Below are positions 1 to 64,000 of a stretch of DNA of 64,000 bases, one piece after another. Origin of the DNA: Bacteroidota bacterium (GTDB taxonomy: Bacteria > Bacteroidota > Bacteroidia > 2-12-FULL-35-15); contig JAOQAG010000008.1 in the NCBI GenBank assembly GCA_025963715.1, positions 273,907-337,906 of the forward strand, read 5' to 3'. Below the pieces are notes generated by a model, which ran no database searches, was not told the DNA's origin, and saw nothing but the letters and a program-made list of their open reading frames with translations. The position numbers were made by a program, and so were the translations under genes. The number at the start of each line of letters is the position of its first letter. Position 1 is the stretch's first letter.

Positions 1-1151
1 CCCACAAACGCATACGTTTTACCACGCTCTAATTTTAAAGAAACATTGTGTAAAATTTCTTTGCCGGTTTCGTATGCAAAATGTACGGAACGAAATTCGA
101 TCAATGCATCGGAGGTAGCAACGCCCGGATTATCAATGGTTGTTAAATTGCTATCCATGGATAAGATTTTTGCGATCCTGTCCCAGCCTGCAAGCGCTAC
201 CTGGAAACTGGTCCAGAGCGCTGCCAGTTGCCGTAGCGGATTGTAAAAATTGACTGCATACGCTAAATAACTTACTAACAGACCAACAGAAAAACTTCCT
301 TCCACGATCAGGTAAATCCCGAACGTTAATACGATCAGCTGTGCAAAGCTGGAAAACATACTGTATACCGGCAACACAAAGTTATTGACCAAACCCGCTC
401 CTGTTGCGGTTTTATAATTCTGCTGATTTGCTTTATCAAAACGGTTGCGGAAATAATCGCGGCGGTTGAACGCGATGATCACTTTAAAATTTTGCAGACT
501 TTCCTGGATCTCCGCGCTCAGATCGCCTACACTTTTAGCGCTGGCTGCGTTTTTTCTTTTCACCCAGGGCGAATATAACCGCGTGAAAATTAAAATGAGC
601 AGGCCGGGAAGTAACGTTGCTAACCCTAATTTAATGTTGATGGACAGCAGAAAAATACCGGCGCCCAGCATGATGGCAATGCTGCTGATGAATTGCATGA
701 GCGATTGCGAAAAAAATGTATTGAGCTGATCGGTATCGTTGTTTACCCGGGAGATCAGATCACCTGCTTTATTAGCATTAAAAAATGCAACCGGTAATTT
801 CTGAAGCTTTGTAAAGATGGCGTTCCGCAATGCAAACAATACGCGCTGCCCGATACCGCCCATGAGCTTTGTTTGCAAATAACCGGTAAACAGCGCCACA
901 ACGTACATTGCCAGCAGAATGCCCGAAATCACCAGCACGCCGTGATAATTACTGTGCTGTACATATTTATCGATGGCTGTGCCGATCAGGAACGGGCCAA
1001 GTAAGGTAAGCCCGGAATTGATCAGGATCGCAACCACGGCCAGCATCAGATTTTTGCGCTCGTCTTTTACCAATTGCAGCAAGCTTTTCAGCGCTGCATA
1101 AGTGGATGTTTTCTTTTCCTTCCCGGCAAGATTATTCAGGTTATAATTCAT
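1..1151 (-). CDS. ABC exporter subunit, partial (membrane domain only in window)
   Basis: The reading frame starts at ATG 1151-1149 and runs leftward out of the window. About 380 residues of an ABC exporter transmembrane domain are visible, including the family-typical stretch RVNNDTDQLNTFFSQSLMQF around residue 150. The ATP-binding domain lies beyond position 1. The start overlaps the last 11 bases of the upstream exporter gene in another frame, which implies translational coupling. Two adjacent coupled half-transporters of the same family normally form one heterodimeric inner-membrane pump. The substrate cannot be told. From the partner's defects (next entry) I infer that this subunit carries the catalytically complete Walker B. 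Confidence 0.9.
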   Translation of the reverse strand, partial: MNYNLNNLAGKEKKTSTYAALKSLLQLVKDERKNLMLAVVAILINSGLTLLGPFLIGTAIDKYVQHSNYHGVLVISGILLAMYVVALFTGYLQTKLMGGIGQRVLFALRNAIFTKLQKLPVAFFNANKAGDLISRVNNDTDQLNTFFSQSLMQFISSIAIMLGAGIFLLSINIKLGLATLLPGLLILIFTRLYSPWVKRKNAASAKSVGDLSAEIQESLQNFKVIIAFNRRDYFRNRFDKANQQNYKTATGAGLVNNFVLPVYSMFSSFAQLIVLTFGIYLIVEGSFSVGLLVSYLAYAVNFYNPLRQLAALWTSFQVALAGWDRIAKILSMDSNLTTIDNPGVATSDALIEFRSVHFAYETGKEILHNVSLKLERGKTYAFV

Positions 1152-2856
1152 AATTGCTGGTGCTATGTTGTGAATTCACTAATTGTATGTATTCCGGACT
1201 GGTGTGGATCAAATCTTCGTGTTTACCGATCGCGATCAGCTCGCCCTGCATGATCATGATGATCTGATCATAATTTTCCACCGCTGCTATTTTTTGTGTT
1301 ACCGAAAGCAATGTCAGTCCGGGGTAATTGTTGTGAATGTTTTCCAATATTTTTTTCTCGGTAGTATTATCCACACGTGCTGTAAAATCATCAAGCAGTA
1401 AAATCGCAGGATTGAGTGCCAGCGCTCTTGCCAGCATGATGCGTTGTTTTTGTCCACCCGAAAGATTGGAGCCGCGTTCGGAAACAATGGTATTTAATTT
1501 TTCAGGAAGCGCATCTACAAAGTGGTTCAGCTCGGCTGTATCGATCGCTTTTTTCAGAGATTCGTCGGTTACGGTATCGCTGAACGCGATGTTTTCCCGG
1601 ATACTCATATTAAAAATGATGCTGTCCTGGAAGACAAAGCCCACCTGGCTGTGAAAGGATTCGCTTTTATAATTTTGCAATTCCTCGCCGTCAAATCTTA
1701 CCTCGCCGGAAGTAGGGTTGATCAAACCGGTAAGCATATACAGCAATTGCGTTTTACCGGCGGCGGTGGGCCCTACCACTGCCACTTTTGTTCCCGGCTG
1801 TACATTAAAAGAAATATTTTTCAGGACCGGTTTTTGTCCGTACATCATATTCACATCTTTTAATTCGATCTCGCCGCGCAATTTCCCGCTGATGCTGCCT
1901 GTTTCCGGCTGTTCTGCCGTTTCGATCACCGTGCGGATCCGCTCGTATGAAGCGCTTGCCTGTGCGATCACGTTGCTCATGAACCCGATCACAAGAATGG
2001 GAAAGATGAGCAAAGCAAGATAGCTATTGAATGCTGCAAAATTTCCCAGCGTCATGCTTCCCTCGATCACAAAATGTCCACCCAGGGCTAAGATCGCCAG
2101 TCCGGCCATGTTTGCCGTAAATGTAATAACGGGAATAAGCCTTGCGAACAGGCGTAAAATGGAAAATCCGAATTGTTTTGCTTTGGTGCTTGCTTCCAGA
2201 AATTTATCATACTCCAGCTGTTGCGAGCTAATCACGCGGATAAGCGCCGCACCTAAAATACTTTCGTTGATGACTTTGTTGAGCGAATCGATCACTCCTC
2301 TACCCTGTATGAACAGTGCACGCACTTTGCGCAATACAAGAAAAAATGTGATCCCGATCGCCGGAATGATCGCGATCACGCACAATGCCAGCTTCCAGTT
2401 AATGGTGATGAGCAAAATGCTGGAACCTATAATGATAAAAATGGAAGAGATGATGGCAACAATGGCCTGCGACACAAACATTTTAATGGAATCCACATCT
2501 GCCGTAAGGTTGGTTAACAGCTTGGAAGGGTTTGCCAGCTCTATAAATCCGTACGATTGCTGTGAAATTTTATCGGCTAGGCGCGTCCGCAGATCGCGGG
2601 CTACACGCTCGGAAGCGTAGGTTTGAATGATGCTTTGCAGGTACGTGAATATAAAAATGCAAATTACCGCGATAGAGAATTCGATCAGCACCGGCTTGAA
2701 ATGAAATGCTCCATTGGTAAACGCATCAATGCTTTTGGAGATGATCTTCGGAAGCCATAAGTTGATGGCGTTGCTGATAAGTGTAAATAAGAGTAAGGTA
2801 AGGATCAAACCTCTGTAAGGTTTGAGTAAATGGAGGAGTCCCGGTTTTTTTTCCAT
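1141..2856 (-). CDS. ABC exporter subunit with degenerate ATPase site
   Basis: A 571-residue half-transporter: an N-terminal six-helix exporter domain (about residues 15-310) followed by an ATP-binding domain. Walker A is GPTAAGKT (about residue 360) and the signature is LSGGQ (about 465). Walker B reads ILLLDDFTARVD, with Asp where the catalytic Glu is expected. The switch-loop His is replaced by Gln (SVTQK). This is the pattern of the degenerate subunit in heterodimeric bacterial exporters such as TM287/288 or BmrCD, and it fits the coupled second subunit just downstream. It is probably a multidrug, lipid or peptide exporter in the inner membrane; the cargo is unknown. Confidence 0.93.
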   Translation of the reverse strand: MEKKPGLLHLLKPYRGLILTLLLFTLISNAINLWLPKIISKSIDAFTNGAFHFKPVLIEFSIAVICIFIFTYLQSIIQTYASERVARDLRTRLADKISQQSYGFIELANPSKLLTNLTADVDSIKMFVSQAIVAIISSIFIIIGSSILLITINWKLALCVIAIIPAIGITFFLVLRKVRALFIQGRGVIDSLNKVINESILGAALIRVISSQQLEYDKFLEASTKAKQFGFSILRLFARLIPVITFTANMAGLAILALGGHFVIEGSMTLGNFAAFNSYLALLIFPILVIGFMSNVIAQASASYERIRTVIETAEQPETGSISGKLRGEIELKDVNMMYGQKPVLKNISFNVQPGTKVAVVGPTAAGKTQLLYMLTGLINPTSGEVRFDGEELQNYKSESFHSQVGFVFQDSIIFNMSIRENIAFSDTVTDESLKKAIDTAELNHFVDALPEKLNTIVSERGSNLSGGQKQRIMLARALALNPAILLLDDFTARVDNTTEKKILENIHNNYPGLTLLSVTQKIAAVENYDQIIMIMQGELIAIGKHEDLIHTSPEYIQLVNSQHSTSNYEL

Positions 2857-3194
2857 CAGGTTCTATGCTTTCTTTTTGAGGTACAAAAATACAAAAATCG
2901 CATTACCTGCAATCCCGATTTTTATTTTTAACAAACAGGTTTCGGGAAACGGGAGCAATTGCGTACTACTTTATAAGACGATCCGGGAAGGGAAATACTT
3001 TAAAAGATCGCATTTTTTTCAAAAAAGCTGTTTGGCGAATGGAGTGATCCTGCAGCAGGCTTAAAAATCCAGATAGAATGTACCGATTTACTGTGTTTTT
3101 TCAGCCACAGATTCACAGATTTTTTGTGTAAAAAAATTAAAGCGGATTTTATCGCTTGCGCGATTGATTAAATACAAAACCTGGAGCAAATTTA

Positions 3195-3291
3195 TCTACC
3201 ACATAAGGCACAAAGGAACACATAAACTCTGTATGTGAAGTATCGCGTTTACGCATAACCTTATGTGTTCCTTTGTGCCTTATGTGGTAGA
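3195..3291. repeat. Dispersed inverted repeat, family ACCACATAAGG, copy 1
   Basis: Arms reading TCTACCACATAAGGCACAAA and its complement enclose about 35 bp. The arms run for about 30 bp and would form a long hairpin. Related copies lie at 8587-8700 and 15890-16164. A short open frame across this copy (3149-3334, minus) is just the palindrome being read through. Confidence 0.85.
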
Positions 3292-3333
3292 ATTGGGGAT
3301 AATCGTAAGTGGAGCAAAAGTATTCATTTAACA

Positions 3334-3708
3334 TTATTTTGTTTTAGGATTGGGATTTAATGTTTGAACATAATCCGCGAGTTTTTTTATTTCTTCTTCC
3401 GAAAATGTGGTTTTGAAGGATGGCATATTTCCTTTTCCGTTGGTAATGATCTGCTGCAATGCCGCTGCGTCCATTGTAGTTTGCTGCAGGTTTGCCGCGC
3501 CTAAAATGCCTGCTGTTCCATCGCCTCCGTGACAGGAAGCGCATTTGTCGGTAAACAAATTTTTTCCTTCAGCAACGGGTTGCTCCGTTTTTACGGAATC
3601 GTTTTTTGCTGGCTCTGTATTGTTCCCGGAATTGGAACCGGGCTCTGCGCAAGCGGAAAAAAGCAGGAATATTACAGCAAGCAAAGGAATAAATTTAGAG
3701 TGTATCAT
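3334..3708 (-). CDS. Lipoprotein class I cytochrome c
   Basis: The start is taken at ATG 3708. It follows the upstream gene's stop by about 10 bp and gives a clean lipoprotein signal ending LFSAC. The GTG further upstream would overlap the neighbour. The mature part carries one haem site, CASCH, and a candidate Met axial ligand in GNMPSF, about 55 residues later. This is the layout of a small single-haem cytochrome c (PF00034/PF13442 type). It should be an outer- or inner-membrane-anchored periplasmic electron carrier. It follows a four-helix membrane protein gene on the same strand, so the two may work together. The redox partner is unknown. Confidence 0.9.
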   Translation of the reverse strand: MIHSKFIPLLAVIFLLFSACAEPGSNSGNNTEPAKNDSVKTEQPVAEGKNLFTDKCASCHGGDGTAGILGAANLQQTTMDAAALQQIITNGKGNMPSFKTTFSEEEIKKLADYVQTLNPNPKTK

Positions 3709-3718
3709 GAGTGATGAT

Positions 3719-4195
3719 TTAGTTGAATTTAAAGACACTTAAAAGTAGGATGATGAAAAACAATACGAGCTGTGCGGTGTGAAACATCCGGAGGTTGCTT
3801 TTTACTTTGTTAATTTTTACGGTGATCTCCTCTTTGTTCTCTTCCATGAGCTTACGAAGATTTAAACCCAGGCGACGGCCTACCAGTAAAGCATTCAGGA
3901 TGATCACGATCACAAACCCGAATTTGATCCGGAACCAGATCTGTTCGCCGAACACACCACGGGTCATGGCCATCATCCCCACACCGCTTAAAATAATGGC
4001 TGCCATTCCTATTCTTCCGAGGACCGGTAATTTTGAAAATGATTGTAAAATCGTTTTTGCTTTGATCCCTTCCAGCTCATACTGTTGCCAGAACTGGCGG
4101 AGCGTTACAAAGTTGATGATGGTGGCGCCTGCAAACAGTACGAATCCTACGAGGTGCAGCATCAGGAAAATCTGAAAAAATGTGTGTGTTGTCAT
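3719..4195 (-). CDS. Four-helix integral membrane protein (DUF2269/CopD-like)
   Basis: 158 residues with four predicted hydrophobic helices (about 7-29, 50-72, 84-104 and 138-156). A His in the first helix (LHLVGF) resembles small haem- or copper-linked membrane proteins of the CopD/DUF2269 kind. It is co-oriented with the cytochrome c gene about 10 bp downstream, so the two are likely co-transcribed, and a role in membrane electron transfer is possible. The family name is a guess from topology and the conserved His; no catalytic motif is visible. Confidence 0.7.
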   Translation of the reverse strand: MTTHTFFQIFLMLHLVGFVLFAGATIINFVTLRQFWQQYELEGIKAKTILQSFSKLPVLGRIGMAAIILSGVGMMAMTRGVFGEQIWFRIKFGFVIVIILNALLVGRRLGLNLRKLMEENKEEITVKINKVKSNLRMFHTAQLVLFFIILLLSVFKFN

Positions 4196-4221
4196 GTTGT
4201 TTATTTTGGGATTTAAATTGA

Positions 4222-4860
4222 TTAATTAGCGATCTCTATTTTTGAGCGGAATGTTTTCGGATCGTCGATGCTGGCGAGTAAAAAATGTGCAACATCTGCT
4301 CTTGCAATACTGAATGCTTTGTTGAGATGGACATTTACAGCCATCCTGTATTTTCCGGTTACAGGCTTGTCTTTGAGCATGGGCGGGCGAACGATGGTCC
4401 AGTTGCTATCGCAGCGTTGTACTTCGGCTTCCATCAAACGCATATCGGCGTACGGTTCTTTCAAAATTTTCTGCAGGACATTTTTTGTAAAAAAACGCAC
4501 GAACATTCCCATTTCGCCGTATGCTTCCAGCGCCGTTGCAGAAACACACAGCAAACGTTTTGTTCCGGTGGCATCCATCGCGGCGATAATATTTTTTATT
4601 CCCGCCGAATAAACGGTTGTCGGTTTTGTGCTCTTGCCATTTCCCAAACAGGAAATAACAGCATCCTTCCCGGCAATTATTTTTTCGAGTGTGAAGGGTT
4701 GTGTTACATCTCCCTGAACGATGATCAAATGTGGATGCTCCAGTTTAAAAGCTGAAGGATTGCGGATAAGCGCCGTTACTTCGTATCCTTTTTCGAGCGC
4801 CTGCAGTACTGTTTCTTTTCCTGTGCCGCCGGTTGCGCCAAAAACAATTATTCTTTTCAT
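4222..4860 (-). CDS. NAD(P)-binding Rossmann oxidoreductase (NmrA/BVR-B-like)
   Basis: 212 residues. The N-terminus IIVFGATGGTGKETVLQAL is a Rossmann dinucleotide-binding loop of the atypical SDR type. GDVTQP (about residue 51) and the segment CLGNGKSTKP (about 72) match PF13460 NAD(P)H-binding proteins. Members include biliverdin reductase B-like and redox-sensing proteins; substrates are usually unknown. It is divergent from the MarR gene at 5097 across about 235 bp containing two inverted repeats, so control by that regulator is likely. Confidence 0.85.
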   Translation of the reverse strand: MKRIIVFGATGGTGKETVLQALEKGYEVTALIRNPSAFKLEHPHLIIVQGDVTQPFTLEKIIAGKDAVISCLGNGKSTKPTTVYSAGIKNIIAAMDATGTKRLLCVSATALEAYGEMGMFVRFFTKNVLQKILKEPYADMRLMEAEVQRCDSNWTIVRPPMLKDKPVTGKYRMAVNVHLNKAFSIARADVAHFLLASIDDPKTFRSKIEIAN

Positions 4861-4995
4861 GGTAATTTAAATTTTAAATGAGGATCTTTTTTTTGAAATT
4901 TTAATCAGTAAATGCAGGATACAGCGATGAACAGCCAATGGAACATGGAAAAAAATTTGGATCTCTTTCAGTATTCTTTTCATTTTATATACTAC

Positions 4996-5083
4996 GTTTA
5001 CGATCTTTATTTTACAAATATAATACGTTTTCGTATCAATATGCAAATTTTCGTTGTAATTTTTGTATTTTTAGATCGTAAAC
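4996..5083. promoter_or_regulatory. Divergent control region with two palindromes (MarR operator candidates)
   Basis: Between the divergent oxidoreductase and MarR genes. GTTTACGATCT at 4996-5006 is the exact inverse of AGATCGTAAAC at 5073-5083. Midway, at 5023-5036, lies ATACGTTTTCGTAT, a palindrome with a 4-bp centre. The spacing suggests two outer half-sites around a central operator. Assignment to the adjacent MarR protein is inference from position. Confidence 0.6.
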
Positions 5084-5096
5084 GAAGTAAATATCC

Positions 5097-5738
5097 ATGA
5101 ACAAAGCAGTTGAACTGATCACCGAATGGGGAAATTTTGATGCACAGCATCCGGAAAGCAACCTTGAAGATTTTTGCAGGTATTACCTGATCAATAAAAG
5201 TGAAAAAGAAAATAAAGCGCGGCATTCGGCCAAGTGGTCGGCTGTAACTATTGATTTTGCGCTGATGCGACTGATCAACCGGATCGTGAAGCTGCATTCC
5301 ATTTATGCAATTGCCGCTACGGAAGGAACGGGGATCAATACCTCCGAAGAGTTTTCGCTGATGAATGCGATCCATAGCATGGGCGAACCGCGCAAAACCG
5401 AAGCGATCTATGCAGCATTGTTTGAGCTTTCTACAGGAACAGACATGCTGAGCCGCTTTAAAAAGATCGGCTATATCATAGAATATGATGATAAGGAAGA
5501 TCGCAGGTCGAAGCGCTTGCGGATCACGCCGAAAGGTCTAAAAGCATTGCTGGTGTGCAAAAAACGAATGGCACAGCTGGCGGAAATGGAATTTTTTGAT
5601 CTGTCGGAGGATGAAAAAAAGATCTGTATCCAGTTATTAAATAATGTAGACATGAAATTTTCGGCTGTGTGGCAATCGCATAAAGGAAAGGCATTTGAGG
5701 CGATCTACGCCGAAATGGTGGGAGCTACCAGCGAATAG
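5097..5738 (+). CDS. MarR-family transcriptional regulator
   Basis: 213 residues. The middle contains a winged helix: a helix-turn-helix stretch around 95-135 (SMGEPRKTEAIYAALFELST), then a basic wing with KEDRRSKRLRITPKG around 147-160. That wing, with the pattern D.RR....T..G, is diagnostic of MarR proteins. It is longer than the usual 140-160 residues because of an N-terminal extension. It is divergent from an NAD(P)-binding oxidoreductase gene. It probably represses itself and that gene; the ligand is unknown. Confidence 0.88.
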   Translation: MNKAVELITEWGNFDAQHPESNLEDFCRYYLINKSEKENKARHSAKWSAVTIDFALMRLINRIVKLHSIYAIAATEGTGINTSEEFSLMNAIHSMGEPRKTEAIYAALFELSTGTDMLSRFKKIGYIIEYDDKEDRRSKRLRITPKGLKALLVCKKRMAQLAEMEFFDLSEDEKKICIQLLNNVDMKFSAVWQSHKGKAFEAIYAEMVGATSE

Positions 5739-5760
5739 ATTATGCTTTTCTGAATTCCTT

Positions 5761-5864
5761 TAAGAACGTCATTGCGAGGGCTTTTCGCCCGAAGCAATCT
5801 CATTCTAGTTTATAATCTGGTGTGAGATTGCTTCGGGCGAAAAGCCCTCGCAATGACGTTCTTA
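5761..5864. repeat. Perfect 42-bp-arm inverted repeat (TCATTGCGAG family)
   Basis: Positions 5761-5802 are the exact inverse complement of 5823-5864, with a 20-bp loop. The arm core is GTCATTGCGAGGGCTTTTCG. Partial relatives occur at 28561-28594 and 16012-16046. It lies just after the MarR gene and may also terminate transcription, but it has no U-tract. Confidence 0.92.
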
Positions 5865-5878
5865 AAATAGTTTCTTTT

Positions 5879-5915
5879 CATAGTACAAAGTGCCGGATAT
5901 CCATTTAAAGTTAAA
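5879..5915 (+). promoter_or_regulatory. Candidate operator motif copy D
   Basis: Reads GTACAAAGTGCCGGATATCC then ATTTAAA. It matches copies upstream of other redox genes (12163-12195, 14627-14660, 15823-15855) and lies about 100 bp upstream of the cupin gene. A good -7 box, TACATTTG, sits just before that gene at 5994-6001. Confidence 0.45.
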
Positions 5916-6007
5916 CTATAAAAGCATTTTATTGAACCGTTTTTATGTTTTTAGTCCGGGTCAAATACCAAATTGTTTAAAAACAAAATAATTACATTTG
6001 ATCATCT

Positions 6008-6373
6008 ATGAAAGCATTTAAACTGATCAATACCGCCGGGGGTTTGTGTAGTTTCCAGGAAGGAATCATACCGGAGGTTGAACATCTGCCAGCCGCTCAT
6101 TTTTTTGTGCAGCATCATATCGAAAAGTACGAGCTGCGTCCGCATCCGGCACCGCGATATCAATTTGTAGTTACTTTAAAAGGGAAATTGCGGTTTTCGG
6201 TAAGCGATGGTTCTACTTTTATTATTGAGCCTGGGATCATCCTGGTGGCAAAAGATCTTGCAGGGCCGGGGCATACCTGGGAGCTGATTGAAGGCGATGA
6301 ATGGCTGAGGATCTACATTGTACCACCGGCAGATGCACCGGATCATTTTATCGAAACAGCTCAGGGCAAATAA
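6008..6373 (+). CDS. Cupin-domain protein
   Basis: 121 residues forming a single small cupin barrel. Segments include RPHPAPRYQFVVTLKGKLRF (about 47-66) and IIEPGIILVAKDLAGPGHTW (about 75-94). The usual two cupin motifs are present, with a His-rich strand and the terminal PGHTW His. Such proteins bind a metal and act as small dioxygenases, isomerases or sensors; no substrate can be named. A promoter box TACATTTG lies just upstream. The stop overlaps a perfect palindrome shared with the convergent glycosylase gene. Confidence 0.85.
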   Translation: MKAFKLINTAGGLCSFQEGIIPEVEHLPAAHFFVQHHIEKYELRPHPAPRYQFVVTLKGKLRFSVSDGSTFIIEPGIILVAKDLAGPGHTWELIEGDEWLRIYIVPPADAPDHFIETAQGK

Positions 6374-6390
6374 TACCGATCGGTATTATT
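6369..6390. terminator. Perfect 22-bp palindrome between convergent genes
   Basis: AATAATACCGA followed by its exact complement TCGGTATTATT. It contains the stop codons of both the cupin gene (plus) and the glycosylase gene (minus). A short T/A-rich run follows on both sides, so it is a likely compact bidirectional terminator. Confidence 0.6.
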
Positions 6391-6943
6391 TATTTATACT
6401 TTTCAACCACAAGGGTTTTGTTTTTAGTATTTTTTTGTAGATCACACAATCAGCAGTATGTGCGCCGGGCAAATAACCGGTGCTCATTAAAAATTCATTC
6501 ACGATCTCGCCTCCTGTAAAGCGAAATGTTTTTTTGAAGAGTTTTACCCATTCATCTTTTGTTTTGGGATGATTCAGCTCCAGCCATTTTTCAAATGAGC
6601 CATATTCTTTTTGCAATTTCAAAATTGCTTTCGCATTTTCTATGGCAACGTTTATTTTCAAACGGTTGCGGATAATGCCTGCATCTGCCATTAAACGTGC
6701 CCGATCGGCCTCAGAATATGCCGCTACTTTTTTAACATTAAAATTATGAAACGCTTTCCTGAAATTTTCCTGTTTTCTTAAAATGGTTTCCCAACTAAGT
6801 CCCGCCTGGTTGATCTCCAGCACCAGTCTGCAAAACAGCTCATTGTCATCATGGATCGGGAAACCGTAATGCAGATCGTGATACGGTTTGTGAATGGCCT
6901 GTTTTTCGGCGGACATGTATTCTACGACGCTGCAATATGACAT
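6386..6943 (-). CDS. tag: DNA-3-methyladenine glycosylase I
   Basis: About 185 residues from ATG 6943, chosen because family members begin a few residues before the first zinc-ligand Cys (MSYC). The upstream ATGs add an atypical leader. Family landmarks: YHDLHYGFPIHDDNELF (about 19-35), QAGLSWETILRKQENFRKAF (about 45-64), and the zinc-site tail HTADC near the C-terminus. With the N-terminal Cys and the YHD His these complete the Cys/His zinc site known for Tag. It removes 3-methyladenine from alkylated DNA in base excision repair. It is convergent with the cupin gene. Confidence 0.95.
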   Translation of the reverse strand: MSYCSVVEYMSAEKQAIHKPYHDLHYGFPIHDDNELFCRLVLEINQAGLSWETILRKQENFRKAFHNFNVKKVAAYSEADRARLMADAGIIRNRLKINVAIENAKAILKLQKEYGSFEKWLELNHPKTKDEWVKLFKKTFRFTGGEIVNEFLMSTGYLPGAHTADCVIYKKILKTKPLWLKSINK

Positions 6944-7061
6944 AAAAATGGATTGGGTGAGAAATTTGTTTGCACTAAAATTAAGAAAATGTGTTGTTTG
7001 CGGCAACATCATTCTCATTTATTGCAAAAAAAACCGAAGCACTCAAGGCTACAAATCTTTC

Positions 7062-7178
7062 GCCACAGATTCACAGATAAAAAAAACAATTTAGAATTGC
7101 ACAGATCCTTTCAAATCGCATTGCGGTTTTTATCAGTGTAATTGCCTTTTTTAAATTAAAAATCTGTGAATCTGTGGC
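7062..7178. repeat. Inverted repeat with GCCACAGATTCACAGAT arms
   Basis: Arms at 7062-7078 and 7162-7178 are perfect inverse complements (17 bp) enclosing about 83 bp. A single arm also occurs at 3104-3120, so this is another dispersed repeat word of the genome. No gene is seen inside. Confidence 0.8.
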
Positions 7179-7208
7179 TCCTTAAATCGTTAATTAATGG
7201 CAGACCTA

Positions 7209-8387
7209 TTAATTGATCTGATCGGGTTGTTGTAAAAACATCGAGGTCATGAACTGAAGCGAATCCGGTGCATGCAGGGCTTCGGTATTGTCCAGCGACG
7301 CTTTTGCGGCTCCCGCAGCTCTTACCCGCATTTGTTTTTCATACGCAGCAATAGCCGATTGTACATCTGTAAATTCATCGCTGGTAATGCATTCGCTTAA
7401 TTCCAGTGCATCCAGCATTGCCATGTTTACACCTTCACCTGCAAACGGCGGCATTAAGTGCGCGGCATCGCCCAGCATTGTAAGATTTGGTAATGCTTCC
7501 CAGGTTTGGTCCAATGGCATGGAATGGATCTGTCGTGGAAAAAAATAGCTTTTGTCATTGTCAAATAATTCGTACCACAACTCGGTCCATTCCGGAAAAT
7601 CTTTTTTGAACCAGTTAAACACCTGTGTTTTATCTGCAAAATCAATTCCATTGGCAGTGATCCAGTTTTCATCTGTTTTATAGCTTGCATAAAAAGCGAG
7701 GCTTCCATCGCCTTTTGAGCTTACGATCAGGCTTTTTTCGCCACCGAATGCAAATATTTTCCCACCCTGCAGCAATGCATGAATTTTTGGAGTGGTGGTT
7801 TCGGAATCATACACATTGCCTTCTACAGCCGTAACGCCTGCATAATACGCTTTGATTGGTGTAATAAAAGGACGGATCTTTGAATTGGCTCCATCTGCAC
7901 CGATCACGAGATCTGCGAAAGCGGTGCTGCCATTTTTAAATTCCAGTTTCCAACAGGCCTCTGTTTGTGTCATTGACTGGAACTGGCTATCCCAAACAAC
8001 AGTATTTTCCTGTAAAGATGCCAGGAGCAGATTCCTCAACGGGCCGCGATCGATCTCCGGACGGAAATGCTCGCTGCCGAAATCGGCTTTTGCACCTTCA
8101 TCGGCATGTTCATTATAAAATATTGTTGCATTATTATCTACAATACAGAATTTATCAGCACCCGGACGGTAATTTTCTTTGAATGCGTCCATCAACCCTG
8201 CTGCTTCAAGCGCCTTTAAACCCGATTCGATATGCAAATCCAGCGTAGCACCCTGCACACGCACATTTTTATTTACATCCCGTTCATATACTTTTACATT
8301 TGCGCCTTTTAATTGTAAAAGTCTTGCAAGTGTGAGCCCGCCCGGGCCACCGCCTACGATTGCTATTTTTTTTCCTTTGATCAACAT
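7209..8387 (-). CDS. FAD-dependent monooxygenase, TetX-like
   Basis: 392 residues. Motifs of class A flavin monooxygenases: IAIVGGGPGGLTLARLLQLK (about 9-28, FAD-binding GxGxxG), DLVIGADGANS (about 160) and GDAAHLMPPFAGEGVN (about 300). The full-length pattern follows the tetracycline monooxygenase TetX, including YERD, GATLDLH and the LRNLLL segment. However, residues I recall as contacting tetracycline in TetX (Gln192, Arg213, His234) align with Glu, Lys and Ala here. A different substrate is therefore likely, and tetracycline resistance should not be assumed. It is probably cytosolic and NAD(P)H-dependent. Confidence 0.9.
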   Translation of the reverse strand: MLIKGKKIAIVGGGPGGLTLARLLQLKGANVKVYERDVNKNVRVQGATLDLHIESGLKALEAAGLMDAFKENYRPGADKFCIVDNNATIFYNEHADEGAKADFGSEHFRPEIDRGPLRNLLLASLQENTVVWDSQFQSMTQTEACWKLEFKNGSTAFADLVIGADGANSKIRPFITPIKAYYAGVTAVEGNVYDSETTTPKIHALLQGGKIFAFGGEKSLIVSSKGDGSLAFYASYKTDENWITANGIDFADKTQVFNWFKKDFPEWTELWYELFDNDKSYFFPRQIHSMPLDQTWEALPNLTMLGDAAHLMPPFAGEGVNMAMLDALELSECITSDEFTDVQSAIAAYEKQMRVRAAGAAKASLDNTEALHAPDSLQFMTSMFLQQPDQIN

Positions 8388-8586
8388 ATTTTAAAGTTTT
8401 TTTTGTTCGTTCTTTTATGTGTTATACTTATAAGACGATTGAAAGAAGTAAATACTTTAAATTTTTTAATAAGTTTGTGGTACGGATAACGAACAGAAAC
8501 GTCCTTCGACAAGCTCAGGATAACAACGAATCTGTGTGTTGCTTTGTGCCGATACGGGATTATCAGCACCGTCATTCCCCCAATTA

Positions 8587-8700
8587 AACCACATAAGGCA
8601 CAAAGAAACACATAAGGCGTGGTGTGTTAAACCGGATGTGAAATATACGTTGGTACGTCGTAGCTTGCCTTATGTGTTTCTTTGTGCCTTATGTGGTAGA
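8587..8700. repeat. Dispersed inverted repeat, family ACCACATAAGG, copy 2
   Basis: Arms ACCACATAAGGCACAAAGAA and complement, with CACATAAGGC extending the arm to about 33 bp. Left of it (about 8420-8460) is a word, TTATAAGACGAT...AAATACTTTAAA, also found left of copy 1 (about 2968-3005), so the repeated unit is larger than the hairpin. An ORF on the minus strand here (8381-8611) is not considered real. Confidence 0.85.
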
Positions 8701-8824
8701 AATAAGAGTGTAGATTAAACGAGATTTTTTTCCTCTCCGACGAATCGTGATAACGAATTTTCCGATAGCCATTCTAAATTAATTTGATTTATTTTGCTGC
8801 ATATTCTCATCAATACAAAAACAC

Positions 8825-9679
8825 ATGAGCGCGTTAGCTGATTTTAAAATAAATTTTATTGAAGCAATTGACGGTACTAAAATCGGTTACCGGGAAATTG
8901 GTAGCGGCCCCGGTGTGATCCTTGTGCATGGAGGGCTTCAGTCATCGTTAAATTTTACAATGCTTGCAAAATTATTGTCAGTTGATTTTACGGTTTATAT
9001 CCCCGACAGGCGCGGGCGTGGGTTAAGCGGCCCATACAATCCTAATGATACTATTTTAACGGAAGCCAGGGACATGCTTGCATTGGCCCGGCACACAAAT
9101 ACGGAATATATTTTTGGGCTGAGTTCCGGCGCCATTCTTACATTGCAGGCTGCAGTGCTGGAACCTGTATTTAAAAAAATTGCGTTGTACGAGCCACCTA
9201 TCCCGTTAAATGAGCATCCATTTAAAAAAATGGGGATCGATTATGAAGCTGCTATGAGTAAAGGAAATTTTGGAAAAGCATTTATTACTATTGTTAAAGG
9301 CACCGGCGATACTTCCTTTTTTGGCATGTTACCGGGTTTTATAACTGTTCCGCTGGTGAATATGCTCATGAAAGCGCAATTAAAAAACCCAAAGGAAGAT
9401 GAATTGCCTTTGCAGGAGCTGGTGTCTACGTTTCATTACGACCGCATGATCGTAAAAGATTCGTTACCACTTTTGGAGAAAGCAAAAAATATAAGTGCAG
9501 AGGTATTGCTGCTTGGCGGTGCAAAAAGTCAAGCATATTTTATACCGGTGCTTGAACAATTGCAAAGGAAGATCCCGAATGCCAGGCGCATGGCGTTTGA
9601 GAAACTCGGGCATTTGGGTGCCGACAATAGCGGCACGCCGGAAAAGGTAGCGAATGAATTACAAAAGTTTTTTAACTAA
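8825..9679 (+). CDS. Alpha/beta-hydrolase
   Basis: 284 residues with the full alpha/beta-hydrolase layout. The oxyanion strand is VILVHGGLQSS (about 30-40). PDRRGRGLSG (about 60) corresponds to the usual D.RG.G.S motif. The nucleophile elbow is GLSSGA (Ser about 101), and a late His lies in KLGHLG (about 262). No signal peptide, so cytosolic. The cap region carries no diagnostic motif. Substrates could be esters, lactones or haloalkanes; the reaction cannot be fixed. A weak promoter-like TTATTTTGC lies about 30 bp upstream. Confidence 0.9.
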   Translation: MSALADFKINFIEAIDGTKIGYREIGSGPGVILVHGGLQSSLNFTMLAKLLSVDFTVYIPDRRGRGLSGPYNPNDTILTEARDMLALARHTNTEYIFGLSSGAILTLQAAVLEPVFKKIALYEPPIPLNEHPFKKMGIDYEAAMSKGNFGKAFITIVKGTGDTSFFGMLPGFITVPLVNMLMKAQLKNPKEDELPLQELVSTFHYDRMIVKDSLPLLEKAKNISAEVLLLGGAKSQAYFIPVLEQLQRKIPNARRMAFEKLGHLGADNSGTPEKVANELQKFFN

Positions 9680-9683
9680 AAGA

Positions 9684-9730
9684 AGGTATGTAAACCTGTT
9701 TAACAGATCATGCATACCTTCATTTTATTT
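9684..9730. terminator. Hairpin terminator between convergent genes
   Basis: GAAGGTATG pairs with CATACCTTC and is followed on the plus strand by ATTTTATTTTTT. It lies between the hydrolase (plus) and azoreductase (minus) stops and could serve both directions. Confidence 0.7.
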
Positions 9731-9747
9731 TTTGCAGCAACTCATTT

Positions 9748-10377
9748 TTAAACTTGCGCCGTCATTGCTTCGTACTCATAATTATTAATGCTGTCTATCG
9801 CTTTTTGTACCGCAATGTCTTTAAATTCGGGCATCATCATTCCTTCGATCCTGAAAGTGGTGATATCCGTCAGGCCTATAAATCCCAATATATATCTTAA
9901 ATACGGCTCTGCAAAATCATAGTTTTTCAGCGGCCCATCAGAAAAAACACCACCGGATGAAATTGCCAGGAAAACTTTTTTATCCGTAAATAAACCTTTC
10001 GGCACGCCATCTTTATAGCTGAATGTAAAACCCGCTCTCACAACATGATCGATCCATGCTTTTAAGGTAGATGGAATATTAAAATTGTATATCGGTACAC
10101 CAATTACAATAATGTCGGCCTCCATTAATTCTTTAACGGATTGTTCGGAATGGCTCACCGCTTCTTTTTGCTCAGCAGTCCGTGCTTCATCCGGAGTATA
10201 AAAAGAGCCTAAATGCGTTTCCTCCAAATGCGGAAAAGGGCTTTTGGTCAAATCGTGCGTATGCACATTCTCAACCCGGTAAACCGATGATAATTTATCA
10301 ATTAGCGCATCTGCCAATTTAATGCTGAAAGAGTCTTTGCCTTTCACGCTTGAAATGATATGAAGAATTTTTTTCAT
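9748..10377 (-). CDS. azoR: FMN-dependent NADH azoreductase
   Basis: 209 residues of the flavodoxin-fold azoreductase/quinone reductase family. The FMN-phosphate loop is at the N-terminus (IISSVKGKDSFS, about 7-18). The flavin-ring segments are VPIYNFNIPSTLKAWIDHVV (about 95-114) and AISSGGVFSDG (about 140-150). It reduces quinones, azo and nitro compounds with NADH in the cytosol as a homodimer. It is divergent from an HxlR regulator with tandem palindromic repeats between them, as is common for inducible quinone/azo reductases. A -7 box (TAATTTTG on the minus strand, 10421-10428) lies about 45 bp upstream. Confidence 0.92.
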   Translation of the reverse strand: MKKILHIISSVKGKDSFSIKLADALIDKLSSVYRVENVHTHDLTKSPFPHLEETHLGSFYTPDEARTAEQKEAVSHSEQSVKELMEADIIVIGVPIYNFNIPSTLKAWIDHVVRAGFTFSYKDGVPKGLFTDKKVFLAISSGGVFSDGPLKNYDFAEPYLRYILGFIGLTDITTFRIEGMMMPEFKDIAVQKAIDSINNYEYEAMTAQV

Positions 10378-10457
10378 TTTGCTTTTGTTTTTTTTCTGTA
10401 TGTATTACTGATTAACGGAGCAAAATTAGGGCACGATCACTATATAATTGATATGGA

Positions 10458-10511
10458 TTTCCTTTTAGAAAGTAGTTTCCTTTTGGGAAGTGATTTCCTT
10501 TTGGAAACGAT
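10458..10511. promoter_or_regulatory. Three tandem 18-bp repeats, likely HxlR operators
   Basis: TTTCCTTTTAGAAAGTAG, TTTCCTTTTGGGAAGTGA and TTTCCTTTTGGAAACGAT follow one another without gaps. Each is an imperfect palindrome, TTTCC-TTTT-GGAAA. They sit between the azoreductase promoter and the -7 box TACCTTTG (10525-10532) of the HxlR gene. Confidence 0.7.
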
Positions 10512-10574
10512 CTTAAAATTGTTATACCTTTGCTTCATCTATTTATTATCCGGATCAGTAACAACGACTACCAC

Positions 10575-10934
10575 ATGAAAAAGAAAATAATTGAAAAACG
10601 CGGTGAATGCACAACGGAGCTATTGGCTATAAAAGATGCGATGGAGCTGCTAAGTGGAAAATGGAAAGTTCACATAATTGCAACGCTTACTTACAAAGGA
10701 GCTGTCCGGTTTATGGATCTGCAGAGACATGTGGAAGGGATTGGCGCCAAAATGTTATCAAAAGAACTGCAGGACCTGGAAGTTAATCTGCTGATCAAAA
10801 GAACGGTATTGGATACCAAGCCCGTTACTGTTGAATATGAATTAACGCCGCATGGCAAAACATTAGAAAAAATAATTGGCGAAATACGTATTTGGGGAAG
10901 GTCTCACCGGAAAAAAATAATTGAACGGAAATAA
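10575..10934 (+). CDS. HxlR-family transcriptional regulator
   Basis: The start is taken at ATG 10575 (MKKKIIEKRGECTTELLAIK), 40 bp after a strong -7 box; the longer frame from 10530 would begin inside the promoter. About 119 residues with the HxlR hallmarks: DAMELLSGKWKVHIIATLTY (helix 1-2), RFMDLQRHVEGIGAKMLSKE (recognition region) and the wing LDTKPVTVEYELTPHGKTL. HxlR proteins are dimeric winged-helix sensors, often of quinones, aldehydes or redox state. It is divergent from azoR and probably controls it. Confidence 0.92.
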   Translation: MKKKIIEKRGECTTELLAIKDAMELLSGKWKVHIIATLTYKGAVRFMDLQRHVEGIGAKMLSKELQDLEVNLLIKRTVLDTKPVTVEYELTPHGKTLEKIIGEIRIWGRSHRKKIIERK

Positions 10935-10956
10935 TGTGTATGTATTGATGCAAATA

Positions 10957-11151
10957 GTTATGTTGTAGAACAATATTGCTATGGAAACAAAAATACTCTC
11001 CAGAACTGTCATCCCGGGCCTGATCCGGGATCTGCCAATTAAAAACCGGGATCAACATTCTGCAGACATTTATGAGATCCCGGGTCAAGCCCGGGATGAC
11101 AGCTTCGAAATGAAATATCAGGTAAAATAAACATTTTCCTACAACATAACC
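10957..11151. mobile_element. Non-autonomous MITE-like element, copy 1
   Basis: About 195 bp with outer ends GTTATGTTGTAG...CCTACAACATAACC. An inner hairpin is built from GTCATCCCGGGCCTGATCCG and its complement. It is an inverted-orientation sister of the element at 22292-22487, and related to 28351-28550. It has no coding capacity; the frame 10825-11166 (minus) merely reads the repeat. Confidence 0.8.
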
Positions 11152-11171
11152 ATACAAATTAAACATGCAAA

Positions 11172-11197
11172 AAGCCGCAAAACAATTTCGCGGCTTC
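11172..11197 (-). terminator. Rho-independent terminator of the MDR gene
   Basis: On the minus strand AAGCCGCGAAA...TTTGCGGCTTTTT: a GC-rich 7-bp stem followed by a T-run, 23 bp downstream of the oxidoreductase stop. Confidence 0.8.
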
Positions 11198-11219
11198 TTC
11201 TTCTCCAGGTTCTCTGTGT

Positions 11220-12140
11220 TTAATTTACTTCCAGTACCACTTTTCCGTTGATCCCACCGGCAGCAACCAAATCCTGTGCTTTTGCTGCATCTTCTAATTT
11301 AAGTGTTTTTGCTACGGAAGCTTTTATCTTGCCTTGTTCAAACAATTGCAAACCATATTCGAGTTTTTTATGCGATGGAGCGGAAGAAATAAATTGTGCG
11401 GTCACTTCAAATTTTTGGGCCAGTTCGGCTGAAGGCGGCATTACAATGCTGATCAGTTTTCCGCCTTTTTTTAATACTTCAAATGATTTGCTTTGTGTTT
11501 CTCCGCCTACTGTATCGGCTACAAAATCAGCCTCTTTTACCAGTTTGGTAAAATCCTGTGTTTTATAATCGATCACTTCATCAGCACCAAACCCTTTTGC
11601 AAGATCCAGTCCTGCGCCGGATGCGGTAGCGATCACGTATGCACCCAAAGCTTTCGCGATTTGCACCATCACGCTGCCAACAGCGCCTGCCGCACCGTGG
11701 ATCACTACTTTTTGCCCTGCTTTTAATTCTCCTTTTTCTATCAGCACGCTGTATGCTGTACCAAACGGAACGGCTAAAGCAACGGCTTCGTTGAAAGAAA
11801 TATTTTCAGGTTTGAACGTGATGTTATTTTCTTTCATCGCCATGTATTCAGCGTAAGCTCCCCCGAAAGTAGTCCCGAAAACAGCATCTCCGATCTTGAT
11901 CCGCGTAACAGCGCTCCCAACAGCTTCCACTATTCCTGAAGCATCTGAGCCCGGAATAAAAGGCAATTCCACCGGCATTATTTTTTGCATGTTACCCGAA
12001 CGAATCTTTAGATCCAGCGGGTTTACCGTTGTTGCTTTTACTTTTACCAAAACCTCATCTTCTTTTATAAGGGGCTTATCCACCTGTTTCAATTCTAATA
12101 CATCTGATTTTCCAAATGTTGTATATTGTATTGCTTTCAT
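11220..12140 (-). CDS. NADP-dependent MDR oxidoreductase (quinone oxidoreductase-like)
   Basis: 306 residues of the zinc-free medium-chain dehydrogenase family. The N-terminal catalytic part has PGSDASGIVEAVGSAVTRIK (about 65-84). The Rossmann domain begins VVIHGAAGAVGSVMVQIAKA (about 145-164). No structural-zinc Cys cluster and no catalytic-zinc Cys at the usual place, as in quinone oxidoreductases and enoyl reductases. It should reduce quinones or reactive enones with NADPH in the cytosol. A candidate operator motif lies 23-55 bp upstream. Confidence 0.92.
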   Translation of the reverse strand: MKAIQYTTFGKSDVLELKQVDKPLIKEDEVLVKVKATTVNPLDLKIRSGNMQKIMPVELPFIPGSDASGIVEAVGSAVTRIKIGDAVFGTTFGGAYAEYMAMKENNITFKPENISFNEAVALAVPFGTAYSVLIEKGELKAGQKVVIHGAAGAVGSVMVQIAKALGAYVIATASGAGLDLAKGFGADEVIDYKTQDFTKLVKEADFVADTVGGETQSKSFEVLKKGGKLISIVMPPSAELAQKFEVTAQFISSAPSHKKLEYGLQLFEQGKIKASVAKTLKLEDAAKAQDLVAAGGINGKVVLEVN

Positions 12141-12162
12141 CGTTCTTTGTTTTTTTAATTAA

Positions 12163-12195
12163 TTTTTAATGAGTATCGGGAACTTTGCACCAATT
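12163..12195 (-). promoter_or_regulatory. Candidate operator motif copy A
   Basis: Reading toward the oxidoreductase gene: TTGGTGCAAAGTTCCCGATA then CTCATTAAAA. It shares the core GTnCAAAnTTCCnGATAnTCATT with copies at 14627, 15823, 5879 and 16230. It is immediately upstream of the oxidoreductase gene and also forms one edge of a larger repeat (12163-12465). Confidence 0.5.
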
Positions 12196-12465
12196 AAAAG
12201 ATATTGGTATCTATTTATGCTTTAACTTTTTGAAGGCAAAAAGTTACAAAAACCTTTTCTGGCCTGTAAGGTAATTTTTCCTTACGCTGGCGCTGCAGGA
12301 AAACCGCGGTTAATTTCGCGGATACGGCTTGTCGCTTCGTAGCTTTAATTTTTCTCCCGCTCATTCCCGCTATTACTGCACAGGCCGAAATCGTCTGCAG
12401 AATAAGTATTCTATTATTTTTACTAATTGGCAGCAGAATGTTTTAAAAAGTCTATACCAAACGGA
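12163..12465. repeat. Dispersed non-coding repeat, long version
   Basis: The 338-bp gap between two oxidoreductase genes is filled by a repeat-like sequence. Its left edge (TGAGTATCGGGAACTTTGCA, then CTTTTTGAAGGC) and right edge (GTCTGCAGAATAAGTATTCT, then GCAGCAGAATGTTTT) recur in the same order in a shorter form at 14627-14755. The middle 150 bp here is absent from the short copy. No ORF is supported. Confidence 0.65.
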
Positions 12466-12478
12466 TTAAAATAATTTC

Positions 12479-13552
12479 TTATTCGTTTTCCAACGTCGGG
12501 TAATCTGTAAAACCTTCTTTACTGCCGGAGTATAATGTTTTCATATCGGGTTGATTTAAAGGTGCATCTTTTTCTATCCGTTTATCAAGATCCGGATTTG
12601 CCAGATAAGACTTGCCAAAAGCAACCAGGTCGGCAAAGCCTTTTGTTAATGCTATTTCAGCAGTTTCGGGTGTTAAGCCATTGCATAATATAATGGTGCC
12701 GTTAAAATTCTCACGGATCACATCCAGTGTTTTTTGAGTAATGGCAGCATTTATACCGATGTGGATGTAGGCGATTCCCAGGGCATTTAATTGTTTTGAA
12801 AGATAGGCATAGGTTTCATACACTTCTTCTGCATCGTAAGCAGGCAAATCGTTGAACGTTGAGAACGGCGAGAGCCTGATCCCTACTTTATCCTTTCCGA
12901 TCTCCACAGCAATTTTCTCAACAACGGAAAGAATGAATTTTGCCCGGTTAATGATGTTTCCGCCAAATTCATCCGTACGGTTATTTACAACCGGGTTTAA
13001 AAATTGTTCCGGCAAATAACCGTTGGCCGCATGTAGTTCCACACCATCAAAACCCGCTTCCACTGCATTTTTTGCAGCTGTTCCATAACCTTCAATAACT
13101 TTCTTAACGCCTTCAGTTGTCAGGGCAACCGGCCCGGAATAATCCTGTACGCCGGATGCATGCGTATAGATCTGTCCGGTTGCTTTAAGAGACGAAGCGC
13201 CAACCAATGTGGAGCCCGCAGGCAAATTTAAATTGTGCCCGATGCGGCCGGTGTGCATCAGCTGCATAAAAATTTTACCATTGCCGCTGTGTACAGCTGC
13301 TGCTGTTTTTTTCCAGCCTTCGGTTTGTGCGGCACTGAAGATGCCCGGAATATTAGTATAACCCAAACCTTCCGGCAGTGGCGAAACGCCTTCTGTGATG
13401 ATCAATCCGGCACCGCTGCGCTGCCCGTAATATTCTGCAATCAAATCATTGGGTAAATTACCAATGGCCCGGCTCCTGGTCATTGGCGCCATTACCAAAT
13501 GGTTTTTAAGTGTAAGGTTTCCTTTTGTATAAGGTGTCAGTATTTTTTTCAT
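12479..13552 (-). CDS. Old yellow enzyme family alkene reductase
   Basis: 357 residues. FMN-barrel landmarks: MAPMTRSRA (about 22-30), QLMHTGRIGHNLNLP (about 97-111), the active-site pair in ELHAANGYLPEQFL (about 177-190, His...Asn), a NRTDEFGG segment (about 196-203) and RLSPFSTFND (about 230-239). This matches NemA/OYE-type ene-reductases, which reduce activated C=C bonds and nitro compounds with NAD(P)H. A -7 box (TACATTTG, minus strand 13578-13585) lies about 25 bp upstream. With the neighbouring MDR genes and the AraC gene it forms a detoxification cluster on one strand. Confidence 0.95.
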   Translation of the reverse strand: MKKILTPYTKGNLTLKNHLVMAPMTRSRAIGNLPNDLIAEYYGQRSGAGLIITEGVSPLPEGLGYTNIPGIFSAAQTEGWKKTAAAVHSGNGKIFMQLMHTGRIGHNLNLPAGSTLVGASSLKATGQIYTHASGVQDYSGPVALTTEGVKKVIEGYGTAAKNAVEAGFDGVELHAANGYLPEQFLNPVVNNRTDEFGGNIINRAKFILSVVEKIAVEIGKDKVGIRLSPFSTFNDLPAYDAEEVYETYAYLSKQLNALGIAYIHIGINAAITQKTLDVIRENFNGTIILCNGLTPETAEIALTKGFADLVAFGKSYLANPDLDKRIEKDAPLNQPDMKTLYSGSKEGFTDYPTLENE

Positions 13553-13632
13553 TTTATGGTTTTTAAAAATTACAAAACAAATGTATAGCTAGTTAAAGAG
13601 ACAAAATAGCGAAAAAAGACTATAAAATAGTC

Positions 13633-14610
13633 CTATCCGGCAGAAGTAAATTTTTTAGGTGTTAAGCCGTAATGTTTTTCAAACAAACGGCTGAAGTGAC
13701 TGAGGTTGGAAAAGCCAAGCTGGTAGCCTACTTCCGTTACCGAGTAGGCTGCCTGTTTTAATAAAAAAGAAGCTTCGCTCATGCGGGCTTTCTGATAATA
13801 GTTATAGATCGAATCCCCGAATGTTTGTTTGAATAATTGTTTCATTTTGGTTTCGCTCATGCCTGCTGATGTTGCAAGTTCGTGCAGGCTGGGTGGCACG
13901 CTGAGATCGGTAATGATCGCTGTTCTGATCTTATAGATCTTATCAATATCTGCTTTGTTGATGGGATTGTGTTTTTCTGTTTCCCTGTTCAGCAGTTTAC
14001 TGAACAGAAGATAAAGCAGCTCCTGTATCTTTATTTTATAATACAAATGGCTGAGCTTATCCTGTTGATTTATTTCATCCAATTGTTTTAAGATCCGTTT
14101 AAATTCGGGCGTCATTTGCTCATGAAAAAAGAAATTTGTTTTCCCGCTCAGGATGGTTTCCACGATGCTGTTTGTTTTTTCGATCCGCAGCATTGCAGCC
14201 AGTGATTGCGGTTTCACGCCAAGTACGGTAAAATAAATTTCGCTGTTTGCCGGAAAAAAAGTTTCGGTACCTAATGCACTTGAAGAAATATGAATGGCCG
14301 AACCATTTTTTTTAAAGGAAGAACAAACGCTTCTCTTATCTCCATCGGTAGGGATCTCGGTGCTGTTAAAAACAATGGAAATTAAATTGCCGCTTTCTTT
14401 TGGAGCCAGGCGTTTTAAATAAAAATCCTGCTTTAATGTATAATGATGTGTGAGTAGTTTCAGGTCGGGATCCACATCTGCTTTTTTGATGTAGCCTTCA
14501 CCCATGGAAGCGGGAATCGTTAGTTTATTTTTGTAAACAGGAATGCCGAACTTTTCAGCAAAACTTGTCACAAAATTAAAGCCGGGTGAAACTGTAAATT
14601 CAAAAACCAT
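13633..14610 (-). CDS. AraC-family transcriptional regulator
   Basis: 325 residues. The C-terminal about 100 residues hold the two helix-turn-helix motifs of AraC proteins: LHELATSAGMSETKMKQLFK (about 240-259) and VTEVGYQLGFSNLSHFSRLF (about 292-311), ending GLTPKKF. The N-terminal 200 residues are a sensor domain I do not recognise. It lies between an old yellow enzyme gene and an MDR gene, all on the minus strand. The same motif found upstream of those genes' neighbours lies just upstream of its own start, suggesting autoregulation of a small regulon. Confidence 0.93.
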   Translation of the reverse strand: MVFEFTVSPGFNFVTSFAEKFGIPVYKNKLTIPASMGEGYIKKADVDPDLKLLTHHYTLKQDFYLKRLAPKESGNLISIVFNSTEIPTDGDKRSVCSSFKKNGSAIHISSSALGTETFFPANSEIYFTVLGVKPQSLAAMLRIEKTNSIVETILSGKTNFFFHEQMTPEFKRILKQLDEINQQDKLSHLYYKIKIQELLYLLFSKLLNRETEKHNPINKADIDKIYKIRTAIITDLSVPPSLHELATSAGMSETKMKQLFKQTFGDSIYNYYQKARMSEASFLLKQAAYSVTEVGYQLGFSNLSHFSRLFEKHYGLTPKKFTSAG

Positions 14611-14626
14611 TTTTCAAAGGTAAGGA

Positions 14627-14755
14627 ATAATGATTATCCGGAATTTTGCACCAATTAATCCATGTCTTTACTTTTTGAAGGCCCGCCCGAACGAGTCTGC
14701 AGAATGAGCATTCTATTGTTTTAAGAATGCGGCAGCAGAATATTTTGAGAAGCTG
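14627..14755. repeat. Dispersed non-coding repeat, short version, with operator-like motif copy B
   Basis: Toward the AraC gene (minus strand) the left edge reads TTGGTGCAAAATTCCGGATA then ATCATT. The right part, GTCTGCAGAATGAGCATTCT then GCAGCAGAATATTTT, matches the right edge of the repeat at 12163-12465. It fills the gap between the AraC gene and the MDR gene downstream on the minus strand. Confidence 0.6.
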
Positions 14756-14785
14756 TACTTCACAATTCGGAGGAGGTTTTAAAAA

Positions 14786-15757
14786 TTAAATAATTACCAC
14801 TAATCTTTTTCCGGCCTGAACGTTCATCTGCCAAAGCGTTTCTATATTTTCCAGGTCCACATTCACTGTTTCGATCTTCAATTTTCCATCTGCTGCCAGC
14901 TGAAATGCTTCGGGCAAAATATGGGTAAATAATTTTTCCATCTGCTCTCTTGTCCAGCTACCCACACCCGAACCAGAGATCCGGAGATCAACGCTTCTCA
15001 AAATTCCTGCGGAGAGCTGTATCTTATCTCCGGTAACGCTGCCAACAGAAACAAACCGCACTTTATGTGTGAAGCCACCTTTTCCTTTTAATGCCGAAAA
15101 AATAAGCTCTGCAGTATGTCCCCACAAATAATCAATGATAACATCAACAGGTGTACTAGCGTGAAGCGCTTTTATTTTTGAAATAAACTGCTCATCGCCC
15201 TCCTGTACCGAAATCACTTCATCGGCGCCCAAATCCAGTAACTCTTTCAGCGATTCCGGATTCCTGCCGGTAACAATTACCTTTTTAGCACCGTAATGTT
15301 TTGCCAGCTGTACTGCAACTTTGCCTGTGAATCCTGTTGCACCATTTATTAAAACGGTTTCGCCGGATTGGATACCTGCCCTGAAAAGCAATGCCATTGC
15401 AGCTCCCGCAACGGCGTTGGGTAATGCCGCTGCTGTTGCATCATCTATTCCTTCCGGTAATTTTACCATCCGGCTTTTTTCAATGATGGCTTTCTCCGCT
15501 ATCATTCCGGTTATTCCCAACGCAAATACTCTTGTTCCGTCTTCCAGTATTCCTACGCCATCTCCGCCTATGACCTGCGCATTTTTTTTATCCGTTTCGC
15601 CCGAATAATGAGTTCCGGCAGCTTTTCCCTTATCAAAATGTTTGATGGCTGCTGCTTTAACAGAAATTAATAATTGACCGGAATTTTGAACGGAAGGTTC
15701 AGGAAAGTCTGTGTATTGTGGCATTTCGCCTTTTTGGTAAATAACTGCTGCTTTCAT
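14786..15757 (-). CDS. MDR family alcohol dehydrogenase/quinone oxidoreductase
   Basis: 323 residues. The catalytic domain contains a GGDGVGILEDGTRVFALG segment (about 63-80). The nucleotide-binding domain begins VLINGATGFTGKVAVQLAKH (about 135-154) with GADEVISV further on. No zinc-binding Cys set, so it is a zinc-independent medium-chain reductase. Expected role: NAD(P)H-dependent reduction of quinones or enals in the cytosol. Upstream it has a perfect -7 box (TAACTTTG, minus strand 15777-15784), with motif copy C about 40-75 bp further up, an activator-like position. Confidence 0.9.
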   Translation of the reverse strand: MKAAVIYQKGEMPQYTDFPEPSVQNSGQLLISVKAAAIKHFDKGKAAGTHYSGETDKKNAQVIGGDGVGILEDGTRVFALGITGMIAEKAIIEKSRMVKLPEGIDDATAAALPNAVAGAAMALLFRAGIQSGETVLINGATGFTGKVAVQLAKHYGAKKVIVTGRNPESLKELLDLGADEVISVQEGDEQFISKIKALHASTPVDVIIDYLWGHTAELIFSALKGKGGFTHKVRFVSVGSVTGDKIQLSAGILRSVDLRISGSGVGSWTREQMEKLFTHILPEAFQLAADGKLKIETVNVDLENIETLWQMNVQAGKRLVVII

Positions 15758-15776
15758 TTTTATTTATTTTATGAAG

Positions 15777-15784
15777 CAAAGTTA
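15777..15784 (-). promoter_or_regulatory. Bacteroidota -7 promoter box
   Basis: CAAAGTTA on the plus strand is TAACTTTG on the minus strand, a match to the Bacteroidota TAnnTTTG box, 20 bp upstream of the MDR start codon. Confidence 0.65.
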
Positions 15785-15822
15785 TTGAGCATTCAAATGA
15801 CGGGCAATAACATTTGTTATTA

Positions 15823-16267
15823 AATTTAAATGAGTATCGGGAAGTTTGTACTATAAAAAAATCTCATTAAAGTAAATCCAACATTTTTCTCTACCACATA
15901 AGGCACAAAGAAACACATAAGGCGAGATGCGAATTCCAACGTGTAATTTTAAACCACAAAAGAAAACAAAAGAATCAAAAGGCGAACTGTAAGACCCCAA
16001 CATGTAGCGCGTCATTGCGATCCGCCCAGGCGGAGAGGCAATCTCAGGAAGCATGTATTTTTACACTCCGTTTAACACCCATATCTTTTGATTCTTTTGT
16101 GGTAGCTTTTTCCTTATTTTTTTGCCCCGGGCCTTATGTGTTTCTTTGTGCCTTATGTGGTAGATTAAGCAGGTAGATTTAAATGAGATCTTCTCCGCTT
16201 AGGGGTCGAAATGACGTACTAAAATAATTTCTTTTATTGTATAAAATTCCGGGTACTCATTTAAATT
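15823..16267. mobile_element. Nested inverted-repeat element (445 bp)
   Basis: The outer ends are imperfect inverted repeats of about 35 bp: left TTTAAATGAGTATCGGGAAG and right, read inward, TTTAAATGAGTACCCGGAAT. Inside lies the ACCACATAAGG hairpin (15890-16164). Inside that is a third pair, ACCACAAAAGAA.../...TTCTTTTGTGGT (about 15953/16104). At the centre is a GTCATTGCGA...GCAATCTC word. It fills the whole gap between the MDR gene and the Crp-type gene and has no coding capacity. The left outer end doubles as operator-like motif copy C, and the right as copy F. Confidence 0.8.
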
Positions 16268-16270
16268 CAG

Positions 16271-16849
16271 TTATCTGCCTTCCTTTGTCAGCTTGCTTTT
16301 TATGCGGCTTAGATGCACACTACTGATTCCCAAATAAGAAGCAATGTAATGCTGCGGTATACGTTTGACGATCTGCGGCTTTTCTTTTACCAGGTTAAGA
16401 TAGCGCTGTGAGGGTGTATCTTTTATAAAGGAAAGAAAATGTTTCATGTAATTAAGTGTACGGTCAAATAATACATTGATAAATTTATCCCTCAATTCCG
16501 GGATCTCACTTATTTCAGCAATGATCCTGTCTGCATCCTTTTTATGGATCCACCATAAAACGGAAGGTTCAATTGTTTCAATAAAAACCTCGCTTGGAAA
16601 TTTTTTCCGGAAACTTTCGATGGAAGAGATGCTGCTGTTTTCAAAAAAGAACTGGAACGTAATGTCTTTACCTTTGTTATTAAACCAAGCACGGATGCAT
16701 CCTTTTTCGATCAGGAACAGTTTTTTTGAAATTTCGCCTTCTTTCAAAAGAATTGTCTTTGCAGGAACCTCCAGGCGTTTGAAACAGCTGATGTAATCAT
16801 TCCAGTGTTCTTCATCAAGCGGAAATTTGTTTTTGAACTGTTCAAACAT
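16271..16849 (-). CDS. Crp/Fnr-family transcriptional regulator
   Basis: 192 residues with the usual two domains: an N-terminal cyclic-nucleotide-type beta-roll (about 20-120; KTILLKEGEISKKLFLIEKG) and a C-terminal helix-turn-helix (about 160-192) with IPQHYIASYLGISSVHLSRI. The effector-binding pocket lacks an obvious cAMP Arg-Ser pair, as in many Bacteroidota members whose ligand is unknown. A strong hairpin lies between it and the divergent ArsR gene. Confidence 0.92.
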   Translation of the reverse strand: MFEQFKNKFPLDEEHWNDYISCFKRLEVPAKTILLKEGEISKKLFLIEKGCIRAWFNNKGKDITFQFFFENSSISSIESFRKKFPSEVFIETIEPSVLWWIHKKDADRIIAEISEIPELRDKFINVLFDRTLNYMKHFLSFIKDTPSQRYLNLVKEKPQIVKRIPQHYIASYLGISSVHLSRIKSKLTKEGR

Positions 16850-16957
16850 AGCGATTTTATTCTAAGATATTAGTATGTAAAATTACAGCTTACAATAAAG
16901 CAATACTATTTTTTAATACCGAATATAATAAATTGCTTTTCGCCAAAAAGTAAAAAA

Positions 16958-16990
16958 GCCTTCCCGGAATAACCGGGAAGGCTTTTTTCT
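16958..16990. terminator. Strong hairpin inside a divergent intergenic region
   Basis: AAAAAAGCCTTCCCGG pairs with CCGGGAAGGCTTTTTT: a GC-rich stem with T-runs on both strands, typical of a bidirectional terminator. It is unusual because both neighbouring genes point away from it. Confidence 0.75.
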
Positions 16991-17013
16991 TCAAAAAAAG
17001 TGATAAAAATTTG

Positions 17014-17055
17014 CGCAGTCAAATAACTTCATTATATTTGCAGTCAAATAGCTGC
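17014..17055 (+). promoter_or_regulatory. ArsR promoter with duplicated operator word
   Basis: GCGCAGTCAAATAACTTC and GCAGTCAAATAGCTGC are direct repeats about 25 bp apart flanking the -7 box TATATTTG (17033-17040). CAAATA and TATTTG also form an inverted pair. The second copy lies between the -7 box and the start codon, a repressor position. Confidence 0.6.
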
Positions 17056-17060
17056 ATAAA

Positions 17061-17384
17061 ATGGAAATCAGAAGAGATGTATTTCAGGCAATTGCCGACC
17101 CTACACGCAGGGCAATATTAAGTTTAGTTGCATTACAGGCGATGACTCCGGGTGCTATTGCTGAAAATTTTGATTCGTCGAGACAAACAATTTCGAAACA
17201 CATCCAAATATTAAATGAATGTGAGCTGCTGGACCAAACACAATCCGGCAGAGAAATTTATTATCATTTTAATCCAAACAAGATGAAAGAAATAGCAGAT
17301 TTTATTGAACCATTCCGCAACATGTGGGATGACAGGTTTAATAAATTGGAAACCATCATGAAAAAATATAAAACAAAGAAATAG
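17061..17384 (+). CDS. ArsR-family transcriptional regulator
   Basis: 107 residues. The winged helix begins [20 protein letters not shown] (about 4-23), the standard ArsR opening. A recognition helix follows in [18 protein letters not shown] (about 50-67), then a short wing with GREIYYHFN. It lacks the metal-binding ELCVCDL site of arsenic sensors. It belongs to the group commonly found in front of an SRPBCC (AHSA1-like) gene, as here (6-bp gap). It is first gene of a co-directional cluster and probably represses it through the duplicated word around its promoter. Confidence 0.93.
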
Positions 17385-17390
17385 GATCAC

Positions 17391-17858
17391 ATGGAACAAA
17401 AAACAAAGATCAGTGCCGAAGACGGCAAACAGGAATTAGTAATTACAAGGGAATTTGACCTGCCATTGGAATTACTTTTTAAAGCGTATGCAGAAGCCGA
17501 AATTGTTGAGCAATGGATGGGAACAAAAGTGTTGAAACTCGAAAGTAAAAAACACGGCAGTTACCAGTTTGAAACATCAGATGCCCAGGGAAAAGTTGTA
17601 TTCCGGGCCAATGGAACAATCCACGAGTTTATCCTGAACGAAAAGATCACACGGACATTTGAAATGGAGAATACGCCTTTTGATGTTCAGCTGGAATTCC
17701 TGGAATTTGAAAAACTTACTGACGATACCAGCAAACTCAGGATGCATGTAGTATACAGATCAGTTGCACTCAGAGATCAAATGCTAAAACTCCCTTTTGC
17801 TCAGGGCATAAACATGGCGCATAACCGGATACAGGAAATTTTAAACAAACTAAAATAA
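17391..17858 (+). CDS. SRPBCC-domain protein (AHSA1-like)
   Basis: 155 residues of the START-like helix-grip fold used by AHSA1/PF08327 proteins: ITREFDLPLELLFKAYAEAE (about 19-38), EQWMGTK, then alternating beta strands. It starts 6 bp after the ArsR stop and ends 6 bp before a DoxX gene, so it is in an operon. These proteins bind small hydrophobic ligands; the ligand is unknown. ArsR-SRPBCC pairs are widespread and regulator and ligand-binding protein are thought to be functionally linked. Confidence 0.9.
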   Translation: MEQKTKISAEDGKQELVITREFDLPLELLFKAYAEAEIVEQWMGTKVLKLESKKHGSYQFETSDAQGKVVFRANGTIHEFILNEKITRTFEMENTPFDVQLEFLEFEKLTDDTSKLRMHVVYRSVALRDQMLKLPFAQGINMAHNRIQEILNKLK

Positions 17859-17864
17859 TATATC

Positions 17865-18248
17865 ATGGAAAAGAGAAATAAAATTATCTATTGGATTGCC
17901 ACTGCTTTATTAGCTGTTGGCATGCTGGGAAGCGGCCTGGCGCAAATATTTCATGCAAAACAAATGATCGACCTGGTTGTTCCTTTGGGTTACCCCATCT
18001 ATTTTTTATCCATCATCGGCGTTTGGAAAGTACTTGGAGTAGTTGCTATTTTAGTACCTCGGTTTACGCTTGTTAAAGAATGGGCCTATGCAGGTTTCTT
18101 TTTTGTTATGACAGGCGCCCTTGTTTCGCATTTGGCAAGCGGCGATTATGCCGTAAAGGCAATTATGGGGCCCGTAATGCAAACTGTTTTTATTATCTTG
18201 TCGTGGTATTTCAGACCTGCTGATAGAAAAATTAGTTCCGTCAATTAA
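17865..18248 (+). CDS. DoxX-like membrane protein
   Basis: 127 residues with four hydrophobic helices (about 8-28, 42-64, 70-90 and 98-117). The LYFLSIIGVWKVLGVVAIL-type second helix with YPIYF and KVLG is typical of DoxX-like (PF13564) inner-membrane proteins. It starts 6 bp after the SRPBCC stop in the same operon. The biochemical role of this family is poorly defined; association with redox or sulfur chemistry is known for some members. Confidence 0.85.
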   Translation: MEKRNKIIYWIATALLAVGMLGSGLAQIFHAKQMIDLVVPLGYPIYFLSIIGVWKVLGVVAILVPRFTLVKEWAYAGFFFVMTGALVSHLASGDYAVKAIMGPVMQTVFIILSWYFRPADRKISSVN

Positions 18249-18251
18249 TAA

Positions 18252-18839
18252 ATGAATAATATGAATCCTAAAGTTGATTTTTATTTTAATAAAGCCAAAA
18301 AGTGGCAGGAAGAAATCGAAAAATTGAGAATGATCGCTCTTGATTGCGGGCTTACAGAAGAATTGAAATGGGGTTGCCCTTGTTACTCATTTAAAGAAAG
18401 CAACATTGTTTTAATACATGTGTTCAAAGAATACTGTGCGTTTTTATTTTTCAAAGGTGTTTTGCTAAAGGATCCCAAGGGGCTTTTAATCCAACAAACG
18501 GAGAATGTACAGTCGGCGCGCCAGATCAGGTTCACTGGTGTTAAGGAAATAGTGAAGATGGAACGTACACTCAAAGCTTACATTCATGAAGCCATTGAAG
18601 TGGAAAAAGCCGGTTTGAAAGTGCCTTTGAAAAAGACGGCAGAATTCAGCGCTCCTGAAGAATTTCAAAAAAAATTAAATACAATTCCTGCCCTGAAAAC
18701 TGCTTTTAAAGCATTAACGCCGGGACGGCAAAGAGCGTACCTGCTTTATTTTTCTGCAGCCAAACAACCCAAAACCCGGGAATCGAGAATCGAAAAATAC
18801 ATTCCGCAAATTCTCAGTGGAAAAGGATTGGATGATTAA
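18252..18839 (+). CDS. YdeI/OmdA-family protein with DUF1801 domain
   Basis: 195 residues, 3 bp after the DoxX gene. The N-terminal two thirds are DUF1801-like (KKWQEEIEKLRMIALDCGL, about 15-33; GCPCYSF; VLIHVFKEYCAFLFFKG). The C-terminus LTPGRQRAYLLYFSAAKQPK (about 153-172) with TRESRIEKYIPQI is the diagnostic YdeI/OmpD-associated (OmdA) tail. It is a small cytosolic protein of unclear function; in some bacteria homologues are linked to bacteriocin or peptide tolerance. Confidence 0.9.
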   Translation: MNNMNPKVDFYFNKAKKWQEEIEKLRMIALDCGLTEELKWGCPCYSFKESNIVLIHVFKEYCAFLFFKGVLLKDPKGLLIQQTENVQSARQIRFTGVKEIVKMERTLKAYIHEAIEVEKAGLKVPLKKTAEFSAPEEFQKKLNTIPALKTAFKALTPGRQRAYLLYFSAAKQPKTRESRIEKYIPQILSGKGLDD

Positions 18840-18865
18840 TCCATCCGACTTATAACAGCTAATAA

Positions 18866-19387
18866 ATGTCAAATTTAAAAACTGAAAATAAAATGGATGC
18901 GTCTTTTTACCTCGACAAATTTCAAAAGGCTGCAGACCAGCTTGACAAGAAAAAATTTCATACAAACCAAATTGAAATAGCAGTTGGCGTGGTCCTGGAT
19001 TCTGTTTTTTTGAAGCTTTATAAAAAATCCTGGGCAAGCCCACTTCAGGATCCATTGACTGCTGAATCAAGGATTTTCTTTTCCGTTTGGATAAACGATT
19101 CAACAATTGCAGAACAAAAAATATTTTACAATATACATGCCTTCAAACTAAGGCAGCTTAAAGGCTATTCCATACAAAGCAGAAAATTTGCAGAGCTTTT
19201 CAGAGCTGACTTTAAAAATTTTGAACACAAATGGAAAAATGTAAGTGTTGATTTTGGGCCCCTTACATTAATGGAAGGTTGGTTAAAAATAGATCTGGAA
19301 AATTTCCAGGATGATATTTTGAAACTTGCCAATGGTTTTTTAGAAATTGAACATTTAGTTGACAACACGCTTGTCCGCTTTAAATAA
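18866..19387 (+). CDS. Uncharacterised protein in the ArsR cluster
   Basis: 173 residues, 26 bp after the YdeI-like gene and in the same direction. I recognise no family. The sequence is mixed alpha/beta and rich in Lys and Phe, with no signal peptide or membrane helix, so it is probably cytosolic. A second ATG at codon 10 (MDASFYLDKFQKAADQLDKK) may be the true start. It has slightly lower GC than the genes before it. Confidence 0.75.
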   Translation: MSNLKTENKMDASFYLDKFQKAADQLDKKKFHTNQIEIAVGVVLDSVFLKLYKKSWASPLQDPLTAESRIFFSVWINDSTIAEQKIFYNIHAFKLRQLKGYSIQSRKFAELFRADFKNFEHKWKNVSVDFGPLTLMEGWLKIDLENFQDDILKLANGFLEIEHLVDNTLVRFK

Positions 19388-19423
19388 ACAAAAACAAATC
19401 GCCAACAGAGATCCTATGAACGT

Positions 19424-19990
19424 ATGAAAAACGATAAAAATAAATTGTCAGCAGAACAACATAAAGAGCTGCTCAACGTATTGAAAACCCGTTTTGAAAA
19501 AAACATGAACCGCCATAAAGCCATTGAATGGGCCAAAGTACAGGCAAAGCTGGAAGCTGCTCCTGAAAAACTGTGGTCGCTCCATGAAATGGAAAAAACG
19601 GAGGGTGAACCAGATGTTGTCGGTTATGATAAAAAAACGGGCGAATATATTTTTTATGATTGTTCGGCGGAAAGCCCTAAAGGCCGCAGAAGCGTTTGCT
19701 ACGACAGTAAAGCACTGGAGTCAAGGAAAGAAAATAAGCCAAAAGATAGCGCTATGAACATGGCAGCTGACATGGGTATTGAAATCCTGACGGAAGAGCA
19801 ATACCGGGAACTGCAGGAGCTTGGGAATTTTGATACTAAAACATCGAGCTGGATAATAACACCTGCTGAGATTCGGAAACTGGGTGGTGCACTCTTTTGT
19901 GATCGCCGCTACAATACTATTTTTGTGTACCACAACGGTGCAGAATCTTACTATGCCGCCAGGGGCTTCCGCGGCGCATTAAGGGTTTGA
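19424..19990 (+). CDS. DUF4256-family protein
   Basis: 188 residues. It carries segments I associate with DUF4256: MEKTEGEPDVVGYDKKTGEY (about 64-83), FYDCSAESPKGRRSVCYD (about 85-102), and the C-terminus GGALFCDRRYNTIFVYHNGA. Two conserved Cys lie in the second and last segments. It is a cytosolic protein of unknown function; homologues often sit near AHSA1, YdeI and DoxX genes as here. It is last of the co-directional cluster starting at 17061. Confidence 0.88.
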   Translation: MKNDKNKLSAEQHKELLNVLKTRFEKNMNRHKAIEWAKVQAKLEAAPEKLWSLHEMEKTEGEPDVVGYDKKTGEYIFYDCSAESPKGRRSVCYDSKALESRKENKPKDSAMNMAADMGIEILTEEQYRELQELGNFDTKTSSWIITPAEIRKLGGALFCDRRYNTIFVYHNGAESYYAARGFRGALRV

Positions 19991-20109
19991 ATTTTTCTCA
20001 AAATAGTCAATGAAACCCTGCAACTTGTTAAAACAGTATTGTTTTTAAAGTACAATTATGTACCTGTTAACAAAAAATATTACTCATTTAATAATCGTGA
20101 CTAAACAAC

Positions 20110-20667
20110 ATGAAAAATACACAACAAAAACCTAAAAAAAACTTATCCGAAATAATCGGCTTTACTATAATAACATCAGGAGATAGATACCACTTAGGCA
20201 TAAAATCAGATGGCACTCTTTGGGCCTGGGGAGAGTCTTCGTATGGTAGTATGGGTACCGGGGGCAAGGAAAGTATTGTTCCTATACAGATAGGAACCGA
20301 TAATAAATGGACTGATATCAAAGCGGGGTATTATCACAGTCTTGGCTTGAAATCAGACGGTACTCTTTGGTCATGGGGGTGTAACTGGTTCGGACAATTA
20401 GGGGATGGAAGTATAAAAAATGGAAAACGGAAGGTACGAATAGGAGGAGATGATAAAGAAAGCCCTATCCAAATAGGGGAAGATACCAATTGGATAAGCA
20501 TTGCTGCCGGAGGAAACCACTGTTTAGCTTTAAAATCAGATGGTAGCATTTGGGGATGGGGAGATAATTCCAATGGACAATTAGGAGATAGAAACTTAAC
20601 TAATTACGTTTTTGATGTTAATGATGATGTACGCGATGGACGAATTGGTCCCGGGCAAATAGGTTGA
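20110..20667 (+). CDS. RCC1-repeat protein, N-terminal part of a frameshifted RCC1-FKBP gene
   Basis: 185 residues with three RCC1-type repeats, each of the form HxLGxKSDGTLWAWGxxxxGxxG (about 30-55, 72-100 and 130-158). It stops at TGA 20665-20667 in the middle of the fourth repeat linker (PGQIG*). Removing one base there joins it in frame to the remaining repeats and the FKBP domain downstream. No signal peptide. RCC1 repeats normally form a beta-propeller that binds proteins. Treated as the 5' half of one gene. Confidence 0.8.
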   Translation: MKNTQQKPKKNLSEIIGFTIITSGDRYHLGIKSDGTLWAWGESSYGSMGTGGKESIVPIQIGTDNKWTDIKAGYYHSLGLKSDGTLWSWGCNWFGQLGDGSIKNGKRKVRIGGDDKESPIQIGEDTNWISIAAGGNHCLALKSDGSIWGWGDNSNGQLGDRNLTNYVFDVNDDVRDGRIGPGQIG

Positions 20668-22174
20668 AGATCACGATTGGATAAATATCACTACTGGCGA
20701 GGAAAGCAGCTTTGCAATAAAATCAGATGGTACCCTTTGGGCATCGGGAAGTAATCTTTATGGAAATGTAGGTGATGGAAGTACTGAAATTCAAAAGGAA
20801 CTGATTAGAGTAGGAACTGATACTAATTGGAAAAATGTATCCGCGCGAGATGCCTTTTGCTTAGGTATAAAATCAGATGGCAGCATTTGGGCCTGGGGAA
20901 ATAATTATTCCGGACAGTTGGGTACCGGAACTACTGAAGACGAAAGCAAACCGGTACAAATAGGAAAAGATTTTGATTGGGTAAACGTTGTAGCTGGAGA
21001 AAGTTGTTATGGTTTAAAATCAGCTGGAAGCCTTTGGGAATGGGGTAATAATCAACTTTCGCCTTTGAAAAAAAATGTTTCAAAAGATGATACCCGTATT
21101 CATCTAAAAGCTGATGATGGTTTATGGATCCAAAGAAAAAATAACATTTTAGATTCTAAACCAAAAGAGAAAAGCAAAACCGCGATACAAGAAATAGTCA
21201 AAAATCAGGAAGTTAATAATTCCAAAACAATGAAAACCGCATCGGGTTTAGAATATACAATTAAAGAAAAAGGAAAGGGTAAAAAGCCAAAGAATGGCGA
21301 TAAGGTGGTCGTTCATTATACGGGAAGATTAACAAATGATGCTGTTTTTGACAGCTCGGTAAAACGTGGTACCCCGTTTTCATTTAAACTTGGTGCAGGT
21401 CAGGTTATTAAAGGATGGGACGAAGCACTTCTTCTTTTGCAGGTAGGCGATAAAGCTACAATTAAATTTGGTCCCGAATTGGGCTATGGCGATAGAAATA
21501 CCGGTCCGATACCTGCCAATTCCACTCTTATTTTTGATGTTGAACTATTAGATATACTATCAGCCACTCAAAAAACGGATGAAGATGTTTATATGGAAGA
21601 GGATGATGTAGATGGCGAAACCACAGCTTGTTTGATTTCAGGGCGTAACGTTGATATTGCTGCAGACAAACTAAAAGAGGTAACTTCTGTGATTGCCAAA
21701 TGGGTAACAAAAACAAATATGCCACTTTATTGTGTTGCATCTTCCCATCAAAATTTAAGTGTAATAGGTTTACTGATTGAAAAAGCATCTGCTGATGATG
21801 GTGCCCCTGAAGGCCCCATTTCTAAAGAAAAAATTACTAAAACCATAGCTGATGCAAAAAAAATACCTGAAGATTTCTGGAAGGAGATCAACAAAGTTTT
21901 AAAGTCCAAAAATTCCATCATAAAAGAAAAAACTAAATTATTACTTTGCTCAATAGGGCCTTTAGCTTCTGCCTATCTTGCTTCCGGAAAGCTTATTTCA
22001 AACGAAGATAAAAATGCAGAAAATGCTTTCTACGGATGCAATATGCAGCAAGAACGGCACTCAACAGGTGTAAAAGGGAAATGGATTGTAAGAGCTGAGG
22101 ATTGGGATGTTATAGAAGTCGAACTTCCCAAAAAAATTGATGGGGAAATATATTTGATTGCCCGGTATGATTAG
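20666..22174 (+). CDS. RCC1 repeats fused to FKBP prolyl isomerase, C-terminal part of frameshifted gene
   Basis: This frame is open from 20666 (EDHDWINI continues the broken repeat) to TAG 22174. It holds three more RCC1 repeats, then a linker. A complete FKBP-type prolyl isomerase follows: VVHYTGRLTNDAVFDSSVKR, GAGQVIKGWDEALL, GYGDRNTGPIPANSTLIFDV. Last comes a C-terminal domain of about 200 residues that I do not recognise. If translated separately, the first usable start is TTG at 20918. The whole gene spans 2,065 nt, one more than a multiple of three, which fits a single-base insertion. The gene is AT-richer than its upstream neighbours. Confidence 0.8.
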   Translation, partial: EDHDWINITTGEESSFAIKSDGTLWASGSNLYGNVGDGSTEIQKELIRVGTDTNWKNVSARDAFCLGIKSDGSIWAWGNNYSGQLGTGTTEDESKPVQIGKDFDWVNVVAGESCYGLKSAGSLWEWGNNQLSPLKKNVSKDDTRIHLKADDGLWIQRKNNILDSKPKEKSKTAIQEIVKNQEVNNSKTMKTASGLEYTIKEKGKGKKPKNGDKVVVHYTGRLTNDAVFDSSVKRGTPFSFKLGAGQVIKGWDEALLLLQVGDKATIKFGPELGYGDRNTGPIPANSTLIFDVELLDILSATQKTDEDVYMEEDDVDGETTACLISGRNVDIAADKLKEVTSVIAKWVTKTNMPLYCVASSHQNLSVIGLLIEKASADDGAPEGPISKEKITKTIADAKKIPEDFWKEINKVLKSKNSIIKEKTKLLLCSIGPLASAYLASGKLISNEDKNAENAFYGCNMQQERHSTGVKGKWIVRAEDWDVIEVELPKKIDGEIYLIARYD

Positions 22175-22272
22175 AAATTTATTTTAACGAAAAAATGAAG
22201 ACAAGTTTACTGAGTTCGAAGTTTAGTAACAAACAATAAAAAAAGTGATTTAGATTAATCTAAATCACTTTT
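22175..22272. repeat. Left copy of about 95-bp direct repeat with 32-bp palindrome
   Basis: The sequence from just after the RCC1-FKBP stop (AATGAAGACAAGTTTACTGA, then GTTCGAA) to a perfect palindrome at 22241-22272 (AAAAGTGATTTAGAT, TA, then complement) recurs at 25850-25952 beside tRNA-Ser. The palindrome followed by a T-run also works as a terminator. Confidence 0.8.
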
Positions 22273-22291
22273 AACTGAACTTGATTTCATT

Positions 22292-22487
22292 GGTTATGTT
22301 GTAGGAAAATGTTTATTTTACCTGATATTTCATTTCGAAGGTGTCATCCCGGGCCTGACCCGGGATCTCATAAATGTTTGCAGAATGTTGATCCCGGTTT
22401 TTAATTGGCAGATCCCGGGTCAGGCCCGGGATGACAGATCAGGAAAGTATTTCTGTTTCCATAGCGACATTTTCCTACAACTTAACC
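22292..22487. mobile_element. Non-autonomous MITE-like element, copy 2
   Basis: 196 bp with ends GGTTATGTTGTAGGAAAATG and CATTTTCCTACAACTTAACC, which are inverted repeats. The inner hairpin is GTCATCCCGGGCCTGACCCG and complement. It lies in opposite orientation to copy 1 (10957-11151). Confidence 0.85.
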
Positions 22488-22566
22488 CAAATAAATAAGT
22501 GGTTCCTACCGATTAGTTAGCGGTCAGGCTATAACACCGACAACTTAGACAAAATAAATTTAAAAA

Positions 22567-23100
22567 ATGGTAAATAGAAATTTCACACCTTTCCCAATTT
22601 TGACAACTGAAAGACTAACACTTAGACAATTATCAGTTGACGACCAGCAAGACATTTTAGCTTTACGTTCTAACTCAGAAATAAACAAATATCTTGACAG
22701 AGAACCAAGCAAAACAATTGAAGATGCTATAAACTTTATCAACATGATTAATGATAACATAAAAAGGAACAACTCAATTTATTGGGTAATCTCCTTGATA
22801 AATACAAAAACATTTGTTGGGACAATTTGCCTTTTTGACTTTTCTAACGAAAAAAGCAGTTGCGAAATTGGTTATGAACTGATGACAAAATTTCAAGGAC
22901 AAGGTATAATGAAAGAAGCGACAGCAGAAGCTATTGACTATGCTTTTCAGACATTGCAGTTTCAAAAAATAGTAGCATTTACTCACAAAGAAAATCAGAA
23001 TTCAATTAAACTTTTGACAAAATTCAACTTTATTAAATCCATAGAAGCAGACAAAGAAAACTCTGATTTTAATATTTTCACATTGACTCATTCAAATTGA
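22567..23100 (+). CDS. GNAT acetyltransferase (RimJ/RimL type)
   Basis: 177 residues. It opens TERLTLRQLSVDDQQDILAL (about 13-32) and has the acetyl-CoA loop in ELMTKFQGQGIMKEA (about 107-121), the R/QxxGxG/A pattern of GNAT enzymes. ENQNSIKLLTKFNF near the end is the standard RimJ-like closing motif. It acetylates an amine on a protein N-terminus or small molecule; the target is unknown. It is noticeably AT-rich compared with genes before 20 kb and lies inside the direct-repeat-flanked block, suggesting acquisition. Confidence 0.92.
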   Translation: MVNRNFTPFPILTTERLTLRQLSVDDQQDILALRSNSEINKYLDREPSKTIEDAINFINMINDNIKRNNSIYWVISLINTKTFVGTICLFDFSNEKSSCEIGYELMTKFQGQGIMKEATAEAIDYAFQTLQFQKIVAFTHKENQNSIKLLTKFNFIKSIEADKENSDFNIFTLTHSN

Positions 23101-23141
23101 CAACTAAAAATTAGAATGAACGCCCGACAATAACTAAAAAA

Positions 23142-23178
23142 AAGCGCCAATTTCGGAAGAAATTAGCGCTTTTTTGCG
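23142..23178. terminator. Bidirectional terminator between GNAT and SDR genes
   Basis: AGCGCCAATTTC pairs with GAAATTAGCGCT with A- and T-runs on the two sides (AAAAAAAAGCGC...GCGCTTTTTT), between convergent genes. Confidence 0.75.
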
Positions 23179-23242
23179 CTGGCGGATTTAATAGCGATAA
23201 ATGACTTTATAGACTTAATTGAAATACAAAGCTATGGTGAAT

Positions 23243-24001
23243 TTAAAAACCATACATACCACCCGAAACAGAAATTTGCTCACCCGTAATCCACGCTGCA
23301 TCATCGGAGGCAAGAAAAACGGCAGCTTTCGCAATATCTTCAGGCTGACCTCTACGACCAAGTGGTGTATGGGCAATAAACATTGTTTCAGCCTCACTGC
23401 CAGTAGTTACACCCGCACTATGTGCACCTTCTGTTTCCGTAGCGCCCGGCAAAATAGAATTGACACGAATGTTTTTTGCACCCAGTTCTTTCGACAAAGA
23501 AATCGTTATGGCATCTATTGCTGCTTTAGTTGCGGAATATAACGAGACTCCCGCCATCGGCATTTTGCTTGCACCCGAACTGATATTGATGATATTGCCA
23601 CCCTTATCGCTAAACAGTTTCAAAGATGCCTGGATAGTAAGTATAGGGCCCAAAACATTGACGTTGAAATGCTGATGAAAAGTTTCTACTGATGCCTGTT
23701 CAATAGGCAAGTATTGCTGATGGACCGCGTTGTTTACCAAAATATCCAAGGTACCGAAAGCCTTCTTTGTTTCTTCAAATAGCCTAATAACATCGGCTTC
23801 TTTCGATACATCGGCCTGTACTGCAATGGCTAAGCCTCCATTGTCGATTATGGCTTTCACCACTTTATCTGCTCCTTCTTTACTTGAAGCATAATTTACA
23901 ACAACCTTTGCGCCTTCCTTGGCAAAGTGCTTTGCGATAGATGCACCAATTCCTTTTGATGAACCTGTAATAATCGCTACTTTGTTTTTTAATTTACTCA
24001 T
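23243..24001 (-). CDS. SDR-family oxidoreductase (FabG-like)
   Basis: 252 residues, classical short-chain dehydrogenase. The cofactor loop is TGSSKGIGASIAKHFAKEGA (about 13-32). NNAV at about 90 replaces the more usual NNAG. The catalytic Ser is in INISSGA (about 140), and YSATK (Tyr/Lys about 154/158) completes the site. The C-terminal GRRGQPEDIAKAAVFLASDD and SVSGGMYGF are typical. It reduces a carbonyl with NAD(P)H in the cytosol; the substrate is unknown. It is one of three genes on this strand (SDR, DinB, SDR). Confidence 0.94.
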   Translation of the reverse strand: MSKLKNKVAIITGSSKGIGASIAKHFAKEGAKVVVNYASSKEGADKVVKAIIDNGGLAIAVQADVSKEADVIRLFEETKKAFGTLDILVNNAVHQQYLPIEQASVETFHQHFNVNVLGPILTIQASLKLFSDKGGNIINISSGASKMPMAGVSLYSATKAAIDAITISLSKELGAKNIRVNSILPGATETEGAHSAGVTTGSEAETMFIAHTPLGRRGQPEDIAKAAVFLASDDAAWITGEQISVSGGMYGF

Positions 24002-24012
24002 TTTTTTTGTTT

Positions 24013-24471
24013 TTATTTATTTGTTTTATTAAGTCGATTCAATATCTGATTAATTTTATCAATATGGTTTGCTTCATGTTTTGTTAAAAATTCTAAGGTT
24101 TCAATAAAATCTAACTTGCCAAATGCACGAAAATTGTTAAACATTCCTTTGTCGTAATCATCTTTTAAAAAGTCTGCTGTAGGCAACAACAATTCTTTTA
24201 TTTCCTTAAATTCTTTACCTATATCGGTAGCCTTTGGATGAGAGCCCGACATATAATTTTGAATGTAATATTGTTCAACATGAGCAGTATGTCCATTGGT
24301 AACATAAAAGTAATGTTGTGGTATTACCAAGATGTGTCCAAGATTCCAAAGAATATTGTTGTTGTTTCCTTCAGGTATAAAACTTAGTTCATCGTTACTC
24401 AATTTTTCTAATTGCAATAGCAAGTTTGACCTTTGATTTTTTAAAAATTCAATTTGTTTTGTGATGTCCAT
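24013..24471 (-). CDS. DinB-family protein
   Basis: 152 residues, a four-helix DinB fold. NILWNLGHILVIPQHYF (about 39-55) supplies the first metal-ligand His, and KHEANHIDKINQIL (about 131-144) the later His pair. DinB-like proteins use three His to hold a divalent metal, and some act as thiol-dependent S-transferases. It lies between two SDR genes on the same strand with short gaps (11 and 28 bp), so it is probably an operon member. AT-rich like its neighbours. Confidence 0.9.
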   Translation of the reverse strand: MDITKQIEFLKNQRSNLLLQLEKLSNDELSFIPEGNNNNILWNLGHILVIPQHYFYVTNGHTAHVEQYYIQNYMSGSHPKATDIGKEFKEIKELLLPTADFLKDDYDKGMFNNFRAFGKLDFIETLEFLTKHEANHIDKINQILNRLNKTNK

Positions 24472-24499
24472 TTTATGTAAATTGATTTAGGATTATTAT

Positions 24500-25252
24500 T
24501 TACTTAGCCAAATAGCTCATACCACCATCAACAAGGAGTTCTGCACCAAGCATAAACGATGAATCATCAGAAGCAAGAAAAACTGCGGTTTTACCAATGT
24601 CAGATGGTTGTCCAATTCTGCCTGTCGGCATTTCACCTGCAAAGTGTTTTTTTATAGTTTCAATTTGTTCTAAGGGAACAAACTTTTCAAATGCCGGTGT
24701 ATCTGTTGTACCAGGAGTTATAACATTTACTCTGATTTTTCTGCCTAAAAGGTCGCTTGAAAATGCTTTTGCAAAAAAGATTACAGCCGCTTTTGCAGCA
24801 CCATAAAGCGTAAAATTCGGATATGCACGATGTGCTGCATTTGACCCGATAAGAATAATAGAGCCACCATCTTTTATATAGGGCAGTGCTTTATGAACAG
24901 TGAAATAAACACTTTTCAGGTTTAAATCCATTGTCTTGTCATAGTCGACTTCGCCAAGAGTTGCCACAGTTCCTACCGCTCCACCACCTGCATTGGCTAC
25001 AATCACATCTATTTTACCAAATTTTTCAAATGTTTCTTTAAACACTCTTTCCAGGTCGGTAAGGTTGGTTACATCGGCATTTACGGCTATAAAATTATCT
25101 CCAAGTTGAGCCACAGAACTATCTAAAGTTTCCTGATTTCTGCCGACAATAACTCCTTTAGCACCTTCGTTTTTAAATTCCTGGGCAATGCCAAAGCCAA
25201 TGCCACTATTACCACCTGTAATAACTGCTACTTTATTCTTTAATTTACTCAT
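24500..25252 (-). CDS. SDR-family oxidoreductase
   Basis: 250 residues. Cofactor loop TGGNSGIGFGIAQEFKNEGA (about 13-32), NAGGG (about 87-91), catalytic Ser in ILIGSNAAHR, YGAAK (about 151-155), and the C-terminal GRIGQPSDIGKTAVFLASDD with VDGGM. A classical NAD(P)-dependent dehydrogenase/reductase of unknown substrate. It is first gene of the SDR-DinB-SDR operon, with a good -7 box on the minus strand (TATCTTTG, 25280-25287), divergent from an HxlR regulator that probably controls it. Confidence 0.94.
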   Translation of the reverse strand: MSKLKNKVAVITGGNSGIGFGIAQEFKNEGAKGVIVGRNQETLDSSVAQLGDNFIAVNADVTNLTDLERVFKETFEKFGKIDVIVANAGGGAVGTVATLGEVDYDKTMDLNLKSVYFTVHKALPYIKDGGSIILIGSNAAHRAYPNFTLYGAAKAAVIFFAKAFSSDLLGRKIRVNVITPGTTDTPAFEKFVPLEQIETIKKHFAGEMPTGRIGQPSDIGKTAVFLASDDSSFMLGAELLVDGGMSYLAK

Positions 25253-25279
25253 TTTTTAATTTATTTTTAAATTGTTTCA

Positions 25280-25346
25280 CAAAGATACTGTCAATAGTTT
25301 ATATTTGTAACCATCATAGTCTATTCTAGTTACTATTAGGTAACTA
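25280..25346. promoter_or_regulatory. Divergent SDR/HxlR promoters and HxlR operator
   Basis: Minus-strand box TATCTTTG (25280-25287) and plus-strand box TATATTTG (25300-25307) lie back to back. Then TAGTTAC (25327-25333) and GTAACTA (25340-25346) form a perfect inverted pair with a 6-bp centre, downstream of the plus box where a repressor would block the HxlR gene. Confidence 0.65.
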
Positions 25347-25362
25347 CAAAATTTAAAAAAAT

Positions 25363-25698
25363 ATGAGAGACGAGAAATTTTGCAATTCTAATTGCCCATT
25401 TACAAGAGCTATTGGCACTATTGGTAATAAATGGAAACCAATAATAATAAATGTGATTAGCACTCGAACTATACGCTTTGGGCAGTTGGATGCCATCATA
25501 CCGCATATAACACGGAAAGTACTTACTGAGCAGCTTAAAGAGTTGGAAGAAGACGGGATATTAGAAAGAATGGCTTATAAAGAATTACCACCACGGGTAG
25601 AATATAAGTTATCTGAAAAAGGGTTGGCTTTTTTGCCAATTTTAGAAAGCATTAAAGAATGGAATTGTAAATATGAAGTAGTTCCAATACACTTATAG
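25363..25698 (+). CDS. HxlR-family transcriptional regulator
   Basis: 111 residues. It opens with a Cys pair (KFCNSNCPFTRAIGTIGNKW), then KPIIINVIS, RFGQLDAIIPHITRKVLTEQ (recognition region) and the wing YKELPPRVEYKLSEKGLAF. The conserved N-terminal Cys of HxlR proteins is often the redox or electrophile sensor. It is divergent from the SDR-DinB-SDR operon with an inverted-repeat operator between, so it is the probable local regulator. Confidence 0.93.
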   Translation: MRDEKFCNSNCPFTRAIGTIGNKWKPIIINVISTRTIRFGQLDAIIPHITRKVLTEQLKELEEDGILERMAYKELPPRVEYKLSEKGLAFLPILESIKEWNCKYEVVPIHL

Positions 25699-25849
25699 CT
25701 TATGCTCGAATTTGGGACTTGTATAGGTATCTTCTAAAAGAAACCCAACAAGAAAACAGTTAAGATTATTCGTGACGGGTTATTTTCTTTTTATTCTTTA
25801 CACCTAAAAATTAAAGTAAAATGGGTCTTTAATATGATTGAATTATAAG

Positions 25850-25952
25850 AAATTGATTTTAATAGAAAAATGAAGGCAAGTTTACTGAGTTCGAACTTTT
25901 TTTTGGTTTTAGGACACAAAAAAAGTGATTTAGATTAATCCAAATCACTTTT
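25850..25952. repeat. Right copy of about 95-bp direct repeat; terminator of tRNA-Ser
   Basis: Matches 22175-22272: AATGAAGGCAAGTTTACTGA, then GTTCGAA, then the AAAAGTGATTTAGAT palindrome with one mismatch (25921-25952). It is 20 bp downstream of the tRNA on the minus strand, so the hairpin probably terminates the tRNA transcript. Confidence 0.8.
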
Positions 25953-25973
25953 CATTGCATTTCACTCACTATG

Positions 25974-26060
25974 CGGAGAAGGAGGGATTCGAACCCTCGA
26001 TACCCTTGCGAGTATACAAACTTTCCAGGCTTGCTCATTCGACCACTCTGACACCTCTCC
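25974..26060 (-). tRNA. tRNA-Ser (anticodon GGA)
   Basis: Read on the minus strand. The 5' acceptor GGAGAGG pairs with 3' CTTCTCC, with discriminator G. The D-arm is AGAGTGGTCGAATGA. The anticodon stem CAAGC/GTTTG surrounds the loop CTGGAAA, giving anticodon GGA (reads UCC and UCU). The long variable arm (TATACTCGCAAGGGTATC) is typical of tRNA-Ser. The T-arm is GAGGGTTCGAATCCCTC. The 3' CCA is not encoded. Confidence 0.97.
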
Positions 26061-26256
26061 GGAATTACAATATGTGTGGAATAAATTCCCTTTTGGTCAT
26101 TTAAGGGACGCAAATGTAAGCATTTCTTTGTATTTCCATGAAATTTTTGCTGATTTATCTAGCGGTAAAAAAACGGAATAAATGTAATTGTCTTACTAAA
26201 CAGGTGTCTTGCCTCATATTTTAGACCTTGGAAATTATGAAAACTAATTTTGTAAT

Positions 26257-26517
26257 GTGAAAGATCAGGTACAACATTATTCATCACGGTTATTTAAATC
26301 CGATCAGCGTGGAAACGATATGGGAGTCGACTTCCGTTGTTTTTCAACTTTTAATTATGGCCATTACGAGCAGCCGGGACGTGAACCTTTTGGAGCATTG
26401 CAATTTATAAACGACAATTACATCGCTCCTGCAAAAAGCCATTCATTCAATTACCAGAACATTACCGAATTAATTATTCCCATTGCCGGAACAGTGCTTA
26501 TGTATCCGCACGGGTAA
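26257..26517 (+). pseudogene. Pirin-family N-terminal remnant
   Basis: 86 residues. FKSDQRGNDMGV...FSTFNYGHY and REPFGALQFINDNYIAPAKS (about 57-66 onward) followed by ITELIIPIAGTVLM follow the first cupin domain of pirin-like proteins. The usual second half (about 150-200 residues) and the HPHxNMEI metal ligands are missing. The frame stops at 26515-26517 and an unrelated T9SS tail begins in another frame. It looks like a truncated, non-functional gene. No recognisable promoter. Confidence 0.6.
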
Positions 26518-26819
26518 CTACCGGAGTGCTGGAGCTGAGCGACGAAAGCCAGTTTAAAGTGGGGCAGAATTACCCGAACCCGTTTACAGGCGAAACGACT
26601 ATTCCGGTAGTGCTGAAACAATCTTCCGCTGTTGTGATCTTTATTTCCGGAATGGATAGAAAACAAATTACACGGCTTACACCCGGCGATCTTACGGCAG
26701 GCGAACACAACATTTCGCTTTCACTTCCGGACATTGCCAGCGGCCGTTATATTTATACCGTACAAATTGAAAATACAAGCGGCACATTCCGGCAATCAAA
26801 AGTATTGGTAAAAAAATAG
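26487..26819 (+). pseudogene. Orphan T9SS type A sorting domain (3' end of a lost gene)
   Basis: Open in a different frame from the pirin remnant and overlapping it. It reads AYVSARVTTGVLELSDESQF, then GQNYPNPFTGETTIPVVL, a beta-rich stretch, and ends FRQSKVLVKK. The YPNPF box and basic tail are the hallmarks of the type IX secretion C-terminal signal. Only about 100 residues remain and no start codon with an upstream domain is seen (GTG 26526 is the only candidate), so this is the stump of a larger secreted protein joined to the pirin remnant by a deletion or insertion. Confidence 0.65.
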
Positions 26820-26868
26820 TCCGCATGTGTAAATAATTCCCCCTGGCAAAAAACAACATCCCATCCAG

Positions 26869-26900
26869 AAAGCCCTGTATTACAGGGCTTTTTATTTTTT
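26869..26900 (+). terminator. Rho-independent terminator
   Basis: AAAGCCCTGTATTACAGGGC followed by TTTTTATTTTTTT, just downstream of the T9SS remnant. Confidence 0.85.
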
Positions 26901-26953
26901 TAATTGTTGAGCACGATTTTTTTAGTGTACAAATAAACAAACTAAAAAAAATT

Positions 26954-27811
26954 ATGAAAGCAACATTCACTTCCCGTACATTTCTGGCCCTGCTGTTCGT
27001 TGGCTCGGTAGCCGCAACAGTAAGCAGCTGTAAACCACACGTGATGTGTGGCGATACCACCAGCAAACAACCAACTTCCACTTCCAAACGTTATAAAAAA
27101 GCCCTTGCTGAGCGCGATTCGTTGTGCAGCCTTACCAAACAACAAAAAATGCAACTGGACGGGCTTACCAAAGATTACGATAACCTGAAAGCAACATCCG
27201 GCAATACCGTAGCCAACCTGAGCGGTGATTTAAGAAACAAACAAGCGGAATTATCCCAGCAGGATAAACTGCTGCGCGATAAAGAAGCACGCCTGAGAGA
27301 CCTGGAACGCATCATCAACCACCAGGATTCAGTTATGCAGGCACTTACCAACACTGTAAAAAATGCATTGCTTGGCTTTAACGCCGATGAATTAACAGTG
27401 TATATGAAAGACGGAAAAGTATATGTGTCGATGTCGGATAAATTATTATTCAAATCGGGTGTTGCTGATGTGGAAGACAAAGGGAAAGATGCATTGAAAA
27501 AATTAGCGGAAGTATTAAATAAAAACAGCGATGTAAGCATTGCCATTGAAGGCCATACCGATAATGTGCCGATCAAAACCGCTTCCTATAAAGACAATTG
27601 GGATTTGAGCGCCGCAAGGGCAACCAACGTGGTACGCTTGTTAACCGACCAATATGGAATGGATCCACGCCGCTTAACTGCTGCCGGACGCGGAGAATTT
27701 TCGCCGGTTGCAGATAACGGAACAACAGAAGGAAAAGCAAAAAACAGGAGAACGGAAATTGTACTGTCGCCAAAACTGGACGAATTAATGAAAGTATTGT
27801 CCTATAAATAA
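26954..27811 (+). CDS. OmpA-family lipoprotein
   Basis: 285 residues. A lipoprotein signal ends around VSSCKP (Cys about 26). A long charged coiled-coil segment (about 45-130) is followed by an OmpA peptidoglycan-binding domain (about 165-275) with IEGHTDNVPIKTASYKDNWD and LSAARATNVVRLL, and NRRTEIVLSP at the end. The peptidoglycan-contacting Asp and Arg (HTDN; NRRTE) are present. It should anchor the outer membrane to the cell wall. A strong terminator follows at 27849. Confidence 0.95.
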   Translation: MKATFTSRTFLALLFVGSVAATVSSCKPHVMCGDTTSKQPTSTSKRYKKALAERDSLCSLTKQQKMQLDGLTKDYDNLKATSGNTVANLSGDLRNKQAELSQQDKLLRDKEARLRDLERIINHQDSVMQALTNTVKNALLGFNADELTVYMKDGKVYVSMSDKLLFKSGVADVEDKGKDALKKLAEVLNKNSDVSIAIEGHTDNVPIKTASYKDNWDLSAARATNVVRLLTDQYGMDPRRLTAAGRGEFSPVADNGTTEGKAKNRRTEIVLSPKLDELMKVLSYK

Positions 27812-27848
27812 TTTTACAGGACGAGCATAAATGTCAGTGTTTATGCTT

Positions 27849-27885
27849 AAAAGCTCCGCCGCAAGCGGAGCTTTTGTTTTTTCAT
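27849..27885 (+). terminator. Rho-independent terminator after OmpA gene
   Basis: AAAAGCTCCGC-CGCA-AGCGGAGCTTTT, then TGTTTTTTC. Confidence 0.85.
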
Positions 27886-27909
27886 TTATTTGATTCCGGA
27901 ACGCCTGTT

Positions 27910-28278
27910 TTAATCCGCCAGCGCTACACCGCTTACCGCGATGGCTTTCCAGGTACCATCAAACAATTTCCACACACGGATGTAACGGAATTTTGCATCA
28001 ATGATATTTCCGATCGAATTTCCTTTTAAATGCAATATAAAAGAAACTACAGCTGTATCACCAAGTATATTAATTGTTTGATCGCTCGAAACCAGCACTG
28101 TCATTGCCGTATTTCCATTACGGTAATTTTCGATCACCGCTTTTTTTGTCAGCTGCATCCCATTTGGAAGTATAAAAACAGCTGCATCGTGGATCAATTT
28201 ATTTAATGTTTCAAGATCTTTATTTTGAAAAGCATCCAGCAATACTTTCTCTTTTTCGATGATAATTTCAGCAGACAT
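27910..28278 (-). CDS. NTF2-like protein (DUF4440 type)
   Basis: 122 residues of the NTF2-like cone fold: EKEKVLLDAFQNKDLETLNK (about 8-27), LIHDAAVFILPNGMQLTKKA (about 28-47), and the C-terminal beta strands IDAKFRYIRVWKLFDGTWKA. Such small proteins bind or isomerise small molecules, or serve as accessory domains; no function can be named. Upstream on the minus strand is a divergent match to the redox-region operator-like motif (TGGTATAAAGTTTCCGATTT, about 28309-28335). Confidence 0.85.
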   Translation of the reverse strand: MSAEIIIEKEKVLLDAFQNKDLETLNKLIHDAAVFILPNGMQLTKKAVIENYRNGNTAMTVLVSSDQTINILGDTAVVSFILHLKGNSIGNIIDAKFRYIRVWKLFDGTWKAIAVSGVALAD

Positions 28279-28350
28279 TTTTGTTTTTTTTATAAAAGTA
28301 AAAATTAAGTGAAATCGGAAACTTTATACCAAACTTGTTTTTTATTAAAA

Positions 28351-28550
28351 ATTTTGTTGTTGTAGGAAAATATTGTTGTTTACAATATTCACAAACAATA
28401 CTGTCATCCCGGGCCTGACCCGGGATCTCATGAATGGTAGAAGGATCCCCGTAGTTTTTAATTGGCAGATCCCGGGTCAAGCCCGGGATGACAAACAAGA
28501 AAGTATTTCTGTTTCCATAAACAACATTTCCCTACAACAACACCAAAATT
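28351..28550. mobile_element. Non-autonomous MITE-like element, copy 3
   Basis: Ends TTTTGTTGTTGTAGGAAAAT and CATTTCCCTACAACAACACC. The inner hairpin is GTCATCCCGGGCCTGACCCG and complement. The right half shares AAAGTATTTCTGTTTCCATA with copy 2, but the left flank differs, so this copy is more diverged. A half TCATTGCGAAGGCTTTTCG word follows at 28561. Confidence 0.8.
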
Positions 28551-28638
28551 TTTAATTAGCATGTCATTGCGAAGGCTTTTCGCCCGAAGCAATTTAACAG
28601 TAACCTAAAGGTTAGCGTTTTTTAACAGGCCAAATTAT

Positions 28639-28666
28639 ATGTATATACATTTAATGTATATATTTG
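28639..28666 (+). promoter_or_regulatory. Nitroreductase promoter with palindrome
   Basis: -7 box TATATTTG at 28659-28666, 40 bp before the gene. Directly upstream is the perfect palindrome ATGTATATACAT (28639-28650), and a second ATGTATATA half overlaps the box, suggesting a repressor site. Confidence 0.65.
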
Positions 28667-28705
28667 CATTCTGAATTTTAATAAAAATATTTAAAACATA
28701 TCCTT

Positions 28706-29335
28706 ATGAACTTAATAGATGCATTGAACTGGCGCTACGCCACCAAAAGAATGACCGGCGCAAAAGTACCCGACGAAACCATCCACCGGATCTTAGACGC
28801 AGCCCGCTTATCGGCTTCCTCCATGGGTTTTCAGCCCTACACTATTTTAGTGATCAGCAATGAAGATGTAAAGAAAAAATTACATCCGGCCAGCTTTAAC
28901 CAGCCACAAGTGATCGAAAGCTCACACCTGCTTGTATTTTGTGCCTGGGCGGATTACGGCGAAAAAGAAGTGGACGAATACATGGCTAACATTGCAAAAA
29001 CACGCAACATGGATGTAGCATTGCTGGATGGCTTTAAACAAGCAGTAATGGGAGCAGTAAACGGTAAAAGCCCTGAAGAAAAATTCAACTGGGCTGCACG
29101 CCAGGCATACATTGCCCTCGGAACCACATTGGCTGCAGCTGCACTGGAACAAGTGGATGCTAACGGCATGGAAGGTTTTAATCCGGCACAGGTAGATGAA
29201 GCGCTCGGATTAAAAGAAAAGAATTTACGCAGCCTTGCATACGTGGCCATCGGTTACAGAAGCGCTGAAGATCAATTGCAGTTTGCTGCAAAAGTGAGAA
29301 GGGAAAAAGATAAATTGTTCCACTTCCTTAACTAG
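28706..29335 (+). CDS. NAD(P)H-dependent nitroreductase family oxidoreductase
   Basis: 209 residues of the FMN-dependent nitroreductase fold. N-terminal ALNWRYATKRMTGAKVPDET (about 6-25) with the FMN-phosphate RYATKR motif; AARLSASSMGFQPYTILVI (about 33-51); KFNWAARQAYIALGTTLAAA (about 131-150); and the GYRSAED tail. It resembles NfsB/YdgI-type enzymes that reduce nitro compounds, quinones or flavins as homodimers in the cytosol. It stands alone with its own promoter and terminator, so is probably regulated by the palindrome upstream. Confidence 0.94.
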   Translation: MNLIDALNWRYATKRMTGAKVPDETIHRILDAARLSASSMGFQPYTILVISNEDVKKKLHPASFNQPQVIESSHLLVFCAWADYGEKEVDEYMANIAKTRNMDVALLDGFKQAVMGAVNGKSPEEKFNWAARQAYIALGTTLAAAALEQVDANGMEGFNPAQVDEALGLKEKNLRSLAYVAIGYRSAEDQLQFAAKVRREKDKLFHFLN

Positions 29336-29383
29336 TCATTAGCAGATAGTATTTAGTAATTAGTATAGTAAATTAGTTTTTAG

Positions 29384-29412
29384 CAATAAAAAACCTGTTA
29401 TGATTTATAACA
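29384..29412 (+). terminator. Rho-independent terminator after nitroreductase gene
   Basis: AAAAAACCTGTTATGATTTA pairs with TAACAGGTTTTTTATT. Confidence 0.85.
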
Positions 29413-29464
29413 GGTTTTTTATTGAAATGAAGGTTTACGAATAACGAACAGGAACGAAATTACG

Positions 29465-29592
29465 AATCTGTGTGGTTGCTGTGTTTGATTCGGAGTACAA
29501 TTTTCTTTTATTCTGTCATTCCGCAACGAGTGCGGGATGACAGCTTCGTAAAAGGAATACAGATAAAATCAAACACAGCAACCACACAGATT
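29465..29592. repeat. Perfect 26-bp-arm inverted repeat with inner hairpin
   Basis: Arms 29465-29490 (AATCTGTGTGGTTGCTGTGT then TTGATT) and 29567-29592 are exact inverse complements. Between them lies a second hairpin, CTGTCATTCCGC...GCGGGATGACAG (29513-29542). The ACGAATCTGTGT word in front also occurs near 8503-8520 and 30738-30750. No gene is seen. Confidence 0.85.
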
Positions 29593-29684
29593 AGTACATT
29601 GGTATCAATTAGTATTTAGTAGATAGTAGGTACACAGCATCTGCGCAAAGCAAACTTTAAACTTTCGAACTTGCAACTTTGAAC

Positions 29685-30707
29685 TTAAATCGTCATTTCC
29701 CCTCTCAGATCCGTCATCAATAATTTTTCAATTTCTTTTTTGCCCGATGCTTTTCCCAATACAAACATTAATTTAGCCACTGCCGCTTCGGTTGTCAAAT
29801 CCGATCCGCCAATTACGCCGATCTTCTCAAACGCTGCACTGGTAGCGTATTTCCCTTGCTGCACTTTACCCGCATTGCATTGCGTGATGTTTAAAATTAC
29901 TTTTCCTTTTGTCAGCGCTTTTTTTAAGCTCTCAATAAACCAGGGCTGCGTAGTAGCATTTCCCGATCCGAATGTTTCCAGGATAATTGCTTTTGCATCT
30001 TTCGTATTCAGGATTGCTTCCACCGCATTAGGTGTAATCCCCGGAAACATTTTTAAGATCGCAATGTTGGTGTCCAGTTTGGTATGTACGCTCAGTTTTT
30101 TAGTGTTTGCTTTTTGCAATGCAGCGCGGTTGTATTTAATGTGTACGCCCGCTTCGGCCAGTATCGGGTAGTTTGGCGACTGGAACGCCTGAAAATGTTC
30201 CGAATTATATTTGTGCGTACGGTTGCCGCGGTACAATTGATATTCAAAATAAATGCACACTTCCGATACAATTGGTTTCCCTTTTTCTTTGGTAGCGGCA
30301 ATTTCAATCGCTGTAATTAAATTTTCTTTTCCGTCGGTGCGGATCGTCCCTATCGGTAATTGCGATCCGGTAAGGATCACCGGCTTACTTAAATTTTCGA
30401 GCATAAAGCTGAGCGCCGATGCAGTAAACGACATGGTATCACTTCCGTGAAGGATCACAAAACCATCGTGTTTGTCGTAATTTTTTTTGATCGTGGTGGC
30501 AATCTCTATCCACACGGCCGGACTCATATCACTGGAATCAATAGGTTTGGCAAAAGATACTGCGGATAGCTCCACATCAAATTTATTTAATTCCGGAATT
30601 TGTTCCGTTAAATGCTTAAAGTCAAATGGCTTTAACTGGCCGGTTTTTACATCCTGCATCATGCCAATGGTACCGCCGGTGTAGATTAATAGAACTTTTG
30701 ATCTCAT
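29685..30707 (-). CDS. ansA: Type I L-asparaginase
   Basis: 340 residues. Both asparaginase signatures are present: VLLIYTGGTIGMMQD (about 5-19, first catalytic Thr) and VILHGSDTMSFTASALSFML (about 83-102, second Thr plus Asp). LTGSQLPIGTIRTDGKENL adds the conserved Lys region. No signal peptide, so a cytosolic type I enzyme hydrolysing asparagine to aspartate and ammonia. It is followed leftward by repeat sequence. Its upstream flank is the edge of the IS1380 unit, about 105 bp away. Confidence 0.95.
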   Translation of the reverse strand: MRSKVLLIYTGGTIGMMQDVKTGQLKPFDFKHLTEQIPELNKFDVELSAVSFAKPIDSSDMSPAVWIEIATTIKKNYDKHDGFVILHGSDTMSFTASALSFMLENLSKPVILTGSQLPIGTIRTDGKENLITAIEIAATKEKGKPIVSEVCIYFEYQLYRGNRTHKYNSEHFQAFQSPNYPILAEAGVHIKYNRAALQKANTKKLSVHTKLDTNIAILKMFPGITPNAVEAILNTKDAKAIILETFGSGNATTQPWFIESLKKALTKGKVILNITQCNAGKVQQGKYATSAAFEKIGVIGGSDLTTEAAVAKLMFVLGKASGKKEIEKLLMTDLRGEMTI

Positions 30708-31001
30708 AATACGGATAACGAATTAATACGGATTTACGAATCTGTGTTTGTGTTTAAATTTTAATTTATATCTCTAATTTTTTATGCTTGCAGAATCAAT
30801 TCCCCTCTTGACCTTAATTACGCAAGACAGATTTTTGGGTTAATTTTGATGGAAACCAGCACTTTTTCGACTGTTAAAATAAAATTTTTTTTGGAAGGTT
30901 GAATAAAAAGGGCCTGGATTATTAAATAATCCAGGCCCAATGAAAAAAAATTATCAATATTTCAATTTTTTATAAGTATTTATTAATAAAACAAAATAGG
31001 T

Positions 31002-31110
31002 TTTGTATTAAAAACACAATTCTTTATCTTTGTGATAGAATTTTAAGGTTGGCTAAGTAACTTCGGCAGCAATTGTAGCTGTCCAACACGCTTAAGCCAA
31101 CCTTTTACTT
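31002..31110 (+). ncRNA. Candidate small RNA with own promoter and terminator hairpin
   Basis: TTTG at 31002-31005 and TATCTTTG at 31025-31032 are a -33/-7 pair with a 19-bp spacer, as in Bacteroidota promoters. The predicted transcript has an outer stem AAGGTTGGCT (31045-31054)/AGCCAACCTT (31095-31104), an inner hairpin CAGC-AATTGTA-GCTG, and ends TTTTACTTTT. No ORF is present. It lies antisense to and just downstream of the DUF6934 cassette. Confidence 0.5.
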
Positions 31111-31144
31111 TTAAGAGATAGATGTGCTTATGCAGCAATGTTTT

Positions 31145-31294
31145 TTAGATTTTTTTAAGTAATTCATCAGGCCATTTAGCCTTAGACAATTCTTCTGCAA
31201 TAGCTTTTACTCGTGGTTCCATTGATTTTCTAATCATCATTGCAAGCTTTAATAGCTCAGGGTCATTGACCATAAATATTTTATTTCCGTTCAT
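31145..31294 (-). CDS. Small protein, third gene of DUF6934 cassette (49 aa)
   Basis: 49 residues from ATG 31294 to TAA 31145. The body reads VNDPELLKLAMMIRKSMEPR then VKAIAEELSKAKWPDELLKK. It is amphipathic and helical, with a pattern (D-PELL-L...I..AMEPRV..IAEEL) that I recall, without certainty, beside DUF6934 genes elsewhere. It starts 6 bp after the preceding small gene. It would be missed by a 60-residue cutoff. No function is known; a helical partner or antidote-like role is only a guess. Confidence 0.65.
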   Translation of the reverse strand: MNGNKIFMVNDPELLKLAMMIRKSMEPRVKAIAEELSKAKWPDELLKKI

Positions 31295-31300
31295 TTTTTA

Positions 31301-31447
31301 TTATGCTGCTGAGGATTTCAGCATTAAATTATTAATTATTGCCATTTTATTCTTAAACAGTACTGTATTAGAATATTTATCCAATTCAGGATTAATAATA
31401 ATATTTTTTGCAATTAATTTTTGTTTTGTTTTTTTATTCTTTTTCAT
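31301..31447 (-). CDS. Small protein, second gene of DUF6934 cassette (48 aa)
   Basis: 48 residues from ATG 31447 to TAA 31301. Lys-rich start MKKNKKTKQKLIAKNIIINP, then ELDKYSNTVLFKNKMAIINN. Its start codon lies inside the last codons of the DUF6934 gene (14-bp overlap), and its end is 6 bp from the next small gene. This tight stacking supports it as real and translationally coupled. The family is unknown. Confidence 0.6.
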   Translation of the reverse strand: MKKNKKTKQKLIAKNIIINPELDKYSNTVLFKNKMAIINNLMLKSSAA

Positions 31448-31928
31448 CGCCATTTTTTTTTATTAAAAAGGCTAAGAAGTTTACATTTCCACTAAAAGGA
31501 ACAAATCTTCCTGCCTCGGTATATCCATAAATATTAAAATATTCTGAAATATCAGAGAAATATTTAAAAATCATTTGTCTATAAATTCTTGTCCTAGCAT
31601 CATTACTTCCTGTTGCAATGACATAGCTATCAGGATTTTCATTTGTAAAATTAATTGTAGTATTTGCCACAGTAGCTAAAACTTTATTCATATCCCCATT
31701 TTTACTTTGAATTTCATCATCACAACTTCCATCTTCCTTTAAATCACCAAATCCTAAATTGTAAAGCTGACAGTTTTCAGTTTTTCCAGTTTCCCAATAT
31801 AAAGTTGTCACTCCAGTTACTAATGAGTATTGTATCGTTTTTTCTATTACCCCTTTTTTGCCAATGCTCGTAAAATAATACTCACGTGCTAATGTTGAGG
31901 CTGTTGTAATATATTGTTCAAATTTCAT
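31434..31928 (-). CDS. DUF6934-like protein
   Basis: 164 residues. The opening YITTASTLAREYYFTSIGKK and the later GSNDARTRIYRQMIFKYFSD with FLIKKNGDE fit the Bacteroidota family I know as DUF6934 (name from memory). No signal peptide, membrane helix or catalytic motif; the fold is alpha/beta. It is first gene of a three-gene stack with two tiny proteins. It is cargo between the left end of the IS1380 unit and the transposase. AT-rich. Function unknown; the tight stacking with tiny partners resembles modules such as toxin-antitoxin pairs, but nothing here proves it. Confidence 0.8.
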   Translation of the reverse strand: MKFEQYITTASTLAREYYFTSIGKKGVIEKTIQYSLVTGVTTLYWETGKTENCQLYNLGFGDLKEDGSCDDEIQSKNGDMNKVLATVANTTINFTNENPDSYVIATGSNDARTRIYRQMIFKYFSDISEYFNIYGYTEAGRFVPFSGNVNFLAFLIKKNGDEKE

Positions 31929-32007
31929 TATTATTATAAATTTTACAAATAATAATGCTAAATGGTTATAATGTAAATACTAATCTTAAAAAGTCTCAAA
32001 CATTAAA

Positions 32008-33348
32008 CTACATTAACCTAACATAGTCGATTTTGGAGTCATAGAAGACATACCTATCCTCCTCATAGGAAAATGCTCCTCTCAAAAATTCGGATAAAAA
32101 TTTTGGCAATCGGAAAGTTATTTTTAATTCTTTTATTTTTTTCGAAAAAAATTTCAGCAAGGCGAGATATAAGTTATTTGTAATCCCAGATATTATAAGG
32201 TGAACCAGGTTTTCATTAAGTCGGCTAAATGGCAATATAGCCCATCCGAAATTATTTTTAAGTGCATCAAAGTTTTTCTCTATTGCTCCCCGCTGATGAT
32301 ATTCTCTCATAATTGATTGTTCAGTGGCCTTTTCATCATTTGTAATGACAAACTTATAGTAGTATCCATTTTTCAATCTCCACTTTGAACTTTGTTCTAA
32401 TTCCCTATCTTTTTTCTTAACCTGAATTGCAATCATTCTATAAGTATTCTTTTTATCATTTGAAAAGGTAAAAGGAACAGAACACATCATAGCATTCCAG
32501 CGATGAATGGTTGTATTAAGCACAACCTTTTTAGGATTCTGGCAAGTCATAATCATGCGATGAGTTCTTTCAGACCAATCAGCACCAACAACAAATTTTA
32601 TCTTATTGTCATTCAAATATTTCAAAATCTCCTTGGTGAATCCTGCTCCATCAATTCGTACTCTTCCCACTTTAATATTATGTTTCTTTAAGAGAGCAAG
32701 GCATCGCTTAAGGCAATCCAGCTGCATAAAGAGAGAATTAGCGTTTCCACTTCTCATGCTGACATAAACAGGGATTTGATTAATCATACAAACCATAGGT
32801 GTAAAGCCTAACCCGCTTTTATAACATGGCCTGGCTTCGTGTACCTTGGATGGAATTATAGTAGCATCCATATCCAATTCATAGTAGATATTTTCCTTAA
32901 GCAGATTAAGTTTTTTAGATAATTGGATAGAGAGGTCATTTAATTTGTCATTTTCGTTTTTGAAATATTGTTTTTCGCCACGGTTTGGATTTTTGGGATT
33001 TATGCTTTTTATTTCTTCGTTTGGAGTTGCAAATTTTTTAAATACCCTTCCAACTGTATCATGCGAGCATAGTTTGAGGTTTTGAATCAAGGCAAGGTCT
33101 TTCTTTGCATCTTCAATTTTTATAAGTCTGGTTCCATGGGACATTGAAGTAACCATCCAACCAACCATGACATCAGAATAGCTGTATCTAGCTTGAGCAG
33201 GGCGTTCACCAAGAGCTGCCTGGATAGTCTCAGGAATGCGCAGGGCATTAATCCTCTTGAGAACAGGAGCCACTCCAGCGAAGCTAGATACAACTTTATT
33301 TGACCTGACGGCTTTCACGATTGCTTGGATGATTTGTATTAATTTCAA
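32008..33348 (-). CDS. IS1380-family DDE transposase
   Basis: 446 residues. The DDE_Tnp_1 catalytic residues of the IS1380 family are visible: first Asp in YYELDMDATIIP (about 159-161), second Asp in VGRVRIDGAGFTKEI (Asp about 233), and Glu in RGAIEKNFDALKNNFGW (about 365). Length is close to the family's usual 430-450 and no disruption is seen, so it may be active. No family-type ends are found immediately around it; the only matching ends are the outer repeats at 30812 and 36526, so it appears to be the transposase of the whole unit. Confidence 0.93.
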   Translation of the reverse strand: MKLIQIIQAIVKAVRSNKVVSSFAGVAPVLKRINALRIPETIQAALGERPAQARYSYSDVMVGWMVTSMSHGTRLIKIEDAKKDLALIQNLKLCSHDTVGRVFKKFATPNEEIKSINPKNPNRGEKQYFKNENDKLNDLSIQLSKKLNLLKENIYYELDMDATIIPSKVHEARPCYKSGLGFTPMVCMINQIPVYVSMRSGNANSLFMQLDCLKRCLALLKKHNIKVGRVRIDGAGFTKEILKYLNDNKIKFVVGADWSERTHRMIMTCQNPKKVVLNTTIHRWNAMMCSVPFTFSNDKKNTYRMIAIQVKKKDRELEQSSKWRLKNGYYYKFVITNDEKATEQSIMREYHQRGAIEKNFDALKNNFGWAILPFSRLNENLVHLIISGITNNLYLALLKFFSKKIKELKITFRLPKFLSEFLRGAFSYEEDRYVFYDSKIDYVRLM

Positions 33349-33399
33349 GTGTTATAGGTATTGAAAAGGCCTTAAAAGAAGGCTGTTAATAACTTTTAT

Positions 33400-33840
33400 T
33401 TAGAACATCTGAACCACTGCATTTTCTCTTCCTCTCACAAGCTCAATGATATTATAAGCTATATCAGCTCCATCAGAATCTGGTGTTAACAGAATGCCTC
33501 CATACTGCTCTATGTCCTGAAGTCCATCCAGGTCAAAGACATGGCAAAATTCTTTCAAGGTCATATCAAAGAAATCAATGACTCCTGCTATTGTTCCTTC
33601 TTGTGGTTTCATCCTAAGAAGAATTGCATCACCAGAGAATTCATCATAACCCCATTCATCAAATATCATTGGCAGTTCTTCATAGCACCAGTTATGAGTT
33701 TTCACTATGTAGCTGGTGTGAAGTTTTTTCTCAAGAGCAGTGAGTGTGGCCATTCTGTATATTCCATGTTCAGCATGGTCTTTAATTGTTGCAAGGTGGT
33801 CCGCATAGTGAATCAATCTTTCATTGTAAATTGTTTTCAT
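33400..33840 (-). CDS. Uncharacterised protein in IS1380 unit (146 aa)
   Basis: 146 residues, acidic, cytosolic by appearance. It opens MKTIYNERLIHYADHLATIK and contains GIYRMATLTALEKKLHTSYI (about 27-46), then an acidic centre. I recognise no family. It lies 51 bp upstream of the transposase start on the same strand, so could be co-transcribed, though it is not a usual IS1380 component. The long leader upstream (33841-34339) contains several hairpins. Confidence 0.75.
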   Translation of the reverse strand: MKTIYNERLIHYADHLATIKDHAEHGIYRMATLTALEKKLHTSYIVKTHNWCYEELPMIFDEWGYDEFSGDAILLRMKPQEGTIAGVIDFFDMTLKEFCHVFDLDGLQDIEQYGGILLTPDSDGADIAYNIIELVRGRENAVVQMF

Positions 33841-34339
33841 GTGAATTGTTTTTTAGGATTTATAATTGATAAATAAATCCAAACGAGGGGGAAAGAAAAA
33901 AGAACCCGCATTCTTTCTTGCTTCCTCAAGAATTATCCATGCACTGATTTAGCATGGCACTCTAAAGGGACATGAATAGTCCATGAAACCACTTATAATG
34001 GTTCCTCGTTCAGATTGTTTTTTTATACTTTGTTGATTAAGCTAGCTGAAGGATATCAGGTGTTTGTAAGCTGTAGACCATGGGCACGTAAAGGGTTTAA
34101 GTTAGACATGGTTCATCTCATTAATGAGATGAACATTTGTTCTCCTTGTACTTTGCCATATGTTGATTGAGTGTCCTCAGCGCCAGTGCCAGGCCGTGAG
34201 GGTAATTTTGCGGGAAATATTGACAAATAAAACTGCGTCAACCTTTTCTTTGTACGTAATAAAAGAAAAAAAGTTTCAGGTTTTTGAAAATATTATTTGA
34301 AACGCTTTGTTTTCGTGGTCTGTTTTTTTATTTTTTTAA
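33841..34339. other. Structured non-coding stretch of about 500 bp
   Basis: No convincing ORF on either strand. It contains successive hairpins, CATGC-ACTGATTTA-GCATG, GGAC-ATGAATA-GTCC and GAAACCA-CTTATAA-TGGTTCC (about 33947-34012), and then a perfect 24-bp palindrome at 34111-34134. It separates the divergent 146-residue gene and the 43-residue gene, so it may hold the promoters and operators of both or a structured RNA. Confidence 0.45.
34111..34134. promoter_or_regulatory. Perfect 24-bp palindrome
   Basis: GTTCATCTCATT followed directly by its exact complement AATGAGATGAAC, with no spacer. This suits a dimeric DNA-binding protein; the XRE regulator encoded in the same unit (36198) is one candidate. 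Confidence 0.6.
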
Positions 34340-34471
34340 ATGAAAGAAGATATAAAAAGATGGTTTGTGCACCTTTGGATAGATATATATTATTCAATGC
34401 CTGTTTCATATATAAAAATTAAATGGAGGCGTTTTAAAAGAAAATTTTATACACTAGAAGATGAAGATTAA
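34340..34471 (+). CDS. Small basic protein (43 aa)
   Basis: 43 residues from ATG 34340 to TAA 34471, beginning MKEDIKRWFVHLWIDIYYSM and ending with a basic segment KWRRFKRKFYTLEDED. It is rich in Trp, Tyr and Lys/Arg and could associate with membrane or nucleic acid. The start of the next gene (34461) lies inside its last codons, so the pair is probably translationally coupled. No family recognised. Confidence 0.5.
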   Translation: MKEDIKRWFVHLWIDIYYSMPVSYIKIKWRRFKRKFYTLEDED

Positions 34472-34679
34472 AGATTTTAAAAATTGGAAAGTAAAGACAG
34501 AATTATCAGCATATCGCATTGCTGCAAATGAAAAAATAAATCAATTAATAGCTGAAGCTCAATTGCTAAAGAATATTCCTTTAGCAATTGAACTTATTGG
34601 CATAGGTACAATGATTCTATTATCTAATTCAAAAACTGAAGTTGATGAACTATTGAATAAAAAATTGAAATTTAAGTAA
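34461..34679 (+). CDS. Uncharacterised small protein (72 aa)
   Basis: 72 residues. MKIKDFKNWKVKTELSAYRI begins an N-terminal helix, followed by IAEAQLLKNIPLAIELIGIG (about 30-49), which is mildly hydrophobic. It overlaps the preceding 43-residue gene by 11 bp. Its stop overlaps the end of a convergent small gene (34672-34845) by 8 bp. Such a tail-to-tail overlap of two small genes is unusual. No family recognised. Confidence 0.6.
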   Translation: MKIKDFKNWKVKTELSAYRIAANEKINQLIAEAQLLKNIPLAIELIGIGTMILLSNSKTEVDELLNKKLKFK

Positions 34680-34845
34680 ACAGTTCATCAATGGTATCTT
34701 CAAGGCTGCGCTGATGTGTTTCCAAGTATTCAATTTCAGTTTTTCCTTCGTTTTTTAATTTAGCAATGGCTATGCTGTTCTTATAAGCAAGATTAGCCAG
34801 TGTTTGCAATACTGTTTTAATTTTTTGTTCGTCTTTAGGAGTCAT
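34672..34845 (-). CDS. Uncharacterised small protein (57 aa)
   Basis: 57 residues from ATG 34845 to TAA 34672: MTPKDEQKIKTVLQTLANLA then KNEGKTEIEYLETHQRSLED. It reads as two amphipathic helices with heptad-like spacing, possibly a small coiled coil. It is convergent with the 72-residue gene. No family recognised. Confidence 0.5.
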   Translation of the reverse strand: MTPKDEQKIKTVLQTLANLAYKNSIAIAKLKNEGKTEIEYLETHQRSLEDTIDELFT

Positions 34846-34891
34846 AATTTTTGTTTTTTGTTATAGCTAATTTATAACAAAAAATCGTTTT

Positions 34892-35251
34892 TCAAAATCC
34901 TAATTGAGTAAATACATATTCTTCACATACCATTTCAATAAACTCCTCTGGAGTTATCTTCTTCCTCATTCTGGCGCATTCCGAATATACATCAGTTATA
35001 TACTCCCACTCAGCTGTTCTAATCGAAACAGATTGATATGTGAGTTTTTTTTCTTCAAAAAAGAATAGGTCCCGCCTATCTGTTCCATAGTGAAAACAAA
35101 TTTCAATTAATACAATACAACCATCTCCCGTATATCGCAATCTCCCCACCTCATAACCAATCGTGGGAACCCTGCCACCCTCCAACAATGCGTGATTCCC
35201 ACTCCTGGCTATGATATCAATTGGTACAAATAAATCTCTTGGCTTGCTCAT
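34892..35251 (-). CDS. Uncharacterised protein (119 aa)
   Basis: 119 residues, cytosolic by appearance. It contains GYEVGRLRYTGDGCIVLIEI (about 32-51) and a helical acidic C-terminus with ITPEEFIEMVCEEYVFTQLG. No family recognised. It starts directly after the stop of the upstream lipoprotein gene (adjacent, no gap), so the three minus-strand genes 36095-34892 form an operon within the IS1380 unit. Confidence 0.75.
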   Translation of the reverse strand: MSKPRDLFVPIDIIARSGNHALLEGGRVPTIGYEVGRLRYTGDGCIVLIEICFHYGTDRRDLFFFEEKKLTYQSVSIRTAEWEYITDVYSECARMRKKITPEEFIEMVCEEYVFTQLGF

Positions 35252-35527
35252 TTAATAGCTCCAGTCACAATTAAATTTTCCTGTAGCTTCCAATTCATGC
35301 TGTTGCTGCTCGATGTATTCCTTTGTGTAAGTAATACTCGCTCCATCATGTGTCATTGCTGATTGACCAATGGTATACTTATATTCAGCTCGGTCTGAAT
35401 CTGAGCATGATACTTGGTTTGCAACATCTTTGTCATGTGAGTATTGTTTCTCTGTACATGTACAGGTTTTTTTTTGGCAAGAGGCCATCAAGGCACTCAT
35501 CGTCACAAATAAGATGATTTTTTTCAT
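35252..35527 (-). CDS. Small Cys-rich lipoprotein
   Basis: 91 residues. Signal peptide with lipobox ALMASC (Cys 17), then KKTCTCTEKQYSHDKDVANQ and more Cys (VSCSDSDR; FNCDW), giving paired Cys that could form disulfides in the periplasm or at the surface. It lies 4 bp after the 187-residue lipoprotein gene. No family recognised. Confidence 0.75.
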   Translation of the reverse strand: MKKIILFVTMSALMASCQKKTCTCTEKQYSHDKDVANQVSCSDSDRAEYKYTIGQSAMTHDGASITYTKEYIEQQQHELEATGKFNCDWSY

Positions 35528-35531
35528 GTGT

Positions 35532-36095
35532 TTATAGGGTTGTTAAGGTTTTAAATGAATGTTCAGCTGATAAATAATTCCTCGCATATACTGCATTATC
35601 CGTAACCTCTCCATAAATGCCATATGGACCAATGAGGAAAGTCCCAAGCCTGGCTCTATGTCCAGTGTGGTCCATGTTCCAGATTTCCAGTGAGGTCGTG
35701 TAGTTCCTGTTGATTCGGACATGCTCTATTATATTGGGCATGCAGTACGTCAGCACATTATTAAAGGAAAAATCTGGGATTGAATCCATAGGATTCATAT
35801 TCAGCGAATACGTGGAGTCAGCGTAGGTAAGTGCAAAGCTATCCAGCACTGTTCCATTGCACCTGGTAATTCCGTAAGATGATTGGAAGGAATTGGTGTT
35901 CTGATAATCGAACACATGCTGTCCGCCAGCACTCAAATTACCAAGGTCAATGCTGTCGTAATCCAAGAGATAGATATCAAGGTTAACAGAATCAATACCA
36001 TTAAGTGTTTGAGGGGCATTAATGTAAACGGTTTCCTTTTTACAAGAGAGCAAAAGGAGGATTGATAAAAGCGATATATAAGTTAAGGGTTTCAA
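35532..36095 (-). CDS. Uncharacterised lipoprotein (187 aa)
   Basis: 187 residues. Short signal peptide with lipobox LLLLSC (Cys 18), then KKETVYINAPQTLNGIDSVN. It is rich in Asp, Asn, Ser and Thr with a beta pattern. It opens the three-gene minus-strand operon inside the IS1380 unit; the genes downstream follow with 4 and 0 bp gaps. It may be a surface-exposed cargo protein. Function unknown. Confidence 0.75.
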   Translation of the reverse strand: MKPLTYISLLSILLLLSCKKETVYINAPQTLNGIDSVNLDIYLLDYDSIDLGNLSAGGQHVFDYQNTNSFQSSYGITRCNGTVLDSFALTYADSTYSLNMNPMDSIPDFSFNNVLTYCMPNIIEHVRINRNYTTSLEIWNMDHTGHRARLGTFLIGPYGIYGEVTDNAVYARNYLSAEHSFKTLTTL

Positions 36096-36197
36096 TGCTA
36101 ATGCAATTATAAAACAAATTTCAATATGTTATCCAATCGGATAGCACATTTTTTAACCAAAATCCCGCTCTTTGAGTAAAATAGGTAAAGACGGAAC

Positions 36198-36437
36198 ATG
36201 GATGAGAGGGAAAAGAAAGAACGTTTAAAACTGCAAAAACGCTTTGGTGAACATCTGAAGAGGTTGAGGGAGGCTATGGGGTTAACTGCGGCTGAACTCG
36301 CCAGAAGGTGCTTCATGGAAAGGTCAAATATTGCCAGGCTGGAAGCAGGACGCTCAAATCCCTCACTTTTTGTCCTGAAAAAGCTGGCTGTCGGCCTTGA
36401 AATTGAATTGGAAGAGTTAATGAAAGACTTTAAATAG
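36198..36437 (+). CDS. XRE-family transcriptional regulator
   Basis: 79 residues, a single Cro/CI-type helix-turn-helix: LKRLREAMGLTAAELARRCF (about 18-37) then MERSNIARLEAGRSNPSLFV (about 38-57), closing LEIELEELMKDF. It is the last gene before the right end of the IS1380 unit, divergent from the lipoprotein operon, and the obvious candidate for controlling the cargo. A hairpin terminator follows immediately. Confidence 0.93.
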   Translation: MDEREKKERLKLQKRFGEHLKRLREAMGLTAAELARRCFMERSNIARLEAGRSNPSLFVLKKLAVGLEIELEELMKDFK

Positions 36438-36468
36438 AAAAGGACGCTAAATTTAGCGTCCTTTGACA
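36438..36468 (+). terminator. Terminator after XRE gene
   Basis: AAAGGACGCTAAATTTAGCGTCCTTT: GGACGCTAAA pairs with TTTAGCGTCC, then TTTGAC. A good stem with a short T-run. Confidence 0.75.
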
Positions 36469-36610
36469 TGTTAATAAATATTTTTACCCTTATTTATCCC
36501 TACAGTATAGACTTGCGTAATTGGGGTTGAGAGGGGTTAGGGGTGTGTTTTTTAATTTTCAAACAAATCAAATTCTTCATTTATTAACACTAAATTTTAT
36601 CATGTTTGTA

Positions 36611-37074
36611 GAATCAATTCCCCTCTTGAGAGGGGCCAGGGGTGTGTTTCTCAAATTCTTCAATATAAATTTCAATCGCTCTTAACACCATCAACATTTT
36701 TTGTCTAATATCATTTTCTGTAAACCGCAGAATTGTTAAATCCTGGTTTTGTAAATTCTTTTCTCTTTCAAGATCTTTAAAATAAACCGCTTCATCGTTA
36801 TGGTATTTACCGTCAATTTCGATTACAAGGTTTAATTCCGCACAGTAAAAATCAACGATATATTCTAATAAAGGTTTTTGCCGGTGAAAATCATAACAAA
36901 AAAACTGTTTGCCTTTTATTTTTTTCCACAATAGTACTTCTCCAAGCGTGCTGTTATTTCTTAAATCCCTTGCAAGATTTTTAAGATTTGGATTGTAAGG
37001 GATTATTTTTCTTGTCATTTTTTTTTCGAAATGCTGTGTGTAACACACCCCTGGCCCCTCTCAAGAGGGGAACT
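36611..37074. repeat. Inverted repeat pair framing a DUF559 gene
   Basis: The left arm about 36618-36648 (ATTCCCCTCTTGAGAGGGGC then CAGGGGTGTGTT) is inverse to about 37042-37073 (AACACACCCCTGGCCCCTCT then CAAGAGGGGAA). Each arm contains its own small palindrome CCCCTCTTGAGAGGGG. A third copy was split by the IS1380 unit (30796-30811 plus 36527-36545). Confidence 0.85.
36614..37018 (-). CDS. DUF559-domain protein (nuclease-like)
   Basis: About 134 residues from ATG 37018 (MTRKIIPYNPNLKNLARDLR); the longer start lies in the flanking repeat. It carries the DUF559 core: NNSTLGEVLLWKKIKGKQF, PLLEYIVDFYCAELNLVIEI then DGKYH, and LRFTENDI. The D...E.DG pattern is that of Vsr/restriction-endonuclease-like folds, so a DNA-cleaving role is plausible but unproven. 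The C-terminus KHTPGPSQEGN is encoded by the flanking inverted repeat, which thus supplies its stop. Confidence 0.88.
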   Translation of the reverse strand: MTRKIIPYNPNLKNLARDLRNNSTLGEVLLWKKIKGKQFFCYDFHRQKPLLEYIVDFYCAELNLVIEIDGKYHNDEAVYFKDLEREKNLQNQDLTILRFTENDIRQKMLMVLRAIEIYIEEFEKHTPGPSQEGN

Positions 37075-37134
37075 GAAACATTCTGCTCAATTTATTATTT
37101 TTTGTTTTTAATTTAAATTTTTCTTCCTTTATTT

Positions 37135-37905
37135 CTACATCCCAAACACATCCTTCGAATTCTGCGTGGTCACTTCCGCCACTTCCTCGATGCTTATTTT
37201 TTTTATATCAGCAATTTTTTGTGCGATCAATGTTAAATAATCCGGTTCGTTGCGTTTACCGCGATGTGGCATGGGCGCTAAATACGGCGCATCGGTTTCC
37301 AAAACCAAATGTTTCAGATCCACCGCTTCCACTACTTTATCCAGTCCCGAATTTTTAAACGTAACCACGCCGCCAATTCCCAGTTTAAATGTTCCCAGTG
37401 CCAGCACCTGCTCGGCCTGCTCCACGTTTCCGCTGTAACAATGAAAAATTGCTTTGATCTTCTCTTCTTTAAATTCGTTTACGATCGCCATTGTTTCATC
37501 AAAAGCATTGCGCGAATGGATCACATACGGTAAATTATATTTTTTTGCCCAGCGGATCTGCGTACGAAAAGCATCCTGCTGCTGCTCAAAAAAGGTTTTA
37601 TCCCAATACAGGTCAATCCCGATCTCGCCAATAGCGGCAAATTTGCGTTTCTCCAGCCAGTGCTGCATCACCACCAGCTCCTGCTGATACGATACATTTA
37701 CAGAACAGGGATGCAAACCCATCATGGCAAAACAATGATCCGGAAACTGTTGCTCCACCCGGAACATTCCGGGAATGGATTCGCTGGCCACATTAGGCAT
37801 AAAAAAACGGGTAACGCCCGCAGTCATTGCTTTTTCGATCAGGGCAGTACGGTCGGCATCAAATTCTGTGGAATATAAATGAGTATGTGTGTCGGTAAGG
37901 ATCAT
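37135..37905 (-). CDS. tatD: TatD-family metal-dependent hydrolase
   Basis: 256 residues. Metal ligands of the TIM-barrel family: DTHTHLYSTEFDADR (about 5-19), GEIGIDLYWDK (Glu about 93), PYVIHSRNAFDE (His about 129), IFHCYSG (His about 154) and LETDAPYLAP (Asp about 204). TatD proteins are Mg-dependent 3'-5' exonucleases or deoxyribonucleases acting in DNA and RNA quality control. It is complete and stands alone on the minus strand. Confidence 0.96.
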   Translation of the reverse strand: MILTDTHTHLYSTEFDADRTALIEKAMTAGVTRFFMPNVASESIPGMFRVEQQFPDHCFAMMGLHPCSVNVSYQQELVVMQHWLEKRKFAAIGEIGIDLYWDKTFFEQQQDAFRTQIRWAKKYNLPYVIHSRNAFDETMAIVNEFKEEKIKAIFHCYSGNVEQAEQVLALGTFKLGIGGVVTFKNSGLDKVVEAVDLKHLVLETDAPYLAPMPHRGKRNEPDYLTLIAQKIADIKKISIEEVAEVTTQNSKDVFGM

Positions 37906-38157
37906 CCTGCAAAATTATCATAAATTAGTTGATGGGAAGAAGTTTCCCGGATCAGGATAAAAATCAACCCAAATTCTTTTAAATGTGTATGTATTTCATT
38001 AGATTTGTATCTATGATCACAACGGGTAAAGCATCCATTATCGATATCAAACAGGTTACCAAACGTAACCCGGAATAAACCCTTCCAATTTCTCCAAACC
38101 ATTGGAAATGTGGTGCATCATTTATAATTTCTAATTCATAATTTCTAATTTTTTCAC

Positions 38158-39315
38158 ATGCCGATCTATCATAAATTGGGGAAATTCCCTCAAAAACGCC
38201 ATACACAATTCGAAAAACCGAATGGTGGATTGTATTACGAGCAATTGTTCGGAACAGAAGGTTTTCACGGGCATTCCGCTTTGCTGTACCACACACACCG
38301 CCCAACACAGGTAAAAGAAATTTTACGGTCGTACAGCGTAGCGCCAAAAATTGCAGTGGATAAAAACATCAAGGCATTGCTGCTGAAAGGTTTCCAGGTA
38401 AAACCGGAAAAAGATTTTCTGGAAAGCCGCAAACCCATGCTGGTAAACAGCGATTGCATCATCGGTTTAGCCGCGCCGCAGGAATCATTACGCACCTATT
38501 TTTATAAAAATGCAGATGCGGACGAATTGCTTTTTATCCACAAGGGAAAAGGAACACTTCGCACCTTTATGGGTAACATTCCGTTTGAATACGGCGATTA
38601 CCTGGTGATCCCGCGCGGCATGATCTACCAGATCGATTTTGAAACCAGCGACAACCGCATTTTATATGTGGAATCGCATTCGCCGTTTTATACGCCGAAA
38701 CGTTACAAGAATGAATCGGGGCAACACCTGGAACATTCACCCTTTTGCGAACGTGATTTTAAATTGCCAATGGAGTTGGAAACGTATGATGAAAAAGGAG
38801 ATTTCCTGATCAAGATAAAAAAAGAAGGAATGATCCACGAATTTGTATATGCCACACACCCCTTTGATGTGGTGGGTTGGGATGGATACAATTTCCCGTA
38901 CGGATTCAGCATTCACAATTTTGAACCGATCACCGGCCGTGTGCATCAGCCGCCACCGGTGCATCAAACATTTGAAACAGCTACGTTTGTGGTGTGTTCA
39001 TTTTGTCCGCGCTTATACGATTATCACCCGAAATCGATTCCGGCGCCTTACAATCACAGCAATATTGATAGTGATGAAGTACTGTATTATGTAGACGGTG
39101 ATTTTATGAGCCGCAATAACATCGAGCAGGGCCACATTACACTGCATCCGAAAGGAATTCCGCACGGGCCTGCACCCGGAGCAATGGAACGCAGCATCGG
39201 CAAAACCGTAACGGATGAATTAGCCGTGATGATAGACACGTTTAAACCATTGATGGTAACGGAAGAGGCAATGGCGATTGATGATGGGAAGTACTATAAA
39301 TCATGGACTGAGTAA
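38158..39315 (+). CDS. hmgA: Homogentisate 1,2-dioxygenase
   Basis: 385 residues. The N-terminal half opens MPIYHKLGKFPQKRHTQFEK and carries RIL/YVESHSPF; the cupin iron site is in the C-terminal half, where PPPVHQTFETATFVVCSFCP (about 262-281), HSNIDSDEVLYYVDGDF and HPKGIPHGPAPG contribute the His and Glu ligands. The enzyme opens the homogentisate ring to maleylacetoacetate in tyrosine breakdown. It is shorter than the about 440-residue human type, as usual for Bacteroidota. The hppD gene follows in the same direction after a repeat-rich gap. Confidence 0.95.
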   Translation: MPIYHKLGKFPQKRHTQFEKPNGGLYYEQLFGTEGFHGHSALLYHTHRPTQVKEILRSYSVAPKIAVDKNIKALLLKGFQVKPEKDFLESRKPMLVNSDCIIGLAAPQESLRTYFYKNADADELLFIHKGKGTLRTFMGNIPFEYGDYLVIPRGMIYQIDFETSDNRILYVESHSPFYTPKRYKNESGQHLEHSPFCERDFKLPMELETYDEKGDFLIKIKKEGMIHEFVYATHPFDVVGWDGYNFPYGFSIHNFEPITGRVHQPPPVHQTFETATFVVCSFCPRLYDYHPKSIPAPYNHSNIDSDEVLYYVDGDFMSRNNIEQGHITLHPKGIPHGPAPGAMERSIGKTVTDELAVMIDTFKPLMVTEEAMAIDDGKYYKSWTE

Positions 39316-39637
39316 TTTGAAAATGCGGTAATTTGAAAACCTGCCAATTTGAAAATTTGGCAATTTGAAAATTTGAAAATTGGTGTAGCGTGTTAAAAAA
39401 TTAATAAATTATAAAATCATTTTTTAAAATAATAAAATGCTAAAAGCAAAATTAAACATATTACGTGCTTCCTCGATGGCTATGTGGTCGGGGCAATTTG
39501 ATGGTGGCTTTCATTTGATGATTTGAAGATATTGTTCGAAGAAATAATTATTCGGTTACAACATTTTCAAATTTTCAAATTGCCAAATTTTCAAATTATT
39601 TTCATTTTCAAATTAACTAATTTTCAAATTAAAAAAA
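39316..39637. repeat. Facing arrays of AATTTGAAAA words
   Basis: On the left side (39316-39377) about five AATTTGAAAA units run with about 16-bp spacing. On the right side (39567-39632) about five units run in the opposite orientation (TTTTCAAATT), ending 6 bp before the hppD start. The centre (about 39380-39560) shows no supportable gene. The same word occurs at 46162-46190. The facing arms could fold into a long imperfect hairpin. Confidence 0.75.
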
Positions 39638-40798
39638 ATGTCAAAAGTTGTAAAAAATGTAGAGTACGGTTTAGAAAAAATATTTGAAGGAGCACAGGAT
39701 TTCCTTCCATTATTGGGAACCGATTATGTAGAATTTTATGTAGGAAACGCCAAACAGGCCGCTCACTTTTATAAAACAGCATTCGGATTTCAATCCTATG
39801 CATACAAAGGCCTGGAAACAGGCTGCCGCGATTATGCATCGTATGTATTAGCGCAGGATAAGATCCGCATTGTATTAACCACACCCTTAAATTCAAAATC
39901 GGTATTGAACCAGCATTTGGCAAAACACGGCGACGGTGTAAAAGTAATTGCACTGTGGGTGGAAGATGCACGCAAATCATGGGAAGAAACTACCAAACGC
40001 GGCGCCAAATCGTTTATGGAACCAACCGTTGAAACGGATGAGCATGGCGAAGTGGTGCGTGCCGGAATTTATACGTACGGAGAAACGGTACACATGTTTG
40101 TAGAGCGTAAAAATTACAAAGGTGTTTTTATGCCGGGTTACCGCGAGTGGAAATCGGATTACAACCCGGCTCCAACCGGATTAAAATTCATCGACCACAT
40201 GGTAGGAAATGTAGGCTGGGGCGAGATGAACCAGTGGGTAAAATGGTACGAAGATGTAATGGGATTTGTTAACTTTTTATCGTTTGATGACAAGCAGATC
40301 ACCACTGAATATTCGGCATTGATGAGTAAAGTAATGAGCAACGGAAACGGCCGCATTAAATTCCCGATCAACGAACCTGCAGAAGGAAAGAAAAAATCAC
40401 AGATCGAGGAATACATTGATTTTTATGAGAGCCCGGGCGTACAGCACATTGCCATTGCAACCGACGACATCATTAAAACTGTAATGGAATTAAAAGCGCG
40501 CGGTGTCGAATTTTTATCGGCGCCTCCAAGAGCGTACTACGAAGAAATCCCTAAACGCTTAGGTAAACACATGGACATGATGAAGGAAGATCTGACAGTG
40601 ATCGAAAAATTAGCGATCATGGTGGATGCCGATGAAGAAGGCTATTTATTGCAGATCTTCACCAAACCGGTAGAAGACCGTCCTACTTTATTTTTCGAGA
40701 TCATCCAGCGCATGGGTGCCAAAGGTTTTGGTGCCGGTAACTTCAAAGCTTTGTTCGAATCGATTGAAAGAGAACAGGAGAAAAGAGGAACATTGTAG
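39638..40798 (+). CDS. hppD: 4-hydroxyphenylpyruvate dioxygenase
   Basis: 386 residues, two vicinal-oxygen-chelate domains: DYVEFYVGNAKQAAHFYKTA (about 29-48) and FIDHMVGNVGWGEMNQWVKW (about 185-204). Iron ligands: His in FIDHMVG, His in PGVQHIAIAT (about 266) and Glu in RPTLFFEIIQR (about 349). It converts 4-hydroxyphenylpyruvate to homogentisate, the substrate of the adjacent hmgA product, so the two encode consecutive steps of tyrosine catabolism. The start codon lies right after an AT-rich repeat array, so its promoter must be within or before that array. Confidence 0.97.
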   Translation: MSKVVKNVEYGLEKIFEGAQDFLPLLGTDYVEFYVGNAKQAAHFYKTAFGFQSYAYKGLETGCRDYASYVLAQDKIRIVLTTPLNSKSVLNQHLAKHGDGVKVIALWVEDARKSWEETTKRGAKSFMEPTVETDEHGEVVRAGIYTYGETVHMFVERKNYKGVFMPGYREWKSDYNPAPTGLKFIDHMVGNVGWGEMNQWVKWYEDVMGFVNFLSFDDKQITTEYSALMSKVMSNGNGRIKFPINEPAEGKKKSQIEEYIDFYESPGVQHIAIATDDIIKTVMELKARGVEFLSAPPRAYYEEIPKRLGKHMDMMKEDLTVIEKLAIMVDADEEGYLLQIFTKPVEDRPTLFFEIIQRMGAKGFGAGNFKALFESIEREQEKRGTL

Positions 40799-40800
40799 TT

Positions 40801-41150
40801 AGTTGACAATGGACAATTGATAGTTGACAATTGACGAACTAACCGCTGAAAAATTAAATACTGAAATCCCAATCCGGAAACGGGTTGGGATTTTTTGTTA
40901 CGGTTTACCGAAACGAAACAATTCTTATTAATTAGCAATGGACGGATTTAGTAATCATTATCAATTGTCAATTCCCTTCAAATTGTCAATTCCTTTCAAA
41001 TTTGCTTATCTTTAATTACCAAAATTCGAAAATGACTGTACCGCTTTTCATTTTTTTTATCCTAACAATGTGCGCAGCTATCAGTTACTTTTTTAAGTTA
41101 TTCTTAAAACGGAATAATTGTCAATTGCCAATTATCAACTGTCAATTATT
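40801..41150. repeat. TTGACAATTGA word repeats around kinase start
   Basis: TTGACAATGGACAATTGATA, then GTTGACAATTGAC, follows hppD (40803-40835). The inverse TCAATTGTCAATTCC occurs twice at 40968-41000, and ATTGTCAATTGCCAATTATC then AACTGTCAATT at 41117-41144 inside the kinase reading frame. The word is low-complexity and dispersed. Confidence 0.65.
40866..40900 (+). terminator. Terminator after hppD
   Basis: AATCCCAATCCGGAAACGGG then TTGGGATTTTTT: AATCCCAA pairs with TTGGGATT, with a T-run. Confidence 0.75.
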
Positions 41151-43995
41151 TTTCTCCTTCCTTTTGATCTGTTCAACCGGAAAAGCACAGGAAGGCATTG
41201 CTGTGGATTCATTACAGGTAGTTGTGGCCACCACCGGCAATGATTCGCTGCGTGTGGAGGCATTGTGCAAATTAGCCGAAGAATGCAAATATGCCGATCC
41301 GAAAAAAGCATTCGGATATGCCAACCGTTCCATGGAATTGTCGGACAAGATCCACTATCAGCATGGCCGCATCCAATCGCTTAACATATTGGCATTGCTG
41401 GAAAACAGCAAAGGAAATTACCTGAAAGCGCTTACCGGGTTAAAAGATGCATTGCTGATCGCCGAACATACCAACAACACAAAAGACATTGCTCTTTGTT
41501 TTTTAAGTATCGGCGATGTATACTCTACCCTCCGCAACGTCGATAAATCAATTGACAATTACGAAAAAGCAGCGGCGTTATTCGAACAGATCAATGACGA
41601 CGATGGCAGGATCGGCACATGGAACCGGATCGGGAACCGCAACATGGATAAAGGAAATGTGCTGAACGATACCGCTTATTATTTGAAAGCCATTGCTATT
41701 TATCAAAAAGCAAAAGCACTTTCTGAAACAAAGGGAAACAAGCTCAGGATCATCAACTCCTATATTAATCTTGCGGATGCATATATCATCCTCGGTAAAA
41801 AAACAAGCAACAAAAATTACCTGTTCTGGTCGATCGATCATTCGCTGCACTCTTTAAAATTATCGCGTGAGGTTAAATTGCCGAAATCGCAGGGCGTAAG
41901 CTTTATTAATTTGGGCGAAGCATACGAAAATTTAAAGCAGGATTCGAAAGCGATCCATTATTATGAGCTGGCTTCTGCGATCTATCATCAATTGGAGGAT
42001 CACTCCTGGATCATGAACATTGACCAGCTGCTGGCAAAAACATACCTGGCGCTTGGCAATTACAGCAAAGCCACCGACTACATCAACGAAGGAATTTCCC
42101 TGGCAAAGGAGGAAAATTTAAAAGTGTACCTGCGCGATTTTTACGGCTTGCTTTCCAGTAATTACCTCAGTCAAAAAGATTACGCCAAAGCGTATGATGC
42201 ACAATTACTGTTCAATAATTACAAGGATAGCATTGCTGCTGAAAACACATCGCTGAACATGGCGCGCCTGCAAACCGAGCTGGAGCTGGATAAAAAAGAC
42301 ATGGAGATCAATTTCCTGAATAAAAATTCGGACGTGCAAAATGAAAAGATCCGCGTGCAAACCATCCAGCAAAATTTTTTGATCGCCGGGATCTTGATCT
42401 CACTTATTTTACTCGTGATCATTTACAGCCGTTATCGCGAAAAAAATCGCGTGCAGCTGCAGATCATCAAAGCAAAGGAAACGGCAGAACATGCAAAAGA
42501 AACGCAGGAACAATTTTTAGCAAATACCAGTCACGAGATCCGCACTCCCATGAATGGGATCATTGGCATGACCAATCATTTGAAGGATACGCCGCTTAGC
42601 TCCGAACAAAGCGAATACATCAGCGCCATCAACGAATCGGCGAACAGCCTGTTGGTAATTATCAACGACCTATTGGATCTTTCAAAGATAAATGCGGGTA
42701 AAATGACCTTTGATAAAAAGGCTTTTAAGATCTCGGACCTGTTTAAAAATTTAATTTATTCGCTGCAATACCGCGCTACAGAAAAAAATATCCGTTTGAT
42801 CTCCAGCATCGATGAAAAAATCTCTACCATACTCATCGGCGATTCGGTGCGGCTGAACCAGATCTTGCTGAACCTTACCGGTAACGCCATTAAGTTTACA
42901 GAAGAAGGAGAAGTAAAGATCATTGCGAAATTATTGAAGGATGATGGAAAAAATACAATGATCTGGTTTAGTGTACAGGATACTGGTATTGGGATCCAGC
43001 AAAATAAACTGGATACTATTTTTGAAAGTTTTGCGCAGGTAAATGCTAAAACTACGCGTAAATATGGCGGTACAGGCCTGGGCTTAACCATTGCCAAACA
43101 ATTGATCGAACAGCAGGGCGGTACCATTTCGGTAAGCAGCAAAGTAGGTGAAGGCTCTACATTTTCGTTCACGCTTATGTTTAAAAAACAATTAAAACAA
43201 CACAAAGAAATCAAGGAATCTATTTTGCCTACATCCAGCTTTAGTCATCCCGACCTTTACTCCATGCTTGTATTAGTGGTGGATGATAATAAAGTAAACC
43301 AGCGCGTAGCCGCATTAACACTGCAAAAATGGAATGCAAAAGTGGAGCTGGCCGATAGTGCAAAAATGGCATTTGAAAAATTAAAAAAACAAAAATTCGA
43401 TCTGATCCTCATGGATGTGACCATGCCGGAGATCGACGGATTTGAAGCAACCATGTTCATCCGCAAAAAAATGCCTTCACCCATCAGTAAAATCCCGATC
43501 ATTGCCATGACGGCTTCTGCACTCATCGGCGATCGTGAAAAATGCATTTCCGTGGGAATGAATGAATATGTTTCGAAACCGTTTAACCCGGAAGAGCTGT
43601 ATACCAAGATCATCAAAACCGTTTCTATAAAGGAGCACCAGCAGAATGCACCGGTGGTGAATCTTACATTATTGAATGAACGCGCAGATGGCGATACCGG
43701 TTACCTGAAAGACATCATCGGCAGCTACATTGAGGAAATGCCGGTGTATGTAAAAGAAATGCAGCAGTTTATAGCTGATAAAAATGTTGCTGCCATTGGC
43801 CCGCAGGCACACAAGATGAAAAGTCCTGCAAAATTACTCGGTGCTTTTGAACTGAGCCGTCAGCTGGAATTTATCGAAAACATTATCGCGAAAGAGGGAT
43901 TGACCAATCAATTATTGAAGGACCTGGAACAAATGAATGCCCTGTGTTTGCAAACGGTGGAAGCATTGAAAAAAGAATTGCAAAAAATTCCTTAA
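41002..43995 (+). CDS. TPR-sensor hybrid histidine kinase with receiver and HPt domains
   Basis: Up to 997 residues. Order: N-terminal hydrophobic/signal part (probable start ATG 41032), TPR repeats (about 85-430), a transmembrane helix ([20 protein letters not shown], about 453-472), HisKA with [11 protein letters not shown] (His about 512), ATPase domain with [13 protein letters not shown] and [13 protein letters not shown], a receiver domain with [13 protein letters not shown] (Asp about 804), and a C-terminal HPt domain (His in AHKMKS, about 936). It is a complete phosphorelay in one chain, except the output regulator. The periplasmic TPR part should sense a protein or peptide. Part of the N-terminus is encoded by a dispersed repeat. 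Confidence 0.95.
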
Positions 43996-44005
43996 TGTTT
44001 TTAAC

Positions 44006-45022
44006 ATGAAAAAAATGCTTTCCTGCTCCCGTATTTTCTTTCCTGTTTTATTTATTTTTTTATCTGCCTGTACAATTGACCAACGCTCGCATTACGGCGT
44101 AGAAAATGAGCTGTTGAGCGATTCTTCATTTTGTAAGCTGGCAAACCAGTACGCTGTTTTTAATGGGACTCCTGTACAAAATGAATTGTATACCTGGACA
44201 AGCAAAGAGCAGATCGCACAATTGAGAAACAGTAAAACGCTTTTGATAAAAAGCAGATCCGAAAAAAGCGGCAAAGCAAATTACGACCTGGTGCTGGAAC
44301 AAAAAAAAGCAGCAGGCGACAGTACCGCAACATTTTTATTAAGTGAATGCTTTGCAAAAAAACGCTTTGCATGGCCGCATCCCTGGGCAACTGTACGCGG
44401 TTACCCGGGCGAAAACTACGGAGATCAATTGCTGAAAATTACGTTTAAAGAAGATGCTATTTTCGGCAGCTTTGTTAACAATGAAGATACCAATCCTGTT
44501 TTTCATTTTTACAACATGAGAGGAAAAGAGCTGGGTGTGGATTATGTGAAATTACATCCGGAAAAACTAGCGGTAGTGTATTTTGTAAACGCACGTAAAA
44601 CCACAAAAAAGTCGCCAAAATACCGTGGAACATACGGCCCCCGGCATTCATACATCAAAACAATAACTACGGACTTTCCTTACCGCGAATATGTGATCTG
44701 TAATGAAGGAATGATAAAGGAATGGTCGTACGGAACTGCTGCTATCATTCACAAAATGAAAAGCGAGCTTGTGTATTTAAAAACAACGGATCGGCTGCTG
44801 AGCGGCCCGCATCCGCTCTGGGTAGTGCACAGCGGGTATTTGCCGCCTTACATATCAGATGACTGGATCAGCAATTTCAGGGAGGATTGTGATTACTATT
44901 ATACCGTTGCACTCGTAAATAAATATTACGACCTGAATACAAAACAGCTGGAGATTACTATGAATACAATGAATGCAGCTATTGCCGCCCAGGGCGATTC
45001 GCTGATCGTAAAAAACAAATAG
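44006..45022 (+). CDS. Uncharacterised lipoprotein (338 aa)
   Basis: 338 residues. Lipoprotein signal ending FIFLSAC (Cys about 22). The mature part is alpha/beta with no recognised domain; the most distinctive stretch is RFAWPHPWATVRGYPGENYG (about 117-136), and there are several aromatic segments near the C-terminus (SGYLPPYISDDWI). It starts 10 bp after the kinase stop and its end abuts the HIT gene start, so the three may be co-transcribed. Function unknown. Confidence 0.8.
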   Translation: MKKMLSCSRIFFPVLFIFLSACTIDQRSHYGVENELLSDSSFCKLANQYAVFNGTPVQNELYTWTSKEQIAQLRNSKTLLIKSRSEKSGKANYDLVLEQKKAAGDSTATFLLSECFAKKRFAWPHPWATVRGYPGENYGDQLLKITFKEDAIFGSFVNNEDTNPVFHFYNMRGKELGVDYVKLHPEKLAVVYFVNARKTTKKSPKYRGTYGPRHSYIKTITTDFPYREYVICNEGMIKEWSYGTAAIIHKMKSELVYLKTTDRLLSGPHPLWVVHSGYLPPYISDDWISNFREDCDYYYTVALVNKYYDLNTKQLEITMNTMNAAIAAQGDSLIVKNK

Positions 45023-45511
45023 ATGCCGGAAATTCTATCAAAAATAAATGCACTTGCATTGCTTTCGGAAGAAGGTAATCCCGATGAATGCCTGATGTGC
45101 CGCATCAATGCAACCGCAGCCTACAAATTGTGGGAAGACGGGCATTCCATTGTTTTTCTTTCGGAATATCCGCGTTTTTGGGGACACATCATTGTATCGG
45201 CAAAACAACATGTGGAAACATTTACAGCGCTTAACGATGAAACACACACCGCTTTATTCAGGAATGCACACACTGCCGCAAAAATGCTGGAACAACTTTT
45301 AAAACCATCGCGGTGTTATGTAGCTTCTATCGGTTCGGAGCAAAACCTGCTCAATACCTGCCCGCATATCCACATTCATGTGATCCCCGTGGCAGACAAA
45401 TCGCTGAAGCCTTCGGAGGTATTTACCTGGGAGAACGGGATCTTCAGCGGCAGCAAAAAAGAGTGGCAAAAGCTACATTATTCAATAAAATCAATGCTTC
45501 CGACGGTGTAA
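45023..45511 (+). CDS. HIT-family protein
   Basis: 162 residues with the histidine-triad motif CPHIHIHVIPV (about 113-123, HxHxH) and a Cys pair at the start (DECLMCRI) that may bind zinc, as in HIT hydrolases. These enzymes hydrolyse nucleoside phosphoramidates or dinucleotides. The start codon directly follows the stop of the lipoprotein gene. Confidence 0.93.
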   Translation: MPEILSKINALALLSEEGNPDECLMCRINATAAYKLWEDGHSIVFLSEYPRFWGHIIVSAKQHVETFTALNDETHTALFRNAHTAAKMLEQLLKPSRCYVASIGSEQNLLNTCPHIHIHVIPVADKSLKPSEVFTWENGIFSGSKKEWQKLHYSIKSMLPTV

Positions 45512-45571
45512 AAAGAGATTTTTTTTTGCCGAATATTTTTAAGTACTTTGCTATAGCTAAAACTTCAACGC

Positions 45572-46159
45572 ATGATCCGAAAATTTTTGTTTTCTGTCGC
45601 TATACTATCACTCGTAGTTTCATGTAATACTGAAACCACATTTAAAGAAGTAAAGGTAAATGATCGTTATTCGATCTCGATCCCTGATTATCTCCAACCT
45701 TGCGTAGACCTGCACAAGGATGCTTCTTTTCAATATCAGAATGCCGATAAGGATATTTACGCGATCGTGATCGATGAGCGAAAAAAAACAATGGCCAATC
45801 ATGATTTGGATTACGACATTGACCTGTATTTTAAAAGCATTGCCGCAGAACCTTTTTTAGAAACCATCAAAGACGGTAAAGTAAGTACACCGGCTTCTGA
45901 AACCATTAACGGAAACAAAGCGCTGGTAGGTGAAATTACCGGTAAGATCGACCAGACACCGATCTACTACAAACTGGGCGTTGTGGAAACTCCTTCTTCT
46001 TTTTACCAGATCATTACCTGGACCCGCCAGGACAATAAAGAGCAAATGGAATCCGACATGACCCGCATGATCGATTCTTTTAAAGAATTGCCGCAGGCAG
46101 AAAATGAAACGCCGCATCCGGCTGTGAATACGGACAGTATTAAAAATTCAGCGCCTTAA
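45572..46159 (+). CDS. Uncharacterised lipoprotein (195 aa)
   Basis: 195 residues. Signal peptide with lipobox LSLVVSC (Cys 18). The mature part is a beta-rich domain: VNDRYSISIPDYLQPCVDLH (about 29-48), then a YKLGVVETPSSFYQIITWTR segment. A pattern of repeated strands resembles PsbP/DUF1795-like lipoproteins, but that is only a loose resemblance. A pair of terminators follows. Confidence 0.8.
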   Translation: MIRKFLFSVAILSLVVSCNTETTFKEVKVNDRYSISIPDYLQPCVDLHKDASFQYQNADKDIYAIVIDERKKTMANHDLDYDIDLYFKSIAAEPFLETIKDGKVSTPASETINGNKALVGEITGKIDQTPIYYKLGVVETPSSFYQIITWTRQDNKEQMESDMTRMIDSFKELPQAENETPHPAVNTDSIKNSAP

Positions 46160-46231
46160 GATAATTTGAAAATGTGTTGATTTGAAAATGGCCAAAACGT
46201 GCTGAAAACTCTGATTAGATTATAAAATAAA

Positions 46232-46322
46232 AACCGCGATTGTTTATAACAGTCGCGGTTTTGTTTTTAAACTGATTGGCTCAACTAAAAAGATCCTGCT
46301 ATAAAAAGCAGGATCTTTTTAA
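46232..46322. terminator. Two hairpin terminators between convergent genes
   Basis: AAAACCGCGATTGTTTATAA pairs with the following CAGTCGCGGTTTTG (about 46229-46264), and AAAGATCCTGCTATAAAAAG pairs with CAGGATCTTTTTAAT (about 46289-46323). They separate the lipoprotein gene from the end of the giant gene. Confidence 0.8.
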
Positions 46323-46349
46323 TTATTTCATACCAACCGGTATATTGTT

Positions 46350-49300
46350 TTACTTCAGCTCTATAATTTTTTTCATCGTTGCTTTTCCATCGATGATGAT
46401 CTTCACAAAATACACACCTGCATCGTATCCTTTTGCCCTTGCGGAAAACTGGTAATCATAACTGCCCGCCTGTTGGTTTTCATTTACGATGGATTGAATT
46501 TTTTTACCAATGGCATTGAATACTTCCACCGTTACAGCAGCCGGTTTATCCAGCAAATAACTAATGGTAGTGGAGCTTGCATAGGGATTCGGATAAATAG
46601 TGATGCCTACATTGCTCTGGATCTCATTCACAGCAGTTGCAAACGGATGCACGGTGATGGTATCCGCGATGGTATTGAACAATACCGTATCACCATTAGC
46701 AGTAATGGCAATATATGATACCACATCCAATGCAAACTGCGTGGTTACAGCAGTTGTATTTTTTAGCTGGAACCTGTACGTTGCGATCTTACCGTAACCT
46801 CCTGCATTTGCATGATCGATCCTGGTCATGGCACCGTATGCCGTGTTTGCAGGCTCATCAGCTTTGCTGAATTTGATCGCATCAGTACCCGGCACTCCCA
46901 GCCAACTGTTTGGATACAGGAAATTTTCTGTTCCCGGCACTACAAGCGAAGCGGTATAATTTACATCAAATGCAATTCCGTAAAGCGCAGTTACCGGCGC
47001 CGATGAATTACCAAGATACAGATCGGCCGTTACCCAATCGCCTGCATTGTAATCCGTGCTGCCTGTAACCCAATACATCGGAGGCGTCAGGTTCCTGTAA
47101 TGCGTTCCCGCCATTGGCCGTAATGCATGTGTGGAGCTAAAATTAAGGTTTACCGCCAGTGTATCATTATCATCTATGGTGCCGTCGCCGTTGCAATCAA
47201 TGTGCTTAATGTCAAAACCGCTTATTTGCCCTACACCCCAATCCATTGCAGGATAGGCTGTCCAGGTATTGCTGATGCTTGCACGCGGCGAACCTGTTTG
47301 TCCGTAGAACAAACCGATAGGAAGTAAATCATTATTATCCACCAGGTTATTTTTATCTGCATCGCCCGGCCATACATCGGTTACAATTAAGTTGATCTCG
47401 TCAGCGCCAATATCCGGCGCATCAATCAAGCGTGATTCGCCATCAATATCCGTTGTTACAAACGGGAATGGTTTTGCCAGTCCTTTTAAGTTAGATGATT
47501 GTGAATGCAGATCGGTTGCGGAAAGGAAAAGCGGGTTAAAATTCACAGAGCTGGAATCGGTATGCAATCCGCTTTGGATTTGTGCCACAGTGTTGTATGC
47601 AGCTGTGGATGTGCTTGCAAGCACATGGCTGTTCGGCGCAAAATAATTATTATTATTCACATGCCTGATCAGTGAAGGCGATACTATATAATACAACAAC
47701 GCTGCACCTGCTACATCATCTGTATTAAAAATATTATTGTATAACGTGATCGTATCCCGCGGATCATTAAAATAAGTTGCCTGGTTAAACGTGTTGTTAT
47801 ACGCTTTTAAATTATGCGCTTCTGTGATCTGGCTGTTTATGGAGTTACCGGAGTTTACCATGTTATTGATCAGCGTTGTGCGATACGTAGGAACAATAAA
47901 ATTAAACGCATAATTACCGGCATTAATGTAATTGGCTTCCAGCGTTAAATCCTGGGAGCCATTGGTTTTAATTTCAAGAGCATTGCCTGTGGTTGTGATC
48001 TTATTATTTTTCACCAGTACTTTTTTATTCATCGAACCCATGTTGTAATCCTTGATAAGCACGCCACGTGTACAGGAATCCACCACATTGTTGCTGAAAA
48101 TAATACCATCCGGCATCAAGGAGCTGGTATAGCATTGAAAATCGGAAAGGTTGATCGCATAATCCAGGTTTTTAAACAAACAATTGGTGATGGTGGCTGC
48201 GGCGCCATCGTACTGACTGAAAAACATCAGCCCGGCTTTTTCATTGATGGCTGATCCGGCAATAAATTTACAGGAATCAAAAACGGTTGCAAGATCACTG
48301 TAGATCTGAACGCCGCCATCGCTATAACCTCCCGGGTTGATCGGTGTGATGGTAAGGTTTGAAAATTTCATAAGCCCTGCCTGGTTCATATTCGAAAGCC
48401 GGATATGAACATCATCCGCATTACCGCTTTCGGAAGTATATTCCACCCAGTTGGTTGTGTATGAACTTACATTACGATTCACAGCAACGGTTTCAGTGTA
48501 CGTGCCCGTTCTGTATAAAAAGCGCACATTGGCAATGGTACCGCACACATTTAAACTGGTACGCGAATCCAGGAAATTAGTAAAATCAGGATTTACACCG
48601 CCAATGGTATAATCGCCTGCCATTGGCATGATGATGATCTTGTGCAGGCTGTCATCCGACACATTGATCTCCGTTTGCAAAGGGTTTAGATTTTCAAACC
48701 AAACTTTAATATCATACAATTTGCCATTGGGTACATTAAATAAAGCAGTAAATGTATATTGCAGTGAATCGCCGTATGCAAACGCACCGTGCCATGTTTC
48801 TGTAACAACCGGGCCACCGTTCACCTGGTAATGCATCCGCAGCGAATCTACTGTTCCGGTATATTGGTTGTAATCCGGATTTAATCCGGGAGGCGTTCCG
48901 TACAGAATGGACGCAGTGACCGCGTTGCTCCCGATCGTAAGTGTATCATTGATCCTGCTCAGCACAAGGTATTCATTTACTGCATCGTAAAGTGTATCTG
49001 GTCCACGCTCGTAAGCGCCAGGGCGTGTTGTCAACGCGCCACGCAAATAATTCAGCCGGTCGGTAATCACTTCCGGAACCGCAATCCCTTTTCCTGCAAG
49101 CGTATCATTGAGGCAGTGAAGATCAGTAACAGAAGCAAACAGGGGGTTCCGAAAAGATGAATGTGTTTCCAATCCTGTAGCTGTTGCATACGAAGGAACA
49201 TCATTGTAATTCACAAAATTATTACTGAATTTCATTGTTCCGAGGGAATAAAAAATATTGTAATCGGATTGTAAATTTACAGAAGCTGAAGTGCGGTAAA

Positions 49301-52300
49301 CCAGCCTGCCGGTAGCCGATACAAGAATGTTATTATAAATTTTATCCCTGCCTGCAGCAAGCATCAGCGCAATGTTTGCATTTGCCATTTGTACAGTGTT
49401 ATAATCTGCAATTACACTGTCGCAGGAAATATTGATCCCGTAAGACGTTCCCGCCCCTGCAATCACCACGTTATTGGCAATGAGCGGCGTATGCATGTTA
49501 GAACCCGCCGCTCTTGCTCCCATTCCGATCCCTGTTTCAAAATTTCCGCTTACCACATTGCGTAAAATTTCTGAATGATTTTTCGGAGCTGAGATTTGTA
49601 CCGCATACGAGCTTGCAACTGCGCCTGCTGTTCTATAGAAATAATTAGAATCGATTACAACCCCATCCACATTGCCTATCGCAACAGCATTGTAAGCGTT
49701 ATCAAATGTGTTTCCTTTGATGAATACTTGTTTGGAGCCATTGGAACCCATTGCAATGAACTTGCCGGAACCTGTAAAATAATTATTGATCAACTGCACA
49801 TCTTCATTGTAATGGCTGGAACTGATCAGTGCATATGCAGATGAAGGTGATGCTGCGCCGGTTGTGAAACGATCGCCGATAAATGCAATTGTTTTTGAAT
49901 TTATTCCGAGGTCAACTGTACCCATAAATGATATATTCTTAAATGAAACACCTGTAATGTTGCTAAGATTAAGCCCGGTAGCTGATGCAGAATATTCTAC
50001 ATTTAATATTACGGAACTTGCCAGGCCTGTTTGCGATCTGAACGTAATTGTGTTTGTTGCGCTATTTCCAAAGATTGCATTTAACGTTACGGCAGTATAG
50101 CCGGATGGGATCACATACGTTCCGGGCGCGATCACAAATTCCACCGGAGCACACATACCGCGCTGCGTAAGTGCATTGGCTGCCGCGAAGAAAGAATTAA
50201 AATCACCGGCAGAAGCATCTATCGTATATATTCCGTTAAGTGCTGCTGCTGAACCGTTTGCCGACAAGGTATCATTACCGGTGCTTCCGTCAGCAGTTCC
50301 GTTTGGAGCTGTTGTATAAAAAACAAAATTATTTACCCCACCGGCAGTGTAATTACCGATAGTAATAGCAATAACACTATCGATTGCAAGTGCGCCCGAC
50401 CAATTGTATACAGGCTGTGCAACACCGTTAACGCTCCAGCCGATCTGAACAGTAGTTAAATTGCTGGTTCCGTAATTTTTAAGCGTAACGCTTACGGGGC
50501 TTGTAGTCGCATCGCAATACATGGTTGTATAATTAGTGATACCAGCATCGTTAGCAACTACAGGCACGTTAAATTCATATACTCCCGGATCAGGAGCAGT
50601 AAGGCTGCGTGCCACACCATCATAATCTGTAGTCACGATGCTGTTTGCAATCCCGGTATTGTTGATGTGTACATCATTTAAAGGATGGAAATCTGCCGGG
50701 CCACTAAACTGCGGTTGGAAAAATACCGAATGCTGGTCCTGGCTATAATTTACAGCCCATTGTGTTTTACTCACGTTGTTAGGACTTGCCGTACTGTAGG
50801 CAATGGTATCGCTATGGGTATAAGCTGTGTTGTAATCAAATACAACGGCTGTTGTCCCGGATGTAAAAAGCGGATCATTAAATTCATACACATCTTTACC
50901 GTTGCTGCTTTCTAAAATATTATTCCGCACGCGGATGTTGGAAATAGTCCCTGATAATGATAAACAGCCGCCGGATCCAAACCCTGCTGCAGGGTTGGAT
51001 AATATAGTATTGTTATAAATATTTACAGCAGCAGAAGCAGTGGTAAGCGCAAGCCTTCCGCCGTTAATGATATTGTTGTAAATATTTTTGGGATAAGTAC
51101 CGGATGCCGTTGAAAGAATAAGATTACCGCCGGTTATTTTATTATTATAAATAGCTAACGCACGGTTGGACGTAAGGATGCTTACCGTGGAAACAGCTGT
51201 ATTATAGCTGTATTCCAGGTTATCCAATTTGCTTGCCTGCACAGGGGTTACACCTGCAAAACTGTTATTCCTGATCAGTATATTTTTTGCATTGGTGGCG
51301 CCGGAAGTAGTAGCAACAATATTTGTATTGATCCCAAAAATATTATTTTTTACCGTAAGATCACCGGCGGTAGAATCCACAAACGTTGCATTGATGCTGC
51401 CTGTAACTACTCCTGTTGGTTTACTGAAGCTGCAATTACTGATCTCTATATTTTTTGCAGCGCCCGTGATCGTAATGGACGGAACATTAAGTGCCGAATT
51501 CTGAACAAAGCTTACCGCATGAAAACGGATATTTTTAACAGCAGTTAATCCCAAAGCAGTTCCGCTATTGGCAATGGAAACGGTGGAGCTATCGAGCAAT
51601 TCGCTTTGAAAATTTACGGTATTTATTACGGATGAAAACGGGATGGCTGTTATTGTAAAATTGGTGGCATACACGCCGCTTCGGATATTGAATGTGGCTG
51701 GGCCACACAGGCCGCATACATGCAAACTGTCTGAGGCATCCTTTAATGTTGCAAAATCGGGGGAAGTACCGCCGATAGTATACACGCCGTTAAACCTGGT
51801 TTTTACAGGTGCTATGCGCAAAGTATCATTTACGTTGGACGAATCGACAACACCGTTTGGCATGGCAGTATAAAATTCAAAAGCATATTTACGGCCACCG
51901 CTAAAATTGTAGTTGCCCAATGTTACCGTAGCACTATCACCGCTTGAAACACTGCCCGAATAATTATAAACGGACTGTACAACGTTATTTATTTTCCAGT
52001 GTACATCCACAGCTGTAAGTACTGTTGTTCCTGTATTTCTAAGCACTACCGATACGGGGTTGTTGCCTGCACAAAAAGCGGTATCGCTCATTACAAAACG
52101 CTTCACTCCTGCATCTGCGGCAGCAAAGCTTTGCAGCTCGTACGCACCGATATCCGGTGTTGAAGCATTTCTTATATGGTTTGCAATATCTGTGGAAACA
52201 CCGGTAACGGGTATTCCGGCATTGTTAAGATCATAATCGCCAACAGGGATATAACCCGGTGTTGCACCCAGGTATGTAGGCTCATATTGCGAATGTGCAT

Positions 52301-55300
52301 CAGCTGTATTTACTGCCTGCCATGCCGCTAATGTAGCTACCGGTCCGGAAGAATGACGCCCGAAATTACCGGGAGTTGCTGAATAGAAACGGTTGTAATC
52401 TTCCTGCGCATTACTTGCAGAAGAGATCAGCTTACCAGCAGTACCTGTATTCAGGAAAATATTGTTTTTCACATCAAAAGGATCAAGCACATTTATATTG
52501 ATCACATAATTGGCTGCATTATAAAGACGTGCTTTTACGGTATTGTAAACAAACTGTGTCCCGGTAATAGCACCAGGCAGATATACCACAGCGCTGTTTG
52601 CAACAGCAATGTTCACACTGTCCACCTGGATGTAATTATTTCTTGCCTGCATGTGTCCGCTGCCATTATCCATATAAAAAGCCGATCCTGTCTTTAGATG
52701 GAATACGTTTCGATCGATAGTGTAAGATGCAAAACGCAGGTACATACTTGTGCTGTTCTGGTTGGTGAGTGTGGATGTAAACCTGTTATCGCTGATCGCC
52801 CCATTACCATAAGAAGCATCATAAATATACACTGCGCTTGTCCGGTTATTTACAAAATCGTTGTTGCTGATCAGCACGTTGGTTGCCGTAGAAGAACCCA
52901 ACAGATTAAACCCATAATCACCGGAAATGAACACGTTATTTTTCAGTTGCAGGTTAGTTACATGGTTTGCATTACTTAGGCAGATAGCATTACCGGACGT
53001 GGTGCTGCAAATAAAACGACAATTAAAAAAATGAAGATCGTTTATTGTTGCTGCAGTAAGATTGGTAATAAAAATTCCGTTGATACCGTAAGCAGGTGCA
53101 GCACCAAAATAATTCCGTTGGAAAGTTACTTTTTCGAACGTAATATTTTTTGTAGCCATCAATTGCATAATATAAGTAGCGCTGCCCGGAGGGGTTACGG
53201 AAGTAGCATAATCCTGCAACGTTACTGAACTGCTGTCGTTATTCTCTGCTTTAAACTTAATACTGTAGCTGGTTGTTCCTGCAATCAATGGAATTGTTAA
53301 TGTGTCGGTATATGTTCCCGGGCGGATGTTGAATGTAACGTTGGAACAAACGCCATATATTTTCAATGCGGTTACAGCCTGTCTTGGCGTTGTAAAATCC
53401 GCCGCGGTTCCGCCTATCGTGTAAACACCGGCCATGCTGCTGTTTAACGTGGTGCTCGTAAGTGTATCGTTTGTTACATTATCATCCGGCAGGCCGTTTG
53501 GCGATGAGGTCCAGCCTTTTACCGAATACGTACCGTACACATCCGTGATGTTAGCAACAACTATAGAATCCTGCACGGCACCATGCGCCAGTGCACCGGT
53601 CCAGTTAACCGTAGGATATGTATTACCTAAATAAACAGCAGTAAGCTGTACGGAATTCAAGACATTGATTCCACCATTTTTAATTTTAGCATACATTACT
53701 TTTGTTCCGCCACAGGCTGAATTAGCGGTGTACAGCTGGATCATCTGCGCATCATTATTAATGATCACCGGCGTAAATTCATCAGCACCAATATCCGGTG
53801 TAGTCGGGCTTCTCGGCTGCCCGTCAATATCATCCGGCACCAATGCACTATATGTTCCGGCATTATTAATTGCTGGCCCGTTCACATGCAGGTCGGATAC
53901 AGAAGTAAATGCAGGATCGGCAGAAACCGAGCTGGCCTCATTACCGCTTGCTGTGTTGTAAGCTGTTAACGTTGAATAAGCAGTGGCGCCTACCATCACC
54001 AAGCGGTTGGCCGGGCTATAGATACAGTTATAGTTGGAAGTATAAGCGGAATTAGTACCTGCCATTAGCACACAATAACCGGTGCTCCCGGCATTGTAAT
54101 AAATATTATTCCTGCTGAAAACATTTGTTGTTCCCGCAATGTATACACCTGTACCACTGCCTGTTTGATAAACGGAGTTATGAATGATGTTACCATAATT
54201 GAACAGGTTCACATATATCCCGTAACCGCTGCCATTTACCGATACAAAATTATTGGTGACATTAAGTATCCCTGTAATACTACCACCTGTAGCGCTTACT
54301 CCTTTTCCATTCCCTGAAATAACCACTTGGTTTTTAGAAACGGTGCCGCTGGTTGCCACACCATTTAAAGCGATGGCAGTACCATTGAACGACGCATTGT
54401 AATTAAATTTATTGAGTGAATAATTAAGCGAAGCGCCTGCACCGGTAATTCCGGATACTGTTTGTCCTTCAAAATAATTATTCAGTACCCTGCTATAAAT
54501 GCCCTGCATGTTTACGCCGTCCGAAGCAAAATAAAATTTACTGTACGCCACAAAGCTGCTATCCGAATTTGCCTGAAAAGCAGCAAGTGTACCGCTTCCC
54601 GGAGACGGGCCTGTGAGTGTACAATTCCTGATCTCGCAATGTGTAGCTTTGTTGGAGAACAGCAATACGCCGCTATAGCTGCTGTTCAACGATTTTAATC
54701 CCAGTTTATAAAAAGTTACATAATCGGTTGTGTCCACATTTATAGTATAGTTAAATGTTGTGGACGGTGCATTGTATTGAATGGTTACGAGCGTACTATC
54801 AAGGCTTTGCGATTGAAATTTAATAGTGTTCACGGAAGAGCTTCCTTTTATATTCTGCAATTTCAATTGTTCTGCATATATGCCATCACGGATATTAAAT
54901 ACTACAGCACCGCAAACGCCACCGCTTCTTAAAGCTGTTGCCGCGGCAGTAAGCGTAGCAAAATCCGGTGATGTTCCGCCAACTGTATATGTACCGTTTA
55001 ATGCGCTTGATGCATATGTTTTTGTAATGGTATCATTTAACGTGACAACATCAGGTGTACCGTTAGGGTTTGACGACCATGCTTTTACGGTATACCCTAC
55101 AGCAGGCAGAAAATTATATGAGCCCAACGTTACCAATGTTTGTGAGCCGGAGGCAAGACTGCCCGACCAGTTATAAACCGGCTGTGTCACGGCGTTTACT
55201 TTGTAATTAATTACTGCGGAAGTAAGCGTGGTTACTCCGCTGTTGCGCAAGTATACCTGCACCGGTGTAACTCCTGAACAAATAAGCTGTCCGAAATTAA

Positions 55301-58232
55301 AGGAAGCCAGGCCTGCATCCAGTACCGGTACTGTAAATTCATCAGCACCAATATCAGGTGTTACTGCCCGTGCATCACCGTCATAATCTGTTGTGATGTA
55401 AGATGCCACGTTTACCCCGGCACTTTTTAATGCAACATCGTGTGCATGCAGGTCCGAAAAGGAAGTATACGCAGGGTTTACATTGATAGCTGCTGTATCT
55501 GCAGCAACTGCAGTCTGCCATGCCGAAAACGAGCTGATCACAGCGCTTCCGTAACTTCCGAAATTTGTAGCATTGCTATAATATGCATTCTTTCTTAAAC
55601 TCAGGAAAGATGGTGAAGCAATACTCATTACCAAACCGGCACCATTGTTTACCACACAATTATTCCAGAATTTATTGTTGGAGCCGGAGGCACTGCTGAC
55701 CACTTTAAATGCAGCTGTATTGGTATTGGTGTTGGTGCTTAAAATGGAGTTATTGATAAATTTTAAATTCTGACAGGTTGCTGTCGACATTCCCGTACCA
55801 GCCAGCGTACCTTTCAGGATGATCATGTTATTTGCCACGATGGATGATGTAACCGTTGTTAAAGTTAAAGGAGTAACATTGGTGGAAACAAACTTATTTG
55901 CTTTGATCACCGAATTGCTGATCCCTGTAAAAGATGTAGTAGTTGCCTGTGGGTTGGCAGCCGTTACACGATTATTCTGGTAAGATAAGGTATCGATGGT
56001 GGAAAGTGTGACCGCTCCGCCAGCTGTATTGCTGAAGGTATTTCCTTCTATTTTTATGTTTGAGAATTTATAGATGCCACCCACAGTAAAGCTAATGTCG
56101 GTAGTACCGGAAGTGAAGGTATTGTTTATGAACCGGATATCGCGCATGGAAGCATCCAAAGCAGTTGCCTCTGATGCGTTTTGCGTAGTGCCGGATGCGA
56201 TGATACAATTTTTAAATTCTACGTTCTGGCAATTCTGATCCATGTGTATTGTATTTACAGTTCCGGAAGCACTGCCTATAGTTATATTTTTGAAAATAAT
56301 ATTATGTGTACCTGATAATGATACAGAGCTCCCTGCGTAATAAAAAAGAGTAGTTGCTGTGTTTACGCCGCTTAGTGATTGTATTGTAAGTGTGTCTGCA
56401 TTTGTTTGGTTCGGGATAACCGACATTGAAAAATATTCAAAGAAACTTCCTGTAGAAAGGTTCAGGGTTACATTACCGCAAACGCCCCTTGTTAACAAAT
56501 CAGCTCTTGCATTTCCAACACTTGGATAATCAGATCCTGTTCCACCAACAAGAAATGCACCGCTCATGCGGGTAAACATCTGCTGCGTAATCACGGTATC
56601 ATTTGCTGCAAAACCATCGGCAGCGCCGTTAGGATTGGATGTCCATAATTTTACAACATAACTTTGCGAGCGCGCAAAATTAAGCATACCAACAGTTACA
56701 GTAGAAGTATCATTATAATTAAGGCTGCCGCTCCAGTTAAAAGCAGGTTGCGCTACGCCATTCACCGTCCAGTTAATGGTTGCATTGGTAAGCGTTGATG
56801 CACCCTGATTTTTAAATAAAATTTTTACCGGCTGTGCACCGGGGCAACTATTGGCAATGGGTGTAATTATTCTGTTGATAGCAGCATCGTTTGGAATGGG
56901 CGTATTAAAAAATTCGTAGGCACCTACATAAGGAGCAGCAACATCACGCACAGTGCCATCTATATCTGTGGCGACACGCGAAAAATAAGGCGGCATCAGG
57001 TTATCAGAAAAATCGGCTGCAATATGAAAATCGGTAGCAGAAACAAATTGAGGAAAATAGCTGATACTGTTAAGATCAATTCCTGAAGCGCTTTTCCAGG
57101 CGTTCAGGTTTGTACAATCGGTCAGGTGATAAACGCCAAAATCACCGGTAGCGGCACAGTACAACTCATTGTAATCAGCTGTTATTGTTGCTCCGGAAAC
57201 AATATAGTAAACCAACCCATTGCCTTTCTGATAGAAAATATTATTTTTTACAATGTTCCCTGCAGTTGTTCCCTGTGCAGAAAAACAATAGTTGCTAAAC
57301 GTTGATCCTGTATTAACCACAGTATTGTGGCAAACCAGCATGTTGGTAGTATTTGTCAGCAAAATGCCGGATGTGCTCCAGATCGCATTGATCATGTTGT
57401 TCGAGATCAGACCATTTCCTGTACAACTATTAATGGTTATGGAGTTTCCGCTGGCTTCACGCTGGGTAATTTTGTTATTGGATATGATCACAGAATCGTT
57501 ACACGTATTCAGTACAATCCCGCTGTTAGGCATGTAATCATAGGAAAACATATTGTTGGTGATCCGCGGGCTGCGAATATTTGTAAGATCGATCCCGTAT
57601 TCGTACTGTAGAAAAAAGCTATTGTTTTTAATAATGAATTGATTTGCTGTTGCACCTATTCCTGTAAACTCAATACCGCGTGTACCGCCGGTAATGGTAT
57701 TATTCATGATCGTACAATTTTCATTGTCGGTGCTGTTGGATGCAAACACATATTTAGCAGTACTTACTGCAGAGCTTTGAATACTTGTAACCGAACAGTT
57801 ATTGAATGTATTATTGTCGGAGCTGTTTTGTAATACTACAACACCGCCATACGTTAAGCTCGTATTTTTTAAGCGCAGCTTATAAAACGTTACATAATCG
57901 GCACCGTTTAAGCGGATGATATAATTAACTGATGCCGTACCAGCTGCCTGTATGTTTACAGAAGTCGTATCCAGTGCTTCCGATTCAAACGTAATGCTAT
58001 TTACCGCTGAACTTCCGGTAATTGCCGGGATAGTTACCTGCTCGGCATATGTGCCCGAACGGATATTAAAAACAACCGGGCCGCAAACGCCATTGGTTGT
58101 TAATGCGCTTACAGCGGATGTGATGGTTGTATAGTTAGGCGAAGTTCCGCCAATCGTGTATGAACCGGAAAGACATTGAGCCGTTGCAAAATTTACAACA
58201 GCGACAAAAAACAACAGTAAGAATTTTTTCAT
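46350..58232 (-). CDS. Giant T9SS-secreted multi-module beta-helix protein (3,960 aa)
   Basis: A signal peptide (MKKFLLLFFVAVVNFATAQ) is followed by seven modules of about 525-540 residues starting near 24, 556, 1079, 1601, 2147, 2666 and 3204. Each opens like GTYTVGGTSPDFATL...GVCG.VVFNIR.GTY, continues as an Asn-rich right-handed beta-helix, and ends with TTDYDGxARxxTPDIGADEF. All but the last then add a CARDB-like immunoglobulin domain (NxGTTxLTxVxIxWxVNGVxQ, YNWSGSL). After module 7 come a dockerin-like calcium segment (DADKNNLVDNNDLLPIG; CNGDGTIDDNDT, about 3615-3690) and a T9SS sorting domain with YPNPYASSTT. It is a cell-surface or secreted adhesin or polysaccharide-binding protein. 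Confidence 0.95.
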   Translation of the reverse strand: MKKFLLLFFVAVVNFATAQCLSGSYTIGGTSPNYTTITSAVSALTTNGVCGPVVFNIRSGTYAEQVTIPAITGSSAVNSITFESEALDTTSVNIQAAGTASVNYIIRLNGADYVTFYKLRLKNTSLTYGGVVVLQNSSDNNTFNNCSVTSIQSSAVSTAKYVFASNSTDNENCTIMNNTITGGTRGIEFTGIGATANQFIIKNNSFFLQYEYGIDLTNIRSPRITNNMFSYDYMPNSGIVLNTCNDSVIISNNKITQREASGNSITINSCTGNGLISNNMINAIWSTSGILLTNTTNMLVCHNTVVNTGSTFSNYCFSAQGTTAGNIVKNNIFYQKGNGLVYYIVSGATITADYNELYCAATGDFGVYHLTDCTNLNAWKSASGIDLNSISYFPQFVSATDFHIAADFSDNLMPPYFSRVATDIDGTVRDVAAPYVGAYEFFNTPIPNDAAINRIITPIANSCPGAQPVKILFKNQGASTLTNATINWTVNGVAQPAFNWSGSLNYNDTSTVTVGMLNFARSQSYVVKLWTSNPNGAADGFAANDTVITQQMFTRMSGAFLVGGTGSDYPSVGNARADLLTRGVCGNVTLNLSTGSFFEYFSMSVIPNQTNADTLTIQSLSGVNTATTLFYYAGSSVSLSGTHNIIFKNITIGSASGTVNTIHMDQNCQNVEFKNCIIASGTTQNASEATALDASMRDIRFINNTFTSGTTDISFTVGGIYKFSNIKIEGNTFSNTAGGAVTLSTIDTLSYQNNRVTAANPQATTTSFTGISNSVIKANKFVSTNVTPLTLTTVTSSIVANNMIILKGTLAGTGMSTATCQNLKFINNSILSTNTNTNTAAFKVVSSASGSNNKFWNNCVVNNGAGLVMSIASPSFLSLRKNAYYSNATNFGSYGSAVISSFSAWQTAVAADTAAINVNPAYTSFSDLHAHDVALKSAGVNVASYITTDYDGDARAVTPDIGADEFTVPVLDAGLASFNFGQLICSGVTPVQVYLRNSGVTTLTSAVINYKVNAVTQPVYNWSGSLASGSQTLVTLGSYNFLPAVGYTVKAWSSNPNGTPDVVTLNDTITKTYASSALNGTYTVGGTSPDFATLTAAATALRSGGVCGAVVFNIRDGIYAEQLKLQNIKGSSSVNTIKFQSQSLDSTLVTIQYNAPSTTFNYTINVDTTDYVTFYKLGLKSLNSSYSGVLLFSNKATHCEIRNCTLTGPSPGSGTLAAFQANSDSSFVAYSKFYFASDGVNMQGIYSRVLNNYFEGQTVSGITGAGASLNYSLNKFNYNASFNGTAIALNGVATSGTVSKNQVVISGNGKGVSATGGSITGILNVTNNFVSVNGSGYGIYVNLFNYGNIIHNSVYQTGSGTGVYIAGTTNVFSRNNIYYNAGSTGYCVLMAGTNSAYTSNYNCIYSPANRLVMVGATAYSTLTAYNTASGNEASSVSADPAFTSVSDLHVNGPAINNAGTYSALVPDDIDGQPRSPTTPDIGADEFTPVIINNDAQMIQLYTANSACGGTKVMYAKIKNGGINVLNSVQLTAVYLGNTYPTVNWTGALAHGAVQDSIVVANITDVYGTYSVKGWTSSPNGLPDDNVTNDTLTSTTLNSSMAGVYTIGGTAADFTTPRQAVTALKIYGVCSNVTFNIRPGTYTDTLTIPLIAGTTSYSIKFKAENNDSSSVTLQDYATSVTPPGSATYIMQLMATKNITFEKVTFQRNYFGAAPAYGINGIFITNLTAATINDLHFFNCRFICSTTSGNAICLSNANHVTNLQLKNNVFISGDYGFNLLGSSTATNVLISNNDFVNNRTSAVYIYDASYGNGAISDNRFTSTLTNQNSTSMYLRFASYTIDRNVFHLKTGSAFYMDNGSGHMQARNNYIQVDSVNIAVANSAVVYLPGAITGTQFVYNTVKARLYNAANYVININVLDPFDVKNNIFLNTGTAGKLISSASNAQEDYNRFYSATPGNFGRHSSGPVATLAAWQAVNTADAHSQYEPTYLGATPGYIPVGDYDLNNAGIPVTGVSTDIANHIRNASTPDIGAYELQSFAAADAGVKRFVMSDTAFCAGNNPVSVVLRNTGTTVLTAVDVHWKINNVVQSVYNYSGSVSSGDSATVTLGNYNFSGGRKYAFEFYTAMPNGVVDSSNVNDTLRIAPVKTRFNGVYTIGGTSPDFATLKDASDSLHVCGLCGPATFNIRSGVYATNFTITAIPFSSVINTVNFQSELLDSSTVSIANSGTALGLTAVKNIRFHAVSFVQNSALNVPSITITGAAKNIEISNCSFSKPTGVVTGSINATFVDSTAGDLTVKNNIFGINTNIVATTSGATNAKNILIRNNSFAGVTPVQASKLDNLEYSYNTAVSTVSILTSNRALAIYNNKITGGNLILSTASGTYPKNIYNNIINGGRLALTTASAAVNIYNNTILSNPAAGFGSGGCLSLSGTISNIRVRNNILESSNGKDVYEFNDPLFTSGTTAVVFDYNTAYTHSDTIAYSTASPNNVSKTQWAVNYSQDQHSVFFQPQFSGPADFHPLNDVHINNTGIANSIVTTDYDGVARSLTAPDPGVYEFNVPVVANDAGITNYTTMYCDATTSPVSVTLKNYGTSNLTTVQIGWSVNGVAQPVYNWSGALAIDSVIAITIGNYTAGGVNNFVFYTTAPNGTADGSTGNDTLSANGSAAALNGIYTIDASAGDFNSFFAAANALTQRGMCAPVEFVIAPGTYVIPSGYTAVTLNAIFGNSATNTITFRSQTGLASSVILNVEYSASATGLNLSNITGVSFKNISFMGTVDLGINSKTIAFIGDRFTTGAASPSSAYALISSSHYNEDVQLINNYFTGSGKFIAMGSNGSKQVFIKGNTFDNAYNAVAIGNVDGVVIDSNYFYRTAGAVASSYAVQISAPKNHSEILRNVVSGNFETGIGMGARAAGSNMHTPLIANNVVIAGAGTSYGINISCDSVIADYNTVQMANANIALMLAAGRDKIYNNILVSATGRLVYRTSASVNLQSDYNIFYSLGTMKFSNNFVNYNDVPSYATATGLETHSSFRNPLFASVTDLHCLNDTLAGKGIAVPEVITDRLNYLRGALTTRPGAYERGPDTLYDAVNEYLVLSRINDTLTIGSNAVTASILYGTPPGLNPDYNQYTGTVDSLRMHYQVNGGPVVTETWHGAFAYGDSLQYTFTALFNVPNGKLYDIKVWFENLNPLQTEINVSDDSLHKIIIMPMAGDYTIGGVNPDFTNFLDSRTSLNVCGTIANVRFLYRTGTYTETVAVNRNVSSYTTNWVEYTSESGNADDVHIRLSNMNQAGLMKFSNLTITPINPGGYSDGGVQIYSDLATVFDSCKFIAGSAINEKAGLMFFSQYDGAAATITNCLFKNLDYAINLSDFQCYTSSLMPDGIIFSNNVVDSCTRGVLIKDYNMGSMNKKVLVKNNKITTTGNALEIKTNGSQDLTLEANYINAGNYAFNFIVPTYRTTLINNMVNSGNSINSQITEAHNLKAYNNTFNQATYFNDPRDTITLYNNIFNTDDVAGAALLYYIVSPSLIRHVNNNNYFAPNSHVLASTSTAAYNTVAQIQSGLHTDSSSVNFNPLFLSATDLHSQSSNLKGLAKPFPFVTTDIDGESRLIDAPDIGADEINLIVTDVWPGDADKNNLVDNNDLLPIGLFYGQTGSPRASISNTWTAYPAMDWGVGQISGFDIKHIDCNGDGTIDDNDTLAVNLNFSSTHALRPMAGTHYRNLTPPMYWVTGSTDYNAGDWVTADLYLGNSSAPVTALYGIAFDVNYTASLVVPGTENFLYPNSWLGVPGTDAIKFSKADEPANTAYGAMTRIDHANAGGYGKIATYRFQLKNTTAVTTQFALDVVSYIAITANGDTVLFNTIADTITVHPFATAVNEIQSNVGITIYPNPYASSTTISYLLDKPAAVTVEVFNAIGKKIQSIVNENQQAGSYDYQFSARAKGYDAGVYFVKIIIDGKATMKKIIELK

Positions 58233-58483
58233 TTGGAGTAGTTAAATATAAAATACGAACACATTTTCCGGATCCGTATTTTAGAATCAGGGAATCCTAA
58301 TTCAGGCATTAAAGTTACTAATTAATAAGCTGCTGCGGTTACCGTAAAACAGGTTTTTGACACACAATTAATTGTTTAATTATTTGAATATCAGACAATT
58401 ACATTACATCTGCCATAATAAGGAGGAAATAAAAACATGGGTGAGACGAACAAATCCGAGCAAAATTCCAACTTTATTTTAAA

Positions 58484-58516
58484 CAAAAATCCCCGCTGAA
58501 AAACGGGGATTTTGAA
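58484..58516. terminator. Terminator of aspS
   Basis: AAAATCCCCGCTGAAAAACG then GGGATTTT: a GC-rich 8-bp stem 25 bp beyond the aspS stop. The rest of 58233-58542 holds the upstream region of the giant gene and nothing else I can identify. Confidence 0.75.
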
Positions 58517-58542
58517 TGATCATAAAAATCTAATCCAATATT

Positions 58543-60291
58543 TTATTTCTTCAACGCAATTGCCAGTTCATCTAATTGCGCTTGCGCGATCGGTGCAGGA
58601 GAATCGATCATGACATCGCGACCTGAATTATTTTTAGGGAAAGCGATAAAGTCACGGATCACATCCGCACCGCCAAACAGGGAACACAAACGATCGAAAC
58701 CCAATGCTAACCCACCATGCGGAGGCGCACCAAATTCAAATGCATTCATTAAAAATCCGAATTGTGCCTGCGCTTCTTCTTTTGTAAATCCTAACAAATC
58801 AAACATGCGTGATTGCAATTGTTTGTTGAAAATACGAATAGAGCCACCGCCTATTTCCACTCCATTGATCACCATATCGTATGCGTTTGCACGAACACTT
58901 CCCGGTGCAGAATCAATGAGTTCAATATCTTCCGGCTTAGGCGATGTAAACGGATGGTGCATTGCGTGCCAGCGGTTGGTATCTTCACTCCATTCCAGTA
59001 ATGGAAAATCAATTACCCAATGGCAGGCAAATTTATTTTTATCGCGCAAACCTAAACGTGTACCCATCTCCAAACGCAATTCAGATAAGGCTTTGCGTGT
59101 TTTATTTTCTTCTCCTGCAAGGATCAGCATCAGGTCGCCGGGTTGTGCATCAAATGCCGCTACCCAGTTTTTGAGATCTTCTTCCGTGTAAAATTTATCT
59201 ACCGATGATTTGATCGTTCCATCCGCATTGTAGCGTGCATACACCAACCCGGTGGCACCGATCTGCGGGCGTTTTACAAATTCCGTTAATTCATCCAGCT
59301 GCTTGCGTGTATATTCCGCAGCACCTTTTGCACAAATTCCCACTACCAAACCTGCATCGTTAAACACTTTAAATTCTTTGCCTTTCACTACATTGTTCAG
59401 CTCCACAAATTTCATTTCAAAGCGGATATCCGGTTTGTCATTCCCGTAAAATTTCATTGCATCGGCATACGTCATGCGCGAAAGTGTAGGAATCTCAACA
59501 TTCTTCACCGCTTTAAATAAATGGCGTACCATTCCTTCAAACGTGTTTAAAATATCTTCCTGCTCTACAAAGGCCATTTCACAGTCGATCTGGGTAAACT
59601 CAGGCTGACGGTCGGCACGCAGATCCTCATCGCGGAAGCATTTTACAATTTGATAATAACGGTCGAAACCACCTACCATTAACAATTGTTTGAATGTTTG
59701 CGGCGATTGCGGTAAGGCATAAAATTCGCCCGGATTCATGCGCGAAGGCACCACAAAATCGCGTGCGCCTTCCGGTGTGGATTTGATCAGCACCGGCGTT
59801 TCCACTTCCAAAAACCCCAATGAATCCAGGTAATTGCGGGTTTCAATGGCTATACGGTGGCGCAGTTCCAGGTTTTTACGAACCGGATTTCTACGCAAAT
59901 CCAAATAGCGGTATTTCATGCGGATATCATCACCACCGTCGGTTTCATCCTCGATGGTAAACGGTGGAACCAATGCAGGATTGAGCACGGTAATTTTATC
60001 AGGTGTAATTTCAATGGCGCCGGTTTCGATCTTGTCGGATTTGGAATAACGCTCCACTACTTTACCGGTAACGCTGATCACAAATTCGCGCCCCAGCGTA
60101 CGTGCTGTTTCTACCAGTTCTTTCGCCGCATTTTCTGTTTCGATCGTGATCTGTGTAATTCCGTAACGGTCGCGCAAATCGATCCAAAGCAGGGAGCCTT
60201 TGTCCCGCATACCTTGTACCCATCCGCTGATGGTAACCGTTTGTCCTACATGTGTGATGCGCAATTCGCCGCAAGTGTGTGATCGTAACAT
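58543..60291 (-). CDS. aspS: Aspartate-tRNA ligase
   Basis: 582 residues. N-terminal anticodon-binding OB fold (about 1-105: [20 protein letters not shown]). Class II catalytic core with motif 2 [20 protein letters not shown] (about 212-231) and motif 3 [13 protein letters not shown] (about 530-542), plus the bacterial GAD insertion domain. [10 protein letters not shown] and the F-ARYN stretch are bacterial-type. It charges tRNA-Asp in the cytosol, and is complete and of usual length. Simple direct repeats (AGATGTGAGAT...CAGATGTGAGA, about 60305-60330) lie upstream. Confidence 0.97.
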
Positions 60292-60481
60292 AGTTTAGAT
60301 ATTAGATGTGAGATATCAGATGTGAGACGCGAAGCCCGGCACTATTATCCCTGTTAAATTTTGAAGCACGAAATTACTAAAATTTAGTGGAAAAATTGTA
60401 CAGATAGCGAATGTTTACGAATTTACAAACCTGTGTGGGATGGAACGCGGATGAGGCGGAGAAAAACGGATTGGAGATTAT

Positions 60482-61675
60482 TTATTGTTGAATATTACTT
60501 TCTAGTATGTTATTAATAATTTTAAATACAATTTCAAAATTTTTAAAATCTTCTTTTGTGCCATTATTGCAAATCCATTTACAAAAATTTGCTTTTTCAT
60601 CTTTATTCACTTCGTTTAATTCTTCATAATAATCAATGCCACGTATTGTCCCTTTTTTAGTATTAAAATCAATAAATTCTTTTTTCTCTTTTATAGCTTT
60701 TTGAACCGTATAATTACTAAATAAATTCTCTATTCCTTTTCCTATTAAATGCCCATTGAATGTGGGGATTGTTCGTTTGAATAAGTAATTACCAAAGTCA
60801 CTATCTTGTTTTTGTGTATCACAATCATAAAGCAATATTTTTTTTTGAGCAATTAATTCTAATGAATTACTTTTATAAAACTCCCAAATTTTATCTAAAT
60901 TCCTATATCCATTGCGTTGGCGTAATTCAATTTTATCTAATGTTTTTTCAAAATCTAAATGTCCTGCTGCTGTAACAATATATTGTATATCATGTTCGCC
61001 TTCGACATATACTATTGTTTTATTAAAAAAAATTTCAACGTTTGCTTTTACTTTTCCTTGATCATAAAGCGTTATATACTTTTCAGCAAAAGCTATAAGT
61101 TCAATCCTTAATGTTTTGACTAAATCATTATAATCATAAAAATAATTTAAATCTATTACTTCAGGAAAGGACTCTATGCAATAAAAATTGTAATTTATCA
61201 TTTCAATTTTCGTAGCAGGTTTACTCCTAAAGCTTCCTAAACTATAATAATCTAATTGTTGAAACGTATATTTTTCTAGGTGCTTATATTTCGTCCGTTC
61301 TTCTTTTTTAAAATATTCCTCCGAAGATTTTTTAATTTTCTCTTCAAATGCTTCATTAATGTTATAATTATAATCATTAATGATTTTCATTAATTTTTCT
61401 TCACCATATTGTTTTACATAATCAATGTTTGCTTTTAGTTCTTTAAAAAAAACATCTATTGTTTCTTGATTTGTAGTATTTATTATTTGGAGTACTTCAT
61501 TTTCAAAATTAGTTAGAGCATCTCGAAAATGTAAAATTTCATCTTCAACAAGATCTTTGTAATAGTCGTTATTACGTTGTTTATATTCCCAAAAATAATA
61601 GTCAAAAAATCGATTTTCACTAAAACTTAGAAACGAATTAATTGCTATGTTTTTAAACGGAAATATTCGTTCCAT
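60482..61675 (-). CDS. TOPRIM-type protein, possible defence gene
   Basis: 397 residues, very AT-rich. The N-terminal 215 residues are mostly helical and charged with no recognised domain. From about 222 IVYVEGEHDIQYIVTAA gives the conserved Glu of a TOPRIM fold, and KKILLYDCDTQKQDSDF (about 278-294) the later DxD. This pattern resembles OLD-type and DUF4435-type TOPRIM proteins, some of which are anti-phage effectors. There is no ATPase gene next to it, and its flanks are housekeeping genes. The TOPRIM reading is inference from the two motifs. Confidence 0.65.
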   Translation of the reverse strand: MERIFPFKNIAINSFLSFSENRFFDYYFWEYKQRNNDYYKDLVEDEILHFRDALTNFENEVLQIINTTNQETIDVFFKELKANIDYVKQYGEEKLMKIINDYNYNINEAFEEKIKKSSEEYFKKEERTKYKHLEKYTFQQLDYYSLGSFRSKPATKIEMINYNFYCIESFPEVIDLNYFYDYNDLVKTLRIELIAFAEKYITLYDQGKVKANVEIFFNKTIVYVEGEHDIQYIVTAAGHLDFEKTLDKIELRQRNGYRNLDKIWEFYKSNSLELIAQKKILLYDCDTQKQDSDFGNYLFKRTIPTFNGHLIGKGIENLFSNYTVQKAIKEKKEFIDFNTKKGTIRGIDYYEELNEVNKDEKANFCKWICNNGTKEDFKNFEIVFKIINNILESNIQQ

Positions 61676-61702
61676 ACATTTAATAATGTTTTTTATTAAT
61701 CT

Positions 61703-64000
61703 TTAAAACCGCAAGCCGATCACCAGAATATCATCGATCTGTTCCACATCCATTTTCCATTGGTCAATGGTTTCGTTGAGCTTTAAGCCCTGCGCAGGCA
61801 TAGAGAGTTCCTGCATTTCCTGCAATGTTTCTTTCAGGCGTTTCGTAGAATATTTTTTGCCTTTTTCGCCGCCAAACTGATCCACGTATCCATCTGTAAA
61901 TAAATAGAACGTGTCGCCTTTTTTCAGCGTGAAATTATGATTTGTAAATTGGTAATGATCTTCCATTTCCAATCCGCCAATCGATTGTTTGTCGGCTTTT
62001 ATTTCATCAAATCCGGGATTGTTGTAATAGAACAAGGGACGTTTTGCACCGCTGTACTGCAATGTATTATTCGCCGTATCAATTACCGCCAGCGCCAGGT
62101 CCATCCCGTCTTTCGACTCATACGTATCCCTGTCCTGTTTCAATGATTTACGCACGCCCTGGTGTAATTTTTTCAGAATGCCGGCTGCATCATGCGTTCC
62201 TTTTTTATTCACGATCTCGTTTAGCAATGAACTGCCGATCATACTCATGAATGCTCCGGGAACCCCGTGGCCGGTACAATCCACAGCAGCAATGTAAATG
62301 ATATTATCTTTTTTATTGAACCAGTAAAAATCGCCGCTTACCACATCACGCGGCTTGAACAATACAAACGATTGCGGCAATGCCAATTTTATTTCTTCTT
62401 CAATTGGCAGGATCGCATCCTGAATTTTTTTCGCGTAATTGATACTATCCTTGATGTCCTGGAATGCCACCGAAAGCTTGTCATTGGCATCTTTCAGCTC
62501 ATGTGTGCGCTCCGTTACTTTTTCTTCCAATACCTTTTTCTCTTTCGCTAATTGCGCCGTGCGGTAATTGATAAATGCAAACACACCGCCCACCAAAAGC
62601 AAAATGCTCAGCGTATAAAACCACCAGGTTTGCCACCATGGCGGGTTGATCCGGAAGCTGAATGCAATCACGTCTTTGCTCCACACACCATTGCTGTTCA
62701 CTGCTTTTACTTTGAATGTGTAATTTTTTCCGGGATTAATGTTCGTAAAAGCCGCTTCTGCGTTGGTAGAGAGCGGCGACCACTCTTCATCCTGCCCTTC
62801 CAGGATAAATGTATATTTTACATTATCGGTCGTGAATGCCTGGAAATCAAATGTTAAATTATTGTTCTTGTGCGAGAGCTCCAAATTCAATGGCAGGTTG
62901 GTAGAAGGATCCACCGAATCTGCATAATTTTTCCAATCCACCGTTTGATACGCCAAACGAATGCTGCTTAAATGTAATTTTGGCGGTGTGATGTTTGGTG
63001 AGTCGTACTGCCGGTTATAGCGGCTCAAGCCATTGATCGTACCAAACCAAACGGCACCTTGCTTGTCCAGCAACACCGCATTCTGGTTGATCTCAATTCC
63101 TTTGTAACCTTCCTGTTCGCCGTAATACCGCAGCGATTCAATTTCAAAATTGGGTTTCAGCTTCAGATCATTGATCCCTTTTTCGGTCCCCAGCCACAAG
63201 CTGTTGTTGATCGGATCAAACGTGAGCGCCAAAATATAATTGGAACACAAACCGTCTTTTACCGAAATGGTTTTAAACGTTTTGCCATCGTAACACGCCA
63301 ACCCGTTTTCGCCTGTTCCCAGATAAATATTCCCGTTGTTATCTTCCGTGATCGCCCAGATCGCTTTGTCAACCAGGCCTTCTTTCACCGAATAATTTGT
63401 GAAATTTTTTCCATCGTATTTTACTACGCCCGCATCTTTTGTCCCGATCCACACATTGGATTTCGAATCCATAAAAACCGTGAGCACCTTGTCGGAAATA
63501 AAACCATTCTTTGTCGAGTAATTGATCGCTTCTCCCTTTGAATTGATGCGATACACACCCGATGCATACGTAGCGATCCACAGATCTTTTCCTTTGTCCT
63601 GGATAATTTTAAGCGCCGCCGTTACTTCATTGTCCGCTACTTTTTTATTGTAAAAATGCAGCATCGAAAATTTATCGCCCGTTTTTTTCAATACAAAAAC
63701 ACCTTCCTGCGCGCCTACCCAAATCTGTCCGAGATCATCCAGTGTTAACGAAAAAATAGTGCTTTCATCCACTTCTTTTATGCCGCAGGAATTTTTAAAC
63801 GTATTGCTTGCCGCATTGTATACATTCAGTCCTAAACCGGTGGTTCCGATCAGGTAATTGTCCTTATCGTATTGTACAATACAGCTGATATTTTTGCCTG
63901 TCAATCCATCTTTGTCAATAAAATTTACAAAGGATTCGTTGTTGAATAAATTCACGCCGCCGCCCTGCGTCCCGATCCAGATATTGCCTTCGTAATCGTT
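61703..64000 (-). CDS. Reg_prop beta-propeller/SpoIIE phosphatase sensor, partial at 5' end
   Basis: The frame is open to the window edge, so the N-terminus is missing. Visible: about 11 ligand_bead-type propeller repeats with the motif GNIYLGTGENGLACYDGK; a Y_Y_Y domain (about YTFILEGQDEEWSPLSTNAE); one transmembrane helix (WWFYTLSILLLVGGVFAFI); a coiled coil; and a C-terminal PP2C-like SpoIIE phosphatase with DCTGHGVPGAFMSMIGSSLL and SGAKRPLFYYN, ending YLFTDGYVDQFGG. Extracytoplasmic sensing is thus coupled to a Ser/Thr phosphatase, probably acting on an anti-sigma antagonist. The sensed ligand is unknown. Confidence 0.93.
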   Translation of the reverse strand, partial: NDYEGNIWIGTQGGGVNLFNNESFVNFIDKDGLTGKNISCIVQYDKDNYLIGTTGLGLNVYNAASNTFKNSCGIKEVDESTIFSLTLDDLGQIWVGAQEGVFVLKKTGDKFSMLHFYNKKVADNEVTAALKIIQDKGKDLWIATYASGVYRINSKGEAINYSTKNGFISDKVLTVFMDSKSNVWIGTKDAGVVKYDGKNFTNYSVKEGLVDKAIWAITEDNNGNIYLGTGENGLACYDGKTFKTISVKDGLCSNYILALTFDPINNSLWLGTEKGINDLKLKPNFEIESLRYYGEQEGYKGIEINQNAVLLDKQGAVWFGTINGLSRYNRQYDSPNITPPKLHLSSIRLAYQTVDWKNYADSVDPSTNLPLNLELSHKNNNLTFDFQAFTTDNVKYTFILEGQDEEWSPLSTNAEAAFTNINPGKNYTFKVKAVNSNGVWSKDVIAFSFRINPPWWQTWWFYTLSILLLVGGVFAFINYRTAQLAKEKKVLEEKVTERTHELKDANDKLSVAFQDIKDSINYAKKIQDAILPIEEEIKLALPQSFVLFKPRDVVSGDFYWFNKKDNIIYIAAVDCTGHGVPGAFMSMIGSSLLNEIVNKKGTHDAAGILKKLHQGVRKSLKQDRDTYESKDGMDLALAVIDTANNTLQYSGAKRPLFYYNNPGFDEIKADKQSIGGLEMEDHYQFTNHNFTLKKGDTFYLFTDGYVDQFGGEKGKKYSTKRLKETLQEMQELSMPAQGLKLNETIDQWKMDVEQIDDILVIGLRF

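Follow-up and report, generated by a model that had tools for sequence, protein, structure and literature searches.

A 64,000-nucleotide stretch of a Bacteroidota genome (hereafter the window) contains an IS1380-like transposase gene among unrelated genes. The locus raises the question of whether this transposase moves only a compact insertion sequence (IS) or the whole 5.7-kb segment at 30812-36526 in which it lies. An earlier reading made from the DNA alone (the sequence-only reading) had proposed the latter, an IS1380-type unit with both ends visible. Unique matched ends, the TTGA duplication and the transposase bear this out, and comparison of the sequences confirms the segment as a real mobile unit.

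The unit is bounded by the terminal inverted repeats CCTTAATTACGCAAGAC / CCCCAATTACGCAAGTC, and TTGA stands directly outside both of them, as had been claimed (Table 1). The sequence CCNNAATTACGCAAGNC occurs at zero mismatch only at these two ends, both in the window and in the 4.9-Mb genome, which has one copy of the unit. An unbiased scan around the transposase for CC-starting inverted ends with a duplication of 4 or more bp ranked this pair first, with 14 of 18 positions pairing. A statistic of this kind, computed for 309 other sites of the window, was at most 12 of 17, one unrelated palindromic-repeat pair excepted, and 14 was reached in 1 of 300 shuffles. The scan found no closer matching pair around the transposase gene, in agreement with the sequence-only reading. 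The outer ends pair with each other at 14 of 17 positions and also fit the family consensus; two bases near the tip of the right end differ from the clade consensus. A second pair in the window, matching at 17 of 17 bases, was rejected as mobile ends and is another palindromic repeat.

The flanks had been read as rejoining into a palindromic repeat with an intact sister nearby, and this holds. The filled site is the consensus of a host repeat, CAATTCCCCTC-TTGA-GAGGGG, with TTGA doubled, and its empty form is CAATTCCCCTCTTGAGAGGGG. The repeat occurs 118 times in the host genome (up to 3 mismatches), whereas its reversed control gave no match. The sequence-only reading had proposed to look for the empty site in related strains, and orthologous loci that lack the unit were found in 24 further genomes from the genus, where the asparaginase and tatD genes lie together at a spacing of 15-1234 bp.

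Table 1. Features of the 5.7-kb unit and its surroundings. Positions are those of the window; features given without a strand are marked with a dot.
Feature	Position	Strand	Remarks
Left arm CCCCTC of interrupted host palindromic repeat	30802-30807	.	
Target site duplication TTGA, left copy	30808-30811	.	Loop of host repeat CCCCTC-TTGA-GAGGGG
Left terminal inverted repeat CCTTAATTACGCAAGAC	30812-30828	+	Matches IS1380-type ends of relatives, IS612B/IS942/IS613
Terminator-like hairpin near left end	30910-30938	.	13-bp stem, T-tail
DUF6934 protein, 164 aa (cargo)	31434-31928	-	Pfam 1.1e-43
IS1380-like DDE transposase	32008-33348	-	446 aa (TTG start) or 436 aa (GTG start, 33318)
Family-A gene, 146 aa	33400-33840	-	Directly upstream of transposase, same strand
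Small ORF, 72 aa (cargo)	34461-34679	+	
Small ORF, 57 aa (cargo)	34672-34845	-	Homologue in G177 element
ORF, 119 aa (cargo)	34892-35251	-	No family match
Small lipoprotein-like ORF, 91 aa (cargo)	35252-35527	-	
Secreted/lipoprotein-like ORF, 187 aa (cargo)	35532-36095	-	
XRE-type HTH regulator, 79 aa (cargo)	36198-36437	+	Pfam HTH_31 8.4e-14
Terminator-like hairpin near right end	36439-36464	.	11-bp stem, T-tail
Right terminal inverted repeat CCCCAATTACGCAAGTC	36510-36526	-	Pattern match and end-pair scan
Target site duplication TTGA, right copy	36527-36530	.	Read directly outside right end
Right arm GAGGGG of interrupted host palindromic repeat	36531-36536	.	
Intact sister copy (core) of host repeat, CCCCTCTTGAGAGGGG	36620-36635	.	

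The transposase ORF is intact, and alignment places the residues D161, D233 and E357 and the motif Y-x2-R-x3-E-x6-K in it. The protein matches Pfam DDE_Tnp_1_4 above the cut-off (6.7e-20) and is homologous over its length to the NCBIfam IS1380 model NF033539 (residues 14-416, E 1.2e-48). Its score of 165.8 bits on this model is below the curated cut-off of 180 bits, and it is therefore named IS1380-like, of a divergent clade; two of its relatives score 155 and 126 bits. In a phylogenetic tree, 11 related transposases including that of the window form one clade (support 100/100), apart from the compact IS1380s. The window genome encodes no other relative, and with one such transposase in unit and genome there is no composite-transposon layout of two IS copies around the cargo. 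A single-protein scan of genome and viral contig collections gave no close relatives, and a class search at E 1e-90, a threshold that was too strict, recovered only the window copy.

Scanning around transposase homologues at 28-38% identity revealed nine further elements of 3.1-12.8 kb with similar ends and a related transposase (8.2 kb in G001; 3.1 and 8.5 kb in G014; 12.0 kb in Fluviicola; 12.4 kb in G177; 12.8 kb in G005; 3.8 kb in G100; 11.4 kb in G013; 12.6 kb in G213). A search of related genomes for such ends 3-8 kb apart with an IS1380 transposase had been suggested; nearly identical ends do enclose homologous transposases there, at spacings of 3-13 kb. Exact target duplications flank eight of the nine, that of G177 being unreadable, and the apparent duplication lengths across the clade are 4, 5, 7, 8, 8 and 10 bp. 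It is unusual for a DDE transposase that this length varies within one clade. The expectation of CC-starting ends with duplications of 4-5 bp was right for the ends and for TTGA in the window, and too narrow for the clade. A transposase-free unit of 1.7 kb in another genome has the same kind of ends and the duplication TTTTCGA, and lies in a terminator-like hairpin. Solo exact or near-exact ends in G010, G179, G117, G286, G305 and G213:C55 had no partner within the available sequence, often because the contig ends.

Unrelated genes do lie inside the ends of the window unit; they come to about eight or nine ORFs, including several small ones, and not the ten or so first counted. No second element with this cargo was found. 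The cargo had been thought fixed; it differs in every element found, with few gene families in common, and is thus not fixed. Across the clade it includes Panacea antitoxin-like genes, an AbiV/HEPN gene and secreted proteins. PADLOC gave no convincing defence match for ten cargo proteins, and an Rfam search of the window unit gave no match. In four other clade loci a homologue of the family-A gene is the immediate upstream neighbour of the transposase, and a fifth locus has one nearby. A role for family A as a dedicated transposition accessory is weakened by copies that, within the same genome, also adjoin other genes of mobile elements. Its confident structural model (pLDDT 88.8) had no significant match in a fold search of PDB and viral models.

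Compact Bacteroidota IS1380 elements (IS612B, IS942, IS613, IS615) resemble the window unit in their end type, CCTTAATTCCGCAAC / CCTAAAATCCGCAAG, in their homologous DDE transposase and in a short duplication (5 bp where readable). The same end type is found at 1.55-1.6 kb in IS612B, IS942, IS613 and an IS1380 of Persicobacter. They differ in being single-gene elements of about 1.6 kb, with 27-28% transposase identity and a tree group of their own. The window unit does not have this compact layout and at 5.7 kb is indeed far larger than a plain IS1380. Transporter ISs (tIS) are ISs with passenger genes unrelated to transposition (PMC3129680). The window unit likewise combines IS-type ends, a transposase and unrelated passengers, and the cargo-bearing units described here reach 12.8 kb. 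The literature searched contained no description of a tIS-type layout for IS1380, and no paper was found on the IS1380 family with cargo in Bacteroidota. The window unit is best described as a cargo-bearing (tIS-like) IS1380 variant with a hairpin-loop target preference.

The sequence-only reading had seen a resemblance to ISEcp1-style mobilisation, where DNA on one side of an IS is moved by that IS, itself complete with two ends of its own (PMC9330008). In the transposable modules of ISEcp1 and ISPme1, as here, an IS1380 transposase moves adjacent non-transposition genes; these modules, however, contain an intact IS, use a misrecognised end beyond its own, and take up cargo whose length varies with each event. 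The transposase of the window unit lies inside, between two conserved outer ends and with cargo to its left and right, and no IS ends turned up in the interior, so the resemblance is not upheld. That a compact IS1380 once used a chance second end downstream and carried off neighbouring DNA would agree with the known behaviour of the family and with the two deviating bases of the right end. It is highly improbable nonetheless, because no nearby internal sequence pairs as an IS end, the outer ends match each other and the family consensus, and the layout with two good ends recurs in nine other elements. The ends might also delimit a non-autonomous cargo unit moved in trans, the inner transposase being itself a passenger or else an older insertion of unrelated origin. 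Given the transposase-free 1.7-kb unit, mobilisation in trans seems to occur, but as an account of the window unit it is quite improbable: units with such ends enclose related transposases in several genera, the window genome has no other relative of this transposase, and no remnant ends surround it. A chance pairing of similar short sequences is practically negligible. Allowing 2 mismatches, 0.5 pattern matches per window are expected, whereas here zero-mismatch ends coincide with a duplication, a rejoined 118-copy repeat, an IS1380-type consensus and empty loci.

The sequence-only reading, correct on the unit, had missed the hairpin-loop target preference. Palindromes or terminator hairpins form the centre of clade insertion sites (combined P 4.7e-9 against all sites; 1.9e-7 against intergenic sites, without the window copy) in a test of eight sites, some of which had prompted the idea. 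The window and G013 copies, one each, lie in loops of abundant REP-like repeats (118 and roughly 77 copies), and the G014 3.1-kb and G213 elements lack a clear palindrome at the target. Compact IS1380 controls, of which only three were testable, gave P 0.53, and their few copies tested had no hairpin-centred targets. From its insertion sites, the clade tends to land exactly in DNA hairpin loops, in repeated palindromes and transcription terminators, and we infer that the transposase itself picks hairpin-forming or palindromic sites. The targets could instead reflect tolerance of insertions in intergenic terminators and repeats; hairpins are more frequent in intergenic DNA, which tolerates insertions, and the P values of single sites increase when intergenic positions are the reference. 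This is unlikely, since the excess persists against intergenic positions only, tolerance leaves the loop-centred duplication unexplained, and the three testable compact controls have no such excess. The REP-targeting ISs IS1397, ISKpn1, IS621, ISPpu9/10 and ISRm22 are of families IS3, IS110, IS4, IS256 and IS5 (PMC1525189). They insert into abundant extragenic palindromes, as the window and G013 copies do, but none is an IS1380, and the clade also uses terminator-like hairpins. Literature searches on terminators as IS targets and on DUF559 palindromes found nothing, and one on IS1380 with terminator and palindrome gave only papers that, from the parts available, appear unrelated.

Taken together, the matched ends with their duplication, the loci that lack the unit, the association of such ends with related transposases and the excess of palindromes at insertion sites make it very probable that the window unit belongs to a divergent IS1380-like clade as an autonomous transposon with cargo, inserted into a REP-like loop. 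The DDE transposase would use the outer inverted repeats as its two ends and so move all DNA between them as one segment. The insertion, which duplicated the 4-bp TTGA, would have split the loop of a host REP-like palindromic repeat that has about 118 copies, and the element may still be active. Terminator-like hairpins lie just inside many clade ends, but also inside one end each of IS613 and ISBf12, and are thus not specific to the clade. Such subterminal terminators may make insertions cheap by replacing a split terminator and blocking outside transcription from entering the element. A bolder and rather doubtful extension is that recognition by the clade is of DNA structure, in the form of extruded hairpins or cruciforms, and not of sequence. 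Insertion would then be symmetric about the loop, the duplication of 4-10 bp would follow hairpin geometry, and the element's own end terminators would replace split ones, offering near-neutral sites for large, exchangeable cargo.

Relatives of IS1380 can thus carry cargo as real transposons with two ends, 3-13 kb long, and are not only one-ended mobilisers of neighbouring genes. Their end and target signatures offer a way to find and delimit such islands, whose cargo is otherwise hard to place, in the genomes of Bacteroidota. The hairpin-loop landing sites raise the testable question of whether a DDE transposase chooses its targets by DNA structure.

The 5.7-kb unit in the window is a transposase-bearing element delimited by inverted ends, with a target duplication, loci that lack it in other genomes, and relatives (table). 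The ends lie where the sequence-only reading had placed them, their exact (zero-mismatch) sequence occurs nowhere else in the genome, and the claimed TTGA abuts both. An unbiased scan around the transposase, looking for inverted ends that start with CC and carry a duplication, ranked this pair first. The same kind of score taken at 309 other points of the window did not exceed 12/17 matching positions, apart from one unrelated pair of palindromic repeats, and a score of 14 came up in 1 of 300 shuffles. With two mismatches allowed, 0.5 matches to the end pattern are expected per window by chance; taken alone, the end sequences are suggestive of a mobile unit, and the case is decisive because of the target site and the relatives.

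Features of the window unit, related elements and associated loci (G, genome, G000 being the window's own; L, fetched locus; C, contig; hairpin value, per-site P for a stem centred on the duplication)
Feature	Location	Size	Ends	Duplication	Hairpin value
Window unit	30812-36526	5.7 kb	30812-30828 (+) / 36510-36526 (-)	TTGA	0.010
Window transposase gene	32008-33348 (-)				
G001 element		8.2 kb	CCTTAATTACGCAAGTC / CCTTAACTACGCAAGTC	CCATCTGG	0.0002
G014 small element		3.1 kb		AAACTGTT	0.61
G014 large element		8.5 kb		ATTAG	
G005 element		12.8 kb		TGTTA	
G100 element		3.8 kb		TTATT	
Fluviicola element		12.0 kb		CTTAAAAAAG	0.002
G177 element		12.4 kb		unreadable; palindromic flanks	0.011
G013 element		11.4 kb		TTCCA	0.005
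G213 element		12.6 kb		CAAACTG	0.26
G276 unit	L106 933-2611	1.7 kb	IS1380-type	7 bp	0.0005
G276 second left end	L107 from 1050				
DUF559 block	window 36614-37070		repeats 36620-36635 / 37055-37070		
CCGGGTCAGGCCCGGGATGACAG repeats	window 22415 and 28423				
CAATTCCCCTCTTGAGAGGGG inverted pairs (examples)	G000 C1:118019/118122; C19:31761/31866				
Adjacent element ends	L062 (G100:C51) 104-142				
Similar transposase leaders	window 33318-33410; L035 8520-8610 (G014 small element)				
Solo clade end and gene cluster	L101 (G179:C1) 9918-18978				
Family-A gene, integrase-like neighbour	L129 (G000:C21) 9331-12444				
Family-A gene, transposase-like neighbour	L130 (G000:C23) 9471-9875				

Removal of the unit and one TTGA leaves CAATTCCCCTCTTGAGAGGGGTTAGGGGTGTG, whose core has about 118 genomic copies at ≤3 mismatches (reversed control, 0). 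This puts the unit precisely within the loop of one of many REP-like palindromes, with the loop duplicated, and the flanks do rejoin into a palindromic repeat as proposed. The orthologous locus, an asparaginase gene followed by tatD, was found in one fetched stretch in 24 other genomes of the genus, with gaps of 15-1234 bp and without the unit; several have a DUF559 gene flanked by intact copies of this palindrome and others have nothing. In the suggested comparison with empty sites, absence of the unit is clear at the level of the locus, and site-level orthology is approximate because the interrupted repeat belongs to a tandem pair. In the window too, inverted copies of this repeat flank a DUF559 (endonuclease-like) gene; gene and repeats together form a block whose presence at the locus varies across the genus, possibly a DUF559-linked REP-like mobile module. 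The 118 genomic copies of CAATTCCCCTCTTGAGAGGGG are often in inverted pairs about 100 bp apart, like REPIN/BIME units. A second palindromic repeat, CCGGGTCAGGCCCGGGATGACAG, occurs twice in the window, in inverted orientation with matching flanks.

Compact Bacteroidota IS1380 elements delimited anew with the same scan (IS612B, IS942, IS613, IS615 and a Persicobacter element) measure 1.55-1.6 kb; CCTTAATTCCGCAAC and CCTAAAATCCGCAAG are examples of their ends, and three insertions have clean 5-bp duplications. Those of the window unit are sequence variants of this end type. Both the DDE residues and the Y-R-E-K signature are present in the window transposase; its E value against the IS1380 model is 1.2e-48, but its score of 165.8 bits falls short of the 180-bit cut-off. 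The ends are thus of the IS1380 type, and the transposase is IS1380-like.

End scans that set out from homologues of the transposase within the genus and the class recovered nine elements of 3.1-12.8 kb with such ends in related genomes, which the sequence-only reading had named as the place to look. Cargo varies from element to element, contrary to the fixed cargo first proposed, and few families are common: family A (the gene type directly upstream of the window transposase) beside the transposase, XRE regulators, DUF2130 and Panacea genes (two elements) and an AbiV/HEPN gene (one element). The transposase tree places the window copy in a clade of 11 (support 100/100); it has a second cargo group of G005, the large G014 element, G100 and one locus with uncertain ends (95/92), and keeps the compact elements in their own group (94/93). 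Because rooting is arbitrary, the tree does not establish a single origin of cargo carriage. In G100, a pair of inverted element ends is separated by 5 bp, with TTATT common to both, as if one element had inserted directly beside another. Between the window unit and the small G014 element the transposase leader and first codons hardly differ, with proteins only ~34% identical, suggesting either recombination or conservation of a control element. In G179, an exact clade end CCTTAATTACGCAAGTC, for which no partner was found at that locus, adjoins a methylase/GHKL ATPase/Z1-domain gene cluster resembling a restriction-like system.

ISEcp1 and ISPme1 modules comprise an intact IS and a misrecognised end beyond its own end (PMC9330008). 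The window transposase, in contrast, is internal with cargo on both sides, and end scans of the unit and its relatives found no internal ends around the transposase; this agrees with the claim that closer ends are absent and speaks against the ISEcp1-style likeness drawn in the sequence-only reading. The G276 unit has similar ends, lacks a transposase and contains only a secreted-protein gene (330 aa, type IX secretion tail) and fragments, so ends of this type apparently can be mobilised in trans. A second left end in G276 is followed by a second copy of this gene, and both left ends start adjacent to GGCTGTC, as though they shared one class of hairpin.

Target preference was examined with a script that rebuilt empty sites and scored stems centred on the duplication, with one P value per site. 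The G001 stem is long and terminator-like, and the G213 element and the small G014 element have no notable stem by this scoring. Without the window copy the combined P is 4.7e-9, or 1.9e-7 against intergenic positions only and 2.9e-6 with the G276 unit also left out. Values for the second cargo clade are borderline (0.02 and 0.05); no stem excess was seen at three compact IS1380 insertions (0.53). The G013 copy also lies in the loop of its own genome's abundant REP-like repeat (~77 copies); its transposase is very different from the window's (37% identity) and its cargo also differs. Wherever a hairpin exists, the duplication is symmetrical about the loop; duplication length is 4-5 bp for the window unit and the G013 element and 7-10 bp among other members of the clade.

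Strong hairpins, scoring at or above the 99th percentile of a background of all rather than intergenic positions, also lie inside 14 of 26 IS1380-type ends (16 from paired units, 10 solo), mostly 25-100 bp inside the end and of A-tract/stem/T-tract form. The window unit has one at both ends, and two compact IS1380s have one inside one end. Outward-facing cargo genes would require terminators in any case. Given this, the all-position background and the likeness to compact elements, we only infer that these hairpins may act as insulation.

In five loci family A is the gene immediately upstream of the transposase, and in a sixth it is close by; it may be co-regulated with the transposase. Family A is also adjacent to other mobile-element genes and is therefore better regarded as a mobile-element-associated gene. 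Its fold is predicted with confidence, and a fold search gave no match. Elsewhere in the window's genome, as judged by eye, one family-A gene adjoins an ORF resembling a tyrosine integrase together with DUF2130-like and XRE-like genes, and another adjoins an ORF resembling an IS1595-type transposase.

The component features of the window element have precedents: tIS likewise carry passenger genes (PMC3129680), and REP-targeting IS of the IS3, IS110, IS4, IS256 and IS5 families (PMC1525189) prefigure its REP-like target. The apparently new part is the two-ended cargo IS1380 element and hairpin targeting by this family, of which we found no report in the literature searched (subscription literature and ISfinder lay outside its reach). 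In the mechanism we propose, the transposase would pair both ends and excise or copy the whole unit, which would then integrate at palindromic intergenic sites, where its own terminators may lower the cost of insertion.
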